Source: a virus. Taken from it: a DNA stretch of 28,808 nt. Shown one piece after another: positions 1 to 28,808 of the stretch. Each line of letters starts with the position of its first letter. Within the stretch, counting starts at the first letter, position 1. The notes under the pieces were generated by a model that was not told where the DNA came from, made no database searches, and was given only the letters and a program-made list of their open reading frames with translations. The position numbers and the translations under genes are program-made. The DNA lies in the IMG/VR virus record IMGVR_UViG_3300042566_000808, positions 1 through 28,808 of that record, one strand, 5' to 3'.

Positions 1-2
1 AT

Positions 3-2078
3 CAATATGTAGCAGGCAAACAACGTCTAAGCATGTTGCGAAAAGATGTATACGGTTCATACGATCCTCCGCACTTGTATGACATTGTGAAAACAAATGT
101 GGCAACAGGCCTGTACACTCCTGAACTGCTGGAGTGGTACTCAGAGGACGATTGGAACCGCATGCAAGGCATGATTGACCATGCCAAAGATGAACAGTAT
201 TCTTATGCTGCCATTGAGCAGTTGATCGAAAAGTATCTTGTAAAAAATCGTTCAACAGGAAAAACATATGAAACTCCTCAAGTTAGATATATGGTGGCAG
301 CGGCTACAGTGTTCCATAAAGAAGAACCTAACACGGCTAGAATGCGCTATATCAAAGAATACTACAACGCGGCTAGCGACGGTCTCTTTACTCTCGCTAC
401 TCCTGTTCTTGCTGGACTCGGTACTCCTACAAAGCAATTTTCGAGTTGTGTCCTTATACGTAGCGATGATGACTTGGATAGCATATTTGCTTCAGGAGAA
501 ATGATGGCCAAGTATGCCAGCAAACGTGCTGGCATTGGTTTAGAAATTGGACGACTGCGTCCACTAGGCTCGCCCATCCGTGGTGGCGAGATCATGCACA
601 CAGGCATGATTCCGTTTTTAAAGAAATGGTTTGGAGATTTACGTTCATGTTCACAAGGCGGTATCCGTAATGCAAGTGCCACTGTTTTTTATCCCATCTG
701 GCATCATCAATTCGATGATCTTATTGTGCTCAAGAACAATCAAGGAACCGAAGAAACCCGTGTCCGACACATGGACTATGGGGTGGTGCTTTCTGCTTTT
801 TTCTGGCGTAGATTTAAACACAAACAAAATATCACGTTCTTTGACCCTAACCAAGTACCGGAACTTTACGAGGCATTCTACTCCAACACTGCACTTTTTG
901 AAGATCTTTATGTCAAATATGAAACTAGATCTGACCTCCGGAAAAAAGTTATGTCTGCTGAAGAAGTGTTCAAATCAGGCATACTTAAGGAACGAACAGA
1001 CACTGGTCGTATCTATCTAGTGTTCATTGACAACGTGATGAATCAAGGACCATTTGATCCTGAGTATCACACCATTTACCAGAGTAATCTTTGCTGTGAA
1101 ATTCTTCTTCCTACTAAACCCTTTAAACGTCTGGATGACAGCGATGGTCGTATTGCACTATGCACCTTGGGCTCAATCAATTGGGGTGCGTTCCGCAATC
1201 CAGAAGACATGCGCCGTGCTTGCCGTATATTGCAGCGTAGCCTGTGCAACATTCTTGACTATCAAGATTTTCTCTCCATCCAGTCTAAACTCTCAAATGA
1301 TGAGATCCAGCCCCTGGGCATTGGTATTACCAACCTTGCCTACTGGCATGCCAAGCGCAGCCTCCAATACGGAGAGTCAGACGCCTTGGCTGAAGTCAAG
1401 ACGTGGATGGAACACCAAGCCTACTACTTGACCGAAGCCACTGTTGAGCTGGCCAAGGAGCGTGGTCCTTGCAAAGACTCAGCAAGAACCTGGTATGGTA
1501 AAGGTATCTTTCCGTGGGAACGGCGAGCAGCCGGGGTCAACGAACTTGTAAATTTTGCACCAGAACTAGACTGGGAACCCTTGCGTGAACAAATGAAAGC
1601 TCACGGAGTACGTAATGCCACATTGATGGCAGTGGCACCTGTAGAATCAAGTTCTGTGGTGATCAACTCTACCAATGGCATTGAAATGCCCATGAGTTTG
1701 ATCACTGTTAAAGAATCCAAAGCAGGATCACTCACACAAGTAGTACCCGAATATCACAAGTTAAAAAACCGGTATCAGTTGATGTGGGCACAAAAAGACT
1801 GCATTGGCTATTTGAAGACCGCGTGTGTGTTGGCGGCTTATATTGATCAGTCAATCTCTACCAACACATTCTACAATCCAGCGCACTGGCCTGATCGCAA
1901 GGTGCCCACCACACTGATTGCTCGCAACCTAATGCAAGCACACTATTGGGGACTCAAAACATTTTACTACAGCCTTATCAATAAGGCAGGTAGCAAGATG
2001 GTTAAAGAAGATGCACCTGCGCCCACGCTTGAGATTGATTTTGATCTTGAAGAAGATTGTGAATCGTGTAAACTTTAA
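3..2078 (+). CDS. nrdA: Ribonucleoside-diphosphate reductase large (alpha) subunit, 5' end outside window
   Basis: Class I ribonucleotide reductase catalytic subunit, reducing NDPs to dNDPs for phage DNA synthesis. The frame is open to the left edge: codons before the Met at 33 read YVAGKQRLSM and continue the family's helical N-terminal domain, so the gene is truncated by the window and the ATG at 33 is internal. Counting from that Met, SSC at 137-139 carries the first redox Cys (E. coli C225), SNLCCE at 351-356 gives N352/C354/E356 (E. coli N437/C439/E441), and ALCTL has C377 (E. coli C462). TFYYS near the C-terminus holds the paired radical-transfer tyrosines. The protein ends ESCKL, and C676/C679 form the swinging-arm CxxC that glutaredoxin or thioredoxin re-reduces. 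nrdB and a glutaredoxin gene lie downstream. The ATP-cone region is not in view, so allosteric control cannot be judged. Confidence 0.97.
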   Translation, partial: QYVAGKQRLSMLRKDVYGSYDPPHLYDIVKTNVATGLYTPELLEWYSEDDWNRMQGMIDHAKDEQYSYAAIEQLIEKYLVKNRSTGKTYETPQVRYMVAAATVFHKEEPNTARMRYIKEYYNAASDGLFTLATPVLAGLGTPTKQFSSCVLIRSDDDLDSIFASGEMMAKYASKRAGIGLEIGRLRPLGSPIRGGEIMHTGMIPFLKKWFGDLRSCSQGGIRNASATVFYPIWHHQFDDLIVLKNNQGTEETRVRHMDYGVVLSAFFWRRFKHKQNITFFDPNQVPELYEAFYSNTALFEDLYVKYETRSDLRKKVMSAEEVFKSGILKERTDTGRIYLVFIDNVMNQGPFDPEYHTIYQSNLCCEILLPTKPFKRLDDSDGRIALCTLGSINWGAFRNPEDMRRACRILQRSLCNILDYQDFLSIQSKLSNDEIQPLGIGITNLAYWHAKRSLQYGESDALAEVKTWMEHQAYYLTEATVELAKERGPCKDSARTWYGKGIFPWERRAAGVNELVNFAPELDWEPLREQMKAHGVRNATLMAVAPVESSSVVINSTNGIEMPMSLITVKESKAGSLTQVVPEYHKLKNRYQLMWAQKDCIGYLKTACVLAAYIDQSISTNTFYNPAHWPDRKVPTTLIARNLMQAHYWGLKTFYYSLINKAGSKMVKEDAPAPTLEIDFDLEEDCESCKL

Positions 2079-2087
2079 AGGAAAAAC

Positions 2088-2990
2088 ATGAAAAAATTAC
2101 TAGTTATTTTAGCAGTGTTGGCTCTGGCAGCCTGCACAAAAACCACAACAGCACCCAGCGCCTCTGCTCCAGCATTTGTGTTGGACTACAGTGCAAATTG
2201 CACCTCAGGTGGTGCACCTACCATTAGTGGTAACGCTGTGACATTTGGCGCAGGCACTCAATGCCAAGCAGGCAGAATTGTGTCAACACAAAGCTACACC
2301 AACATCACTGAGTTTAGAGCCACCGTGGATCTAAGCAAGCTAACAAACAACTATGTGAATGCCAGCATCTACATGGTATCAAATCCTGCACAACCAACTG
2401 TACAACCCATTGGTAGCAACTACTGTGATGCTGGTGGCAATGGCAATCAATGGAACTGTAGAGAAATTGATTTTATGGAAACCAATGGCAACAAACTGTT
2501 TCAAACTACCTTGCACTTGGGAGATGGCGGCAGCGCAGCGCCACAACAGTTTGAATACTCATATGCAGGTACAGCACTCAACAACAGTTGCTTCAACAGT
2601 GCAAACATGAAAAATGATCCTGCCAAAGGACTGCATGATATCACTGGTATTGACATGAGCAAGCCGTTTGACATGGTTGCAACTTTCACATACGACACAC
2701 CCAAAATGGTTGTGACCTATCAACAAGGATCTACAAGTGTTGTGGTGTATGATTCATCCACCGGCGGTGCTGAAGGCAGTGGTTCAGTTAACATGGCAGA
2801 CTTGACTGCTTCCATGAAGAATGGCTACTGGCCTGTGATTTCATTCTGGCAAGGTTACAGCCCTACCGGCCCTGGTAGTGCTCCATGGTGGAATGGCAGT
2901 TGCTCATGGGGTGCATTGTGCAACAACACCAGTTCATACTGGAGCATCAGTAACATTCAAGTAACTACATCTGCTTCTACAAAGAAATAA
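2088..2990 (+). CDS. Predicted lipoprotein with GH16/concanavalin-like glucanase fold
   Basis: 300 aa. The N-terminus MKKLLVILAVLALAAC is a type II signal peptide: Lys-rich start, hydrophobic stretch, lipobox LAAC with C16. The product should therefore be lipidated and envelope-anchored. A Thr/Ser/Ala/Pro linker (17-27) precedes a beta-rich domain. E126-I-D128-F-M-E131 fits the ExDxxE catalytic signature of GH16 beta-glucanases, followed by a TTLHLGDGG strand and Trp-rich loops near 265-290. Several Cys (38, 59, 113, 124 and later ones) suggest disulphides outside the cytoplasm. AAGGA lies upstream of the ATG, 9 nt after the nrdA stop, so it is probably cotranscribed. The GH16 assignment rests on one motif and the general look; a non-catalytic carbohydrate-binding lectin is the main alternative. 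A secreted lipoprotein between nrdA and nrdB is unusual phage cargo. Confidence 0.72.
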   Translation: MKKLLVILAVLALAACTKTTTAPSASAPAFVLDYSANCTSGGAPTISGNAVTFGAGTQCQAGRIVSTQSYTNITEFRATVDLSKLTNNYVNASIYMVSNPAQPTVQPIGSNYCDAGGNGNQWNCREIDFMETNGNKLFQTTLHLGDGGSAAPQQFEYSYAGTALNNSCFNSANMKNDPAKGLHDITGIDMSKPFDMVATFTYDTPKMVVTYQQGSTSVVVYDSSTGGAEGSGSVNMADLTASMKNGYWPVISFWQGYSPTGPGSAPWWNGSCSWGALCNNTSSYWSISNIQVTTSASTKK

Positions 2991-2993
2991 ACT

Positions 2994-3689
2994 GTGTTTG
3001 ACAGAGTCAATCAAAGCATTCAGGAGACAGATTATCTAACCTGGGAAAGTTGCAACGATCCCAGGTTTGATTTTGATTGTCCGCCGCCACGTCCAGTTGC
3101 AAATTTTTTGCCAGACTGGTTTAAAAACATGCGCGGCAACATGCGTGAATATTTTCCTGAAGGCTTTGGGTCGGATCACACCATACGTCATTGTGTGGGC
3201 TTTCAGGGGCTAATGAACATTGGATACAGCATGCCATTGCCTGTGGCAGTTGGTGGATGGCAAACGCATTTTGCATCTGGTAATCTACATCCTGAAATGG
3301 TACATGGCACACCCTGGGCCGAAAAGCCCGGTGGTCCGTGGAATGATGCTAGTGACACACATAGTGGCAAGGACTGGAGCCCATACAAATATCGAATGAA
3401 GTTGCTGTTTTGGCCTTGGCGTGCTCGAATGGCACCTGGTTGGCGCATGATGATAGTCCCAAATCTCTGGGAATGGCACACAGAATGGCAAGCATTCAGT
3501 GGTGCACCAAAAGCCAATTATCATGCCAATCCAGAAGGCACCGGACTTGGCAGCTATTCTAAGTGGGATATTCCTTTAGACGATAATTACAATTACTACA
3601 ATATTGAAACTGTGTTGGCGGTGCATAGAGAGCATGTAATACCAGCAGGTACAGTGACATTTTGGGCTATACCCATATACGAACCATGA
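2994..3689 (+). CDS. Conserved-looking phage protein of unknown function
   Basis: 231 aa, no signal peptide or membrane segment. I do not recognise a characterised family. The protein is rich in Trp, Pro and Met; visible blocks are LPDWFKNMRGNM (39-50), HCVGFQG, IGYSMPLPVAVGGW and a Tyr-rich stretch near 195-203, ending FWAIPIYEP. The style (an LPDWFKN block, a Cys-containing IxxCxGF block, then xxGYxxPLP) recalls DUF6065-like uncharacterised proteins of marine myoviruses, but this is impression, not a search. The chosen start is GTG at 2994, 3 nt after the lipoprotein stop, without a good Shine-Dalgarno, so it probably depends on translational coupling. The stop overlaps the ATG of the methyltransferase gene (ATGA). 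Confidence 0.72.
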   Translation: MFDRVNQSIQETDYLTWESCNDPRFDFDCPPPRPVANFLPDWFKNMRGNMREYFPEGFGSDHTIRHCVGFQGLMNIGYSMPLPVAVGGWQTHFASGNLHPEMVHGTPWAEKPGGPWNDASDTHSGKDWSPYKYRMKLLFWPWRARMAPGWRMMIVPNLWEWHTEWQAFSGAPKANYHANPEGTGLGSYSKWDIPLDDNYNYYNIETVLAVHREHVIPAGTVTFWAIPIYEP

Positions 3690-4429
3690 ACAAAAAAACT
3701 TTTAATCGAATTAGTGAATTTGGCGTTACTAAAATAGTAAATGCAGATTTTTTTACAGAAGATTGGATTCCACAAGATGACGATCTCTTTGAGTGCAACA
3801 GTAATGATATAACTGTGTACAACCACAAAGAATTTGAAGGTGGTGCTATGGGATGGAGCACAGAAATGATGGACTTTATCTATTCCATGCACGGCAATCG
3901 CAAGTTTACAAACTGTATGGAATGGTGTTCAGGAATAGGGCTTCAGGGATTTAATTTATTAACACACGGATTTTGTGAGAATCTCTGGCTTGGCGACATT
4001 TACAAACCAGCACTGCGAGTGGCACAAAAAACCATAGACAAACTGCCACCTAAATATCAGGGTCGTGTGGATACTATCCACATGAAAGGCGCACAAGACA
4101 TTCCAGATGATCTAAAATTTGACTTGATTATTGGCAGTCCTATACACTGGGATAACAATGACCATCCCATGATTAACAGTATCTTGTTTTGTGATCGACG
4201 CAGTGGCGATCCGGACTGGTTGGTACACAAAGAGTTCTTCAACAACATCAAGAAAAATTTAGCCAAAGATGGCGTCATTATCTTACAAGAACAGATTTTT
4301 GCCAGTGGTCCAAAGACCTTTGAAAAGTTTATTACAGATGGCGGATTAAAAATTCAAGATGCGTATTGGGAGCCTGAAAATTGTGCCAACAACATGCACT
4401 TGTATTATTTAGAGGTTGTTCACGCATGA
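3686..4429 (+). CDS. Class I SAM-dependent methyltransferase-like protein
   Basis: 247 aa. The ATG at 3686 is chosen over an upstream frame-open ATG (3662) because it overlaps the preceding TGA as ATGA. Rossmann-type methyltransferase blocks are visible: motif I MEWCSGIGLQGF (E-x-x-S-G-I-G), a LGDIYKPAL block as motif II with an acidic ribose-binding residue, DLIIGSPIHW in place of motif IV, and a late KDGVIILQE strand. PrmB/PrmC and TrmN-type enzymes have (N/D)PPY at motif IV; here it is GSPIHW, so the substrate (protein, small molecule or nucleic acid) cannot be named. It sits in the cargo between nrdA and nrdB. Confidence 0.75.
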   Translation: MNKKTFNRISEFGVTKIVNADFFTEDWIPQDDDLFECNSNDITVYNHKEFEGGAMGWSTEMMDFIYSMHGNRKFTNCMEWCSGIGLQGFNLLTHGFCENLWLGDIYKPALRVAQKTIDKLPPKYQGRVDTIHMKGAQDIPDDLKFDLIIGSPIHWDNNDHPMINSILFCDRRSGDPDWLVHKEFFNNIKKNLAKDGVIILQEQIFASGPKTFEKFITDGGLKIQDAYWEPENCANNMHLYYLEVVHA

Positions 4430-4617
4430 ACAGCATTGAAAAAGTTTGGGCGCGGGCAACCGGGCATCTAATGGGGCACACAGATGACGACCGTCCAGAT
4501 GTTCCCATTTTAACCTTGAGAGAAGCTCGATTGGCCTTGTTCTTCAAGACCTTTTGGGTTATAATACATGTTGTGACCTGCGGGTTCATCATAGCAAATA
4601 CAATAAGGCACTGGTAA
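4426..4617 (+). CDS. Small single-pass membrane protein
   Basis: 63 aa starting at the ATG that overlaps the methyltransferase stop (ATGA). The N-terminal half is polar and basic with VWARATGHLMGHT and an acidic DDDRPD patch; residues 35-60 form one hydrophobic segment (LALFFKTFWVIIHVVTCGF), ending TIRHW. This suggests a type II or tail-anchored inner-membrane protein with a cytoplasmic N-terminus. It lies directly upstream of nrdB, whose ATG begins 1 nt after this stop. No function is recognisable; membrane recruitment of a neighbouring enzyme is only a guess. Confidence 0.68.
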   Translation: MNSIEKVWARATGHLMGHTDDDRPDVPILTLREARLALFFKTFWVIIHVVTCGFIIANTIRHW

Positions 4618-4618
4618 T

Positions 4619-5719
4619 ATGAGTCAAGCACAATACAATCTTTCTACCAAAACAGATTACTTACATCGCAAGATGTTTTTGGATCCTGCTGGTCCTGTGA
4701 CCATTCAACGATTTGAAGAAGTCAAATATAACAAACTGGCCAAGTATGAGCAAGAGGCCCGGGGGTTCTTTTGGGTGCCAGAAGAAATCTCATTAAGCAA
4801 GGATGCCAATGACTTTAAAGAAGCGTCAGACACAGTCAAACATATCTTTACCGCAAACCTGTTGCGTCAAACCGCACTGGACAGCTTGCAAGGCCGTGGG
4901 CCAGCACAAGTTTTTACTCCTGTGGTAAGCATTCCTGAACTGGAAGCACTAATGTATAACTGGAGTTTCTTTGAAACCAATATTCACAGCCGCAGTTACA
5001 GCCATATCATTCGCAACATCTACAACGTGCCCAAGGATGTGTTCAGCACCATTCACGACACCAAAGAGATTGTGGACATGGCTTCAAGTGTGGGTAGGTA
5101 TTATGACCACTTGCATATGGTCAACTGTGAAAAAGAATTGGAAGTTCCTGTCAAGGATCACGCACATGTCAAAGCCATTTGGATGGCACTCAATGCCAGT
5201 TACGCACTAGAAGCATTCCGCTTTATGGTGAGCTTTGCTACTAGTTTAGCAATGGTTGAGAACAAGATCTTTATTGGCAATGGCAATATCATTCAGTTAA
5301 TTTTACAAGATGAAATTCTGCACAAGGAATGGACTGCCTGGATGATCAATCAAGTGGTTAAAGAAGACCCTCGTTTTGCTCAGGCCAAAGCAGAGTGCGA
5401 GGCCGAAGTGTATCAGTTGTACTTGGATGTTATCCGTGAAGAAAAAGAGTGGGCAGACTACCTGTTCAACAAGGGTCCAGTGATTGGTCTCAACGCACAG
5501 ATCCTAAAAGACTTTGTGGACTACACAGCAGCCAATGCGCTGAAAGAAATTGGCATCAAGTATCAAGAGCCGGCACCACGCTCTACACCCATTCCATGGT
5601 TCAACAAGCATGTGGACACCAGCAAGAAACAAACGGCCCTGCAGGAAAACGAATCAACCAACTATGTTATTGGTGTGATGAGTGATGCTATTGACTATGA
5701 GGAACTGCCCAACCTATGA
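4619..5719 (+). CDS. nrdB: Ribonucleoside-diphosphate reductase small (beta) subunit
   Basis: 366 aa, full length for the family. It houses the di-iron centre and tyrosyl radical that serves NrdA. Ligands are visible: D88 (LRQTALDS), E119 and H123 in FFETNIHSRSY, a second-shell LEAFRF glutamate (E. coli E204), and DEILH (E. coli E238/H241). The radical tyrosine is Y127. Compared with E. coli ETIHSRSY there is one extra residue between the ligand Glu and His (ETNIH). The acidic tail ending DYEELPNL is the NrdA-docking peptide. It starts 1 nt after the small membrane protein gene and its stop overlaps the next ATG. Confidence 0.96.
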   Translation: MSQAQYNLSTKTDYLHRKMFLDPAGPVTIQRFEEVKYNKLAKYEQEARGFFWVPEEISLSKDANDFKEASDTVKHIFTANLLRQTALDSLQGRGPAQVFTPVVSIPELEALMYNWSFFETNIHSRSYSHIIRNIYNVPKDVFSTIHDTKEIVDMASSVGRYYDHLHMVNCEKELEVPVKDHAHVKAIWMALNASYALEAFRFMVSFATSLAMVENKIFIGNGNIIQLILQDEILHKEWTAWMINQVVKEDPRFAQAKAECEAEVYQLYLDVIREEKEWADYLFNKGPVIGLNAQILKDFVDYTAANALKEIGIKYQEPAPRSTPIPWFNKHVDTSKKQTALQENESTNYVIGVMSDAIDYEELPNL

Positions 5720-6126
5720 TTAACGACGAATGGTTCCAACCGGGTGGGTTCGAAACCTACAAACATCCAACACCTATCAACTACGAAACTGCTACAGACA
5801 ACGGCACAGTAGAAACTCTTGAAGGCCCAGTGAACTACACAGTGGGTCATAAGATTATTACTGGTCCTAAAGGCGAGCGATATCCTGTGAGTCCTATCAA
5901 GTTTGCAGCCTACTATGATGATAACGGCAATGGAACTGCTACACCTAAAAAGATTATGAAGGTAGCAAAACTTGCTGACCATGACGGTGTTGTCCAAGCA
6001 AGTTGGGGCAACTTAGAATACACTAGAGGTAATGACTACATTGTTCGACATGGTCTAGGTGACTACGGTGTTGTCAAAACAGATATCTTTGCCAAAACTT
6101 ACGACAAATCAAAAGAAGGAAAATAA
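5716..6126 (+). CDS. PGDYG-like domain protein
   Basis: 136 aa; the ATG overlaps the nrdB stop (ATGA). The C-terminal segment TRGNDYIVRHGLGDYGVVK followed by TDIFAKTY matches the general shape of PGDYG-type domains (a beta-strand pair with GDYxV.K.DxF..TY). The N-terminal half (YETATDNGTVETLEGP, GHKIITGPKGERYPVSP) looks like another small beta module. No catalytic residues are evident. Position between nrdB and glutaredoxin suggests cotranscription with the reductase genes, not necessarily a reductase role. Confidence 0.7.
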   Translation: MINDEWFQPGGFETYKHPTPINYETATDNGTVETLEGPVNYTVGHKIITGPKGERYPVSPIKFAAYYDDNGNGTATPKKIMKVAKLADHDGVVQASWGNLEYTRGNDYIVRHGLGDYGVVKTDIFAKTYDKSKEGK

Positions 6127-6127
6127 A

Positions 6128-6358
6128 ATGAAAGCAATTGTATGGTCGAAAGATCAGTGCCCTCACTGCGACCAAGCCAAGGCGCTACTGAAATCACGAA
6201 ACATTGAATTTGAAGAACGCAATATCCAGCATGGCTGGACTCGAGAACAACTACTAGAAGCAGTACCAACTGCTCGCTCAGTACCACAGATCTTTTTAAA
6301 TGATGAATTTGTGGGCGGGTTCACTGAACTCAGAACAAAACTAACAGAAAGCAAATAA
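6128..6358 (+). CDS. grx: Glutaredoxin
   Basis: 76 aa thioredoxin-fold dithiol glutaredoxin. The active site is C11-P-H-C14 after a first beta strand (AIVWSKDQC); the cis-Pro glutathione-site block is SVPQIFLND, and GGFTEL is the conserved C-terminal glycine pair region. It can reduce the CxxC tail of NrdA, matching its place in the operon. The start is ATG 6128, with AAGGA about 8 nt upstream; the frame is open further upstream but only inside the preceding gene. The stop shares one base with the next ATG (TAATG). Confidence 0.93.
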   Translation: MKAIVWSKDQCPHCDQAKALLKSRNIEFEERNIQHGWTREQLLEAVPTARSVPQIFLNDEFVGGFTELRTKLTESK

Positions 6359-6651
6359 TGGAAATTGGAAAAGTTTACACATTCAAAATGAACTCTGGCG
6401 AGGAAATGATTGCCAAAGTTATGGAAACTGGCGAAGGCTATGCCCTGTTACAGGACCCTGTAAGTGTGGCTCCTGGCCCACAAGGCATGGGATTAGTGCC
6501 GTCAATGTTTACCGCAGATCCTGACAAAAATCCCCGGCTAAATATGAATTGTGTTGCTATCTCTGCATTGACAGATGAAAATGTGCGTATGAAGTACATT
6601 GAAGCAACTACAGGCATCAAGGTGCCAGAAAAGAAAATCTTAGTAGGATAA
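6358..6651 (+). CDS. Small Sm-like/beta-barrel phage protein
   Basis: 97 aa. The N-terminal part (VYTFKMNSGEEMIAKVMETG, then YALLQDPVSVAPGPQGMGL) has the strand-loop-strand pattern of Sm/LSm-like folds: an N-S-G-E-E turn between two strands, then a bent strand. The C-terminal block YIEATTGIKVP is typical of this phage family, which is common in T4-like marine phages and has no assigned function. RNA binding is suggested only by fold similarity. One-base overlap with glutaredoxin upstream. Confidence 0.75.
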   Translation: MEIGKVYTFKMNSGEEMIAKVMETGEGYALLQDPVSVAPGPQGMGLVPSMFTADPDKNPRLNMNCVAISALTDENVRMKYIEATTGIKVPEKKILVG

Positions 6652-6652
6652 C

Positions 6653-6940
6653 ATGCCAGGAATACAACGAGTGGGCGATGCAAACGGAGCAGGCGGTGTA
6701 ATTACATCGGGTATTGACTCTGTACGCATAAACGGAAGACCGATTGCTACAACCGGCAAAGGTGTCAGCGCCCACCCATGTTGTGGACGAAGAGGATGTC
6801 CTGGCATACATTGTGGACCAACCACCGCAGGTGGATCAGGCACAGTTCGCGCTAGTGGAATAGCAGTAAGCCTAACTGGTGATGCAGACACCTGTGGTCA
6901 TGCACGATCTGGCGGCAGCGGCGATGTTAGGGCAGGATAA
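6653..6940 (+). CDS. PAAR-repeat tail spike tip protein
   Basis: 95 aa, rich in Gly, Ala, Ser and Thr, with repeated short beta turns: VITSGIDSVRINGRPIATTG, TAGGSGTVRASGIAVSLTGD and ADTCGHARSGGSGDVRAG. PAAR proteins form the sharpened cone that caps the spike of contractile tails (the T4 gp5.4 position) and bind a metal with His/Cys residues; candidates are AHPCC, IHC and TCGH. Its ATG is 1 nt after the Sm-like gene and its stop overlaps the next ATG (TAATG), so it is translated with the large structural protein that follows. This is the clearest evidence for a contractile-tailed phage. Confidence 0.93.
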   Translation: MPGIQRVGDANGAGGVITSGIDSVRINGRPIATTGKGVSAHPCCGRRGCPGIHCGPTTAGGSGTVRASGIAVSLTGDADTCGHARSGGSGDVRAG

Positions 6941-8997
6941 TGGCAGGTATATTAACGCCATTGCAACTGACAGCGGCTGCTGGACTATTGGCCAACACAG
7001 GACTAAAGCCGTTTCCACCTGCATTGATATCAGCAATTGTGACATTTAATGCCACTACAGTTATCACTAATTTTATTGCCGCAGTTAATTTTTATAAAGC
7101 ACAGTCTTTTGCCACACAAAGCACATTGGAAAGATTATTAAGCATTGGAAGTGCAGTGTGTCCTGCATTGGGTAACAGCATACCTACCAGTCCTGTGGGA
7201 ACTTATCCGTATTTGAGCACAGAATATCTAACCACCCCTTTCAACGCTACAGATGGATCTACGTTGGACCCATCAGGATTTAGCAATCTGATTGAACAAA
7301 CTTGTGCAGCCTACCTTGGTAACGGAGATGTTGGCCGTTTCGCACAAGGCTTTCTGGCAGTGCAAGGTTACATCAACTCAACCAATCAGTTTATTAATTC
7401 TGCTGTAAATGCACAAACTTATCTTGGTCCTACATTTACCAACATGAATGCGTTGACCACAAACAGCGTCAGTGACGTAAATCCAGACTTTGGCAATTTT
7501 GCCACTGATTTAGCCAACCAAGGCAACTTAACCAATTTGAATGATATTAAGTTGTATGGTACACCTGCCGGCCTGTTGCGTCAGATTGCCGCAGAAGGCA
7601 ACATGGTGGGTGGAGTGTTTGCACCTGTACAGACTCCATTGTTGGCAGCAGGATTGTCGGCCAAAGAAATACAAACTTTGTTAGCAGGCCCTGGCACAGT
7701 TACAGACAATGAATACTTGCGATTACAACAATTGGCCTATCAAGGTATGGCCAATGTCACTGGCACTGATTTACAACAGGTGTTGAGCATATTGGAAGTT
7801 ACCACTCCAAACATCAGTAACATGACTGACCTGTTGGATCAAACCAAAATATTTCCCAACAGTTACACCACGCTGTTGACACCCACACCCCAAGGGCCTG
7901 TACCAGTGTATGGCACAGATGGTAGCGTGAACATGAACTTGGCTGACAATGTGTCTGTGTATCTAGCATCGCCCAATGGATGTGAAGATTTGGGCAAAGT
8001 GATTCCACCTGCACAAGCAGTGGCCAATAAAGCCGTGCAAGTGGCATTTGAACAAGTCACCAACATCACCAATACCACAATACCTGCCTTGGCTGACACA
8101 ATTGACACTGTAACAAGAAACCCCTGGGACAGCAATACATCGTACCTTGCCAACGCAGTAGTGGCCAATGCTCCAGGAGTGCCCGCAGTGGGCAATTTAG
8201 CACAGTTAACTCCAAGCACTGTGTTTTATCGTGCTCAACAAGATGTGCCCACAGGGATTGATATCAACAACACTGACTACTGGTTGCCAACTACGTTAGG
8301 TTGTGGATTAAGCACTATGGCTGATTTGCCGTTGATTCAAGCACAAACCACGCCCATTGATTCCTCTGTAGCTGACTATTTTGCCAACACAGTTGCCACT
8401 GGCACAGGACCAGATGGTAATATAACCACTTGTGACGTGATTGGATTAGCAATTGATCATGATAATTTTGCCAGCCAATTAAACACAGCCACCACAGCTA
8501 TCAATGCATTACAAACAGCAGGATCATTGGCCACACTAAACACCGCTTACACAAATATATTATTGGCTGCTAATGATGCCGCAGTACTAACACAAATCAC
8601 AAACGCCAACAATGCCATCAGTGCGCTGAGTGCCAGCCCTTATGTGACCACATTAAACACAGCATGGACATACATGGCCAACCTAATGAATTTATCAGCC
8701 AAGTACACCACTGAAGCCACCATTGATTATTTTACACTATCAGCAGGTGATAAAATTAGCACCATGAGTTTTGTGCAAAATCTTCCACAATATGGAAACC
8801 AAACAGATGCATGCGGTCCTGCTGCCTTTTTGAACAGTTTGGCAAACACCACCACACTTACCGGCCAGGCCATAGTTGGTGCCATGCGTGAAGGCAAAAA
8901 CAATCAGTGTTTGGGCGAGGCGAGATTGAACGTTGATACCACTGCCTCTCCGCGCCCGGCAGTGACTCCTGTGCCTGCTGTGACTCCTGTATACTAA
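6940..8997 (+). CDS. Large virion structural protein (baseplate/spike-associated), with chitin-binding-like module
   Basis: 685 aa, rich in Asn, Thr, Ala and Leu and poor in charged residues, as expected for a virion fibre or baseplate component. Residues about 392-450 (NPWDSNTSYLANAVVA, then FYRAQQDVPTG and YWLP) resemble the CBM5/12-type chitin-binding module, W-x-x-x-x-x-Y-x-x-x-x-V-V ... Y-x-A ... YW. The C-terminus has a short Pro repeat (PAVTPVPAVTPVY). The alanine-rich segment 510-590 looks alpha-helical or coiled. It is coupled to the PAAR gene by TAATG, implying a spike or baseplate partner. No named T4 homologue is recognised. Transcription of this block appears to end near 8997, where new promoters begin. 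Confidence 0.78.
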   Translation: MAGILTPLQLTAAAGLLANTGLKPFPPALISAIVTFNATTVITNFIAAVNFYKAQSFATQSTLERLLSIGSAVCPALGNSIPTSPVGTYPYLSTEYLTTPFNATDGSTLDPSGFSNLIEQTCAAYLGNGDVGRFAQGFLAVQGYINSTNQFINSAVNAQTYLGPTFTNMNALTTNSVSDVNPDFGNFATDLANQGNLTNLNDIKLYGTPAGLLRQIAAEGNMVGGVFAPVQTPLLAAGLSAKEIQTLLAGPGTVTDNEYLRLQQLAYQGMANVTGTDLQQVLSILEVTTPNISNMTDLLDQTKIFPNSYTTLLTPTPQGPVPVYGTDGSVNMNLADNVSVYLASPNGCEDLGKVIPPAQAVANKAVQVAFEQVTNITNTTIPALADTIDTVTRNPWDSNTSYLANAVVANAPGVPAVGNLAQLTPSTVFYRAQQDVPTGIDINNTDYWLPTTLGCGLSTMADLPLIQAQTTPIDSSVADYFANTVATGTGPDGNITTCDVIGLAIDHDNFASQLNTATTAINALQTAGSLATLNTAYTNILLAANDAAVLTQITNANNAISALSASPYVTTLNTAWTYMANLMNLSAKYTTEATIDYFTLSAGDKISTMSFVQNLPQYGNQTDACGPAAFLNSLANTTTLTGQAIVGAMREGKNNQCLGEARLNVDTTASPRPAVTPVPAVTPVY

Positions 8998-9014
8998 AGT
9001 ATACATTTTTCTGG

Positions 9015-9043
9015 TTGACCAATAATGCCGTATTTGCTATAAT
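9015..9043 (+). promoter_or_regulatory. Sigma70 promoter P1
   Basis: -35 TTGACC (9015-9020), 17-bp spacer, -10 TATAAT (9038-9043): 5/6 and 6/6 matches to the E. coli consensus with ideal spacing. The expected start is near 9050. It forms an imperfect direct repeat with the promoter at 9146-9174; both share TGGTTGACCA and TTTGCTATAAT. Host RNA polymerase use, as for T4 early genes, is inferred. Confidence 0.85.
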
Positions 9044-9049
9044 ATGGGC

Positions 9050-9178
9050 ATGTGGACCAAAATACAACGCCAAATACAGAAGTACTACTATCGTACTAAT
9101 TTTACGGTAGTAGAACTCCTAGTAATTGTAGGGTTATTATTTTGGTTGACCAGAAAAGCCTATTTTGCTATAATTTAG
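9050..9178 (+). CDS. Possible leaderless 42-aa membrane peptide
   Basis: The ATG at 9050 lies 6 nt after the P1 -10 box, where transcription should begin, so translation would be leaderless. The peptide has a basic N-terminus (MWTKIQRQIQKYYYR), one hydrophobic segment (TVVELLVIVGLLFWL, 19-33), then TRKAYFAII: a plausible small inner-membrane protein with positive-inside ends. Against it, the frame runs through a strong hairpin (9081-9117) and the second promoter, and no ribosome-binding site exists. It may instead be a chance open frame in a leader RNA. Confidence 0.35.
   Translation: MWTKIQRQIQKYYYRTNFTVVELLVIVGLLFWLTRKAYFAII
9081..9117 (+). other. Stem-loop between tandem promoters
   Basis: Left arm AGT-a-CTACTATCGT (9081-9094), 9-nt loop, right arm ACGGTAGTAG-a-ACT (9104-9117): 13 pairs with one A/A mismatch and one G-U wobble. 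No U-tract follows, so it is not a standard terminator. It lies within the transcript expected from P1 and upstream of P2. Confidence 0.7.
9146..9174 (+). promoter_or_regulatory. Sigma70 promoter P2
   Basis: -35 TTGACC (9146-9151), 17-bp spacer, -10 TATAAT (9169-9174). Expected start near 9181, giving a leader of about 24 nt with AAAGGAG before the ATG at 9205. It lies exactly 131 bp after P1, with a similar spacer, indicating duplication. Confidence 0.87.
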
Positions 9179-9204
9179 GCATAGTAAGCAACAAAGGAGC
9201 CGCA

Positions 9205-9489
9205 ATGACCCAGATGTCTAAGATCCAGCAAGTTAACTCTGCAATCATGTTTGGTGAGTTTTCAAACACTGAACTTGACAGCATCCTCAGTGCAGTGCAA
9301 TTTGCCAAGGCCAGCCTGCGTAAACACAATATCCGCCAATTTGCCAAAGGTGACACAGTGAAGTTTCACAGCACCAAACGTGGCATGACTATGTCGGGCA
9401 CCGTGAGCAAGATTGCCATTAAGTATGTGACAGTGGCTACCCCGCAGGGCTTGTGGAAAGTGCCTGCCAACATGTTGGAGGCAGCATGA
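9205..9489 (+). CDS. Small phage protein with KOW/SH3-like C-terminal barrel
   Basis: 94 aa. The start ATG 9205 is preceded by AAAGGAG at 9193-9199; the frame is open further upstream but only through promoter P2. The N-terminal half is helical (QQVNSAIMFGEFSNTELDSI); the C-terminal half (KGDTVKFHSTKRGMTMSGTV, IAIKYVTV, GLWKVPANML) has the strand pattern of small SH3-like barrels with a KGD-V-K entry turn. It is first in the P2 transcript, so early expression is likely. The stop overlaps the next ATG (ATGA). Function unknown; nucleic acid or ribosome contact is only suggested by fold. Confidence 0.8.
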   Translation: MTQMSKIQQVNSAIMFGEFSNTELDSILSAVQFAKASLRKHNIRQFAKGDTVKFHSTKRGMTMSGTVSKIAIKYVTVATPQGLWKVPANMLEAA

Positions 9490-9653
9490 CATTTCGACGC
9501 TGGCTAAATCAACGTTGGTATGCTCACTGCCTCGAAATAGAAGAATGGACTGGCCGCATGCCGCCCTATCCAATGTCAGAATATTTTGCCAAATACAAAT
9601 ATTGGCTCAAACGCGAATACCGCCATCAACAAGGAGAAAACTATGGGTCTTGA
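9486..9653 (+). CDS. Small basic/aromatic hypothetical protein
   Basis: 55 aa starting at the ATG that overlaps the previous TGA. It is rich in Trp, Tyr and Arg (RRWLNQRWYAH, EYFAKYKYWLKREYR) and has no membrane segment. Its last 11 bases overlap the next gene, and the next gene's AAGGAG lies inside its 3' end. The family is not recognised. Confidence 0.6.
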   Translation: MTFRRWLNQRWYAHCLEIEEWTGRMPPYPMSEYFAKYKYWLKREYRHQQGENYGS

Positions 9654-10056
9654 TATGTATGCCTATGTGGCCACCCGTGAAGGTCAGCAACGCGAATACT
9701 ACGACGGTGCTGAGTGGGACGAAACCACCAAAGATCTTGTGAACACAAAGGTAAACAAGCCGCGTGAAATTGCCTACTGGCGCAAGCATCCTAACCTGCA
9801 TGGCTGGATGGAACGGCTTGCAGAACAAAAAAAATTAAGCTATGACAGCTTCAACGGCATTGAAATGGAACTCACTGCCGAGGACTTGGACGAACTCGAA
9901 CGAGCAGTCACACACCGTCGACTGCCGCCTACAACTGGTTTCTTCTTTGGCGACAATTCAGATCAACACTACTACGACCATGACCTGGCGTTTATCAAAG
10001 CCGCTAGAACAGAAATGTTCATGGGCTTGAAAGTGTTTTATAACTCATCCTGGTAA
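9643..10056 (+). CDS. MGLDMY-type conserved phage/bacterial protein, function unknown
   Basis: 137 aa. The start ATG 9643 follows AAGGAG (9631-9636) and gives the characteristic N-terminus MGLDMYAYV. Other family-like blocks are YWRKHPNLHGWME (64-76), FNGIEMELTAEDLDEL, and TGFFFGDNSD followed by a His/Tyr/Asp cluster, ending VFYNSSW. Homologues are common in phages and are often given unreliable enzyme names; no catalytic signature is certain here. The HPNLHGWME block could bind a ligand, but this is unproven. Confidence 0.78.
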   Translation: MGLDMYAYVATREGQQREYYDGAEWDETTKDLVNTKVNKPREIAYWRKHPNLHGWMERLAEQKKLSYDSFNGIEMELTAEDLDELERAVTHRRLPPTTGFFFGDNSDQHYYDHDLAFIKAARTEMFMGLKVFYNSSW

Positions 10057-10068
10057 GGCGTTAAGTAT

Positions 10069-11445
10069 ATGAATGAAACCGATTACAGCCACTCAAGATT
10101 TGATGCCATAATGGCCGCAGGATGGATCCGAGACCTAGAAAGCTCTGACAGCCGCATTCACAAAGAAAAAGTGATTGAAAAGGCTCTCATGGCGGCTAGG
10201 TTGGGCAGTGCCGATGCACAGTGTTTTTTGTTCAATTGCTACCAGGCCTACAATCCGTTCTATGTGTTTGGTATCCGCCAGGTGCCTGAAACTGAGGGGC
10301 TGACTGGTCGTGCCAATCCTTGGACACAGTTCTGGGCCATGCTAGAAGCCCTGCGCACTAGATACATCACAGGCAATCGTGCTAGAGAAGCCATTGAGCA
10401 AATGAGTCAGCAGTTTGACTCTGAAGAGTGGAACATGTTGGCTCGCCGTGTGTTGATCAAAGACCTGCGATGCGGCATCTCGGAAAAGACCATCAACAAG
10501 GTTGTGGGCAAAACTGACTACCGCATTCCAATTTTTTCGTGCCAACTGGCACAGGACTCCACGGATCATCCCAAGAAAATGAAAGGCATCAAGCGCCTGG
10601 AATGTAAGTTGGATGGTGTGCGTGTGTTGGCAGTTCTTAGTGGGCGCACGGTCACACTGTACAGCCGCAATGGCAAAGAGTTTGAGAACTTTCCGCAGAT
10701 TGCTGATGCCATTGAAGATGCTTGGCAGCACTTCCAACTCGGTGGGCGTGGCACAGATAGACATTATGTGTTGGATGGTGAGATTGTGGGCGAAAGTTTC
10801 CAACAGCTCATGCGCCAAGCACATCGCAAATCAGATGCCGAAACCACAGGCATGGTATATCATATTTTTGACATCATTCCACTTGATGCCTTCAAAGAAG
10901 GGCATTGGAATGTACAGCAGTACAAGAGACTGGAATGGTTAGAAGCGGCTCGTGCTGGATTGGAAGAAACCACATGTCTGCGTATCATGCCCGGATTGGA
11001 TGTAGATTTGGACACAGCCGAAGGGCATGATATCATGCAACGCTATGCCGAAGCCGCTGTGGAAGGTGGCTTCGAAGGCATCATGATCAAGAGCCTGGAT
11101 GCACCTTACCAGTGCAAACGTTCGGACTCGTGGATGAAATGGAAGCCCACCATTAGTGTTGATTTGAACATTGTGGGTTTTGAGGAAGGAACTGGTAGGA
11201 ACGAAAACCGGTTGGGTGCTATAATCTGTGAAGGAGATGATAATGACCGTAGAATTCGCGTTAATGTTGGCAGTGGGTTTAGTGATACTCTTCGTGATGA
11301 GTATTGGGCCAATAGGGATAACCTGCTTGGTCACTTGGTTGAAGTCCAAGCAGACGCAGTCACCCAAAACCAAGACGGAACATACAGCCTCCGATTCCCT
11401 AGGTTCTTGAGATTCCGTGATTTTGAAGCAGGCGAAAAAGTATGA
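10069..11445 (+). CDS. ATP-dependent DNA ligase
   Basis: 458 aa, close in size to T4 gp30 (487 aa). It seals nicks in Okazaki fragments and during repair. Motif I is K180-L-D-G-V-R185 (adenylated Lys180); motif Ia/III region YSRNGKEFENFP (198-209); VLDGEIVGE (234-242) carries the metal-binding acidic residue; motif IV EGIMIK (336-341); motif V SWMKWKP (354-360). The C-terminal OB-fold follows (residues about 361-450). Residues 1-170 form the alpha-helical DNA-binding domain seen in T4-like ligases. AAGG lies upstream of the ATG; the stop overlaps the next ATG. It probably belongs to the P2 early/middle transcript. Confidence 0.95.
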   Translation: MNETDYSHSRFDAIMAAGWIRDLESSDSRIHKEKVIEKALMAARLGSADAQCFLFNCYQAYNPFYVFGIRQVPETEGLTGRANPWTQFWAMLEALRTRYITGNRAREAIEQMSQQFDSEEWNMLARRVLIKDLRCGISEKTINKVVGKTDYRIPIFSCQLAQDSTDHPKKMKGIKRLECKLDGVRVLAVLSGRTVTLYSRNGKEFENFPQIADAIEDAWQHFQLGGRGTDRHYVLDGEIVGESFQQLMRQAHRKSDAETTGMVYHIFDIIPLDAFKEGHWNVQQYKRLEWLEAARAGLEETTCLRIMPGLDVDLDTAEGHDIMQRYAEAAVEGGFEGIMIKSLDAPYQCKRSDSWMKWKPTISVDLNIVGFEEGTGRNENRLGAIICEGDDNDRRIRVNVGSGFSDTLRDEYWANRDNLLGHLVEVQADAVTQNQDGTYSLRFPRFLRFRDFEAGEKV

Positions 11446-11672
11446 GCAAACGAATTGGTCCCATTACACTTGACGGCGAAGCAGCCGATCGAATCACTGT
11501 GCTCGCTCTTAAAGAACAAAGAGACTATCTCAAGAAAGAATTGAGTGACTGGAAGAAAAATCCTAAAACGGATACCAATCCAGGCGGATACTGGTTGCAT
11601 CCTGAAGATGTAGCAATCAACACTCGCATGGTTGAAGCATTGACTACAGTTATTAAATATTATGGTGGATAA
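11442..11672 (+). CDS. Small hypothetical protein, helical
   Basis: 76 aa, ATG overlapping the ligase TGA. Two predicted amphipathic helices (DRITVLALKEQRDYLKKELS, 17-36; INTRMVEALTTVIKYYG at the end) are joined by a polar linker with a NPGGYWLHPED block. The Leu/Glu/Lys pattern suggests a coiled-coil or dimer. Family function unknown; linkage to ligase is by cotranscription only. Confidence 0.72.
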   Translation: MSKRIGPITLDGEAADRITVLALKEQRDYLKKELSDWKKNPKTDTNPGGYWLHPEDVAINTRMVEALTTVIKYYGG

Positions 11673-11674
11673 AC

Positions 11675-12082
11675 ATGAAAATTGGTCTAAGCTATAGCCG
11701 TTGTGTTCGCGACATTGTGGAAGGTCGTGTGAACATGGACGATGTGTTGGTGCTGATCTCTCGCACAGATTTTGATCCACATGAGGACGATCAATGGCAA
11801 GATATCTGGTGGGGTTATCGTTTTGGTAGCAATCCCGAATGGTATACCTGCACAGACAAGGACGAAGATGCCTATCGGCAAGTGAGCCGTGATCTTTGGC
11901 GGGAGGGCAAGTTTCATCAGCCACGAAAGTTTGGGTACAGGCCTGCCCGTCACAGTTATCACTGGCTGGAAGCAGTATTGCCCAGTGAAGAACTGGATCG
12001 TAATCCCACAGTAAAAGATGCTTGGAACAAATTTCAAATGGTTGCTGGCTTGACCAATGTCACACTAGATCAAACGTATTAA
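11675..12082 (+). CDS. Conserved phage protein of unknown function (MKIGLSYSRCVRDI type)
   Basis: 135 aa, starting 2 nt after the preceding stop. Visible blocks: MKIGLSYSRCVRDIVEG at the N-terminus, VLVLISRTDFDP (24-35), FHQPRKFGYRP (80-90), HWLEAVLPS and AWNKFQMVAGLTNV. Cytoplasmic, acidic, Trp-rich. I recognise the pattern as one that recurs in marine T4-like phages, without known function. AGGAG of the next gene follows its stop. Confidence 0.75.
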   Translation: MKIGLSYSRCVRDIVEGRVNMDDVLVLISRTDFDPHEDDQWQDIWWGYRFGSNPEWYTCTDKDEDAYRQVSRDLWREGKFHQPRKFGYRPARHSYHWLEAVLPSEELDRNPTVKDAWNKFQMVAGLTNVTLDQTY

Positions 12083-12099
12083 TCGACTAGGAGATTCAC

Positions 12100-13425
12100 A
12101 TGTGGAAACTTGTAATCCCTGCACTGGCAGTGGCTCTAACAGGTTGTGGAGGAGGTGGTAGTAGTAGTAGCTCTGGCGCCAGCAACATTGCAGATGCAAT
12201 AGTAACAACCTCCCTGACTGTCGCTGGCTACGTTGAAAATTGTGGATGCAATCCAACTCTTGCTGCCGGAGAGTTTAGCGGCGCTGGTATCAAATATGTT
12301 GTTGTGAGTGGATGGCGTGCTGGCAACCATTTGATGCCTGTCAAAATTTATCGACTCAATACAGATGGCTCCACACAAGATGCTACTACAGATATCCTAG
12401 GCGGAGAGCTACAATTTTCTGTAAACTATCCTGTAGTTGCTGACTTCAACAAAGATGGCATAGATGATATATTTTTGCCTGGATTCAAAGATGCACCTTA
12501 CGTTGAGTTTAACCCATCTGTTGTGTTTTTAAGCAGATCAGGCCAAGCACACCAGCGTGTGGATGTACCTGGCATGAGTTGGAGTCATGCCAGTATGGCC
12601 TTAGATCTCAATAATGACGGATGGTTGGATGTTATCAACAGCACTGGATCAATGTGGATCAACGATCAAACTGGCAACTTTTCTTACATAGAACATTACA
12701 ATTGGGTAAACGGGAGAGTCAACGACAGCATTGCAGGCAGTGCCATATGTGCTGGTGATTTAGATAACTCTGGCACCATGCAACTAGTAGTTACTGATAT
12801 TTCAGGACACATACAAGACACCTGGGTGTTTAAATTTGATGCAGATCTCAAGCCAGTTAAAACAGCAGTATTGCCCATGCCATATTATGATAGGGCCACC
12901 ACAATCGAAGTTAGCCATGATGTTGGATGTGTGGTAACTGATTTAAATAACGATTCATTGCTAGATGTTGTACTAACCAGCACCACAGGTTATACTAGTA
13001 TTGTTCAAATCTACATCAATCAAGGCAACTATCAATTTGAAGAACTAACTGACACTGCTATGCCTGGATACAACAAAAATTCAATTGGAAGCTATCGTCC
13101 TACCATTGTGGATTTCAACCAAGATGGTTGGCCTGACATCTTTCTAGAAGGCAGTTTAGAAACTGAAAACAGCAACCAACTTTGGCTCAACAATGGTAAT
13201 GGCACCTTTACACAAAAAGGCAAAACTCAATTTGAAACATTAAGAGACGACAGTTTAAAGTTAGTGCTTGGTAGTGTTAAGTCAGGTCCCATGCTACCAA
13301 TCCGTGTTGGTGACAGATGGAATTTTGTTACAACAGCAGTATTAGGCGACAAATTTTACATTAACTATGCCCGGACACAATGGAGTTTCCGGTTATGGAA
13401 TTTTCAATCACGGAGTTTTCAATGA
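12100..13425 (+). CDS. Lipoprotein with FG-GAP/VCBS-type calcium-binding repeats
   Basis: 441 aa. MWKLVIPALAVALTGC is a lipoprotein signal with lipobox LTGC (C16), then a Gly/Ser linker (17-27). Five calcium-loop motifs recur: DFNKDGIDD (115-123), DLNNDGWLD (169-177), DLDNSG (220-225), DLNNDSLLD (281-289), DFNQDGWPD (338-346). This is the FG-GAP/integrin-like beta-propeller pattern of surface adhesins and matrix-binding proteins. AGGAG precedes the ATG. The extreme C-terminus (SFRLWNFQSRSFQ) reads through a 15-nt tandem repeat whose other frame encodes MEF-type pentapeptides, so the natural tail may have been altered. A surface lipoprotein of this kind is unusual in a phage; superinfection exclusion or altered host adhesion are possible roles. 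Confidence 0.82.
   Translation: MWKLVIPALAVALTGCGGGGSSSSSGASNIADAIVTTSLTVAGYVENCGCNPTLAAGEFSGAGIKYVVVSGWRAGNHLMPVKIYRLNTDGSTQDATTDILGGELQFSVNYPVVADFNKDGIDDIFLPGFKDAPYVEFNPSVVFLSRSGQAHQRVDVPGMSWSHASMALDLNNDGWLDVINSTGSMWINDQTGNFSYIEHYNWVNGRVNDSIAGSAICAGDLDNSGTMQLVVTDISGHIQDTWVFKFDADLKPVKTAVLPMPYYDRATTIEVSHDVGCVVTDLNNDSLLDVVLTSTTGYTSIVQIYINQGNYQFEELTDTAMPGYNKNSIGSYRPTIVDFNQDGWPDIFLEGSLETENSNQLWLNNGNGTFTQKGKTQFETLRDDSLKLVLGSVKSGPMLPIRVGDRWNFVTTAVLGDKFYINYARTQWSFRLWNFQSRSFQ
13380..13424 (+). repeat. Three imperfect 15-nt tandem repeats over a translation start
   Basis: Units: ATGGAGTTTCCGGTT, ATGGAATTTTCAATC, ACGGAGTTTTCAATG. Units 2 and 3 match at 12/15 positions. Each holds a GGA-type ribosome-binding core; units 1 and 3 lead into an ATG. 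The last unit supplies GGAG and the start codon of the next gene. Confidence 0.8.
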
Positions 13426-13883
13426 AAAAGATTTACTACGAAAAAATTGGCCGTAGGTATGTGCCTGTGAGTGAGTACGACAGTGAGTACTTGGACAGTT
13501 TTTCCAAGGGCACACACATTGTGATGTGCTATCCAGGGGGACAAAGCCGTCGGTACAACATCAATCCCAACTATGCCGCAATGATTGCAGCAGGGCGACT
13601 GGCCGAAGATGGCATTTGTGAAGCCATGCACAAGGCCAGTGAGATGCGGCCACAGCGTACACCTATTACTCCTGGACAAAAGAAAGCCTGGGAAAAATTG
13701 GCAAAAGAGTTTGGTGATGACCTGGCCACACTGACCATGGGCAGTGCGCGAGATCATGCCGAAGCAGGGGTCAATGCTATGATTGCGGAAGCAGACAAAC
13801 TCATGACACATCCGGCTGTGCGGGATGCATACGAACAGTTTCAAACTGTGTGCAATCTTGTCAAACAAAAACAAAACACTTGA
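13422..13883 (+). CDS. Conserved phage protein of unknown function (MKKIYYEKIGRRYVPV type)
   Basis: 153 aa. ATG 13422 is chosen: GGAG lies 6 nt upstream, it overlaps the lipoprotein TGA (ATGA), and the N-terminus MKKIYYEKIGRRYVPVSEYD looks like a native start. An in-frame ATG at 13380 would add the repeat-encoded MEFPVMEFSITEFS. Blocks: KGTHIVMCYPGG (42-53), SRRYNINPNYAAMIAAGRLAE, TPITPGQKKAWEKLAKEFGD, and a helical C-terminus. No enzyme signature. The stop lies inside the -35 box of the following promoter. Confidence 0.78.
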   Translation: MKKIYYEKIGRRYVPVSEYDSEYLDSFSKGTHIVMCYPGGQSRRYNINPNYAAMIAAGRLAEDGICEAMHKASEMRPQRTPITPGQKKAWEKLAKEFGDDLATLTMGSARDHAEAGVNAMIAEADKLMTHPAVRDAYEQFQTVCNLVKQKQNT

Positions 13884-13900
13884 CAATGTGGTCAAGTGTT
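13875..13900. promoter_or_regulatory. Perfect inverted repeat over a -35 box (operator candidate)
   Basis: AACACTTGAC, 6-nt spacer AATGTG, GTCAAGTGTT: arms of 10 bp, fully complementary. The left arm contains the first five bases of the -35 TTGACA, and the right arm ends 2 nt before the -10. Placement fits a repressor operator; a hairpin in upstream transcripts is the alternative, but no U-tract follows. Confidence 0.65.
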
Positions 13901-13908
13901 GTTATAAT
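13880..13908 (+). promoter_or_regulatory. Sigma70 promoter P3
   Basis: -35 TTGACA (13880-13885), 17-bp spacer, -10 TATAAT (13903-13908): perfect consensus in both boxes. Expected start near 13915. It drives the GC-rich leader/51-codon frame and then the genes from 14100. Confidence 0.92.
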
Positions 13909-13941
13909 TACAGGGCATGATCAAAGAGATGGGGTAGACTA

Positions 13942-14097
13942 ATGGCGCTGTGGGGTGATCGATCGCCCGGGCCTGCGGCGTTCCGTGGCAAGTTAGACGT
14001 AAATCCTATAGGTTGCGACAAGGACCTCGATCTTAGGATCAAAACCTGGGCTGGTACCCTGGGAGTATGCCGAGAGGATAAAATCTGGAAAGGTTAG
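13942..14097 (+). CDS. Possible 51-aa protein in a GC-rich leader (or structured RNA)
   Basis: ATG 13942 opens 51 codons ending TAG 14095, 2 nt before the next ATG, like the tight spacing elsewhere. Product begins MALWGDRSPGPAAF and ends GVCREDKIWKG; it is soluble, with 4 Trp and 2 Cys. The ribosome-binding site is weak (GGGG 7 nt upstream). Its first 50 bases are markedly GC-rich compared with neighbours and contain palindromes (GATCGATC, CCCGGG, GGTGATCGATCGCC), so an RNA element downstream of P3 is a real alternative. The MALWG start is reminiscent of small phage proteins beginning MxLWG, an impression only. Confidence 0.45.
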   Translation: MALWGDRSPGPAAFRGKLDVNPIGCDKDLDLRIKTWAGTLGVCREDKIWKG

Positions 14098-14099
14098 AA

Positions 14100-14420
14100 A
14101 TGACTGTCAAAATTGAGGGCTCTGCGTTGAGTATCCCTGAGTCACTTGACTCGCTTAAAGTAACGCCTTTGGTCATGCACCGTATTTGGTTTCGATTGCA
14201 TACTACTAAAGAATGGTATGCAGTCATGAAAGAAGCTAGAACCATGTTTGGAACAAATTGGCGCACTCAAAGCAGGGTAAAACGCAGATTGGAGCACACT
14301 GCATTGTGGGGAGTTTCATTGCAACCTGTGCCGGTTTGGTTTGAAGTGCCAGATCAGACCTTTGCCACATGGGTGGCAGTAAAGCATGCGGTGATTGCCA
14401 TGCCACCGCCTGGTAAATAA
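14100..14420 (+). CDS. Hypothetical protein
   Basis: 106 aa. AAAGG about 6 nt upstream of ATG 14100. The sequence is basic and Trp/His-containing (HRIWFRLHTTKEWYAVMKEA, WRTQSRVKRRLEH, TALWGVSLQPVPVWF), ends in a small hydrophobic stretch and PPPGK; no convincing membrane segment. Family not recognised. It lies between P3 and the membrane coiled-coil gene. Confidence 0.65.
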   Translation: MTVKIEGSALSIPESLDSLKVTPLVMHRIWFRLHTTKEWYAVMKEARTMFGTNWRTQSRVKRRLEHTALWGVSLQPVPVWFEVPDQTFATWVAVKHAVIAMPPPGK

Positions 14421-14425
14421 TTTTT

Positions 14426-15925
14426 ATGATATTTGGATTTGGAATTCTCGCCACCGCATTACTCCTAAGCGCCGTAGCTGCCTACTACTCAGTGGCAGGT
14501 CTTACTGCTATATTCTCGGCGGCCACAATACCCGTGATCATCATGGGCGGCTCGTTGGAATTGGGCAAAATTGTTGCCACTGTATGGTTGCACAACAACT
14601 GGCGCCGTGCCGGTATTGTGTTCAAATTATATTTGGTACCGGCCATAGCATTCCTAATGATACTGACCAGCATGGGTATCTTTGGCTATTTGTCAAAGGC
14701 ACACTCGGATCAAAGTCTAGTGTCGGGTGATGTGCAAAGTAAAATTGCCATCTACGACGAAAAGATTCGAACAGCCAAGGATAATATAGATGCGAACCGG
14801 AAGGCGCTTAAACAGATGGATGAAGCTGTGGACCAAGTTATGGGTCGAAGCAGTGATGAAAAAGGTGCGGATAAGGCGGTACAAATCCGTCGCTCACAGC
14901 AGAAAGAACGAGCAAGACTTCAATCTGAGATTGCGGCCGAACAGAAAACTATTGCCGCCATTAGCGAAGAACGTGCGCCGATTGCCGCAGAGGTACGCAA
15001 GGTCGAAGCAGAAGTAGGACCAATCAAATACATTGCGGCCTTGCTTTACGGAGACAATCCTGATTCCAATCTGTTAGAACGTGCAGTGCGTTGGATGATC
15101 ATTATGATTGTGTTGGTGTTTGATCCACTTGCTCTCACACTTATCCTTGCATCCAACAAACAGTTTGAATGGGCACGACAAGGCACAGGCGGCTTTGTAC
15201 ACGACGAACCCAAATACGAACCAGACGATGGGCCTCTCACTGAACAACAACTAGAACAGATTCAGGCCAGTGTGGAACTACCAAAAGATCCGCATCCACC
15301 AGGTTGGATGTTTGATAAAAAAGAAGATGAACGTCCATGGAACGAACGTTATCCTTATCTTGCTTGGCCGTTTGAACATTTTAAAAATCTCAAGCCCATG
15401 GTTGCGCCAGATCCTGTCCGAGAAGATAAGGCTGCAATGGCTATTCGGCCCCCGGAAGAAATACCTGGTGTGGAAATACGTCCTTGGACTGACAAAGAAA
15501 TTGAAGCGTTAAATCAACCAGACGAAGATGAAATTGACAAAGAAGCCATACGTCGCTGGAAAATGGATCATCCAGATGATACTATTAAAAGTCAACGAAA
15601 CAAACTAGCCCGAGGCTATATTGATCGATTGCCTTGGCATGATCCAAAATACACACACTCAAGTTTTGGCAGTCAATTTCCTGCAAATCCCGGGCGTGGT
15701 GACACCTTTGTAAAAACTGATCGCATGCCACCACAGTTGTATAAATTCAACGGAGACGAGTGGATTATTATTGACAAAAACTCTACAGATAACTATACTT
15801 ACGACACAGCATACATTGATCATCTTATTGATAAGATTACTACAGGTGAGTATGAACCGGACTTACTGAGTGATATCGAACGAGAACAAGTTGCAGAGCG
15901 TCTTAAACAACCCAACAATTTATGA
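14426..15925 (+). CDS. Membrane protein with long periplasmic/cytoplasmic coiled coil
   Basis: 499 aa. Hydrophobic segments at about 4-25, 26-41, 62-89 and 222-243. Between the third and fourth lies a long heptad-rich coiled coil (about 97-198, Glu/Lys/Arg/Ala rich). The tail from 244 is acidic and Pro-rich, ending with a compact part (PPQLYKFNGDEWIIIDK and a Tyr-rich stretch). The architecture resembles membrane coil proteins of T4-like marine phages with no assigned role; a scaffold at the inner membrane is possible. The ribosome-binding site is poor; coupling from the preceding gene (stop 14418-14420) is likely. Its stop overlaps the clpX ATG. Confidence 0.78.
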   Translation: MIFGFGILATALLLSAVAAYYSVAGLTAIFSAATIPVIIMGGSLELGKIVATVWLHNNWRRAGIVFKLYLVPAIAFLMILTSMGIFGYLSKAHSDQSLVSGDVQSKIAIYDEKIRTAKDNIDANRKALKQMDEAVDQVMGRSSDEKGADKAVQIRRSQQKERARLQSEIAAEQKTIAAISEERAPIAAEVRKVEAEVGPIKYIAALLYGDNPDSNLLERAVRWMIIMIVLVFDPLALTLILASNKQFEWARQGTGGFVHDEPKYEPDDGPLTEQQLEQIQASVELPKDPHPPGWMFDKKEDERPWNERYPYLAWPFEHFKNLKPMVAPDPVREDKAAMAIRPPEEIPGVEIRPWTDKEIEALNQPDEDEIDKEAIRRWKMDHPDDTIKSQRNKLARGYIDRLPWHDPKYTHSSFGSQFPANPGRGDTFVKTDRMPPQLYKFNGDEWIIIDKNSTDNYTYDTAYIDHLIDKITTGEYEPDLLSDIEREQVAERLKQPNNL

Positions 15926-17154
15926 AACAAACCGAAAATTTAGATAATTGCAGTTTTTGTGGCAAACACAAGGATGCAGTGGTTAAATTGATAGTGGGCC
16001 AGGATGTCGCTATTTGCAATGAGTGTGTGGATCTTTGCCAAACGCTCTTGATAGATGATCCAGTGGTTAAACCTGTAGAACATGTTAGCCTTGATCCAAG
16101 AGCCATCTTAAAACATCTTGACCAGTACGTTATAGGACAAGATCGTGCCAAAATGGTGCTGAGTGTGGCCATTGCCAATCACTACAAACGCATACGCAAC
16201 CAAGACAAAAATACTGAAATTGAAAAAGTCAACATCTTGATGTTGGGCCCTACAGGCTCAGGCAAAACATTGTTGGCACGATCAGTGGCTAGATATTTAG
16301 ATGTGCCTTTTGTGATTGCTGATGCCACTAGCCTTACCGAAGCAGGTTATGTGGGCGACGACGTTGAAAGTTTAATTTCTCGCTTGTATGCCGCTTCAGG
16401 CAATGACGTTGAAAAAACACAACAAGGTATTGTGTTTGTGGATGAAATAGACAAGATCAGTCGCCGCAGTGAAAGTCAAAGTATCACACGAGATGTGTCA
16501 GGAGAAGGTGTACAGCAAGCTCTGCTCAAGTTGGTAGAAGGCACCAAGTGCAGAATCACACCAACCGGCGGCCGCAAACATCCCAATGGGGAAACAGTAG
16601 AGATTGACACCACAAACATCTTGTTTATCGCTGGTGGTGCATTTGTGGGTCTAGACAACATTGTGCGCAATCGCATACGTGGTACTGCTATTGGATTTCA
16701 AGCTGAAGTGTCAGTAGACCGTGCTGGTGACCTTGACCAAGTAACACCCGACGACTTGGTTAGATTTGGTATGATTCCAGAGTTTGTGGGACGTTTTCCA
16801 AGCTGGGTTGCACTAAATGAACTTGCACTGGAAGATTTGATATCTATCCTGACAGAAATCAAGCATAGTTATGTGGACCAATATCAGTGGTTGTTTGCAC
16901 AAGATCAAGTTGCATTAGACTTTGATAAAACAGCACTGGAACAGGTGGCTAAAAATACTCTAAAAAACAAAACAGGAGCACGTGGCCTGCATAGCGAACT
17001 GGAACGTGTGCTATTGCCACACATGTTTAATCTAGCACGTTATAAAGAACAAGGCATTGACCAAGTAAAAATCACTAATGACCTGGTAAATACTCCTACA
17101 GAACTAAAGGTACATGATGAACAAATTGCGAGGAAGGTCGGTAATAGTCGCTGA
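15922..17154 (+). CDS. clpX: ClpX, ATP-dependent unfoldase of the Clp protease
   Basis: 410 aa (E. coli 424). N-terminal zinc finger C10/C13/C32/C35 for adaptor and substrate binding; Walker A GPTGSGKT (109-116); pore-1 loop GYVGDD (142-147); Walker B VFVDEID (171-177); RKH loop (218-220); ClpP-docking IGF loop (257-259); sensor 2 GARGL (352-356). All elements for ATP hydrolysis, substrate pulling and ClpP docking appear intact, so it should be active. No clpP is in the window, so it would have to use host ClpP or act as a stand-alone unfoldase. The ATG overlaps the preceding TGA, and its 3' end overlaps bS21 by 41 bp. Confidence 0.97.
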
Positions 17155-17341
17155 TGGTAATGTAGAAAAAGCTCTACGTAAATTCAAGAAAAAAATCCAG
17201 ACATCTGGTATTCTTAACGACCTGCGTGATCGTGAATTCTACACCAAGCCTACTACTGCTCGCAAGCTCAAACGCAGTGCTGCTAAAAATCGCTGGCGCA
17301 GACAACTGGCCGAGCAAGCACTGCCTAAAAAAATGTACTGA
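17114..17341 (+). CDS. rpsU: Ribosomal protein bS21
   Basis: 75 aa (bacterial bS21 is about 70). Core VEKALRKFKKKIQTSGILND followed by LRDREFYTKPTTARKLK is the family hallmark (ALRRFKR...REFYEKPTxxRKR), with a basic tail. bS21 sits on the 30S platform by the anti-Shine-Dalgarno site and influences initiation; phage copies are thought to enter host ribosomes and bias translation. Two ATGs (17114, 17117) follow AAAGG; either may be used. The gene begins inside clpX. The stop overlaps the next ATG (TGATG). Confidence 0.93.
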   Translation: MMNKLRGRSVIVADGNVEKALRKFKKKIQTSGILNDLRDREFYTKPTTARKLKRSAAKNRWRRQLAEQALPKKMY

Positions 17342-17568
17342 TGTACATTGAGTTCCAGTTGTCCTCAGACTTAGTTCGAAACAAACTGAATGCATGGGCA
17401 ATAAAATACAATATCAAATACCGTACTAAAGTATTCAAATACACCTTGCGGGTTACATTTGATTCAGACGAATCTTACACACTATTTGCAATGACGTGGG
17501 TACCACACCCAGAACATCCAGAATGGACAACTTACCGCTTGGTAACTGACCTAAATAATAAAATATAG
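17341..17568 (+). CDS. Small hypothetical protein
   Basis: 75 aa, coupled to bS21 by TGATG. Alternating hydrophobic residues (MYIEFQLSSDLV, FKYTLRVTFDSDESYTLF, TTYRLVTDL) suggest a small beta/alpha fold with a helix at 11-24. Cytoplasmic, no signature. Coupling to bS21 suggests coordinate expression, nothing more. Confidence 0.7.
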   Translation: MYIEFQLSSDLVRNKLNAWAIKYNIKYRTKVFKYTLRVTFDSDESYTLFAMTWVPHPEHPEWTTYRLVTDLNNKI

Positions 17569-17585
17569 TTTTTCTTCGTGTATAA

Positions 17586-17591
17586 TAAATA
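17586..17591 (+). promoter_or_regulatory. Late-promoter-like TAAATA upstream of hsp20
   Basis: TAATAAATAAC around 17583-17593 resembles the T4/cyanophage late box (TATAAATA / CTAAATA). It lies 64 bp before the hsp20 ATG. An overlapping TATAAT (17581-17586) has no -35 partner at 16-18 bp. A hairpin begins 2 nt after the box. Confidence 0.45.
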
Positions 17592-17593
17592 AC

Positions 17594-17621
17594 AATGTAG
17601 TGCCCATAGTGGGGCTACATT
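17594..17621 (+). other. Stem-loop in hsp20 leader
   Basis: AATGTAG (17594-17600) pairs with CTACATT (17615-17621); inner CCC/GGG pairs extend the stem. No U-tract, so a 5' leader structure or weak transcription barrier is more likely than a terminator. Confidence 0.55.
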
Positions 17622-17655
17622 ACAAGTCATCTTGCTTATATAAAGGAGAAAACAA

Positions 17656-18108
17656 ATGACAAAAACTCTCACCCTTCGCGGCTTCGACATTCCATCAATT
17701 CACAAATTTGGTATCGGTTTCGATAACATGTTTGATGAACTCATGCGTGTGAGTGCTCAACAATCCTCAACAAACTATCCACCTTACAACATTGTGCAAA
17801 TCAATGAAGATGAGTACATGATCAGTCTTGCTGTGGCTGGTTTTGGATTGGATAATCTTTCAGTAACCAAGGACAAAAAATTCTTGATCATTGAAGGCAA
17901 AGAGTATCAACCTGATAGCGACAAGATCGTGCCAAACTATCTGCACAAAGGCATCAGCAATAGAGATTTCCGTCGTGAATTCCAACTTGCAGACCATGTG
18001 GAGATCAGCAATGCTCATCTTGAACTGGGTATCTTAAGCGTTTACCTAAAGCGTGAAGTGCCGGAAGACGCTAAGCCAAAGACCATTGCGATCACCTACA
18101 CTTCCTAA
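17656..18108 (+). CDS. Small heat shock protein Hsp20 (IbpA-like)
   Basis: 150 aa ATP-independent holdase. The alpha-crystallin domain spans about 38-140: PPYNIVQINEDEYMISLAVAG then FGLDNLSVT, FLIIEGKE, GISNRDFRREFQLADHV, and a final LSVYLKREVPEDAK. The C-terminal I-A-I (residues about 145-147) is the IxI motif for oligomer assembly. AAAGGAG lies 8 nt before the ATG. Hsp20 is common in T4-like phages of aquatic bacteria, where it probably protects virion proteins during assembly. It has its own leader with a late-type box and hairpin, so it can be transcribed apart from clpX-bS21. Confidence 0.95.
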   Translation: MTKTLTLRGFDIPSIHKFGIGFDNMFDELMRVSAQQSSTNYPPYNIVQINEDEYMISLAVAGFGLDNLSVTKDKKFLIIEGKEYQPDSDKIVPNYLHKGISNRDFRREFQLADHVEISNAHLELGILSVYLKREVPEDAKPKTIAITYTS

Positions 18109-18118
18109 TATAATAGTG

Positions 18119-18124
18119 TAAATA
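18119..18124 (+). promoter_or_regulatory. Late-promoter-like TAAATA upstream of clpS
   Basis: GTGTAAATACAG, 52 bp before the clpS ATG. A TATAAT (18109-18114) sits just upstream but lacks a -35. The box is followed directly by a strong hairpin, as at 17586 and 25276. Confidence 0.45.
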
Positions 18125-18150
18125 CAGTGGCAGCAATCCTGCTGCCACTG
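18125..18150 (+). other. Perfect 11-bp stem-loop between hsp20 and clpS
   Basis: CAGTGGCAGCA, loop ATCC, TGCTGCCACTG: 11 uninterrupted pairs with a tetraloop. The downstream sequence (ATTGTATAG) has no U-run, so intrinsic termination would be weak. It could protect or attenuate the hsp20 message or structure the clpS leader. Confidence 0.75.
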
Positions 18151-18176
18151 ATTGTATAGCAAAGCAAGGAATAGAA

Positions 18177-18488
18177 ATGGCACAGAGCGACACCCGCACA
18201 CGAATCAAACCATCAGAGGCCGTAAAAGAGCCACCTATGTTTCGCGTGGTTTACTTGAACGACAACACAACTTCCATGGAATTTGTGGTTGAAAGTTTGG
18301 TTGAATATTTTGAATACACCCCCGAAACCGCAGAACAAATCACCATTGACATTCACGAAGAAGGCTCTGCTTGTGTGGCAGTGTTGCCTTATGAGATTGC
18401 TGAACAAAAAGGTGTTGAAGTTACTGTGAGTGCTAGATCACAAAACTATCCGCTTCAAATCAAACTGGAACCTGAAACAGTTCAATAA
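18177..18488 (+). CDS. clpS: ClpS, N-degron adaptor
   Basis: 103 aa (E. coli 106). Aligns without gaps to E. coli ClpS from PP(M)F/YxV to PLxxxLE. The N-degron pocket is mostly kept: N28-D29 (E. coli N34/D35), T32 (T38), M34 (M40), V37 (V43), H60 (H66). D36 is replaced by Asn30 and the gatekeeper M62 by Thr56. ClpS normally hands N-end-rule substrates to ClpA-ClpP and blocks some other ClpA substrates. The N-terminal extension (1-18) needed for ClpA activation is short but present. AAGGA precedes the ATG. The 3' end overlaps the convergent phosphoesterase gene by 7 bp. Confidence 0.94.
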   Translation: MAQSDTRTRIKPSEAVKEPPMFRVVYLNDNTTSMEFVVESLVEYFEYTPETAEQITIDIHEEGSACVAVLPYEIAEQKGVEVTVSARSQNYPLQIKLEPETVQ

Positions 18489-19273
18489 TCAATGATTATA
18501 CGCAATGGATGGTACACATATTGTGACCATTGCGTATTATTGCGGCCACGGCAGTTGTTGACATAACGAACACCATCTCGATACTGGTCAACTTTGCCAT
18601 GATAGTGCCCAAAGCACCAGGTGTCAATCTTTCGTTCAGTATCTACGTCTAAGGCATTCAGCATGTGCCTGTTGCCCATAACATTGAATTTAAGTTTATT
18701 AGCTAAATCAATATCATGTGCAATCAACTCAGGCATGGGCACAGTGTGGCTGACTATGACAATTTTTTTTACATCTCTATGAGTTTGTAATTTCTTTACA
18801 CTGGCTATCAAGTAATTGGCATCAATGGTGCTGGCTCGGCGTATGGCATCATAATTGTCGTGTGTGTAGGAGTACTGCTCACACCACCAATCTCTGACTT
18901 CTTCAGGATCAATAGTGTTGTCAAAATCAAAACCCCACCAACCGTTTGTGCCCAAAATAGCCACGCCATTGATTACCACCACATTGTCTTGTAGATACAC
19001 CACATTGGATATTTTTCCAATTTGCCGAGTCATTTCTCGATAGCTGCTGCTAAGATTATCAATAGAATTTACATGTTCGTCATTGCCATCAACATAAAAT
19101 ACTGCTTGATAGCATTGCCCAAGATGTGTTAGTGTCTTATACAGTAAGGATCTGTTTTTACATACGTCACCAATGACCACACAGTGCGGGCTGGTAGCAC
19201 AGCCGGTCCAATCAAACTCACCATCCCAAGTGTCAATGTGTAAATCAGAAATTAAATCAAAGGCAAGTTGCAT
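18482..19273 (-). CDS. Calcineurin-like metallophosphoesterase
   Basis: 263 aa, minus strand. Two-metal phosphoesterase motifs in order: D10-L-H12, GDV (35-37), GNDEH (63-67), SHT (175-177) and GHYH (222-225). The usual GNHE is GNDE here, as in some family members. It could act on a nucleotide, phosphoprotein or nucleic acid; the substrate cannot be read from sequence. It is convergent with clpS (7-bp overlap). On the minus strand TAAATA (19285-19280) lies just before the ATG, so the message may be nearly leaderless; no ribosome-binding site is seen. Confidence 0.88.
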   Translation of the reverse strand: MQLAFDLISDLHIDTWDGEFDWTGCATSPHCVVIGDVCKNRSLLYKTLTHLGQCYQAVFYVDGNDEHVNSIDNLSSSYREMTRQIGKISNVVYLQDNVVVINGVAILGTNGWWGFDFDNTIDPEEVRDWWCEQYSYTHDNYDAIRRASTIDANYLIASVKKLQTHRDVKKIVIVSHTVPMPELIAHDIDLANKLKFNVMGNRHMLNALDVDTERKIDTWCFGHYHGKVDQYRDGVRYVNNCRGRNNTQWSQYVYHPLRIIIDY

Positions 19274-19279
19274 GATACA

Positions 19280-19285
19280 TATTTA
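19280..19285 (-). promoter_or_regulatory. Late-type TAAATA before the phosphoesterase start
   Basis: Minus-strand TTTTAAATATG, 6 nt before the ATG at 19273. With T4-like geometry transcription would begin about 1 nt before the ATG. Confidence 0.35.
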
Positions 19286-19298
19286 AAAGGAACACAAC

Positions 19299-19655
19299 AT
19301 GAACATAATATTTGGCGATGCTATTGAACAAATTGCAACCACTCACACTGTTTTGGAATTGGATACATTTAAACTAATGCCGTCTGAACAACTAATAAAA
19401 GCCTATTGTGTTGTTGATACAATACCATTGACAGAATTTTCAATCTTAGAAAATAATAAAAAAATACATCAACAACTGATAACACAGTATCAACAACAAA
19501 ACTGGGAATTTTGCAAAAGTGCAGCAACTGCATTGCTGGGCAGTTGGAACGGTGAACTAGATACTTTTTATCAACATCTACTAGAGAGAATGACTAAATG
19601 CCAAGAAGCTCCGGATGACAGTTGGTACTACTGGATTGTCAAGAATTCTGATTGA
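19299..19655 (+). CDS. Conserved-looking hypothetical phage protein
   Basis: 118 aa. AAGGA lies about 8 nt upstream of ATG 19299. Blocks: MNIIFGDAIEQI, TVLELDTFKL (18-27), AYCVVDTIPLTEF (35-47), NWEFCKSAATALLGSWNGELDTFY (68-91), a pattern I associate with small T4-like phage proteins of unknown role. Cytoplasmic, alpha/beta. Divergent from the phosphoesterase (25 bp between starts) and convergent with the glycosyltransferase-like gene (17-bp overlap). Confidence 0.72.
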   Translation: MNIIFGDAIEQIATTHTVLELDTFKLMPSEQLIKAYCVVDTIPLTEFSILENNKKIHQQLITQYQQQNWEFCKSAATALLGSWNGELDTFYQHLLERMTKCQEAPDDSWYYWIVKNSD

Positions 19656-20925
19656 TCCACTTGTAAAAATCGTCTATGTCTTGTTGTGTTCTGCCTGGTT
19701 TGACATTGTTATAGTATTTTCCCATCTCAGGATTTAGGCTGGCAATTTCTCCCAGTTTTTTGTACCACATTCCAGTTCGGTTTTGATTCATTATGTCAAT
19801 TGCTTGATTGAGATTGTGTTGATACTCATCAACAACCATGTCATGAAAGTTGGATGAAAAAAACCATTTTTTGTTGTAGTCGGCAATTTCATAAAGTTTC
19901 TCCCATAACAAAGTTTTGTCAGCACGATCTAATTTGGCTATCCTATTCATTTCTGCAATGATCATGTGCAGTCGCGTTGCCGAATCTGTTTCTTGATCGT
20001 AATCTTCGTTTATGATTGGACTGAATGTTTTAAACCCATAGTCTTTTAAATACGCTAAACTTCCTGGTGTAGCTACTGCAATAAACGGCATACCACATGC
20101 TATGGGTCTTAACATTTTTTCTGTAAGGTGATTTCGTTGATCATCAAACAACGTTTCTAAAACTACTTCGATGCCTGCACTACCATAATCATCGTGGTTG
20201 TAGTCTGCACTAGCTGCGGAAGAATGTGTGTTTAATGGCAGGTGAGATTCCAATGCTGTTGAAATTTTAAAATTGGCATTTTGATATTTGTGATCTTGAT
20301 AATGTGTGTCTGAATCAATTGGATTGAAACTTGTTTTGCAATAGGTTGTTAGACTATTTGCGCACAATAATTCTGCAAATTTAAGTCTGTATTCTCTAGT
20401 GCCGGACCAAGCACGATTGTATATTAAAAAATCTGTTTGAATGTTTTTGTGCTTTAGTAAAGGGTCATGCTCGGCAAATCTAAACCAATCTCTAGCTATC
20501 AGTGCATGACTCCAGTAATAAACAGGTACAAATCCTACAGCCTGATATTTTTCCACTTCTGGGCTGTTTTTTTCACTGTGGCATAACATCATTAGATCAT
20601 AGCCAGAATATGCAGTAGGAATAACTCCTCTAATGTGCATTTGAGACAATTGTGCTAACATTTCGGAATGAGCTTGTTGATTAAATCTTTCAAAGGCCAA
20701 AGCAGAAATACTATCGTTACTATACAAATCAAATTGTAAAGGTTCTTGATCGTGAAAGATTATAGCCGGAGTTGTCTGCCCGTAAAACCAGGCAACGTGG
20801 TCCGTAAAGTAAAACTTTAAATCAGCCAATTTTTTTGAGCCATATGGTTTAAAGCCATAAATTATGATATCGTGCTTGCACAAGTCGTGCAAAAAATTAT
20901 ATAATCTATCTAAAGGAACGCTCAT
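19639..20925 (-). CDS. Glycosyltransferase-like protein
   Basis: 428 aa, minus strand. The C-terminal half has blocks of phage glycosyltransferase-like proteins: GIEVVLETLFDDQRNHLTEK (the E..LF...LTEK donor-site pattern), MLRPIACGMPFIAVATPGSL, and YGFKTFSPIINEDYD. The N-terminal half (IIIYGFKPYGSKKL, IIFHDQEPLQFDLY) could be the acceptor domain. The sugar and acceptor are unknown; the neighbouring sugar dehydrogenase suggests a common glycan. The ATG at 20925 overlaps the plus-strand dehydrogenase ATG (CATG); with no ribosome-binding site there, an internal TTG (20892) is an alternative start. Confidence 0.72.
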   Translation of the reverse strand: MSVPLDRLYNFLHDLCKHDIIIYGFKPYGSKKLADLKFYFTDHVAWFYGQTTPAIIFHDQEPLQFDLYSNDSISALAFERFNQQAHSEMLAQLSQMHIRGVIPTAYSGYDLMMLCHSEKNSPEVEKYQAVGFVPVYYWSHALIARDWFRFAEHDPLLKHKNIQTDFLIYNRAWSGTREYRLKFAELLCANSLTTYCKTSFNPIDSDTHYQDHKYQNANFKISTALESHLPLNTHSSAASADYNHDDYGSAGIEVVLETLFDDQRNHLTEKMLRPIACGMPFIAVATPGSLAYLKDYGFKTFSPIINEDYDQETDSATRLHMIIAEMNRIAKLDRADKTLLWEKLYEIADYNKKWFFSSNFHDMVVDEYQHNLNQAIDIMNQNRTGMWYKKLGEIASLNPEMGKYYNNVKPGRTQQDIDDFYKWINQNS

Positions 20926-22165
20926 GGCAAAAATTGGTTTTATTGGAATTGGTAAACTTGGGTTAGACTGTGCCGAAGTAATGGCAGAAAAACATCAAGT
21001 GTGGGGATATGATATTTACCCACGAACAAGTGACTCGGTAAAAGTATGTGGGATTGAAGAACTAGTAACCGAAAGTGAGTGGATTTTTATTGCTGTACCA
21101 ACTCCACATGCACAAGGCTATGATGGATCAATTCCCAGTTCGCATATGGAACCTCGAGACTTTGGGCATGATGCTGTAATTGATGCAATTAAGAATGTCA
21201 ACAAGTACGCAACAACATCTAAGAAAGTTGTGTTAATTTCCACAGTACTACCGGGCACCACACGCAAATATTTTTATCCGTTGTTGGATAAAAAACATCA
21301 GTTCTTGTACAACCCTTACCTCATTGCCATGGGGTCAGTCAAGTGGGACATGGTCAATCCTGAAATGATTATGATAGGCACCGAAGACGGCAACCCTAAC
21401 GCATTGGCTGGTGAACTTCGCGCACTGTATGACACAGTGATGCAGAACAATCCACGCTATGAGATTGGCACCTGGGACGAGTGCGAAGCTATCAAGATCT
21501 TCTACAACACTTTTATCTCAGCCAAGGTTGGTCTTGTGAACATGATTCAAGATTTTGCCATGAAGATTGGACACATCAACGTTGATGTTGTGACTGATGC
21601 TTTAGCACGTTCAACCATGCGCATCATGGGACCCAAGTACATGACAGCTGGCATGGGAGATGCAGGTGCTTGCCATCCACGTGATAATATTGCTCTGCGT
21701 TGGTTAGCACAAGAATATGACATTGGATATGATTTGTTTGATACTGTGATGCATGCCCGTGAGATTCAAGCCAAAAATTTGGCAAATTATTTGGTTCACC
21801 TCAGTGCGATGAACGACGACATGCCTATTGTGATTCACGGCAAGGCCTACAAGCCTGACGTAGAATACTGTATTGGCTCATACTCAACGCTGATCGGGCA
21901 CTATGTTGAACTGGCAGGCCGGTCAGTTGTTTATGTGGATCCATTGGCTGACAATAAAGACAAAGTTGTTGAGTCTGTTGATGAATCTGCAATCTTCTTA
22001 TGGGCGCACAATCGCAAGATCACCTATGAATACACAGGCGATCAAGCCGACACCAAACCATATTGCGATATTTTACCCGGCAGTATTATTGTTGATCCAT
22101 GGCGCAAGTTAGAATCTACCAACGACGTTGAAGTTGTACACTATGGCAACACACGTGGTGCTTGA
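20924..22165 (+). CDS. UDP-sugar 6-dehydrogenase (UDP-glucose/GDP-mannose dehydrogenase family)
   Basis: 413 aa. Oxidises a nucleotide sugar at C6 to the uronate with two NAD. The Rossmann G8-x-G10-xx-G13 and D30 bind NAD; VPTPH (58-62) and STVLPGTT (106-113) line the site; K191 in EAIKIFYNTF and the catalytic C250 in AGACHPRDN match the family K and C (GSCFPKD in UGDH). C-terminal nucleotide-sugar domain has IHGKAYKPDV (family GxAFK). The start ATG 20924 has AAAGGA 6 nt upstream. Whether the substrate is UDP-Glc, UDP-ManNAc or GDP-Man cannot be decided. The 3' end overlaps the next gene by 23 bp. Confidence 0.93.
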   Translation: MAKIGFIGIGKLGLDCAEVMAEKHQVWGYDIYPRTSDSVKVCGIEELVTESEWIFIAVPTPHAQGYDGSIPSSHMEPRDFGHDAVIDAIKNVNKYATTSKKVVLISTVLPGTTRKYFYPLLDKKHQFLYNPYLIAMGSVKWDMVNPEMIMIGTEDGNPNALAGELRALYDTVMQNNPRYEIGTWDECEAIKIFYNTFISAKVGLVNMIQDFAMKIGHINVDVVTDALARSTMRIMGPKYMTAGMGDAGACHPRDNIALRWLAQEYDIGYDLFDTVMHAREIQAKNLANYLVHLSAMNDDMPIVIHGKAYKPDVEYCIGSYSTLIGHYVELAGRSVVYVDPLADNKDKVVESVDESAIFLWAHNRKITYEYTGDQADTKPYCDILPGSIIVDPWRKLESTNDVEVVHYGNTRGA

Positions 22166-22661
22166 GTACCATATTGAACGATTCTGGGATGATGAGTTCA
22201 AAACATTGGACTACATCCAGGAACCATTTAATGATCCAGTGAGCGTACAACAATGGACCGCACTAGGCTATACCAGCAGGTTCTGTGGTGACCTTTGTGA
22301 CATGCGCCATCGCCTGCCTGCATGGACCAGCAAGTTTGTGGAAATGTACGAAGCTCAAGGCTGGCGAGACATAGGTTTGGCGTTTTATCGCATGAGCACA
22401 GACACAGTGATGCCAGTACATCAAGATCTGTACAAACGCTACATTGAAGTGTTTGATCTTCAAGGACAAGAAACTTCTATCCGCCGGGCTTTGTTATTGT
22501 TGGAAGACTGGAAACCCGGACACTATCTGGAAGTAGATGGCCGACCCTATGTTGACTGGAAGGCTGGCCACACAGTTGAGTGGATATATGATGCACCGCA
22601 CATGGCTGCCAATATTGGTCTCGAAGACCGCTATAGTTTACAAATTACTGGACATGTATGA
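22143..22661 (+). CDS. Putative Fe(II)/2-oxoglutarate-type oxygenase (HxD...H fold)
   Basis: 172 aa from ATG 22143 (a TTG at 22128 would add five residues). The second half looks like a double-stranded beta helix: VMPVHQDLY supplies H93-x-D95, APHMAANIG supplies a distal H153, and R163 in EDRYSLQITG is placed to hold 2-oxoglutarate. RALLLLEDWKPGHYLEVDGR is a typical strand pair, similar to aspartyl/asparaginyl beta-hydroxylase-like phage proteins. Substrate unknown; position between a sugar dehydrogenase and an amidinotransferase suggests a small-molecule or glycan role. It overlaps both neighbours (23 bp; ATGA). Confidence 0.68.
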   Translation: MATHVVLEYHIERFWDDEFKTLDYIQEPFNDPVSVQQWTALGYTSRFCGDLCDMRHRLPAWTSKFVEMYEAQGWRDIGLAFYRMSTDTVMPVHQDLYKRYIEVFDLQGQETSIRRALLLLEDWKPGHYLEVDGRPYVDWKAGHTVEWIYDAPHMAANIGLEDRYSLQITGHV

Positions 22662-23572
22662 TATCGAGTTTTGATGAGTGGAGCCCACTAAAAAAAATAG
22701 TAGTAGGTAGTGCAACTGACGCAAACTGGCCAGTGAACGATCCTGTGTTTTCTCGAGAATCAGAAAAAACCACTTGGACGGAAACACCTGTTCCACGTGG
22801 CCCTGTTCCTCAGCGCATAATTGATGAAGCCAACGAAGATCTAGATATTCTGGCAACAACTTTAATGAGTTTAGACGTAGAAGTTGTGCGCCCAGATCTA
22901 CTCAACTTCCAAACTCATGATGGCATGTACAATTATTGTCCTCGCGACCGATTCCTTGTATACGGTTCAACCATAGTAGATCCTGCTATGATGTATCCTT
23001 GTAGAGACATGGAACTGCAATGCTACCACGATATTGTGGATTCTGCTGACCACTACAAGTTCATGCCACGCAACGAAGGCATGACTTTGGACGCTGCCAA
23101 TGTGTGTCGTCTTGGCGACAAAATGTTGTATTTGGAATCAGCGTCAGGCAATCAAAAAGCCTACCACTGGTTACGCGAGCAGTTTCCAGATGTCACAATA
23201 GAATTGTGCAACTTTTATGCTGGTGTACACATTGATTCAACCATTGTGCCACTACGTGAAGGTTTGGTCATGTTAAACGGAAGCAGAGTGGGATTTGATA
23301 CTGTGCCCCGAGTGTTTGATGGTTGGCACAAGATTTGGATAAACGATGTTGTGGCCCAGGACTTTTACCGTTATCCATATGCATCAAAATGGATTGCCAT
23401 GAACATGTTAGTGGTAGATCCGCACACTGTGATCTGCGATGCTGACCAAACTGAATTGATCAAAACACTAAAGAGTTATCAATTTGAAGTTATACCATTA
23501 CGGTTAAGACAAAGCCGCACTCTTGGAGGCGGCTTTCATTGTGTTACGTTAGATTTAGTACGTCAACGTTAG
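22658..23572 (+). CDS. Amidinotransferase (glycine/inosamine amidinotransferase family)
   Basis: 304 aa. Transfers an amidino group, normally from arginine, through a Cys-amidino intermediate. Catalytic triad by family comparison: D145 (TLDAANV; GATM D254), H191 (GVHIDST; GATM H303), C295 (GGGFHCVTLDL; GATM C407). CPRDRFLVYG (94-103) is the conserved propeller entry strand. The N-terminus SSFDEWSPLKKIVVG fits the family start. Shorter than human GATM (423 aa) and near StrB1-type and arginine-deiminase-fold bacterial enzymes. Acceptor amine unknown. Starts in the preceding stop (ATGA) and ends convergent, 4-bp overlap, with the next minus gene. Confidence 0.9.
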   Translation: MISSFDEWSPLKKIVVGSATDANWPVNDPVFSRESEKTTWTETPVPRGPVPQRIIDEANEDLDILATTLMSLDVEVVRPDLLNFQTHDGMYNYCPRDRFLVYGSTIVDPAMMYPCRDMELQCYHDIVDSADHYKFMPRNEGMTLDAANVCRLGDKMLYLESASGNQKAYHWLREQFPDVTIELCNFYAGVHIDSTIVPLREGLVMLNGSRVGFDTVPRVFDGWHKIWINDVVAQDFYRYPYASKWIAMNMLVVDPHTVICDADQTELIKTLKSYQFEVIPLRLRQSRTLGGGFHCVTLDLVRQR

Positions 23573-23832
23573 ACGACCTCGGTTATGCTAACAACATTGA
23601 CCGTGTCGCTAGGCAATTCATTAATAAAATTGCCATAATCTTCTGCTGCTGCCAAAGTGGTAAAGTCTCGCTGTCGTTGTTGATGCCCATCGGGGAGAGG
23701 AGTAGGATCTTGAATGTATTCTGGGTCAGTTAATCCAGCAGCGGCTAACGTATCAATTTTGGCTTTGATAAGTGCTAGTTCTTCACCAGGAAAAGTTTCC
23801 CAGTCTATTGCATTTGTTGTGACTCTCCACAT
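23569..23832 (-). CDS. Small hypothetical phage protein
   Basis: 87 aa, minus strand. ATG 23832 is chosen because GGAG lies 6 nt upstream; a TTG at 23844 would place the ribosome-binding site inside the gene. Sequence MWRVTTNAIDWETFPGEELA, a helix with KAKIDTLAAAGLTD, DPTPLPDGHQQRQRDF and a final EDYGNFINEL...VNVVSITEV. Looks like a compact alpha/beta protein; no function recognised. Its promoter could be the CTAAATAC box 23 nt upstream. Confidence 0.72.
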   Translation of the reverse strand: MWRVTTNAIDWETFPGEELALIKAKIDTLAAAGLTDPEYIQDPTPLPDGHQQRQRDFTTLAAAEDYGNFINELPSDTVNVVSITEVV

Positions 23833-23854
23833 AGTGTTCTCCAATTTGGTAAAG

Positions 23855-23860
23855 TATTTA
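23855..23860 (-). promoter_or_regulatory. Late-type CTAAATAC for the minus-strand gene
   Basis: Minus-strand GCTAAATACTT, 22 nt before the ATG at 23832. It matches the cyanophage late box CTAAATA and gives a normal leader containing GGAG. Confidence 0.5.
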
Positions 23861-23871
23861 GCTCATTTTGG

Positions 23872-23900
23872 TAGACTTTTAATTAAATTCAGTATACAAT
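23872..23900 (+). promoter_or_regulatory. Weak sigma70-like promoter before uvsE
   Basis: -35 TAGACT (23872-23877), 17-bp spacer, -10 TACAAT (23895-23900), inside an AT-rich stretch. Expected start is within 1-2 nt of the ATG at 23907. Confidence 0.35.
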
Positions 23901-23906
23901 ACACAC

Positions 23907-24938
23907 ATGACTACACACTCACGTTTTGGCTTTTGTTGCAAATGGCTCAATGACCCCGAGGAAACTGGGGGCATGAAAGTCAATGCTGTGGACCGTGACA
24001 TAAACGGAAGATCAACTACCATGCGCTGGCTGCGTGAGCATGCTGCCGAAGCTGACCAGCGTCAGTGGGATATCATGAACCATAACGCTGCCGCGGCCCT
24101 TAAAATGGTTGAGCGTGTGGGTGCAATGGAACCCGAGCGCAGAATGGTGCGACTGGGATCAGAAATGTTACAGGGCTATACAGAACCCTCGTGGATCAAT
24201 TGGTGGCAACGACGTGAAATTCAAGATCATTGCGAACGCATATTCGCGCCGGTTGGTGACGCTGCTCGGCGTTTGGGTGTTCGGCTTTCCTTCCATCCAG
24301 GGCAATTTTGTGTGCTGGCAAGCGAATCGGATGAAATCGTTGAACGATCCATTTTGGAATTCGAGTATCATGCAGATATGGCCCGGTGGATGGGGTATGG
24401 AAACACGTATCATGATCACGGATTTAAGATTAACGTACACTTATCGGGCAAGGGCGGTCCTGCTAAGTTTTTGCGTACCTTGAGCAGACTAAGTACAGAA
24501 GCCCGAAACTTAATCACAATAGAAAATGACGAACTTACAAATGGACTTGACGTTACTCTTGCCGTGGCTGATCATGTGGCTCTTGTGCTGGATATCCATC
24601 ACCACTGGATCAATACCGGCGAATATATCACCCCTACGGACCCACGTGTGCAACGGGTTATTGAGTCTTGGCGTGGTGTGCGTCCTACACTACACTACTC
24701 AGTTAGTCGTGAAGACTGCCTTGTTGACCACTCTCGCACAGTAAAGCCTGACTTGAGTGCGCTGTTGGCACAGGGCTACAAAAAGCAAAAACTGCGAGCC
24801 CACAGTGACTTCTATTGGAACGAAGCTGTGAATGATTGGGCACTGACATTCGCTGATCAATTCAACATTCAGTGCGAGGCCAAAGGCAAGAATCTGGCTC
24901 GGGATCAATTATACCAGCAATGGCTGGCCACTCGATGA
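23907..24938 (+). CDS. uvsE: UV damage endonuclease UvdE/UvsE
   Basis: 343 aa. A metal-dependent TIM-barrel nuclease that nicks 5' to UV photoproducts in an alternative excision pathway. Family motifs: RFGFCC at the start, LSFHPGQFCVL (127-137), INVHLSGKGG (175-184), ENDE (206-209) and DIHHH (229-233), which carry the metal ligands (His, Glu, Asp). Length and order match bacterial UvsE. T4 itself uses the unrelated DenV glycosylase. No ribosome-binding site precedes the ATG, and a weak promoter (TAGACT-17-TACAAT, 23872-23900) would start transcription at the ATG. Confidence 0.94.
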   Translation: MTTHSRFGFCCKWLNDPEETGGMKVNAVDRDINGRSTTMRWLREHAAEADQRQWDIMNHNAAAALKMVERVGAMEPERRMVRLGSEMLQGYTEPSWINWWQRREIQDHCERIFAPVGDAARRLGVRLSFHPGQFCVLASESDEIVERSILEFEYHADMARWMGYGNTYHDHGFKINVHLSGKGGPAKFLRTLSRLSTEARNLITIENDELTNGLDVTLAVADHVALVLDIHHHWINTGEYITPTDPRVQRVIESWRGVRPTLHYSVSREDCLVDHSRTVKPDLSALLAQGYKKQKLRAHSDFYWNEAVNDWALTFADQFNIQCEAKGKNLARDQLYQQWLATR

Positions 24939-25225
24939 ACAACATTTTAACCGGCATCTTTGAATGGATCAAAAGTGATTACAAGACCCACCCTTTTAGG
25001 TTTGTCATGGAAGTATTGGCTTGGGTTATCAGCATTGGTTGTAGTATTACAATGGCGGCCACTCTACCAAATCCACCCTTCTTTGTGCTTTACCCTGTGT
25101 GGATCACTGGTTGCACTATCTATGCCTGGGCTGCTTGGACTCGCAGAAGTTTTGGGATGTTGGCTAACTACATTCTGCTCACGACTATTGACACCATTGC
25201 GTTGATTCGACTGGTGTTTTTATAA
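24935..25225 (+). CDS. Small multi-pass membrane protein
   Basis: 96 aa; ATG overlaps the uvsE TGA. Hydrophobic segments at about 24-43 (VMEVLAWVISIGCSITMAA), 47-66 (PPFFVLYPVWITGCTIYAWA) and 73-95 (FGMLANYILLTTIDTIALIR), separated by Pro and a WTRRS basic turn. Pattern is that of a three-helix inner-membrane protein; a half-transporter resemblance is not strong enough to name. Cotranscribed with uvsE. Confidence 0.72.
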   Translation: MNNILTGIFEWIKSDYKTHPFRFVMEVLAWVISIGCSITMAATLPNPPFFVLYPVWITGCTIYAWAAWTRRSFGMLANYILLTTIDTIALIRLVFL

Positions 25226-25230
25226 ACATA

Positions 25231-25245
25231 GTTGACATAGTCAAC
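25231..25245. promoter_or_regulatory. Inverted repeat GTTGAC-ATA-GTCAAC
   Basis: Six-bp arms, 3-nt spacer, perfectly symmetric; contains TTGACA (25232-25237). A possible -10 (TGTCAT, 25255) is poor. The half-site TTGAC/GTCAA is shared with the inverted repeat at 13875. Confidence 0.45.
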
Positions 25246-25273
25246 CCAAAGTTTTGTCATCCAAAAATCATTC

Positions 25274-25281
25274 TATAAATA
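25274..25281 (+). promoter_or_regulatory. T4-type late promoter TATAAATA
   Basis: Exact TATAAATA consensus in the intergenic gap, 28 bp before the DnaE-like ATG. The next bases form TGCCTA (25284-25289), 10-nt loop, TAGGCA (25300-25305), and the only ribosome-binding-like AGG (25301-25303) sits in the right arm. Confidence 0.65.
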
Positions 25282-25309
25282 TCTGCCTAAAGCAACCAAT
25301 AGGCAACAC

Positions 25310-26986
25310 ATGGACAGATATAGAGAACTTGAACAACTCATAACACAATTTAGAAGAAACTTACCCCAAGACCAACACTACGCAGACAGACTGGCAGAAG
25401 AACTAGAACTAATAAGAGATCAAAATTTTGCTCGACATTTTTTGCGAGTGAGAGAAATACTAGATCTCACAACAGACATACCACACATCACAAGAGGATC
25501 AGCAGGATCCAGCCTGGTGTGCTGGCTCATGGGCATCAGTGATCTTGATCCTGTGGCAGAAAACATCCCCATAGCACGTTTCATGAATCCCAAACGTGAT
25601 GACTTACCCGATATTGACCTAGACTTTCCACATTGGCAACAGGCCACGGTGATGAATAGAATATTCAAACGATGGCCTGGACGAAGTGCTAGAGTTTCAA
25701 ACTATGTAATGTACAAGGAAAAGTCAGCCAAGAGAGAAGCAGCCAAAAGACTAGGCGCCAAAGGCACACTCAAACGAGGTTTTGAATTCAATCAAGTGCT
25801 ACCGCCAGAAGAAATAGAAGAAGCCGAACGTGTAACAGCCAAACTCATGGGCAAGAAACGCTGTATATCCAAACACTGTGGAGGCATCTTGATTTTTGAT
25901 CGTGCTGTGCCCAAGAGCCTGATCAACGGCGACAATCAAATCTTGTTGGACAAATACGAAACTGAAGATCTTGAACACTTCAAAATTGATATCTTGGCCA
26001 ATCGCGGATTAAGCCAACTGTGGGAAATTGATCAGCGTCCGTTAACTGACTATCCCGAACATGATCAAGCCACCAGCGATCTGCTGGGACGTGGTGATGT
26101 GCTGGGTGTGACGCAGGGCGAGTCACCGGCCATGAAAAGACTGTTCAGGGCTCTCAAAGTAAAGAGCCGTAGTGACTGTACCTTGGCCACTGCACTGATC
26201 CGACCAGTGGCCACACAGGGTCGTCGCAAGGCATCAGCGTTTCAAGACTGGTCAGCAGATACCATACAGCAAGACACAGTGGTATTTGAGGATGATGCCA
26301 TAACCATGATTGCTGATATCTTGGAATGCGATATGTACACCGCGGACATGTGGCGCAGAGCCTTTGCCAAACGCAACGAAGAAAAGATCTATGAATTCAT
26401 GCAGTTGATCGGGGATCATCCCAAAAGAGACAGTGTGCTGAGTGCCTTGAGAGAACTCAGTCATTTTGGTCTTTGCCGCGCTCATGCCACTAATTTAGGT
26501 AGATTGATCTGGGCCTTGGCCTATCAAAAGGCACACAATCCTGAACAATTCTGGAGAGCCTGCTTGAAACATTGTGAAGGCAGTTACAGTCGTTGGGTGT
26601 ATTATCAAGAAGCCAAATTGGCCGGTGCTGTGCATGCTCCAATGGAGGGAGGTGAGTGTGAGGAACTGGCTCGTACTGGTCGTTGGACCAGCGGTAGATT
26701 TATTCCGGCCTGCACAGAAATACGACGTCCGGGTGAAATAGAATTTTTGGGACTGGTTGCCAATTATCGAGTGTTCAAAAGCGGTGCCAAAGATTACATT
26801 ACCTTTGCTACCCTGGGCACCGGCAACGGACGTTACTTGGATGTGATACTACCACATGCTATCTCATTCTCAGATCAACCAATTCTATGGGGGAAAGGCC
26901 GGTTGGACTATACAAACAGTTCAGAATGTGTTAAAGTATACAAAAGCAAACGCATGCGACTGCAAGACATAGCACACATTGATTAA
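25310..26986 (+). CDS. Short family C DNA polymerase (DnaE-like) without PHP domain
   Basis: 558 aa (E. coli DnaE 1160). The palm and fingers of DNA polymerase III alpha are recognisable: RGSAGSSLV (62-70; DnaE GRGSGAGSLV), LPDIDLDF with D103/D105 (DnaE D401/D403), HFKIDILANRGL with D227 (D555), GVTQGESPAMKRL (DnaE GVFQLESRGMK), and FGLCRAHATNLGRLIWALAYQ (fingers H-A-x-x). All three catalytic aspartates remain. The N-terminal PHP domain and most C-terminal modules are absent; IEFLGLVANYRVF-KSGAKDYITFATL may be an OB-like remnant. T4-like phages normally use the family B gp43, so this may be an accessory or repair polymerase. Coupled to the next gene by TAATG. Confidence 0.9.
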   Translation: MDRYRELEQLITQFRRNLPQDQHYADRLAEELELIRDQNFARHFLRVREILDLTTDIPHITRGSAGSSLVCWLMGISDLDPVAENIPIARFMNPKRDDLPDIDLDFPHWQQATVMNRIFKRWPGRSARVSNYVMYKEKSAKREAAKRLGAKGTLKRGFEFNQVLPPEEIEEAERVTAKLMGKKRCISKHCGGILIFDRAVPKSLINGDNQILLDKYETEDLEHFKIDILANRGLSQLWEIDQRPLTDYPEHDQATSDLLGRGDVLGVTQGESPAMKRLFRALKVKSRSDCTLATALIRPVATQGRRKASAFQDWSADTIQQDTVVFEDDAITMIADILECDMYTADMWRRAFAKRNEEKIYEFMQLIGDHPKRDSVLSALRELSHFGLCRAHATNLGRLIWALAYQKAHNPEQFWRACLKHCEGSYSRWVYYQEAKLAGAVHAPMEGGECEELARTGRWTSGRFIPACTEIRRPGEIEFLGLVANYRVFKSGAKDYITFATLGTGNGRYLDVILPHAISFSDQPILWGKGRLDYTNSSECVKVYKSKRMRLQDIAHID

Positions 26987-27297
26987 TGGCCCGACTACAC
27001 ATATATCCCCATAACGAACCACAACAAGATCTACACATAGTGGCAGATCCTGCTGCACTGAGAGCACTGGCACAGGCTCTGTTAAGTGTGGCAAAAAATC
27101 CAAACAGTTTTGAACGAATTAAATTGCACACAAGTGATGGTCATGAATACACTGCCATGATTGTGTCTGGTGTGGGCGAAGAGGAATGGCAGAGTATCCC
27201 ACCGGCCTATGCTGAATCAACAGTTCCTACAATATCTACGTTAGAAGACTATCACAGCCTAAAAAAACAGTTGACAGAGTCACAACAAAAACTGTAA
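26986..27297 (+). CDS. Small hypothetical protein coupled to the DnaE-like gene
   Basis: 103 aa, start sharing one base with the polymerase stop (TAATG). An amphipathic helix (DPAALRALAQALLSVAKN, 21-38) follows a beta strand (LHIVA), then strands ERIKLHTSDGHEYTAMIVSG; the C-terminal 25 residues look helical (LEDYHSLKKQLTESQQKL). The strand-helix-strand core is loosely like Imm32-type folds, a weak resemblance. Translational coupling hints at a polymerase partner, unproven. Confidence 0.65.
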   Translation: MARLHIYPHNEPQQDLHIVADPAALRALAQALLSVAKNPNSFERIKLHTSDGHEYTAMIVSGVGEEEWQSIPPAYAESTVPTISTLEDYHSLKKQLTESQQKL

Positions 27298-27320
27298 CAA
27301 AATTGTAATGCATTTCTCCG

Positions 27321-27326
27321 TAAATA
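27321..27326 (+). promoter_or_regulatory. Late-type GTAAATAC before the LpxH-like gene
   Basis: CCGTAAATACTC ends 4 nt before the ATG at 27331. With T4 geometry the start would fall on the ATG itself, so a leaderless message or no function are both possible. Confidence 0.3.
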
Positions 27327-27330
27327 CTCG

Positions 27331-28125
27331 ATGGAGAAAACATATCGCAGCATCTTTATCTCCGATGTTCACCTAGGCACCAAAGAGTGCCAAGCTGATC
27401 GTCTAAACAATTTCCTCAAGCACAACACCTGCGAATCCTTGTACCTAGTGGGCGACATCATTGACGGTTGGAAGGTGCAACAAAACCGATTGAGATGGAA
27501 GCAAAGCCATACCAATGTGGTTCGCAGGATCTTAGGCCATGCCAAACGCGGCACACGAGTTGTGTATGTGGCCGGCAATCACGACGAATTTTTACGCCCA
27601 ATGATACCTGACGGTATCACCTTTGGACATGTGGAAGTTCGCAATCAATGTGAACATGTGGGCGCAGATGGAAAACATTATTTGGTCACACATGGTGACT
27701 TGTTCGATGGTATTACTAGACTGGCACCATGGCTGAGTTTTCTAGGAGACAAAGCATATGATTTTATATTATTTCTCAACACTAAGTTTAATTGGATACG
27801 TCATCGCATGGGTTTTGGGTACTGGAGTATTAGCCTGTATCTTAAGCATCGCGTTAAAAAAGCAGTAGATTTTATATTTCAATTTGAACGCAATCTCACT
27901 GACTACTGTAAAAAGCGTGGATTTGATGGCGTAATATGTGGACACATTCATCATGCTGAAATCAAAACTATAAATGGCGTTGTTTACATGAATGATGGCG
28001 ACTGGGTTGAGTCATGCACAGCATTGGTAGAACATCATTCAGGTGCATGGGAAATTGTAACATGGACTCAAAAAAATGACAAAGAAGATACTGATAGTAA
28101 CAGACAACTTGCCGGATCAAATTAA
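27331..28125 (+). CDS. LpxH-like metallophosphoesterase (UDP-2,3-diacylglucosamine diphosphatase type)
   Basis: 264 aa. Motifs: SD12-V-H14-L-G-T, GDIIDGW (41-47), GNHDEF (82-87), THGD (120-123), CGHIHHA (203-209). The order and the DVHLG-T-..C-QAD and GDIIDGW blocks match the LpxH-related group found beside envelope glycosyltransferases in many proteobacteria. LpxH itself cleaves UDP-diacylglucosamine in lipid A synthesis; the exact substrate of this subgroup is uncertain. Hydrophobic/aromatic 140-185 could be a membrane-contact lid. ATG 27331 has no proper ribosome-binding site. Its 3' end overlaps the glycosyltransferase by 50 bp, implying tight coupling. Confidence 0.88.
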   Translation: MEKTYRSIFISDVHLGTKECQADRLNNFLKHNTCESLYLVGDIIDGWKVQQNRLRWKQSHTNVVRRILGHAKRGTRVVYVAGNHDEFLRPMIPDGITFGHVEVRNQCEHVGADGKHYLVTHGDLFDGITRLAPWLSFLGDKAYDFILFLNTKFNWIRHRMGFGYWSISLYLKHRVKKAVDFIFQFERNLTDYCKKRGFDGVICGHIHHAEIKTINGVVYMNDGDWVESCTALVEHHSGAWEIVTWTQKNDKEDTDSNRQLAGSN

Positions 28126-28808
28126 TGGTGTGGTTACGACCTACAAGAATTTGGAGGCACATGCGCTTTTGGATGGGTATCAGCTTGTTTATATTGATCC
28201 CGGGCAGTTCCCCCACCGTGATTGTCCTGGCTACAACGAAGTCAAGATTGCCTATCCCCGGGCGCTGCGCCAGAAGATTGCGGAGGTGGGTGCGGATCAT
28301 TACCATATTGCCACAGAGGGTCCTCTCGGTGTGTCTGCTCGACACCTGCTTGAGCGTGACGGTATACGTTATAATACCGCTTATCATACTCGCTTCCCTG
28401 AAGGCATAAAAAAACTTGTGGGTGTGCCTGAATTTATTACCTGGGCCTATGTGCGTTGGTTCCACAAACACTCAGGCAAGGTGCTGACCACAACAGAAAC
28501 CATGGTCAACGAACTGAGAGATCAAGGCTTTGACGGCACAGTGATCAGTTGGACACGTGGTGTTGACCGAGAAGTGTTCAAGCCTGACTGGCGTGATCCT
28601 GCGGAAAATGATCGTCCCATCCTGGTGTGCGTGAGTAGAGTTTCAAAAGAAAAGAACCTTGATGACTTTTGTGCCATGGAATATCCGGGTGCTAGAAAAA
28701 TCATGGTAGGTGATGGTCCTTACAGAAAAGAACTGCAACAGAAATATCCTGACGTGGAGTTTGTGGGATTTAAAACTGGACCGGCCCTGGCGGAATACTA
28801 TGCACAGG
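28076..28808 (+). CDS. GT4 family glycosyltransferase, 3' end outside window
   Basis: 244 codons visible; the frame is open to the right edge. N-terminus KKILIVTDNLPDQINGVVTT is the GT4 acceptor-domain start (V-T-D-x-x-P-x-x-N-G-V). HIATEGPLG (77-85), TAYHTRFPE (101-109), W-T-R-G-V-D-R-E-V-F (159-168), VSRVSKEKNL (186-195) and VGDGPYR (211-217) match the GT-B retaining glycosyltransferases, such as bacterial lipid mannosyl/sulfoquinovosyl transferases. Acceptor is probably a membrane lipid, given the LpxH-like partner, but that is inference. ATG 28076 lies inside the phosphoesterase gene; no other start gives this N-terminus. Confidence 0.92.
   Translation, partial: MTKKILIVTDNLPDQINGVVTTYKNLEAHALLDGYQLVYIDPGQFPHRDCPGYNEVKIAYPRALRQKIAEVGADHYHIATEGPLGVSARHLLERDGIRYNTAYHTRFPEGIKKLVGVPEFITWAYVRWFHKHSGKVLTTTETMVNELRDQGFDGTVISWTRGVDREVFKPDWRDPAENDRPILVCVSRVSKEKNLDDFCAMEYPGARKIMVGDGPYRKELQQKYPDVEFVGFKTGPALAEYYAQ

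What the first reader, a model, noticed from the sequence alone, without database searches (positions are those of the whole stretch)
15922..18488. Phage proteostasis/translation block: ClpX, bS21, Hsp20 and ClpS in 2.6 kb
Seen: intact motifs for all four, in the order clpX-bS21-unknown-hsp20-clpS. Known: Hsp20 and bS21 occur singly in phages; ClpX and ClpS are host protease parts. Inference: a cassette that retargets host ClpP proteolysis and host ribosomes during infection, perhaps to remove specific host proteins by N-degron or ssrA routes. I know of no named phage system with this set.
Basis: partly seen in the sequence, partly recalled or inferred. Interest (0 to 1): 0.85.

Follow-up and report, generated by a model that had tools for sequence, protein, structure and literature searches.

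The report
Jumbo-phage operon of Clp and ribosome genes
A group of very large bacteria-killing viruses carries, always in the same order, genes for a protein-unfolding motor, a ribosome part, a small chaperone and a degradation adaptor, and their near relatives also carry the matching protease, which suggests that these viruses bring their own protein-quality-control and translation kit into the cell.

Summary
Observation confirmed: ClpX, bS21, a 75-aa unknown, Hsp20 and ClpS lie in that order on one strand at 15922-18488 with intact motifs. Of 80 IMG/VR loci pulled only by a divergent ClpX, 66 hold ClpX-S21-Hsp20-ClpS in the same order. Cultured phages PA5oct, Paride and (without Hsp20) SCTP-2 carry it. 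A consensus sigma-70 promoter precedes the operon in 54/61 relatives; covarying hairpins precede hsp20 and clpS.

'Retargets host ClpP' is weakened: relatives encode their own ClpP and often ClpA with DnaJ; the closest relative has clpP 6.5-9.4 kb beyond the window's end. Phage ClpX keeps the ClpP-docking loop, ClpS its N-degron pocket and ClpA-docking residues. Best reading: one operon of a phage-encoded Clp and translation-takeover kit, host probably Burkholderiales. Single parts, and a full Clp set in Atu_ph07, were known; I found no report of the conserved operon. Function is untested.

The parts
13880..13908 (+). Consensus sigma-70 promoter TTGACA-17-TATAAT (12/12, extended -10) of the operon; overlaps a 10-bp inverted repeat 13875-13900 (possible operator)
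   Evidence: a TTGAC[AT]-N16-18-TATAAT promoter lies upstream of the membrane-protein gene in 54 of 61 unique relatives; inverted repeat
14100..14420 (+). 106-aa ORF of unknown function, between the promoter and TM499
   Evidence: no Pfam match
14426..15925 (+). TM499: membrane protein (hydrophobic helices 2-57, 64-83, 216-251; long coiled coil 101-196; variable tail). Its stop overlaps the clpX start (ATGA)
   Evidence: AlphaFold2 pLDDT 78.5; kept next to clpX in 22 of 23 lineages; no Pfam or PDB relative
15922..17154 (+). ClpX: zinc finger, Walker A/B, GYVG and RKH pore loops, IGF ClpP-docking loop, sensor 2 all present
17114..17341 (+). Ribosomal protein bS21 (overlaps the 3' end of clpX by 41 nt; alternative ATG at 17117)
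   Evidence: closest bacterial S21 proteins are betaproteobacterial
17341..17568 (+). U75: 75-aa protein, predicted ferredoxin-like beta-alpha-beta-beta-alpha-beta fold, function unknown; start overlaps the S21 stop by 1 nt
   Evidence: AlphaFold2 pLDDT 90.8; no convincing PDB match
17581..17591 (+). TATAATAAATA, T4-late-promoter-like motif upstream of hsp20 (TATAAATA in other members)
   Evidence: exact TATAAATA in 36 of 120 hsp20 upstreams against 2 expected; consensus match only
17596..17619 (+). Stem-loop upstream of hsp20
   Evidence: 93% of cells paired, 6 of 10 pairs with changes on both sides
17656..18108 (+). Hsp20 small heat-shock protein (IbpA-like)
18109..18125 (+). Conserved TATAATAGTGTAAATAC element directly after the hsp20 stop
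   Evidence: alignment A5
18125..18150 (+). Stem-loop between hsp20 and clpS (11 bp, loop of 4)
   Evidence: 95% of cells paired, 9 of 11 pairs with changes on both sides, no shuffle reached the covariation score
18177..18488 (+). ClpS adaptor: alpha-amino pocket (N34, D35, T38, H66, E. coli numbering) and ClpA-docking E79, K84 kept; M62 replaced by T
18482..19273 (-). Metallophosphoesterase, convergent neighbour; constant in the near clade but not a member of the cassette in divergent lineages
   Evidence: (phrog_1649 1.6e-24)

Best explanation
The block is the core of an old operon of T4-like jumbo phages (relatives of PA5oct/Paride and Atu_ph07) that equips the phage with its own proteolysis and translation-initiation parts. 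SHOWN by sequence: a conserved gene order membrane protein-ClpX-(IF-3)-bS21-(U75)-Hsp20-ClpS; a conserved consensus sigma-70 promoter in front; covarying intercistronic hairpins before hsp20 and clpS; intact catalytic and docking motifs; phage-encoded ClpP and often ClpA/DnaJ elsewhere in the same genomes. INFERRED mechanism: host RNA polymerase transcribes the first genes early. Phage ClpX docks by its IGF loop on phage (and perhaps host) ClpP and degrades chosen proteins. Phage ClpS loads N-degron proteins on ClpA (phage or host) for ClpAP and shifts ClpA away from its usual substrates. Phage bS21 (with IF-3 in most lineages) enters 30S subunits and biases initiation to phage mRNA. Hsp20 holds unfolded protein during the infection. 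The membrane protein may place or supply substrates, but this is a guess. Which proteins are degraded is unknown.
For: Order and selective retention: 66 of 80 ClpX-selected loci; only cassette families are kept in >50% of 23 lineages, the next family in 10/23. ClpX: 133 of 133 unique viral proteins keep Walker K/T and DE, the G-Y and final G of GYVG, and G-F of the ClpP loop; zinc cysteines 132-133. ClpS: N34 123, D35 122, T38 123, H66 122, E79 123, K84 121 of 124. ClpP with intact Ser-His-Asp in relatives; ClpA-like protein with Clp_N, two Walker sites and an IGF loop near DnaJ. Closest relative G013: clpP1 and clpP2 6.5-9.4 kb past the window end. PA5oct: ClpX-S21-x-x-Hsp20-ClpS, then ClpP, GroES, DnaJ-ClpA within 26 kb. 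IF-3 between ClpX and S21. Promoter in 54 of 61. Purifying selection.
Against: No expression, binding or degradation data. The window itself ends before any clpP or clpA. Some large records with the block show no ClpP (for example G028, 233 kb; G007, 221 kb), though they may be fragments. ClpS acts on ClpA, not ClpX, in known systems, so the two Clp parts of the block need not form one machine. S21 or U75 is missing in some members, so not all parts are obligatory. The second ClpP paralogue has lost the hydrophobic docking pocket.
Confidence: 0.55

Rival explanations
1. Host-ClpP retargeting: phage ClpX and ClpS mainly dock on host ClpP and ClpA and redirect the host protease.
For: The IGF loop and the ClpA-docking residues of ClpS are conserved and would fit host partners; Iyer et al. 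2021 proposed that phage ClpS feeds host ClpAP (PMC7824862). A ClpA-like gene was found in only 9 of 24 records, many of them fragments.
Against: ClpP is encoded in 19 of 24 near relatives and 12 of 18 further records and in PA5oct, Phosso and SCTP-2; the closest relative has it just past the window end.
Confidence: 0.2
2. Assembly chaperones: ClpX, Hsp20 and ClpP serve virion maturation (unfolding, prohead processing), not host takeover.
For: PA5oct ClpP and FtsH carry an ESI-MS/MS note in the record; ClpP-like prohead proteases exist and ClpP2 reaches none of the true ClpP cut-offs; a T4-late-like motif precedes hsp20 in many members.
Against: The operon promoter is a host sigma-70 consensus, more typical of early genes; bS21, IF-3 and ClpS have no assembly role known to me; ClpP1 scores as true ClpP (311 bits, cut-off 249).
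Confidence: 0.15
3. Frozen synteny: useful host-derived genes that happen to have stayed neighbours in one old phage lineage, without working together.
For: Members share related TerL (for example 46-56% between the window's closest relative and the other lineages) and so one ancestor; Phosso has the order spread over 17 kb and the parts occur singly in other phages.
Against: Background neighbours have turned over while these families remain; start-stop overlaps, shared promoter and covarying hairpins indicate a regulated unit.
Confidence: 0.1

Closest known systems
Pseudomonas jumbo phages PA5oct, MIJ3 and Paride (Arenbergviridae)
   Same: ClpX-S21-x-x-Hsp20-ClpS in the same order and strand; ClpP, DnaJ-ClpA nearby; nearest cultured TerL, 51%
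   Different: No TM499 directly upstream and no IF-3 in the block; FtsH present; ClpX only 41% identical. The genome papers (PMC6892783, PMC10761892) do not discuss the Clp genes; Paride ClpX is annotated 'hypothetical protein' and ClpP 'head maturation protease'
Salicola phage SCTP-2
   Same: Membrane protein-ClpX-S21-ClpS in the same order; S21 unannotated there; ClpP elsewhere
   Different: No Hsp20 between S21 and ClpS
Agrobacterium phage Atu_ph07 and Sinorhizobium phages Phosso and AP-J-162
   Same: Multi-gene Clp sets with DnaJ, Hsp20, S21 and IF-3 reported in these phages (PMC6102473, PMC11242549); order ClpX-IF-3-S21-sHSP-ClpS kept in Phosso
   Different: In Phosso the genes are spread over about 17 kb with many insertions, not a compact operon; the papers treat the genes one by one
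Huge phages with ribosomal protein S21 (Al-Shayeb et al. 2020; PMC7162821)
   Same: Phage bS21 predicted to redirect initiation
   Different: No Clp linkage described in that text
Jumbo-phage ClpP, ClpS, ClpX and Hsp20 survey (Iyer et al. 2021; PMC7824862)
   Same: Lists each protein in some jumbo phages and suggests ClpS feeds host ClpAP
   Different: Says several phages encode ClpS 'instead' of ClpP; here they occur together, with a conserved operon that includes bS21

Membership tests
ClpX | N-terminal C4 zinc finger, AAA+ Walker A/B, GYVG pore loop, sensor 2, equivalog score | tested here: met
   (526 bits, cut-off 359)
ClpX | IGF-type loop for ClpP docking | tested here: met
   IGF in the window; G-F in 133 of 133 viral ClpX
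ClpX | Hexameric unfoldase that binds ClpP | not testable with these tools
   Needs purified protein
ClpS | Pfam ClpS domain and N-degron alpha-amino pocket | tested here: met
   5.7e-25; N34, D35, T38, H66 kept
ClpS | NCBIfam ClpS equivalog cut-off | tested here: not met
   best 77 of 149 bits; a divergent family member, not an equivalog by that rule
Ribosomal protein bS21 | Pfam/TIGR00030 score above cut-off | tested here: met
   66 bits; 64 of 28.95
Ribosomal protein bS21 | Incorporated in 30S subunits | not testable with these tools
   Needs mass spectrometry of ribosomes
Hsp20 / alpha-crystallin | Pfam HSP20 domain | tested here: met
   8e-13, 48.8 bits, cut-off 20.8
IbpA | NCBIfam IbpA equivalog cut-off | tested here: not met
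   115 of 212 bits
Complete phage Clp protease system | ClpP gene in the same genome | tested here: inconclusive
   Not within the 28.8-kb window; present in its closest relative and in most relatives
Complete phage Clp protease system | ClpA with N-domain for ClpS | tested here: inconclusive
   Not in the window; Clp_N protein in 9 of 24 relatives and annotated ClpA in PA5oct
Known anti-phage defence systems | PADLOC model match over most of a protein | tested here: not met
   Only weak partial overlaps, mostly of the AAA domain

The most novel reading that the evidence does not exclude
These phages install a complete, phage-specific ClpXP/ClpSAP machine together with reprogrammed 30S initiation (bS21, IF-3) that replaces or overrides host proteostasis and translation.
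Probability: 0.12. Interest if true: 0.88.

Novelty: new variant of a known kind. Interest (0 to 1): 0.64.

Why it matters
It changes the picture from scattered auxiliary genes to a conserved, regulated operon of jumbo phages that joins targeted proteolysis with ribosome modification. It gives a concrete set of genes to delete in cultured phages (PA5oct, Paride). It also makes testable whether phages run their own N-degron and ClpXP pathways, and whether this explains replication in non-growing hosts. Finally, it shows that automatic annotation hides the system: ClpX is 'hypothetical protein' and ClpP is 'head maturation protease' in Paride, and S21 is 'hypothetical protein' in SCTP-2.

Tried and rejected
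(1) 'Acinetobacter phage MD-2021a' as a close relative: its contigs carry metX, leuA, trigger factor and clpA, so they look like bacterial chromosome; rejected. (2) U75 by fold: ferredoxin-like, but no Foldseek hit better than E 0.08. (3) TM499 by fold: no PDB hit better than E 0.05, coiled-coil matches only. (4) Phage-made N-degrons: no Aat in 21 records. (5) SspB-type ssrA delivery: none in 13 records. (6) FtsH as a general part: only in PA5oct among 21 records. (7) PA5oct ClpS as bait in IMG/VR: only one relative. (8) Defence-system reading: PADLOC gives only weak partial overlaps. (9) Plasmid origin: no plasmid match. (10) S21 alignment A3 had no stretch conserved enough to search bacterial genomes; repeated with A4.
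Full report
OBSERVATION. Pfam identifies ClpX, ribosomal S21, HSP20 and ClpS; the 75-aa ORF (U75) has no family. NCBIfam places ClpX and S21 above equivalog cut-offs and Hsp20 and ClpS below them. The record is a 28,808-base IMG/VR virus fragment. The genes are tightly packed: the stop of the upstream 499-aa membrane protein (TM499) overlaps the clpX start, S21 begins 41 nt inside the end of clpX, and U75 starts on the S21 stop. In 28 of 28 members counted, the S21-U75 junction has the same 1-nt overlap.

DISTRIBUTION. ClpX and ClpS as baits gave 19 and 80 IMG/VR loci, almost all with TM499-ClpX-(S21)-(U75)-Hsp20-ClpS and a convergent metallophosphoesterase. For a less biased test I used only the ClpX of a 49%-identical relative. 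Of 80 loci, 66 hold all four families, always in the order ClpX, S21, Hsp20, ClpS on one strand. Some of these contigs are near-duplicates. Collapsed to 23 lineages at 70% ClpX identity, single-linkage families in the surrounding 8 kb show what is really kept: ClpX 23, TM499 22, S21 20, Hsp20 20, ClpS 17 and a 180-aa protein 15; the next family reaches 10. Pfam shows the 180-aa protein to be initiation factor IF-3. It sits between ClpX and S21 and is absent from all records of the window's own clade that were searched, up to 364 kb. The lineages share ancestry and are not independent, but the neighbourhood has turned over around the block.

CULTURED RELATIVES. PA5oct has ClpX-S21-two ORFs-Hsp20-ClpS, then FtsH, ClpP, GroES and DnaJ-ClpA within 26 kb; Paride has the same order. 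SCTP-2 has the membrane protein-ClpX-S21-ClpS, with S21 unannotated. Phosso keeps the order ClpX-IF-3-S21-sHSP-ClpS spread over 17 kb. The large terminase of the closest relative is nearest to PA5oct/Paride (51%), Atu_ph07 (48%) and Phosso (47%), so these are T4-like jumbo phages of that branch.

IS HOST ClpP THE TARGET? In 24 relatives, 19 records encode ClpP, each as two paralogues; 12 of 18 further large cassette-bearing records encode at least one. The closest relative (G013, 73-93% DNA identity in aligned pieces) has clpP1 at 2662-3285 and clpP2 at 4994-5572; the window's right end maps to its position 12097, so both lie 6.5-9.4 kb beyond the window. ClpP1 has the full catalytic triad and most of the hydrophobic docking pocket; ClpP2 has a Ser-His pair but a changed pocket. 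Nine of 24 records have a ClpA-like protein with Clp_N; in the full-length ones examined both Walker sites and an IGF loop are present, and all nine records have a DnaJ gene about 1 kb away. So the phage most likely brings its own ClpP; using host ClpP as well is not excluded.

MOTIFS. In 133 unique viral ClpX proteins the ATPase and pore motifs and the G-F of the ClpP loop are invariant or nearly so. In 124 unique ClpS proteins the alpha-amino pocket (N34, D35, T38, H66) and the residues I recall as ClpA-docking (E79, K84) are kept in 121-123, while M62, a selectivity residue in E. coli ClpS (from memory), is usually T. dN/dS against three close relatives is 0.04-0.07 for ClpX, S21 and Hsp20, 0.02-0.05 for ClpS, about 0.1-0.2 for TM499 and about 0.2 for U75.

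REGULATION. A 12/12 sigma-70 promoter lies at 13880-13908 and a matching TTGAC[AT]-N16-18-TATAAT promoter is found in 54 of 61 relatives. By my estimate such a match is expected in well under one in a thousand stretches of this length. Hairpins before hsp20 and clpS covary strongly. A T4-late-like TATAAATA is enriched before hsp20 (36 of 120 against 2); in the window it reads TATAATAAATA. Whether the hairpins act in RNA processing, stability or translation is unknown.

HOST. Almost all of the 80 best bacterial S21 matches are Betaproteobacteria, many freshwater Burkholderiales; the best identity is about 49-57% over the core, so this is a prediction only.

LITERATURE. Jumbo-phage ClpP, ClpS, ClpX and Hsp20 are listed separately by Iyer et al. 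(PMC7824862); a full Clp set in Atu_ph07 is described in PMC6102473; S21 in huge phages in PMC7162821. The Paride and MIJ3 papers do not mention Clp, nor does a 2026 jumbo-phage review. I found no description of the conserved operon, but most subscription literature was not searchable. The Paride authors' repeated attempts to find phages that replicate on deep-dormant P. aeruginosa yielded only Paride relatives. Paride carries this cassette and its relatives carry the ClpS gene; the link to dormancy is a hypothesis.

VERDICT. Observation confirmed and strengthened; interpretation partly supported; mechanism inferred, not shown.

Noticed in passing
window 17341-17568; L092, L098: U75 is 92-99% identical between the window and two relatives whose ClpX is only 76% identical (dS 0.07-0.11 against about 2), so this small gene has moved by recombination.
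   Followed up: partly
window 13875-13900: A perfect 10-bp inverted repeat overlaps the -35 box of the operon promoter, like an operator; the repeat itself is only partly conserved in relatives.
   Followed up: partly
L218, L150-L226, L115: IF-3 (InfC) lies between clpX and rpsU in 15 of 23 lineages, so the ancestral operon may have carried two initiation components.
   Followed up: yes
L122 2662-5572: Two ClpP paralogues in near-clade phages; ClpP2 has lost the hydrophobic docking pocket, so its role is unclear.
   Followed up: partly
L335 (Paride), L240 (SCTP-2): Cassette genes are mis- or un-annotated in public records: Paride ClpX is 'hypothetical protein', its ClpP 'head maturation protease', SCTP-2 S21 'hypothetical protein'.
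   Followed up: yes
INPHARED CAKLQF020000005 and CAKLQF020000008: Records named 'Acinetobacter phage MD-2021a' carry host housekeeping genes and look like bacterial chromosome.
   Followed up: partly
window 12100-13425 and 2088-2990: Two ORFs with lipoprotein-like signal sequences (the first with FG-GAP-like repeats by eye), unusual in a phage.
   Followed up: no
window 27331-28807: A metallophosphoesterase that looks LpxH-like followed by a group-1-like glycosyltransferase (by eye), and a UDP-glucose dehydrogenase-like gene at 20864-22165, suggest envelope-sugar functions.
   Followed up: no
window 22658-23572: By eye an amidinotransferase-like protein; not searched.
   Followed up: no

Follow-up and report, generated by a model that had tools for sequence, protein, structure and literature searches.

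The substrate of StrB1 is an aminocyclitol phosphate, and its product is a guanidino-cyclitol. This enzyme, the L-arginine:inosamine-phosphate amidinotransferase of the streptomycin pathway (PDB 1bwd), is the best solved homologue of the phage amidinotransferase considered here. A survey of 229 NDP-sugar dehydrogenases has identified 18 invariant residues and has shown that Tyr10, which is 98% conserved, catalyzes the hydrolysis of the thioester (PMC4794789). The crystal of human UGDH E161Q contains a bound thiohemiacetal intermediate (PMC3184952). The DNA of Bacillus phage SP-15 bears phosphoglucuronate, with the product placed on 5-dihydroxypentyluracil (PMC5977210).

The window, meaning the whole stretch of DNA that was analyzed, is a 28.8 kb IMG/VR virus record of a large uncultured freshwater phage. 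It carries phage genes for a ribonucleotide reductase (RNR), a DNA ligase, a UvdE-type endonuclease and a partial DnaE-type polymerase. Positions 19639-23572 hold a cassette of four intact open reading frames (ORFs), with the glycosyltransferase gene on the minus strand followed by three genes on the plus strand:

19639..20925, minus strand: putative GT-B-like glycosyltransferase (GT), divergent from UGDH and the fastest-evolving member of the cassette
20924..22165, plus strand: UGDH-like NAD-dependent nucleotide-sugar 6-dehydrogenase (UGDH), assigned from Pfam, PHROG and PDB matches and alignment
22143..22661, plus strand: predicted Fe(II)/2-oxoglutarate (2OG) oxygenase (OX), Asp/Arg-hydroxylase-like, assigned from the HxD...H...R motif, AF2 and Foldseek
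22658..23572, plus strand: predicted L-arginine:amine amidinotransferase (AMT) of the StrB1/AGAT group, assigned from the phmmer match to 1bwd and the catalytic triad
23907..24938, plus strand: UvdE-like UV-damage endonuclease (PF03851, 8.7e-30), outside the cassette

The UGDH start is the ATG at 20924, the listed ORF start at 20864 lying further upstream, and the GT and UGDH start codons overlap in the sequence CATG at 20923-20926. The OX gene most likely begins at the ATG at 22143 rather than the TTG at 22128, because the resulting 23-bp overlap with UGDH is the commonest spacing among relatives. The overlap between OX and AMT is 4 bp. Further downstream, a 558-aa DnaE-like ORF (25310-26986) matches the Pol III alpha model only over its NTPase and finger domains; it is possibly a split polymerase, and its closest relative among phage records belongs to an uncultured 484-kb phage (36%).

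The AMT matches StrB1 at 2.7e-57 (phmmer) over residues 2-302 in two stretches, and it scores better to this enzyme than to HsvA, AGAT or SxtG. The two proteins have in common an Asp/His/Cys triad and the motif SRTLGGGFHC(V/A)TLD. In the phage enzyme the triad is D145, H191 and C295; the latter two residues are present in 183/183 relatives, while the D145 position is Asp in 169 and Glu in 14 of the 183. The phage AMT is shorter than StrB1, by ~23 residues in the segment that separates the two aligned stretches, and it adjoins OX and UGDH with no cyclitol pathway around it. It is predicted to be a StrB1/AGAT-group enzyme that transfers the amidino group from arginine to an amine. A tree grouping phage AMTs with two loci from metagenome-assembled genomes (MAGs; L255 and L257) had low support (84/32) at the fork concerned and was not used as a basis.

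As single sequences, the window GT and OX had no match in Pfam, PHROGs or NCBIfam, and a sequence-profile search against the PDB returned nothing useful for either. Structure prediction was therefore used. The AF2 model of OX (pLDDT 92.5) matched prolyl-4-hydroxylase (P4H), AsqJ and AspH in Foldseek (4j25, 1.6e-6). The iron and 2OG residues H98, D100, H158 and R168 (numbering from TTG 22128) occur in 183/183 relatives. Weak matches to PF05118 (Asp_Arg_Hydrox), up to 0.1, were found in 9/37 OX members, the best at 1e-4; the window OX itself had none. The model and the motif point to a double-stranded beta-helix 2OG-oxygenase fold and a predicted Fe(II)/2OG oxygenase. The GT belongs to a family with the signature HDQEP...TEK...PF..GxxxxL..YGFxTF. 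Its AF2 model was built from 56 relatives (pLDDT 95.2), and the top Foldseek matches were the GT-B enzymes SenB, SdgB, OtsA and PglA, all weak (best E 2.4e-3, TM ~0.3), with zero matches at E<=0.001. The model thus suggests a GT-B-like glycosyltransferase, with weak fold matches.

The UGDH matches both the central (5e-15) and N (2e-14) domains of the Pfam UDPG_MGDP_dh family, PHROG 9148 (2.6e-89) and the UGDHs of the PDB (~1e-13), and falls below the cut-off of NCBIfam TIGR03026 (132.5 vs 189.8). By sequence it is clearly a member of the NDP-sugar dehydrogenase superfamily and is filed here as UGDH-like, not as UGDH. A preliminary description of this DNA had named adjoining genes for a glycosyltransferase-like protein, a nucleotide-sugar 6-dehydrogenase, an HxD...H oxygenase-like protein and an amidinotransferase. 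These classes were named correctly, going by Pfam for UGDH, the StrB1 match for AMT, the HxD...H...R motif and fold for OX and the GT-B-like model for GT.

The adjacency of the four genes is not due to chance, as it recurs in about 80 loci. UGDH and OX lie directly upstream of AMT in 80/80 AMT-anchored IMG/VR loci, and the divergent GT is present in ~74/80. Scattering in other phages had been named beforehand as the finding that would count against a functional cluster; the genes remain together. Many of these loci belong to jumbo phages of 200-364 kb. The 80 loci include the identical virus from separate samples, leaving 52 distinct full-length cassettes, and were picked for resembling proteins of the window, a bias toward its close relatives. 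The cassette is retained where UvdE, a metallophosphoesterase and other window neighbors are absent or displaced (e.g., L045, L051, L069 and L085). The UvdE-like gene is a common downstream neighbor (58/81 loci) and is missing where the flanks are rearranged. In some relatives, a third AMT paralogue of 379-398 aa follows directly after UvdE, adjoining the cassette (L310 6614-7753; L315 7980-9176).

The spacing of the genes is similarly constrained. The OX/AMT overlap is 4 bp in 56/62 relatives, that between UGDH and OX is 23 to 41 bp, and the GT and UGDH starts lie -2 to +3 bp apart in most. OX is accompanied by AMT in 72/73 OX-anchored loci, the sole exception being truncated by the contig end, whereas UGDH occurs without both in 31/71 UGDH-anchored loci; OX and AMT are therefore the core pair. 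UGDH, as their partner, has a role in other sugar clusters too and may supply such clusters in general. UGDH-only loci are likewise located in sugar clusters and usually contain a NadE-like gene (29/33, including those of Synechococcus phage Bellamy and Pelagibacter phage HTVC008M). One of them (L185 8078-14021) encodes a QueE-like radical SAM protein, a NadE-like protein and UGDH, then two SGNH-like proteins and a 5′ exonuclease-like gene. Two other loci (L131 and L155) carry OX, AMT and GT, and tblastn found no window-type UGDH in them. Taken together, the four genes appear to form one transferable glycan-tailoring cassette, locked in synteny.

Within this unit, the genes diverge at different rates. 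Median pairwise identity across the 52 cassettes is 0.80 for UGDH, 0.74 for AMT, 0.61 for OX and 0.44 for GT, and GT is the lowest of the four in 1317/1326 pairs. A fast-evolving GT acting on constant chemistry would be expected if the acceptor varies among phages. Phage-encoded GTs are able to act on virion proteins, and the rapid evolution of the GT could suit the same sugar chemistry decorating a virion protein instead of a host glycan. This is considered improbable, however, as no conserved structural gene accompanies the cassette, whose neighbors vary while it stays constant.

The dehydrogenase of the cassette belongs to a clade with unusual replacements. In an alignment of 224 homologues, including those of Bellamy and HTVC008M, Tyr10 is replaced by Lys, Glu141 by Tyr and Asn287 by Arg in 224/224, and Gly257 by Ala in 219/224, with 15/18 of the reported invariant residues kept. 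The window UGDH has Lys11, Tyr132, Arg279 and Ala247 at these positions, and the motif NPYLIAMG takes the place of the canonical NPEFLxEG in the clade. The equivalents of catalytic Cys260, Lys204, Asn208, Asp264 and Thr118 are invariant in all 224; in the window UGDH, Cys250, Lys191, Asn195 and Asp254 are kept. Human UGDH, AglM and TuaD have in common with the clade the Rossmann GxGxxG, the Ser-Thr and the equivalents of Lys204, Asn208, Cys260 and Asp264; the clade differs from them at Tyr10, Glu141, Asn287 and mostly Gly257. By the NPEF motif, human Glu161 aligns in the present analysis with the Glu141 position.

These residues suggest that the clade probably still oxidizes C6, and that it may use a different product release or another substrate. 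The preliminary description had proposed a guanidino-bearing or uronic sugar. The uronic part is weakened, since a uronate product is doubtful for a clade that lacks Tyr10 and Glu141. It could be postulated that the clade has lost the water-driven release of the thioester, that the C6 acyl group passes to an amine or is released as an aldehyde rather than a uronate, and that OX and AMT complete a guanidino-amide sugar with which giant phages relabel surfaces. This extended scheme is a long shot, but if true, the guanidino-amide sugar would be a class undescribed so far. The oxidation machinery is kept and "invariant" residues are lost, which makes the question of thioester release directly testable.

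The current proposal, judged about even in its chances of being right, is that the cassette carries out glycan tailoring with guanidine chemistry; it is the best reading of the sequences, synteny and predicted structures. UGDH would form a cysteine adduct with a nucleotide sugar and, using NAD, oxidize it at C6. AMT would transfer the amidino group of L-arginine to the amine of a sugar, glycan or sugar-linked group, forming a guanidine and releasing ornithine. OX could hydroxylate the product or its amine-bearing part, and GT would transfer the sugar onto an acceptor glycan, a different one from phage to phage. The most likely target would be the host envelope or the virion, where the modification would presumably mask receptors, exclude superinfection or protect the particle. 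The cassette itself has no aminotransferase that would point to a candidate amine acceptor; a DegT-family match lies elsewhere in 13/14 long cassette-bearing records.

The guanidino part of the earlier proposal has gained ground. A guanidino sugar is preferred because StrB1 is the nearest homologue, GT is locked to AMT, and AMT paralogues lie beside sugar aminotransferases at other sites in these phages; sugar guanidinylation is favored mainly because AMT recurs alongside GT and amino-sugar genes. Four long cassette-bearing records contain a second cluster, with an epimerase, a DegT aminotransferase, two GT-family genes and a divergent amidinotransferase, AMT2 (L291 6883-17540; L292 1699-10673; L293 6818-17990; L294 7605-16315). 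Carbamoyltransferase or tryptophan-halogenase-like genes adjoin it in three of the four. The opposite strand encodes a large protein of 543-1267 aa, which in L292 contains repeats.

The pairing extends beyond the cassette-bearing phages. One locus (L255) has a consecutive 2OG oxygenase, AMT and GT-family gene, after which come a short DegT aminotransferase gene and a carbamoyltransferase gene. A Bdellovibrionota MAG with uvrC nearby (L257) has OX, AMT and GT within 4.5 kb (E 1.7e-28, 1.8e-88 and 3.1e-32, respectively), and an OX profile searched against 291 genomes of this phylum found the original genome only. L232 and L255 are binned as Bacteroidetes and Chloroflexi MAGs and resemble phage DNA, L255 being marine phage-like; L232 has cassette genes with an AMT 61% identical.

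It is also conceivable that the joint product of OX and AMT is a hydroxylated guanidino amino acid or a similar metabolite, with UGDH and GT as loose neighbors or as the enzymes that glycosylate it. OX is similar to Asp/Arg beta-hydroxylases, the AMT relatives AGAT, SxtG and HsvA use free amines (AMT acceptors: PMC3684758), OX-AMT is the tightest pair, and a bacterial AMT relative (L240) adjoins a 1421-aa adenylation-type protein. Nevertheless, GT is tied to OX-AMT in the phages, L255 and L257, and the second AMT cluster contains two GTs and sugar genes, so that this small-molecule route is rated as somewhat unlikely.

AMT-like loci number 1-6 per long record (n = 14; distinct loci counted by hand), with six in G004 and G005, and GT-family matches number 2-14 in the same set. 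The AMT-like genes are expanded, and some are isolated amid unrelated genes (G001-G014; L309, L311, L312, L313 and L314). Ornithine is the by-product of AMT and several AMT-like genes are found in these phages, as might be expected if the enzyme used arginine to supply ornithine or polyamines or to deplete arginine, with the sugar genes incidental. Such a metabolic role is very improbable: a transfer enzyme coupled to OX and beside GT would be a poor design for removing arginine, and no polyamine gene was seen within the cassette.

Guanidinylation of a glycan remains the preferred reading. The literature on phage amidinotransferases with glycosyltransferases or on guanidino sugars, in what was an incomplete coverage, does not describe this combination. 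That many uncultured giant phages keep these four genes as a fixed unit, and that a bacterium has a related OX-AMT-GT trio, hints at unrecognized guanidine-bearing glycans, and the four small soluble enzymes are suited to assay.

Among the described phages, SP-15 provides the precedent for placing such a sugar on modified bases of the phage genome, a target that the preliminary description had also named. SP-15 has a UGDH and DNA with phosphoglucuronate (PMC5977210), and the present cassette sits amid DNA-metabolism genes (RNR, ligase, UvdE and DnaE); DNA hypermodification was considered on account of this precedent and neighborhood. As in the cassette, the SP-15 UGDH adjoins a GT. However, it is canonical and lies outside the clade, and the relatives of the window GT are numerous, several being within sugar clusters. 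SP-15 has two ThyX-type enzymes, one of which is thought to produce the modified base. In the 14 long records, some incomplete, a QueC-like preQ0 synthase, looked for as a sign of 7-deazaguanine DNA modification, was found in 0/14. Thymidylate synthase of the PF00303 type was present in 2 records and ThyX was present in 9, with no record having more than one of them, and no dedicated second base-modifying synthase of the thymidylate synthase type was found. With QueC missing and thymidylate synthase single or absent, DNA decoration is unlikely, and its probability is put very low.

Other phages resemble the cassette in part. Bellamy and HTVC008M, T4-like marine phages, encode UGDHs of the same clade (54% and 48% identity) in sugar clusters, paired with a NadE-like ATP-PPase and a carbamoyltransferase rather than with OX and AMT. 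Campylobacter phage CP220 has an AMT-like gene beside sugar-transferase-like genes, as in the cassette, although this AMT is only 25% identical and radical SAM enzymes take the place of OX and UGDH. Its gp085, which adjoins the AMT, was rejected as an OX candidate as the HxD...H motif is absent. In Synechococcus phage S-SCSM2R, an AMT2-like gene has as neighbors two 2OG oxygenases and the Kdo-synthesis genes KdsA and KdsB (L296 21919-26337).

The cassette is real and appears to be a variant form of phage glycan-modification clusters, its exact product being a prediction. S-SCSM2R, a cultured cyanophage and a possible tractable model, has an oxygenase immediately upstream of AMT within a glycosyltransferase operon (31% identity for OX and 35% for AMT). 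Its UGDH, unlike that of the cassette, lies ~36 kb away, adjoins NAD synthase and is of the canonical NPE type, and the UGDHs of S-SCSM2R and SP-15 both carry the canonical Glu.

Follow-up and report, generated by a model that had tools for sequence, protein, structure and literature searches.

Phage T4 carries the textbook single-polymerase replisome. The T4-like jumbo phages of group 2.2 encode a family B polymerase together with a minimal Pol III alpha subunit that is split in two, and work on one strand or repair has been suggested as the role of this split enzyme (Iyer et al. 2021, PMC7824862). Its N-terminal unit is the NTP-binding part and its C-terminal unit the Mg- and template-binding part (PMC7824862). 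In B. subtilis, a division of labor is known in which DnaE extends RNA primers and then hands over to PolC (PMC5627055).

Here we describe an unsplit family C polymerase core, called mini-DnaE, encoded in IMGVR_UViG_3300042566_000808. The window analyzed is this entire 28,808-base IMG/VR virus record, which is a fragment. No earlier description of the unsplit form was found in the open-access literature, the only literature that could be searched, and we regard an unsplit, PHP-less, OB-bearing DnaE as a new variant beside the published split minimal Pol III.

The mini-DnaE gene and its product

The gene codes for an intact family C core with palm, reduced thumb, fingers and OB-fold. The features of the locus, in window coordinates, are as follows.

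25310..26986, + strand: mini-DnaE, a 558-aa family C DNA polymerase core without PHP domain (Pfam, alignment, Foldseek, fold comparison)
25364..25999, + strand: palm and reduced thumb (Pfam DNA_pol3_alpha, PF07733, aa 19-230, E 3.8e-37)
25493..25501, + strand: R62-G63-S64 phosphate-binding motif, corresponding to E. coli R362-G363-S364 (alignment)
25610..25618, + strand: D101 and D103, catalytic aspartates 1 and 2, corresponding to E. coli D401 and D403 (alignment)
25982..25990, + strand: K225 and D227, corresponding to E. coli K553 and the third catalytic aspartate, D555 (alignment)
26042..26404, + strand: fingers (Pfam DNA_pol3_finger, PF17657, aa 245-365, E 1.5e-10), with R349-R350 equivalent to E. 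coli R709-R710
26714..26962, + strand: C-terminal OB-fold, aa ~469-551 (model, alignment, fold comparison)
26984..26988, + strand: TAATG stop/start overlap in which the p103 ATG overlaps the mini-DnaE stop, a likely site of translational coupling
26986..27297, + strand: p103, a coupled 103-aa ORF and clade-specific probable partner (neighborhood counts)

An earlier note, made from the letters of this DNA, had proposed a stand-alone DnaE core without a PHP domain. This reading is upheld by the Pfam search, which matches palm and fingers in the 558-aa ORF and gives no match to PHP. The three catalytic aspartates and the RGS block named in the same note map onto E. coli DnaE (1160 aa), and the alignment also places R90. 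D101, D103, D227, R62-G63-S64, K225 and R349 are invariant in all 39 aligned homologues, which share 35-97% identity. In the best PHROG match, aa 18-434 align with positions 358-838 of a DNA polymerase profile that is 1190 positions long, and the top-scoring NCBIfam model is the error-prone DnaE family.

Compared with E. coli DnaE, the thumb and fingers are shorter, and the YQEQ motif is replaced by FEDD or, in some family members, by CEDD. The alignment has gaps in place of the (HhH)2 region, the QADMF clamp-motif region and the tau domain at the C-terminus, the first two falling between the fingers and the OB-fold; the loss of the beta-clamp motif suspected in the earlier note is thereby borne out. 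With FEDD in place of YQEQ and no clamp motif, mini-DnaE might have low activity or a different role. The OB-fold after the fingers is a retained DnaE feature and an addition to the earlier description.

An AlphaFold2 model built from 38 sequences (mean pLDDT 74.5, pTM 0.74) is weak around the active-site loops. In a Foldseek search with this model, DnaE structures rank first (7pu7, E 6.6e-15; Taq and E. coli). VIA-align gives a Z of 24.2 against 2hnh (367 residues aligned, 4.2 A) and a Z of 25.4 against 5lew. Within the OB-fold region, aa 473-551 reach a Z of ~8 to PriB and SSB, and whole-chain DnaE alignments extend into it. Judged by these sequence and fold comparisons, mini-DnaE is a catalytically complete and probably active family C DNA polymerase that does not proofread.

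Homologues and phylogeny

The start, length and stop of the ORF are common to about 70 homologues in viral contigs. The dN/dS values of 0.03-0.05 between the window gene and four close relatives indicate that mini-DnaE is under strong purifying selection, and no PHP domain was found in records of 337, 320, 484 and 157 kb. These observations bear on whether the gene might be a remnant, or the 3' part of a split, frameshifted or truncated full-length DnaE, as the earlier note had allowed. The short length would agree with such an origin, and no other support for it was found. However, the start, length and stop shared by the homologues, the low dN/dS and the lack of PHP in the four large records rule it out, leaving it a negligible probability.

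Candidate stretches that match the family query by tblastn number at least 525. In a set of 50,697 phage records, the only close match is LR756508.1, a 484-kb uncultured phage (35.8% over 98%). A scan of bacterial genomes gave only matches of 24-28%, to DnaEs, and in the eight ORFs examined the matching part is preceded by about 236-410 aa; a bacterial origin of the mini form was rejected on these grounds. In a palm-fingers tree of 29 rows, the mini clade is supported at 100/100, sits on a long stem and lies outside DnaE1, DnaE2 and the sampled phage DnaEs. The tree program issued a long-branch warning, so we claim only the separateness of the mini clade and name no sister group.

Polymerases in the carrier genomes

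The T4-like setting recognized in the earlier note is confirmed by a 337-kb relative, G001, which has matches to gp15, gp17, gp18, gp20, gp21, gp23, gp41, gp43 and gp44, as well as to gp46, gp47, gp55, UvsX and UvsW. A gp43-like family B polymerase (PolB) is found in G001, G002 and LR756508.1 (three records of 320-484 kb) and in G025 (151 kb). The PolB of G001 is an 889-aa frame in which, by eye, the exonuclease-like and polymerase motifs are kept. In 19 loci, PolB is encoded no more than 2.5 kb from mini-DnaE. Since genomes with mini-DnaE encode PolB, mini-DnaE is a second polymerase, as had been supposed, and in these four relatives it does not stand as sole replicase in a genome lacking gp43. 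PolB was absent from the other searched records, all of them fragments of 46-157 kb, and from the window, a 28.8-kb fragment.

A family A polymerase, as a candidate for the main replicase, was looked for in ten records without a match and was rejected. A Y-family polymerase (IMS domain) was likewise not found in four large records, which are possibly incomplete. The Pfam model of the T4 sliding clamp (PF02916) had no match in the records and none in the controls either. In LR756508.1:260623-266900 (L103-L105), PolB is spread over two open frames, one of 1022 aa and one of 625 aa, that are several kb apart, and is perhaps split or intein-bearing.

Candidates for both units of the split Pol III also occur in these genomes. 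The N-unit candidate is a 185-aa, RGS-only protein (phrog_11127) present in G001, G002 and G008, the last being the contig from which the window's closest relative comes, and similar PF07733 matches are found in G004 and G005. The phrog_11127 protein is also carried by phages 121Q, PA5oct, Atu_ph07, CBB and SCTP-2, where its gene has a GroES-like or a head-morphogenesis gene as neighbor, along with a clamp loader in genomes that have one annotated. The C-unit candidate is a 206-aa G001 protein with DIDID...KID...QSHAVSYA motifs and counterparts in 121Q, CBB and Atu_ph07. A 192-aa member near mini-DnaE matches phrog_11778, DNA polymerase, and a C-unit lies within 6 kb of mini-DnaE in 17 loci. 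The C-unit was not picked up by the mini-DnaE profile; it was detected via weak finger-domain matches and has the same size of ~190-217 aa in several phages. The two units in G001 are located at L099 1147-1704 (G001:117005-117595) and at L257 (G001:17433-18050). From size, domain and host list, we infer that the phrog_11127 and phrog_11778 proteins are the published split units. G001 has PolB and both split units as well as the unsplit mini-DnaE, and this would give one phage three polymerase systems.

Genomic neighborhood

A total of 159 loci were surveyed, and locus counts are not independent because some contigs are represented twice. The labels "freshwater" and "marine" stand only for two groups defined by identity to the window (above and below 68%, respectively) and not for sampling sites; grouping at 85% identity yields 6 freshwater and 10 marine clusters. 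A DnaB/gp41-type helicase is encoded near mini-DnaE in 50 of the 54 marine loci, in several orientations and for the most part no more than 4 kb away, and a T4-type primase in 33 marine loci. Counted by cluster, with identities confirmed, the helicase is nearby in 8 and the primase in 6 of the 10 marine clusters, and PolB is near mini-DnaE in one of the 6 freshwater clusters. Helicase and primase are also near mini-DnaE in L011 and L012, which are 89-90% identical to the window. The window itself has neither beside mini-DnaE, the neighbors there being UvdE, a metallophosphoesterase and a glycosyltransferase.

Helicase and primase differ in order and strand among loci, which suggests a repeated or maintained association and not one frozen segment. 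Shared expression timing could be an alternative cause, given that proximity of phage genes may come from expression class alone. Another repeated neighbor of mini-DnaE is a DUF6267 protein, encoded close by in 43 loci of the marine group and in part of the freshwater group (L169, for example).

The earlier note had taken the nearness of uvsE as consistent with damage repair. UvdE is indeed upstream of mini-DnaE in the window and in L002-L006, but in L007-L009 and L025 it belongs to a block that has been rearranged separately, and it is not near mini-DnaE in the remaining loci. Thus, this neighborhood is kept in close relatives only and a functional link to UvdE was rejected. Window positions 15922-18488 hold a run of genes for an AAA+ ATPase, a ribosomal protein S21 homologue, Hsp20 and an ATP-dependent-protease-family protein, and the stretch from this run to UvdE (~15900-25200) is inverted and rearranged relative to mini-DnaE in L007, L008, L009 and L025. 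The window also carries a UDP-glucose dehydrogenase gene (20864-22165) and two metallophosphoesterase genes, at 18482-19273 (- strand) and at 27331-28125 (+ strand), the latter followed by a family 4 glycosyltransferase gene.

The coupled protein p103

The suggestion that the 103-aa protein is a partner of the polymerase has gained ground, as p103 behaves like one: its gene is TAATG-coupled to mini-DnaE and is present in all 6 freshwater clusters, and in none of the 10 marine clusters. The AlphaFold2 model of p103 has a mean pLDDT of 86.3, and its comparison with the PDB yields no confident fold (top Foldseek match at E 0.5, highest Z 3.9). Weak, sub-threshold matches to Imm32 occur in 5 of 18 members. 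In freshwater phages, p103 is probably a dedicated cofactor of mini-DnaE.

Possible functions of mini-DnaE

Judging by gene position and the precedent of B. subtilis DnaE, the likeliest role of mini-DnaE would be primer extension. We place the protein at the fork because its gene is clustered with those for a replicative helicase and a primase and, in one clade, with PolB. Since it often adjoins helicase or primase genes, mini-DnaE probably helps to start or extend strands and is not a broken gene. Mini-DnaE would extend RNA primers for a short distance at the fork, after which gp43 would take over, and in freshwater phages the co-translated p103 would assist as a dedicated cofactor. We hold with moderate confidence that mini-DnaE is an accessory polymerase of this kind beside the phage family B replicase. 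A larger scheme is offered only tentatively, and we consider it rather doubtful: a fork with three polymerase systems, namely a proofreading PolB, the split minimal Pol III, and the unsplit mini-DnaE, which would play in phages the part of Pol alpha or of DnaE in B. subtilis and extend primase products before gp43 takes over, with p103 in freshwater phages.

The main rival to primer extension is lesion bypass, in which mini-DnaE would serve as a translesion or repair polymerase like ImuC or DnaE2, recruited by p103 or by the fork. The enzyme has no proofreading domain, its top NCBIfam model is an error-prone one, UvdE adjoins it in the window and close relatives, and the lack of a Y-family polymerase in the four large records would leave the bypass role vacant. 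However, the UvdE linkage is not conserved, and the neighbors across the mini-DnaE family are replicative. Moreover, plasmid DnaE2 genes adjoin those for ImuA and a Y-family (ImuB-type) partner, neither of which is seen around mini-DnaE. The comparison with ImuC/DnaE2 drawn in the earlier note thus finds no affinity in the tree, which puts the mini clade outside DnaE2, and no Y-family polymerase in the four large records. Overall, we view lesion bypass as unlikely.

The core might instead be used for some other reaction, either as a nucleotidyltransferase or as a decoy or scaffold. The change of YQEQ to FEDD or CEDD and the loss of several domains point in this direction, but mini-DnaE keeps the catalytic triad, the fingers and the OB-fold as well as those RGS, Lys and Arg positions that were compared, which makes a non-polymerase function improbable. 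It is more improbable still that some lineages, the marine clade for instance, use mini-DnaE as their main replicase. In G003, a 157-kb marine contig, PolB has no match and mini-DnaE lies beside helicase and primase genes. However, this contig starts at the head protease gene and is without gp20, 43, 44, 46, 47 and 55 together; the absence of all these genes at once indicates that G003 is incomplete. In addition, the four PolB-positive records include the three largest.

Comparison with known systems

A widespread group of large T4 relatives has an extra, unsplit polymerase core of bacterial type, often beside helicase and primase genes. Mini-DnaE offers a natural test of the minimum of Pol III alpha that is needed for synthesis, and of whether a division of labor among polymerases arose in phages.

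Like bacterial DnaE1 (Pol III alpha of E. coli), mini-DnaE has palm, fingers, OB-fold and catalytic residues, but it is without PHP, (HhH)2, clamp motif and C-terminal domain and forms a separate, long-stem clade. It resembles DnaE2/ImuC in its top NCBIfam model and in having no C-terminal extension after the OB-fold, whereas DnaE2 proteins are ~1050-1085 aa long with an N-terminal half before the palm that mini-DnaE lacks. The DnaE replicases of Streptomyces phage Paradiddles and Pseudomonas phage JJ01 are also family C polymerases carried by phages, but these are proteins of 1036-1158 aa with an N-terminal half, and they are not nested with the mini clade. The split minimal Pol III, like mini-DnaE, is a PHP-less family C core found in T4-like jumbo phages that have a family B replicase as well. 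The split enzyme is made from two distant genes (~170-185 and ~190-217 aa), whereas mini-DnaE is one 558-aa ORF that has its own RGS motif and aspartate triad together, a larger thumb and fingers, and an OB-fold. Mini-DnaE is, in these respects, the intact counterpart of the published split minimal Pol III.

Follow-up and report, generated by a model that had tools for sequence, protein, structure and literature searches.

What could a phage gain from a phosphoesterase and a glycosyltransferase encoded one into the other? Such a pair closes a viral IMG/VR record of 28,808 bases, the whole of which was analysed and is called the window here; the source is a virus of aquatic bacteria. The original prediction offered two options for the pair, alteration of LPS by way of an LpxH-like enzyme, or replacement of phospholipid under phosphate limitation. 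Phosphate uptake genes are already known from phages that aid starving hosts, and phospholipids are a sizeable phosphorus store of small aquatic bacteria.

An overlapping gene pair that recurs in phages

The first gene (27331-28125, + strand, 264 aa; Pfam Metallophos, E 7.5e-11) encodes a plcP-type calcineurin-like metallophosphoesterase, predicted to act as a phospholipase C on membrane phospholipids. The second (28076-28808, + strand; Pfam Glyco_transf_4, E 1.6e-12) encodes an Agt-like GT4 glycosyltransferase, predicted to be a diacylglycerol-using glycolipid synthase, of which 244 codons (through 28807) are present before the contig ends; the full-length protein in a relative with 98% protein identity has 331 aa (L002:8746-9741). 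Read directly, the two frames share exactly 50 bp (28076-28125, + strand). Coordinates and Pfam matches bear out both reading frames, their 50-bp overlap and the GT4 call made for the gene that the contig end cuts, while the term "fused" does not apply, as the genes overlap in separate reading frames. The same overlap of 50 bp is seen in L001, L002, L005, L007-L010, L012, L013 and others, and further loci have overlaps of 29, 32 or 68 bp. Purifying selection acts strongly on both genes, with dN/dS against close relatives well under 0.1 (phosphoesterase 0.026-0.048, glycosyltransferase 0.058-0.066). These values, together with the recurrence of the pair in many phage contigs, rule out chance or decayed reading frames.

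The phosphoesterase has relatives on at least 596 viral contigs. Pairing was counted in the distinct phage loci where 1.3 kb or more of sequence follows plcP (n=106), and none of these lacks a downstream glycosyltransferase: a GT4 gene follows directly in 80, a GT2 gene in 19, a RimK-like gene and then GT4 in six, and GT4 about 1 kb further on in one, so that the glycosyltransferase comes immediately after plcP in all but seven loci (one gene or a gap between). Loci retrieved with the glycosyltransferase as query are biased toward the pair, and the set retrieved with plcP only (L001-L080) gives the same picture. The original prediction had named absence of the pair from relatives as evidence against it; the pair recurs, with a glycosyltransferase after plcP in 106/106 loci.

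Two variations on this arrangement can be located. The GT2 protein (PF00535, ~237 aa) takes the place of GT4 directly after plcP in L022, L024, L025, L034, L052 and others, and the gene between plcP and GT4 in the six loci (L040:1970-2857, L049, L091 and L147 among them) encodes a RimK-like ATP-grasp ligase.

Could the contig be a misassembly or a cellular fragment, and the pair no phage gene set at all? The 28.8-kb window does lack an identified capsid gene. On the other hand, the ribonucleotide reductase and ligase of the window match phage families, a T4-type gp23 capsid gene is found on 7 of the 27 large plcP-bearing contigs, the isolate phages Mosig and S-SRM01 carry phosphoesterase homologues, and the phage glycosyltransferases group as one clade separate from bacteria, which leaves this reading with next to no probability. 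A megablast comparison of the window with named phages returned no match.

Class of the phosphoesterase

The closest bacterial homologue of the phosphoesterase shares 61% identity with it, and PlcP-type homologues at 48-61% are found in Alphaproteobacteria, including Pelagibacteraceae proteins encoded beside the glycolipid synthase gene agt (53%) and the Sinorhizobium meliloti homologue (48.6%). An agt-like gene lies directly downstream of the bacterial homologues in Pelagibacteraceae, Caulobacter, Azospirillum, Pelagibius and others. The S. meliloti homologue (L241) has a malic enzyme gene as its neighbour, an arrangement which we take to fit the published plcP locus. The calcineurin-like metal site (D-x-H, GD, GNHD, H, GHxH) is invariant in 117 phage proteins and in essentially all of the 72 bacterial homologues.

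The resemblance to LpxH, on which the LPS option rests, proved to be one of fold. The predicted structure (pLDDT 77) comes closest to LpxH (Z 17.9, 18% identity), and phage protein and LpxH share a helical insert within a calcineurin-like metallophosphoesterase fold; this comparison of a model confirms the fold and does not resolve the substrate. At the level of sequence, the phage protein is only 16-19% identical to LpxH structures and misses both NCBIfam LpxH cut-offs by a wide margin (40.6 vs 134 bits and 30.4 vs 190.35 bits), and scores as low as these are also obtained for the bacterial PlcP-type proteins of Pelagibacteraceae and Sinorhizobium. Moreover, GNHD is found in 117/117 phage phosphoesterases, as opposed to GNRD in the aligned LpxH chains, the Arg of which is presumably the LpxH-defining residue. 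The missed cut-offs and the GNHD motif speak against LpxH, and the identity to agt-linked homologues, with which the comparison was made, points to the type of PlcP, the Mn-dependent phospholipase C that acts in lipid remodelling. "LpxH-like" is therefore apt for the fold and not for the sequence class, and alteration of LPS by such an enzyme loses its footing. A true LpxH, with the pair modifying lipid A or LPS, would agree with the nearest solved fold and with annotators' habit of naming such genes UDP-2,3-diacylglucosamine diphosphatase; given the profile scores, the GNHD motif, the low identity and the phosphate-starvation context of the pair described below, we regard it as highly improbable.

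Pho-box-like repeat and pstS neighbours

Upstream of plcP we found a Pho-box-like direct repeat (27292-27309, + strand), CTGTAAC-AAAA-TTGTAAT, consisting of two 7-mers with an 11-bp period, which is a candidate PhoB site. It begins 39 nt before the plcP ATG. No other site on either strand of the window is an exact match to YTGTMAYN4YTGTMAY, of which 0.01 would be expected; this pattern was relaxed at one base after the site was seen. When sites with at least 12/14 matches and no more than 80 nt upstream were counted, they preceded 37 of 57 phage plcP genes vs 17 of 938 other reading frames in the same loci (Fisher p ~1e-39, a value that overstates the number of independent events because the phage loci have common ancestry). 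The distances from site to plcP cluster at 39 and 50 nt, that is, one 11-bp period apart. The repeat stands at promoter distance, as expected of a PhoB-controlled phage gene. At the same time, predicted Pho boxes were not reliable predictors of PhoB binding in a cyanophage study (PMC10976474). A T4-type late promoter immediately before the ATG (GTAAATACT), considered on reading the sequence, was set aside, as it would leave no leader.

Downstream of each exact site (47 in the phage loci) stands plcP in 23 cases, pstS in 16 and phoX in two, the remainder being three members of an unknown family and three singletons. The fixed spacing of the repeat, having flagged pstS and phoX unprompted, may serve as a simple signature for further phosphate-controlled phage genes. 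The two phoX genes (L152:3787-5988 and L133, from 3748) encode PhoX alkaline phosphatase (PF05787, E 4e-122), and an unknown protein of 215 aa follows exact repeats in two phage loci (L067:7195-7839 and L155).

Of 27 large contigs, 11 have a pstS-type gene, in many cases immediately before plcP, and in 17 of 57 loci pstS lies in the same orientation no more than 5 kb from plcP. In the near relatives L001 and L084, pstS directly follows the glycosyltransferase gene with a repeat of its own, and the L001 product passes two curated PstS cut-offs. In the isolate Pelagibacter phage Mosig, the homologue and a phosphate ABC transporter gene lie head-to-head. No pstS was found in the 28.8-kb window or in the examined stretches of L002 and L003, two of the nearest long relatives.

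Comparison with relatives also marks where the module begins. DNA similarity to L001, L002 and L084 ends at about 25209 and restarts at 27293, at the edge of the repeat, from where 90-93% identity continues to the contig end; the repeat and the two genes behave as a unit. The stretch between (25210-27292) is an insertion found in this contig alone among those compared. It carries a 558-aa piece of DNA polymerase III alpha, in which the N-terminal region of the phage family profile is missing, and a reading frame of 103 aa weakly like Imm32. We considered this DnaE fragment and small reading frame (25310-27297) as part of the operon and rejected them, since 25210-27292 is absent from relatives and homology restarts at the repeat.

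These surroundings bear on another reading, in which the operon alters the envelope for other ends (superinfection block, altered adsorption or easier lysis), with phosphate saving in second place. In its favour, sugars on surface lipids can influence how phages attach, and lipid class alters phage susceptibility in Ruegeria (PMC9938194). The Pho-box-like repeat and the neighbouring pstS and phoX genes, however, link the operon to phosphate supply, and we consider this reading unlikely.

The glycosyltransferase clade and the proposed pathway

For the second gene, bacterial relatives were sought with the glycosyltransferase alone as query in samples of 289 and 369 genomes from two proteobacterial classes. 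The best matches in both classes were 37-46% identical, and most of those fetched have a plcP-type gene adjacent. The Pelagibacter enzyme GTcp acts on diacylglycerol with UDP-Glc, UDP-Gal or UDP-GlcA (PMC8231724), and the phage proteins keep its Gly16, Gly82, Gly85, His104, Arg163, Arg190, Lys195, Thr257, Phe258, Gly259, Glu264 and Trp320. Among these, the catalytic and diacylglycerol/UDP-sugar residues His104, Arg190, Lys195, Glu264 and Trp320 occur in 93/93 phage glycosyltransferases and Arg163 in 92/93; the window copy itself stops short of the Trp320 position.

The phage proteins differ from the bacterial ones at one motif. WETFG is present in 92 of 93 phage glycosyltransferases, vs TDTFG in 50/50 bacterial Agt sequences, which places Glu where GTcp has Asp256; WETFG was also absent from further bacterial sequences whose motif was read. 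The FPSxTDTFG motif with Asp256 that delimits the Agt/GTcp group is thus lacking in all but one of the phage glycosyltransferases, and because WETFG replaces TDTFG we term them an Agt-like sister clade rather than members of Agt/GTcp. The phage glycosyltransferases form one clade (SH-aLRT 100), as do the core phage phosphoesterases (support 99), which suggests that the module is an old possession of phages and not a recent acquisition. The structural model of the glycosyltransferase (pLDDT 90.6) has a GT-B fold, with Z 31.2 to a GT4-like sucrose-phosphate synthase and 30.4 to MshA; the model confirms the fold, from which the substrate cannot be distinguished.

The change from TD to WE suggests that the sugar donor may differ from that of bacterial Agt. 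Taken further, the phosphoesterase would yield diacylglycerol and the WETFG enzyme would take another donor or acceptor, so that the product would not be the bacterial glycolipid. The near-fixation of WETFG in phages and its absence from the 50 bacterial Agt sequences, the separate phage clade, and a non-homologous GT2 in the same slot in 19/106 loci are all consistent with this. At the same time, His104, Arg163 (92/93), Trp320 and the remaining UDP-sugar residues are conserved, and other GT4 enzymes, MshA among them, usually have Glu here (PMC8231724). We therefore consider a different product possible though doubtful, and it is with the same reserve that we propose a virus-specific, diacylglycerol-derived glycolipid, absent from hosts and induced by the host's own phosphate alarm, as what the phage clade may make.

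A nucleotide-sugar dehydrogenase-like gene of the window (20864-22165, + strand; Pfam UDPG_MGDP_dh, E 5.1e-15) scores 132 bits on the NCBIfam nucleotide sugar dehydrogenase profile, under the cut-off of 190. Homologues lie within about 6 kb of plcP in 11 of 57 phage loci, a loose association, and one may speculate that the gene provides a UDP-glucuronate donor.

Altogether, we favour, with a probability of about 0.78, a reading of the pair as a PhoB-responsive phage operon for phosphorus-saving membrane remodelling like the bacterial PlcP-Agt pathway; the enzyme activities, PhoB binding and phage benefit that it entails are inferred from homology and context. In an infected host short of phosphate, activated PhoB would bind the repeat at 27292-27309 and the operon would be transcribed. 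The phosphoesterase would hydrolyse host phosphatidylglycerol and phosphatidylethanolamine to diacylglycerol and a phosphate ester, which the cell would recycle into nucleotides for phage DNA, and the glycosyltransferase would use a UDP-sugar to glycosylate the diacylglycerol; with the phosphorus-free glycolipid so formed, the membrane would stay intact. The phage would thereby gain phosphate for DNA synthesis without membrane collapse. This reading is supported by the homology to bacterial plcP-agt, the Pho-box-like site at a fixed distance and the adjoining phage pstS, so that of the two options first offered, replacement of phospholipid under phosphate limitation gains support and alteration of LPS does not. 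Against the favoured reading stand the Glu at the Asp256 position, as GTcp lost more than 90% of its activity on the change D256E (PMC8231724), the lack of pstS in the window and in the stretches of L002 and L003, and the cyanophage result on predicted Pho boxes.

In bacteria, deletion of PlcP abolishes betaine lipid, agt yields MGDG and GADG in E. coli, and plcP directly before agt is the type 2 arrangement of marine bacteria, with agt adjacent in about a quarter of plcP-bearing marine isolates (PMC4796936). For SAR11 plcP, published work describes recovery of DGTS in a plcP-deleted Phaeobacter MED193 starved of phosphate. The phage pair resembles the operons of Pelagibacter HTCC7211, Phaeobacter MED193 and Agrobacterium (PMC4796936, PMC8231724) in gene families, gene order, type of phosphate-starvation control site and key residues, and differs in being phage-borne, in the separate WETFG clade of its glycosyltransferase, in its longer overlap and in the GT2 that replaces GT4 in some phages. 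Cyanophages are likewise known to place phosphate-stress genes (pstS, phoA) under host PhoB control against phosphate shortage, and pstS is common to both systems; there, however, the genes serve uptake and DNA replication, whereas the plcP-glycosyltransferase module would act on membrane lipids, and the cyanophage sites are of the cyanobacterial repeat type, whereas the site here is of the proteobacterial CTGTCAT type (PMC10976474). Both components thus had precedents, PlcP and Agt in bacteria and phosphate genes under PhoB in cyanophages; the pair in phages appears to be new, mainly for its distinct glycosyltransferase clade with an altered active site. In the open-licence literature we found no description of plcP-agt in phages and no paper that brings "plcP" together with "auxiliary metabolic genes"; an earlier description in subscription papers or preprints is possible. 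A Lake Baikal virus survey names "lpxH" among viral genes, without interpretation, and the genome note on Mosig makes no reference to either lipid or phosphate. If the module acts as proposed, a widespread phage module that rebuilds the host membrane to release phosphorus would be a new target beyond phosphate uptake, and viruses may have partial control over the lipid composition of low-phosphate waters.

Several further genes and variants were seen along the way. A single phage glycosyltransferase of the 93 (L056:8904-9911) has the bacterial TDTFG; its long branch is basal in the phage clade, and it may represent an intermediate form. Eight Pelagibacteraceae loci (e.g. L226 and L252) encode Agt homologues with Cys at the catalytic His104 of GTcp. 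Fatty-acid desaturase genes occur near the pair (L022:13233-14006, L044:9710-10423 and L025:6105-6809, the last of which passes the curated DesA cut-off with 408.9 vs 400 bits), and 14 of 57 loci have one within about 6 kb; a BPL_N/glutamine-amidotransferase-like protein (L002:10265-10894 and homologues) is encoded within about 6 kb of plcP in 30 of 57 phage loci. Elsewhere in the window, a ClpX-like gene is followed by small Hsp20-like and ClpS-like reading frames (15922-18488, read from the sequence), and a UvdE endonuclease (23907-24938) and an FG-GAP repeat protein (12100-13425) are encoded.
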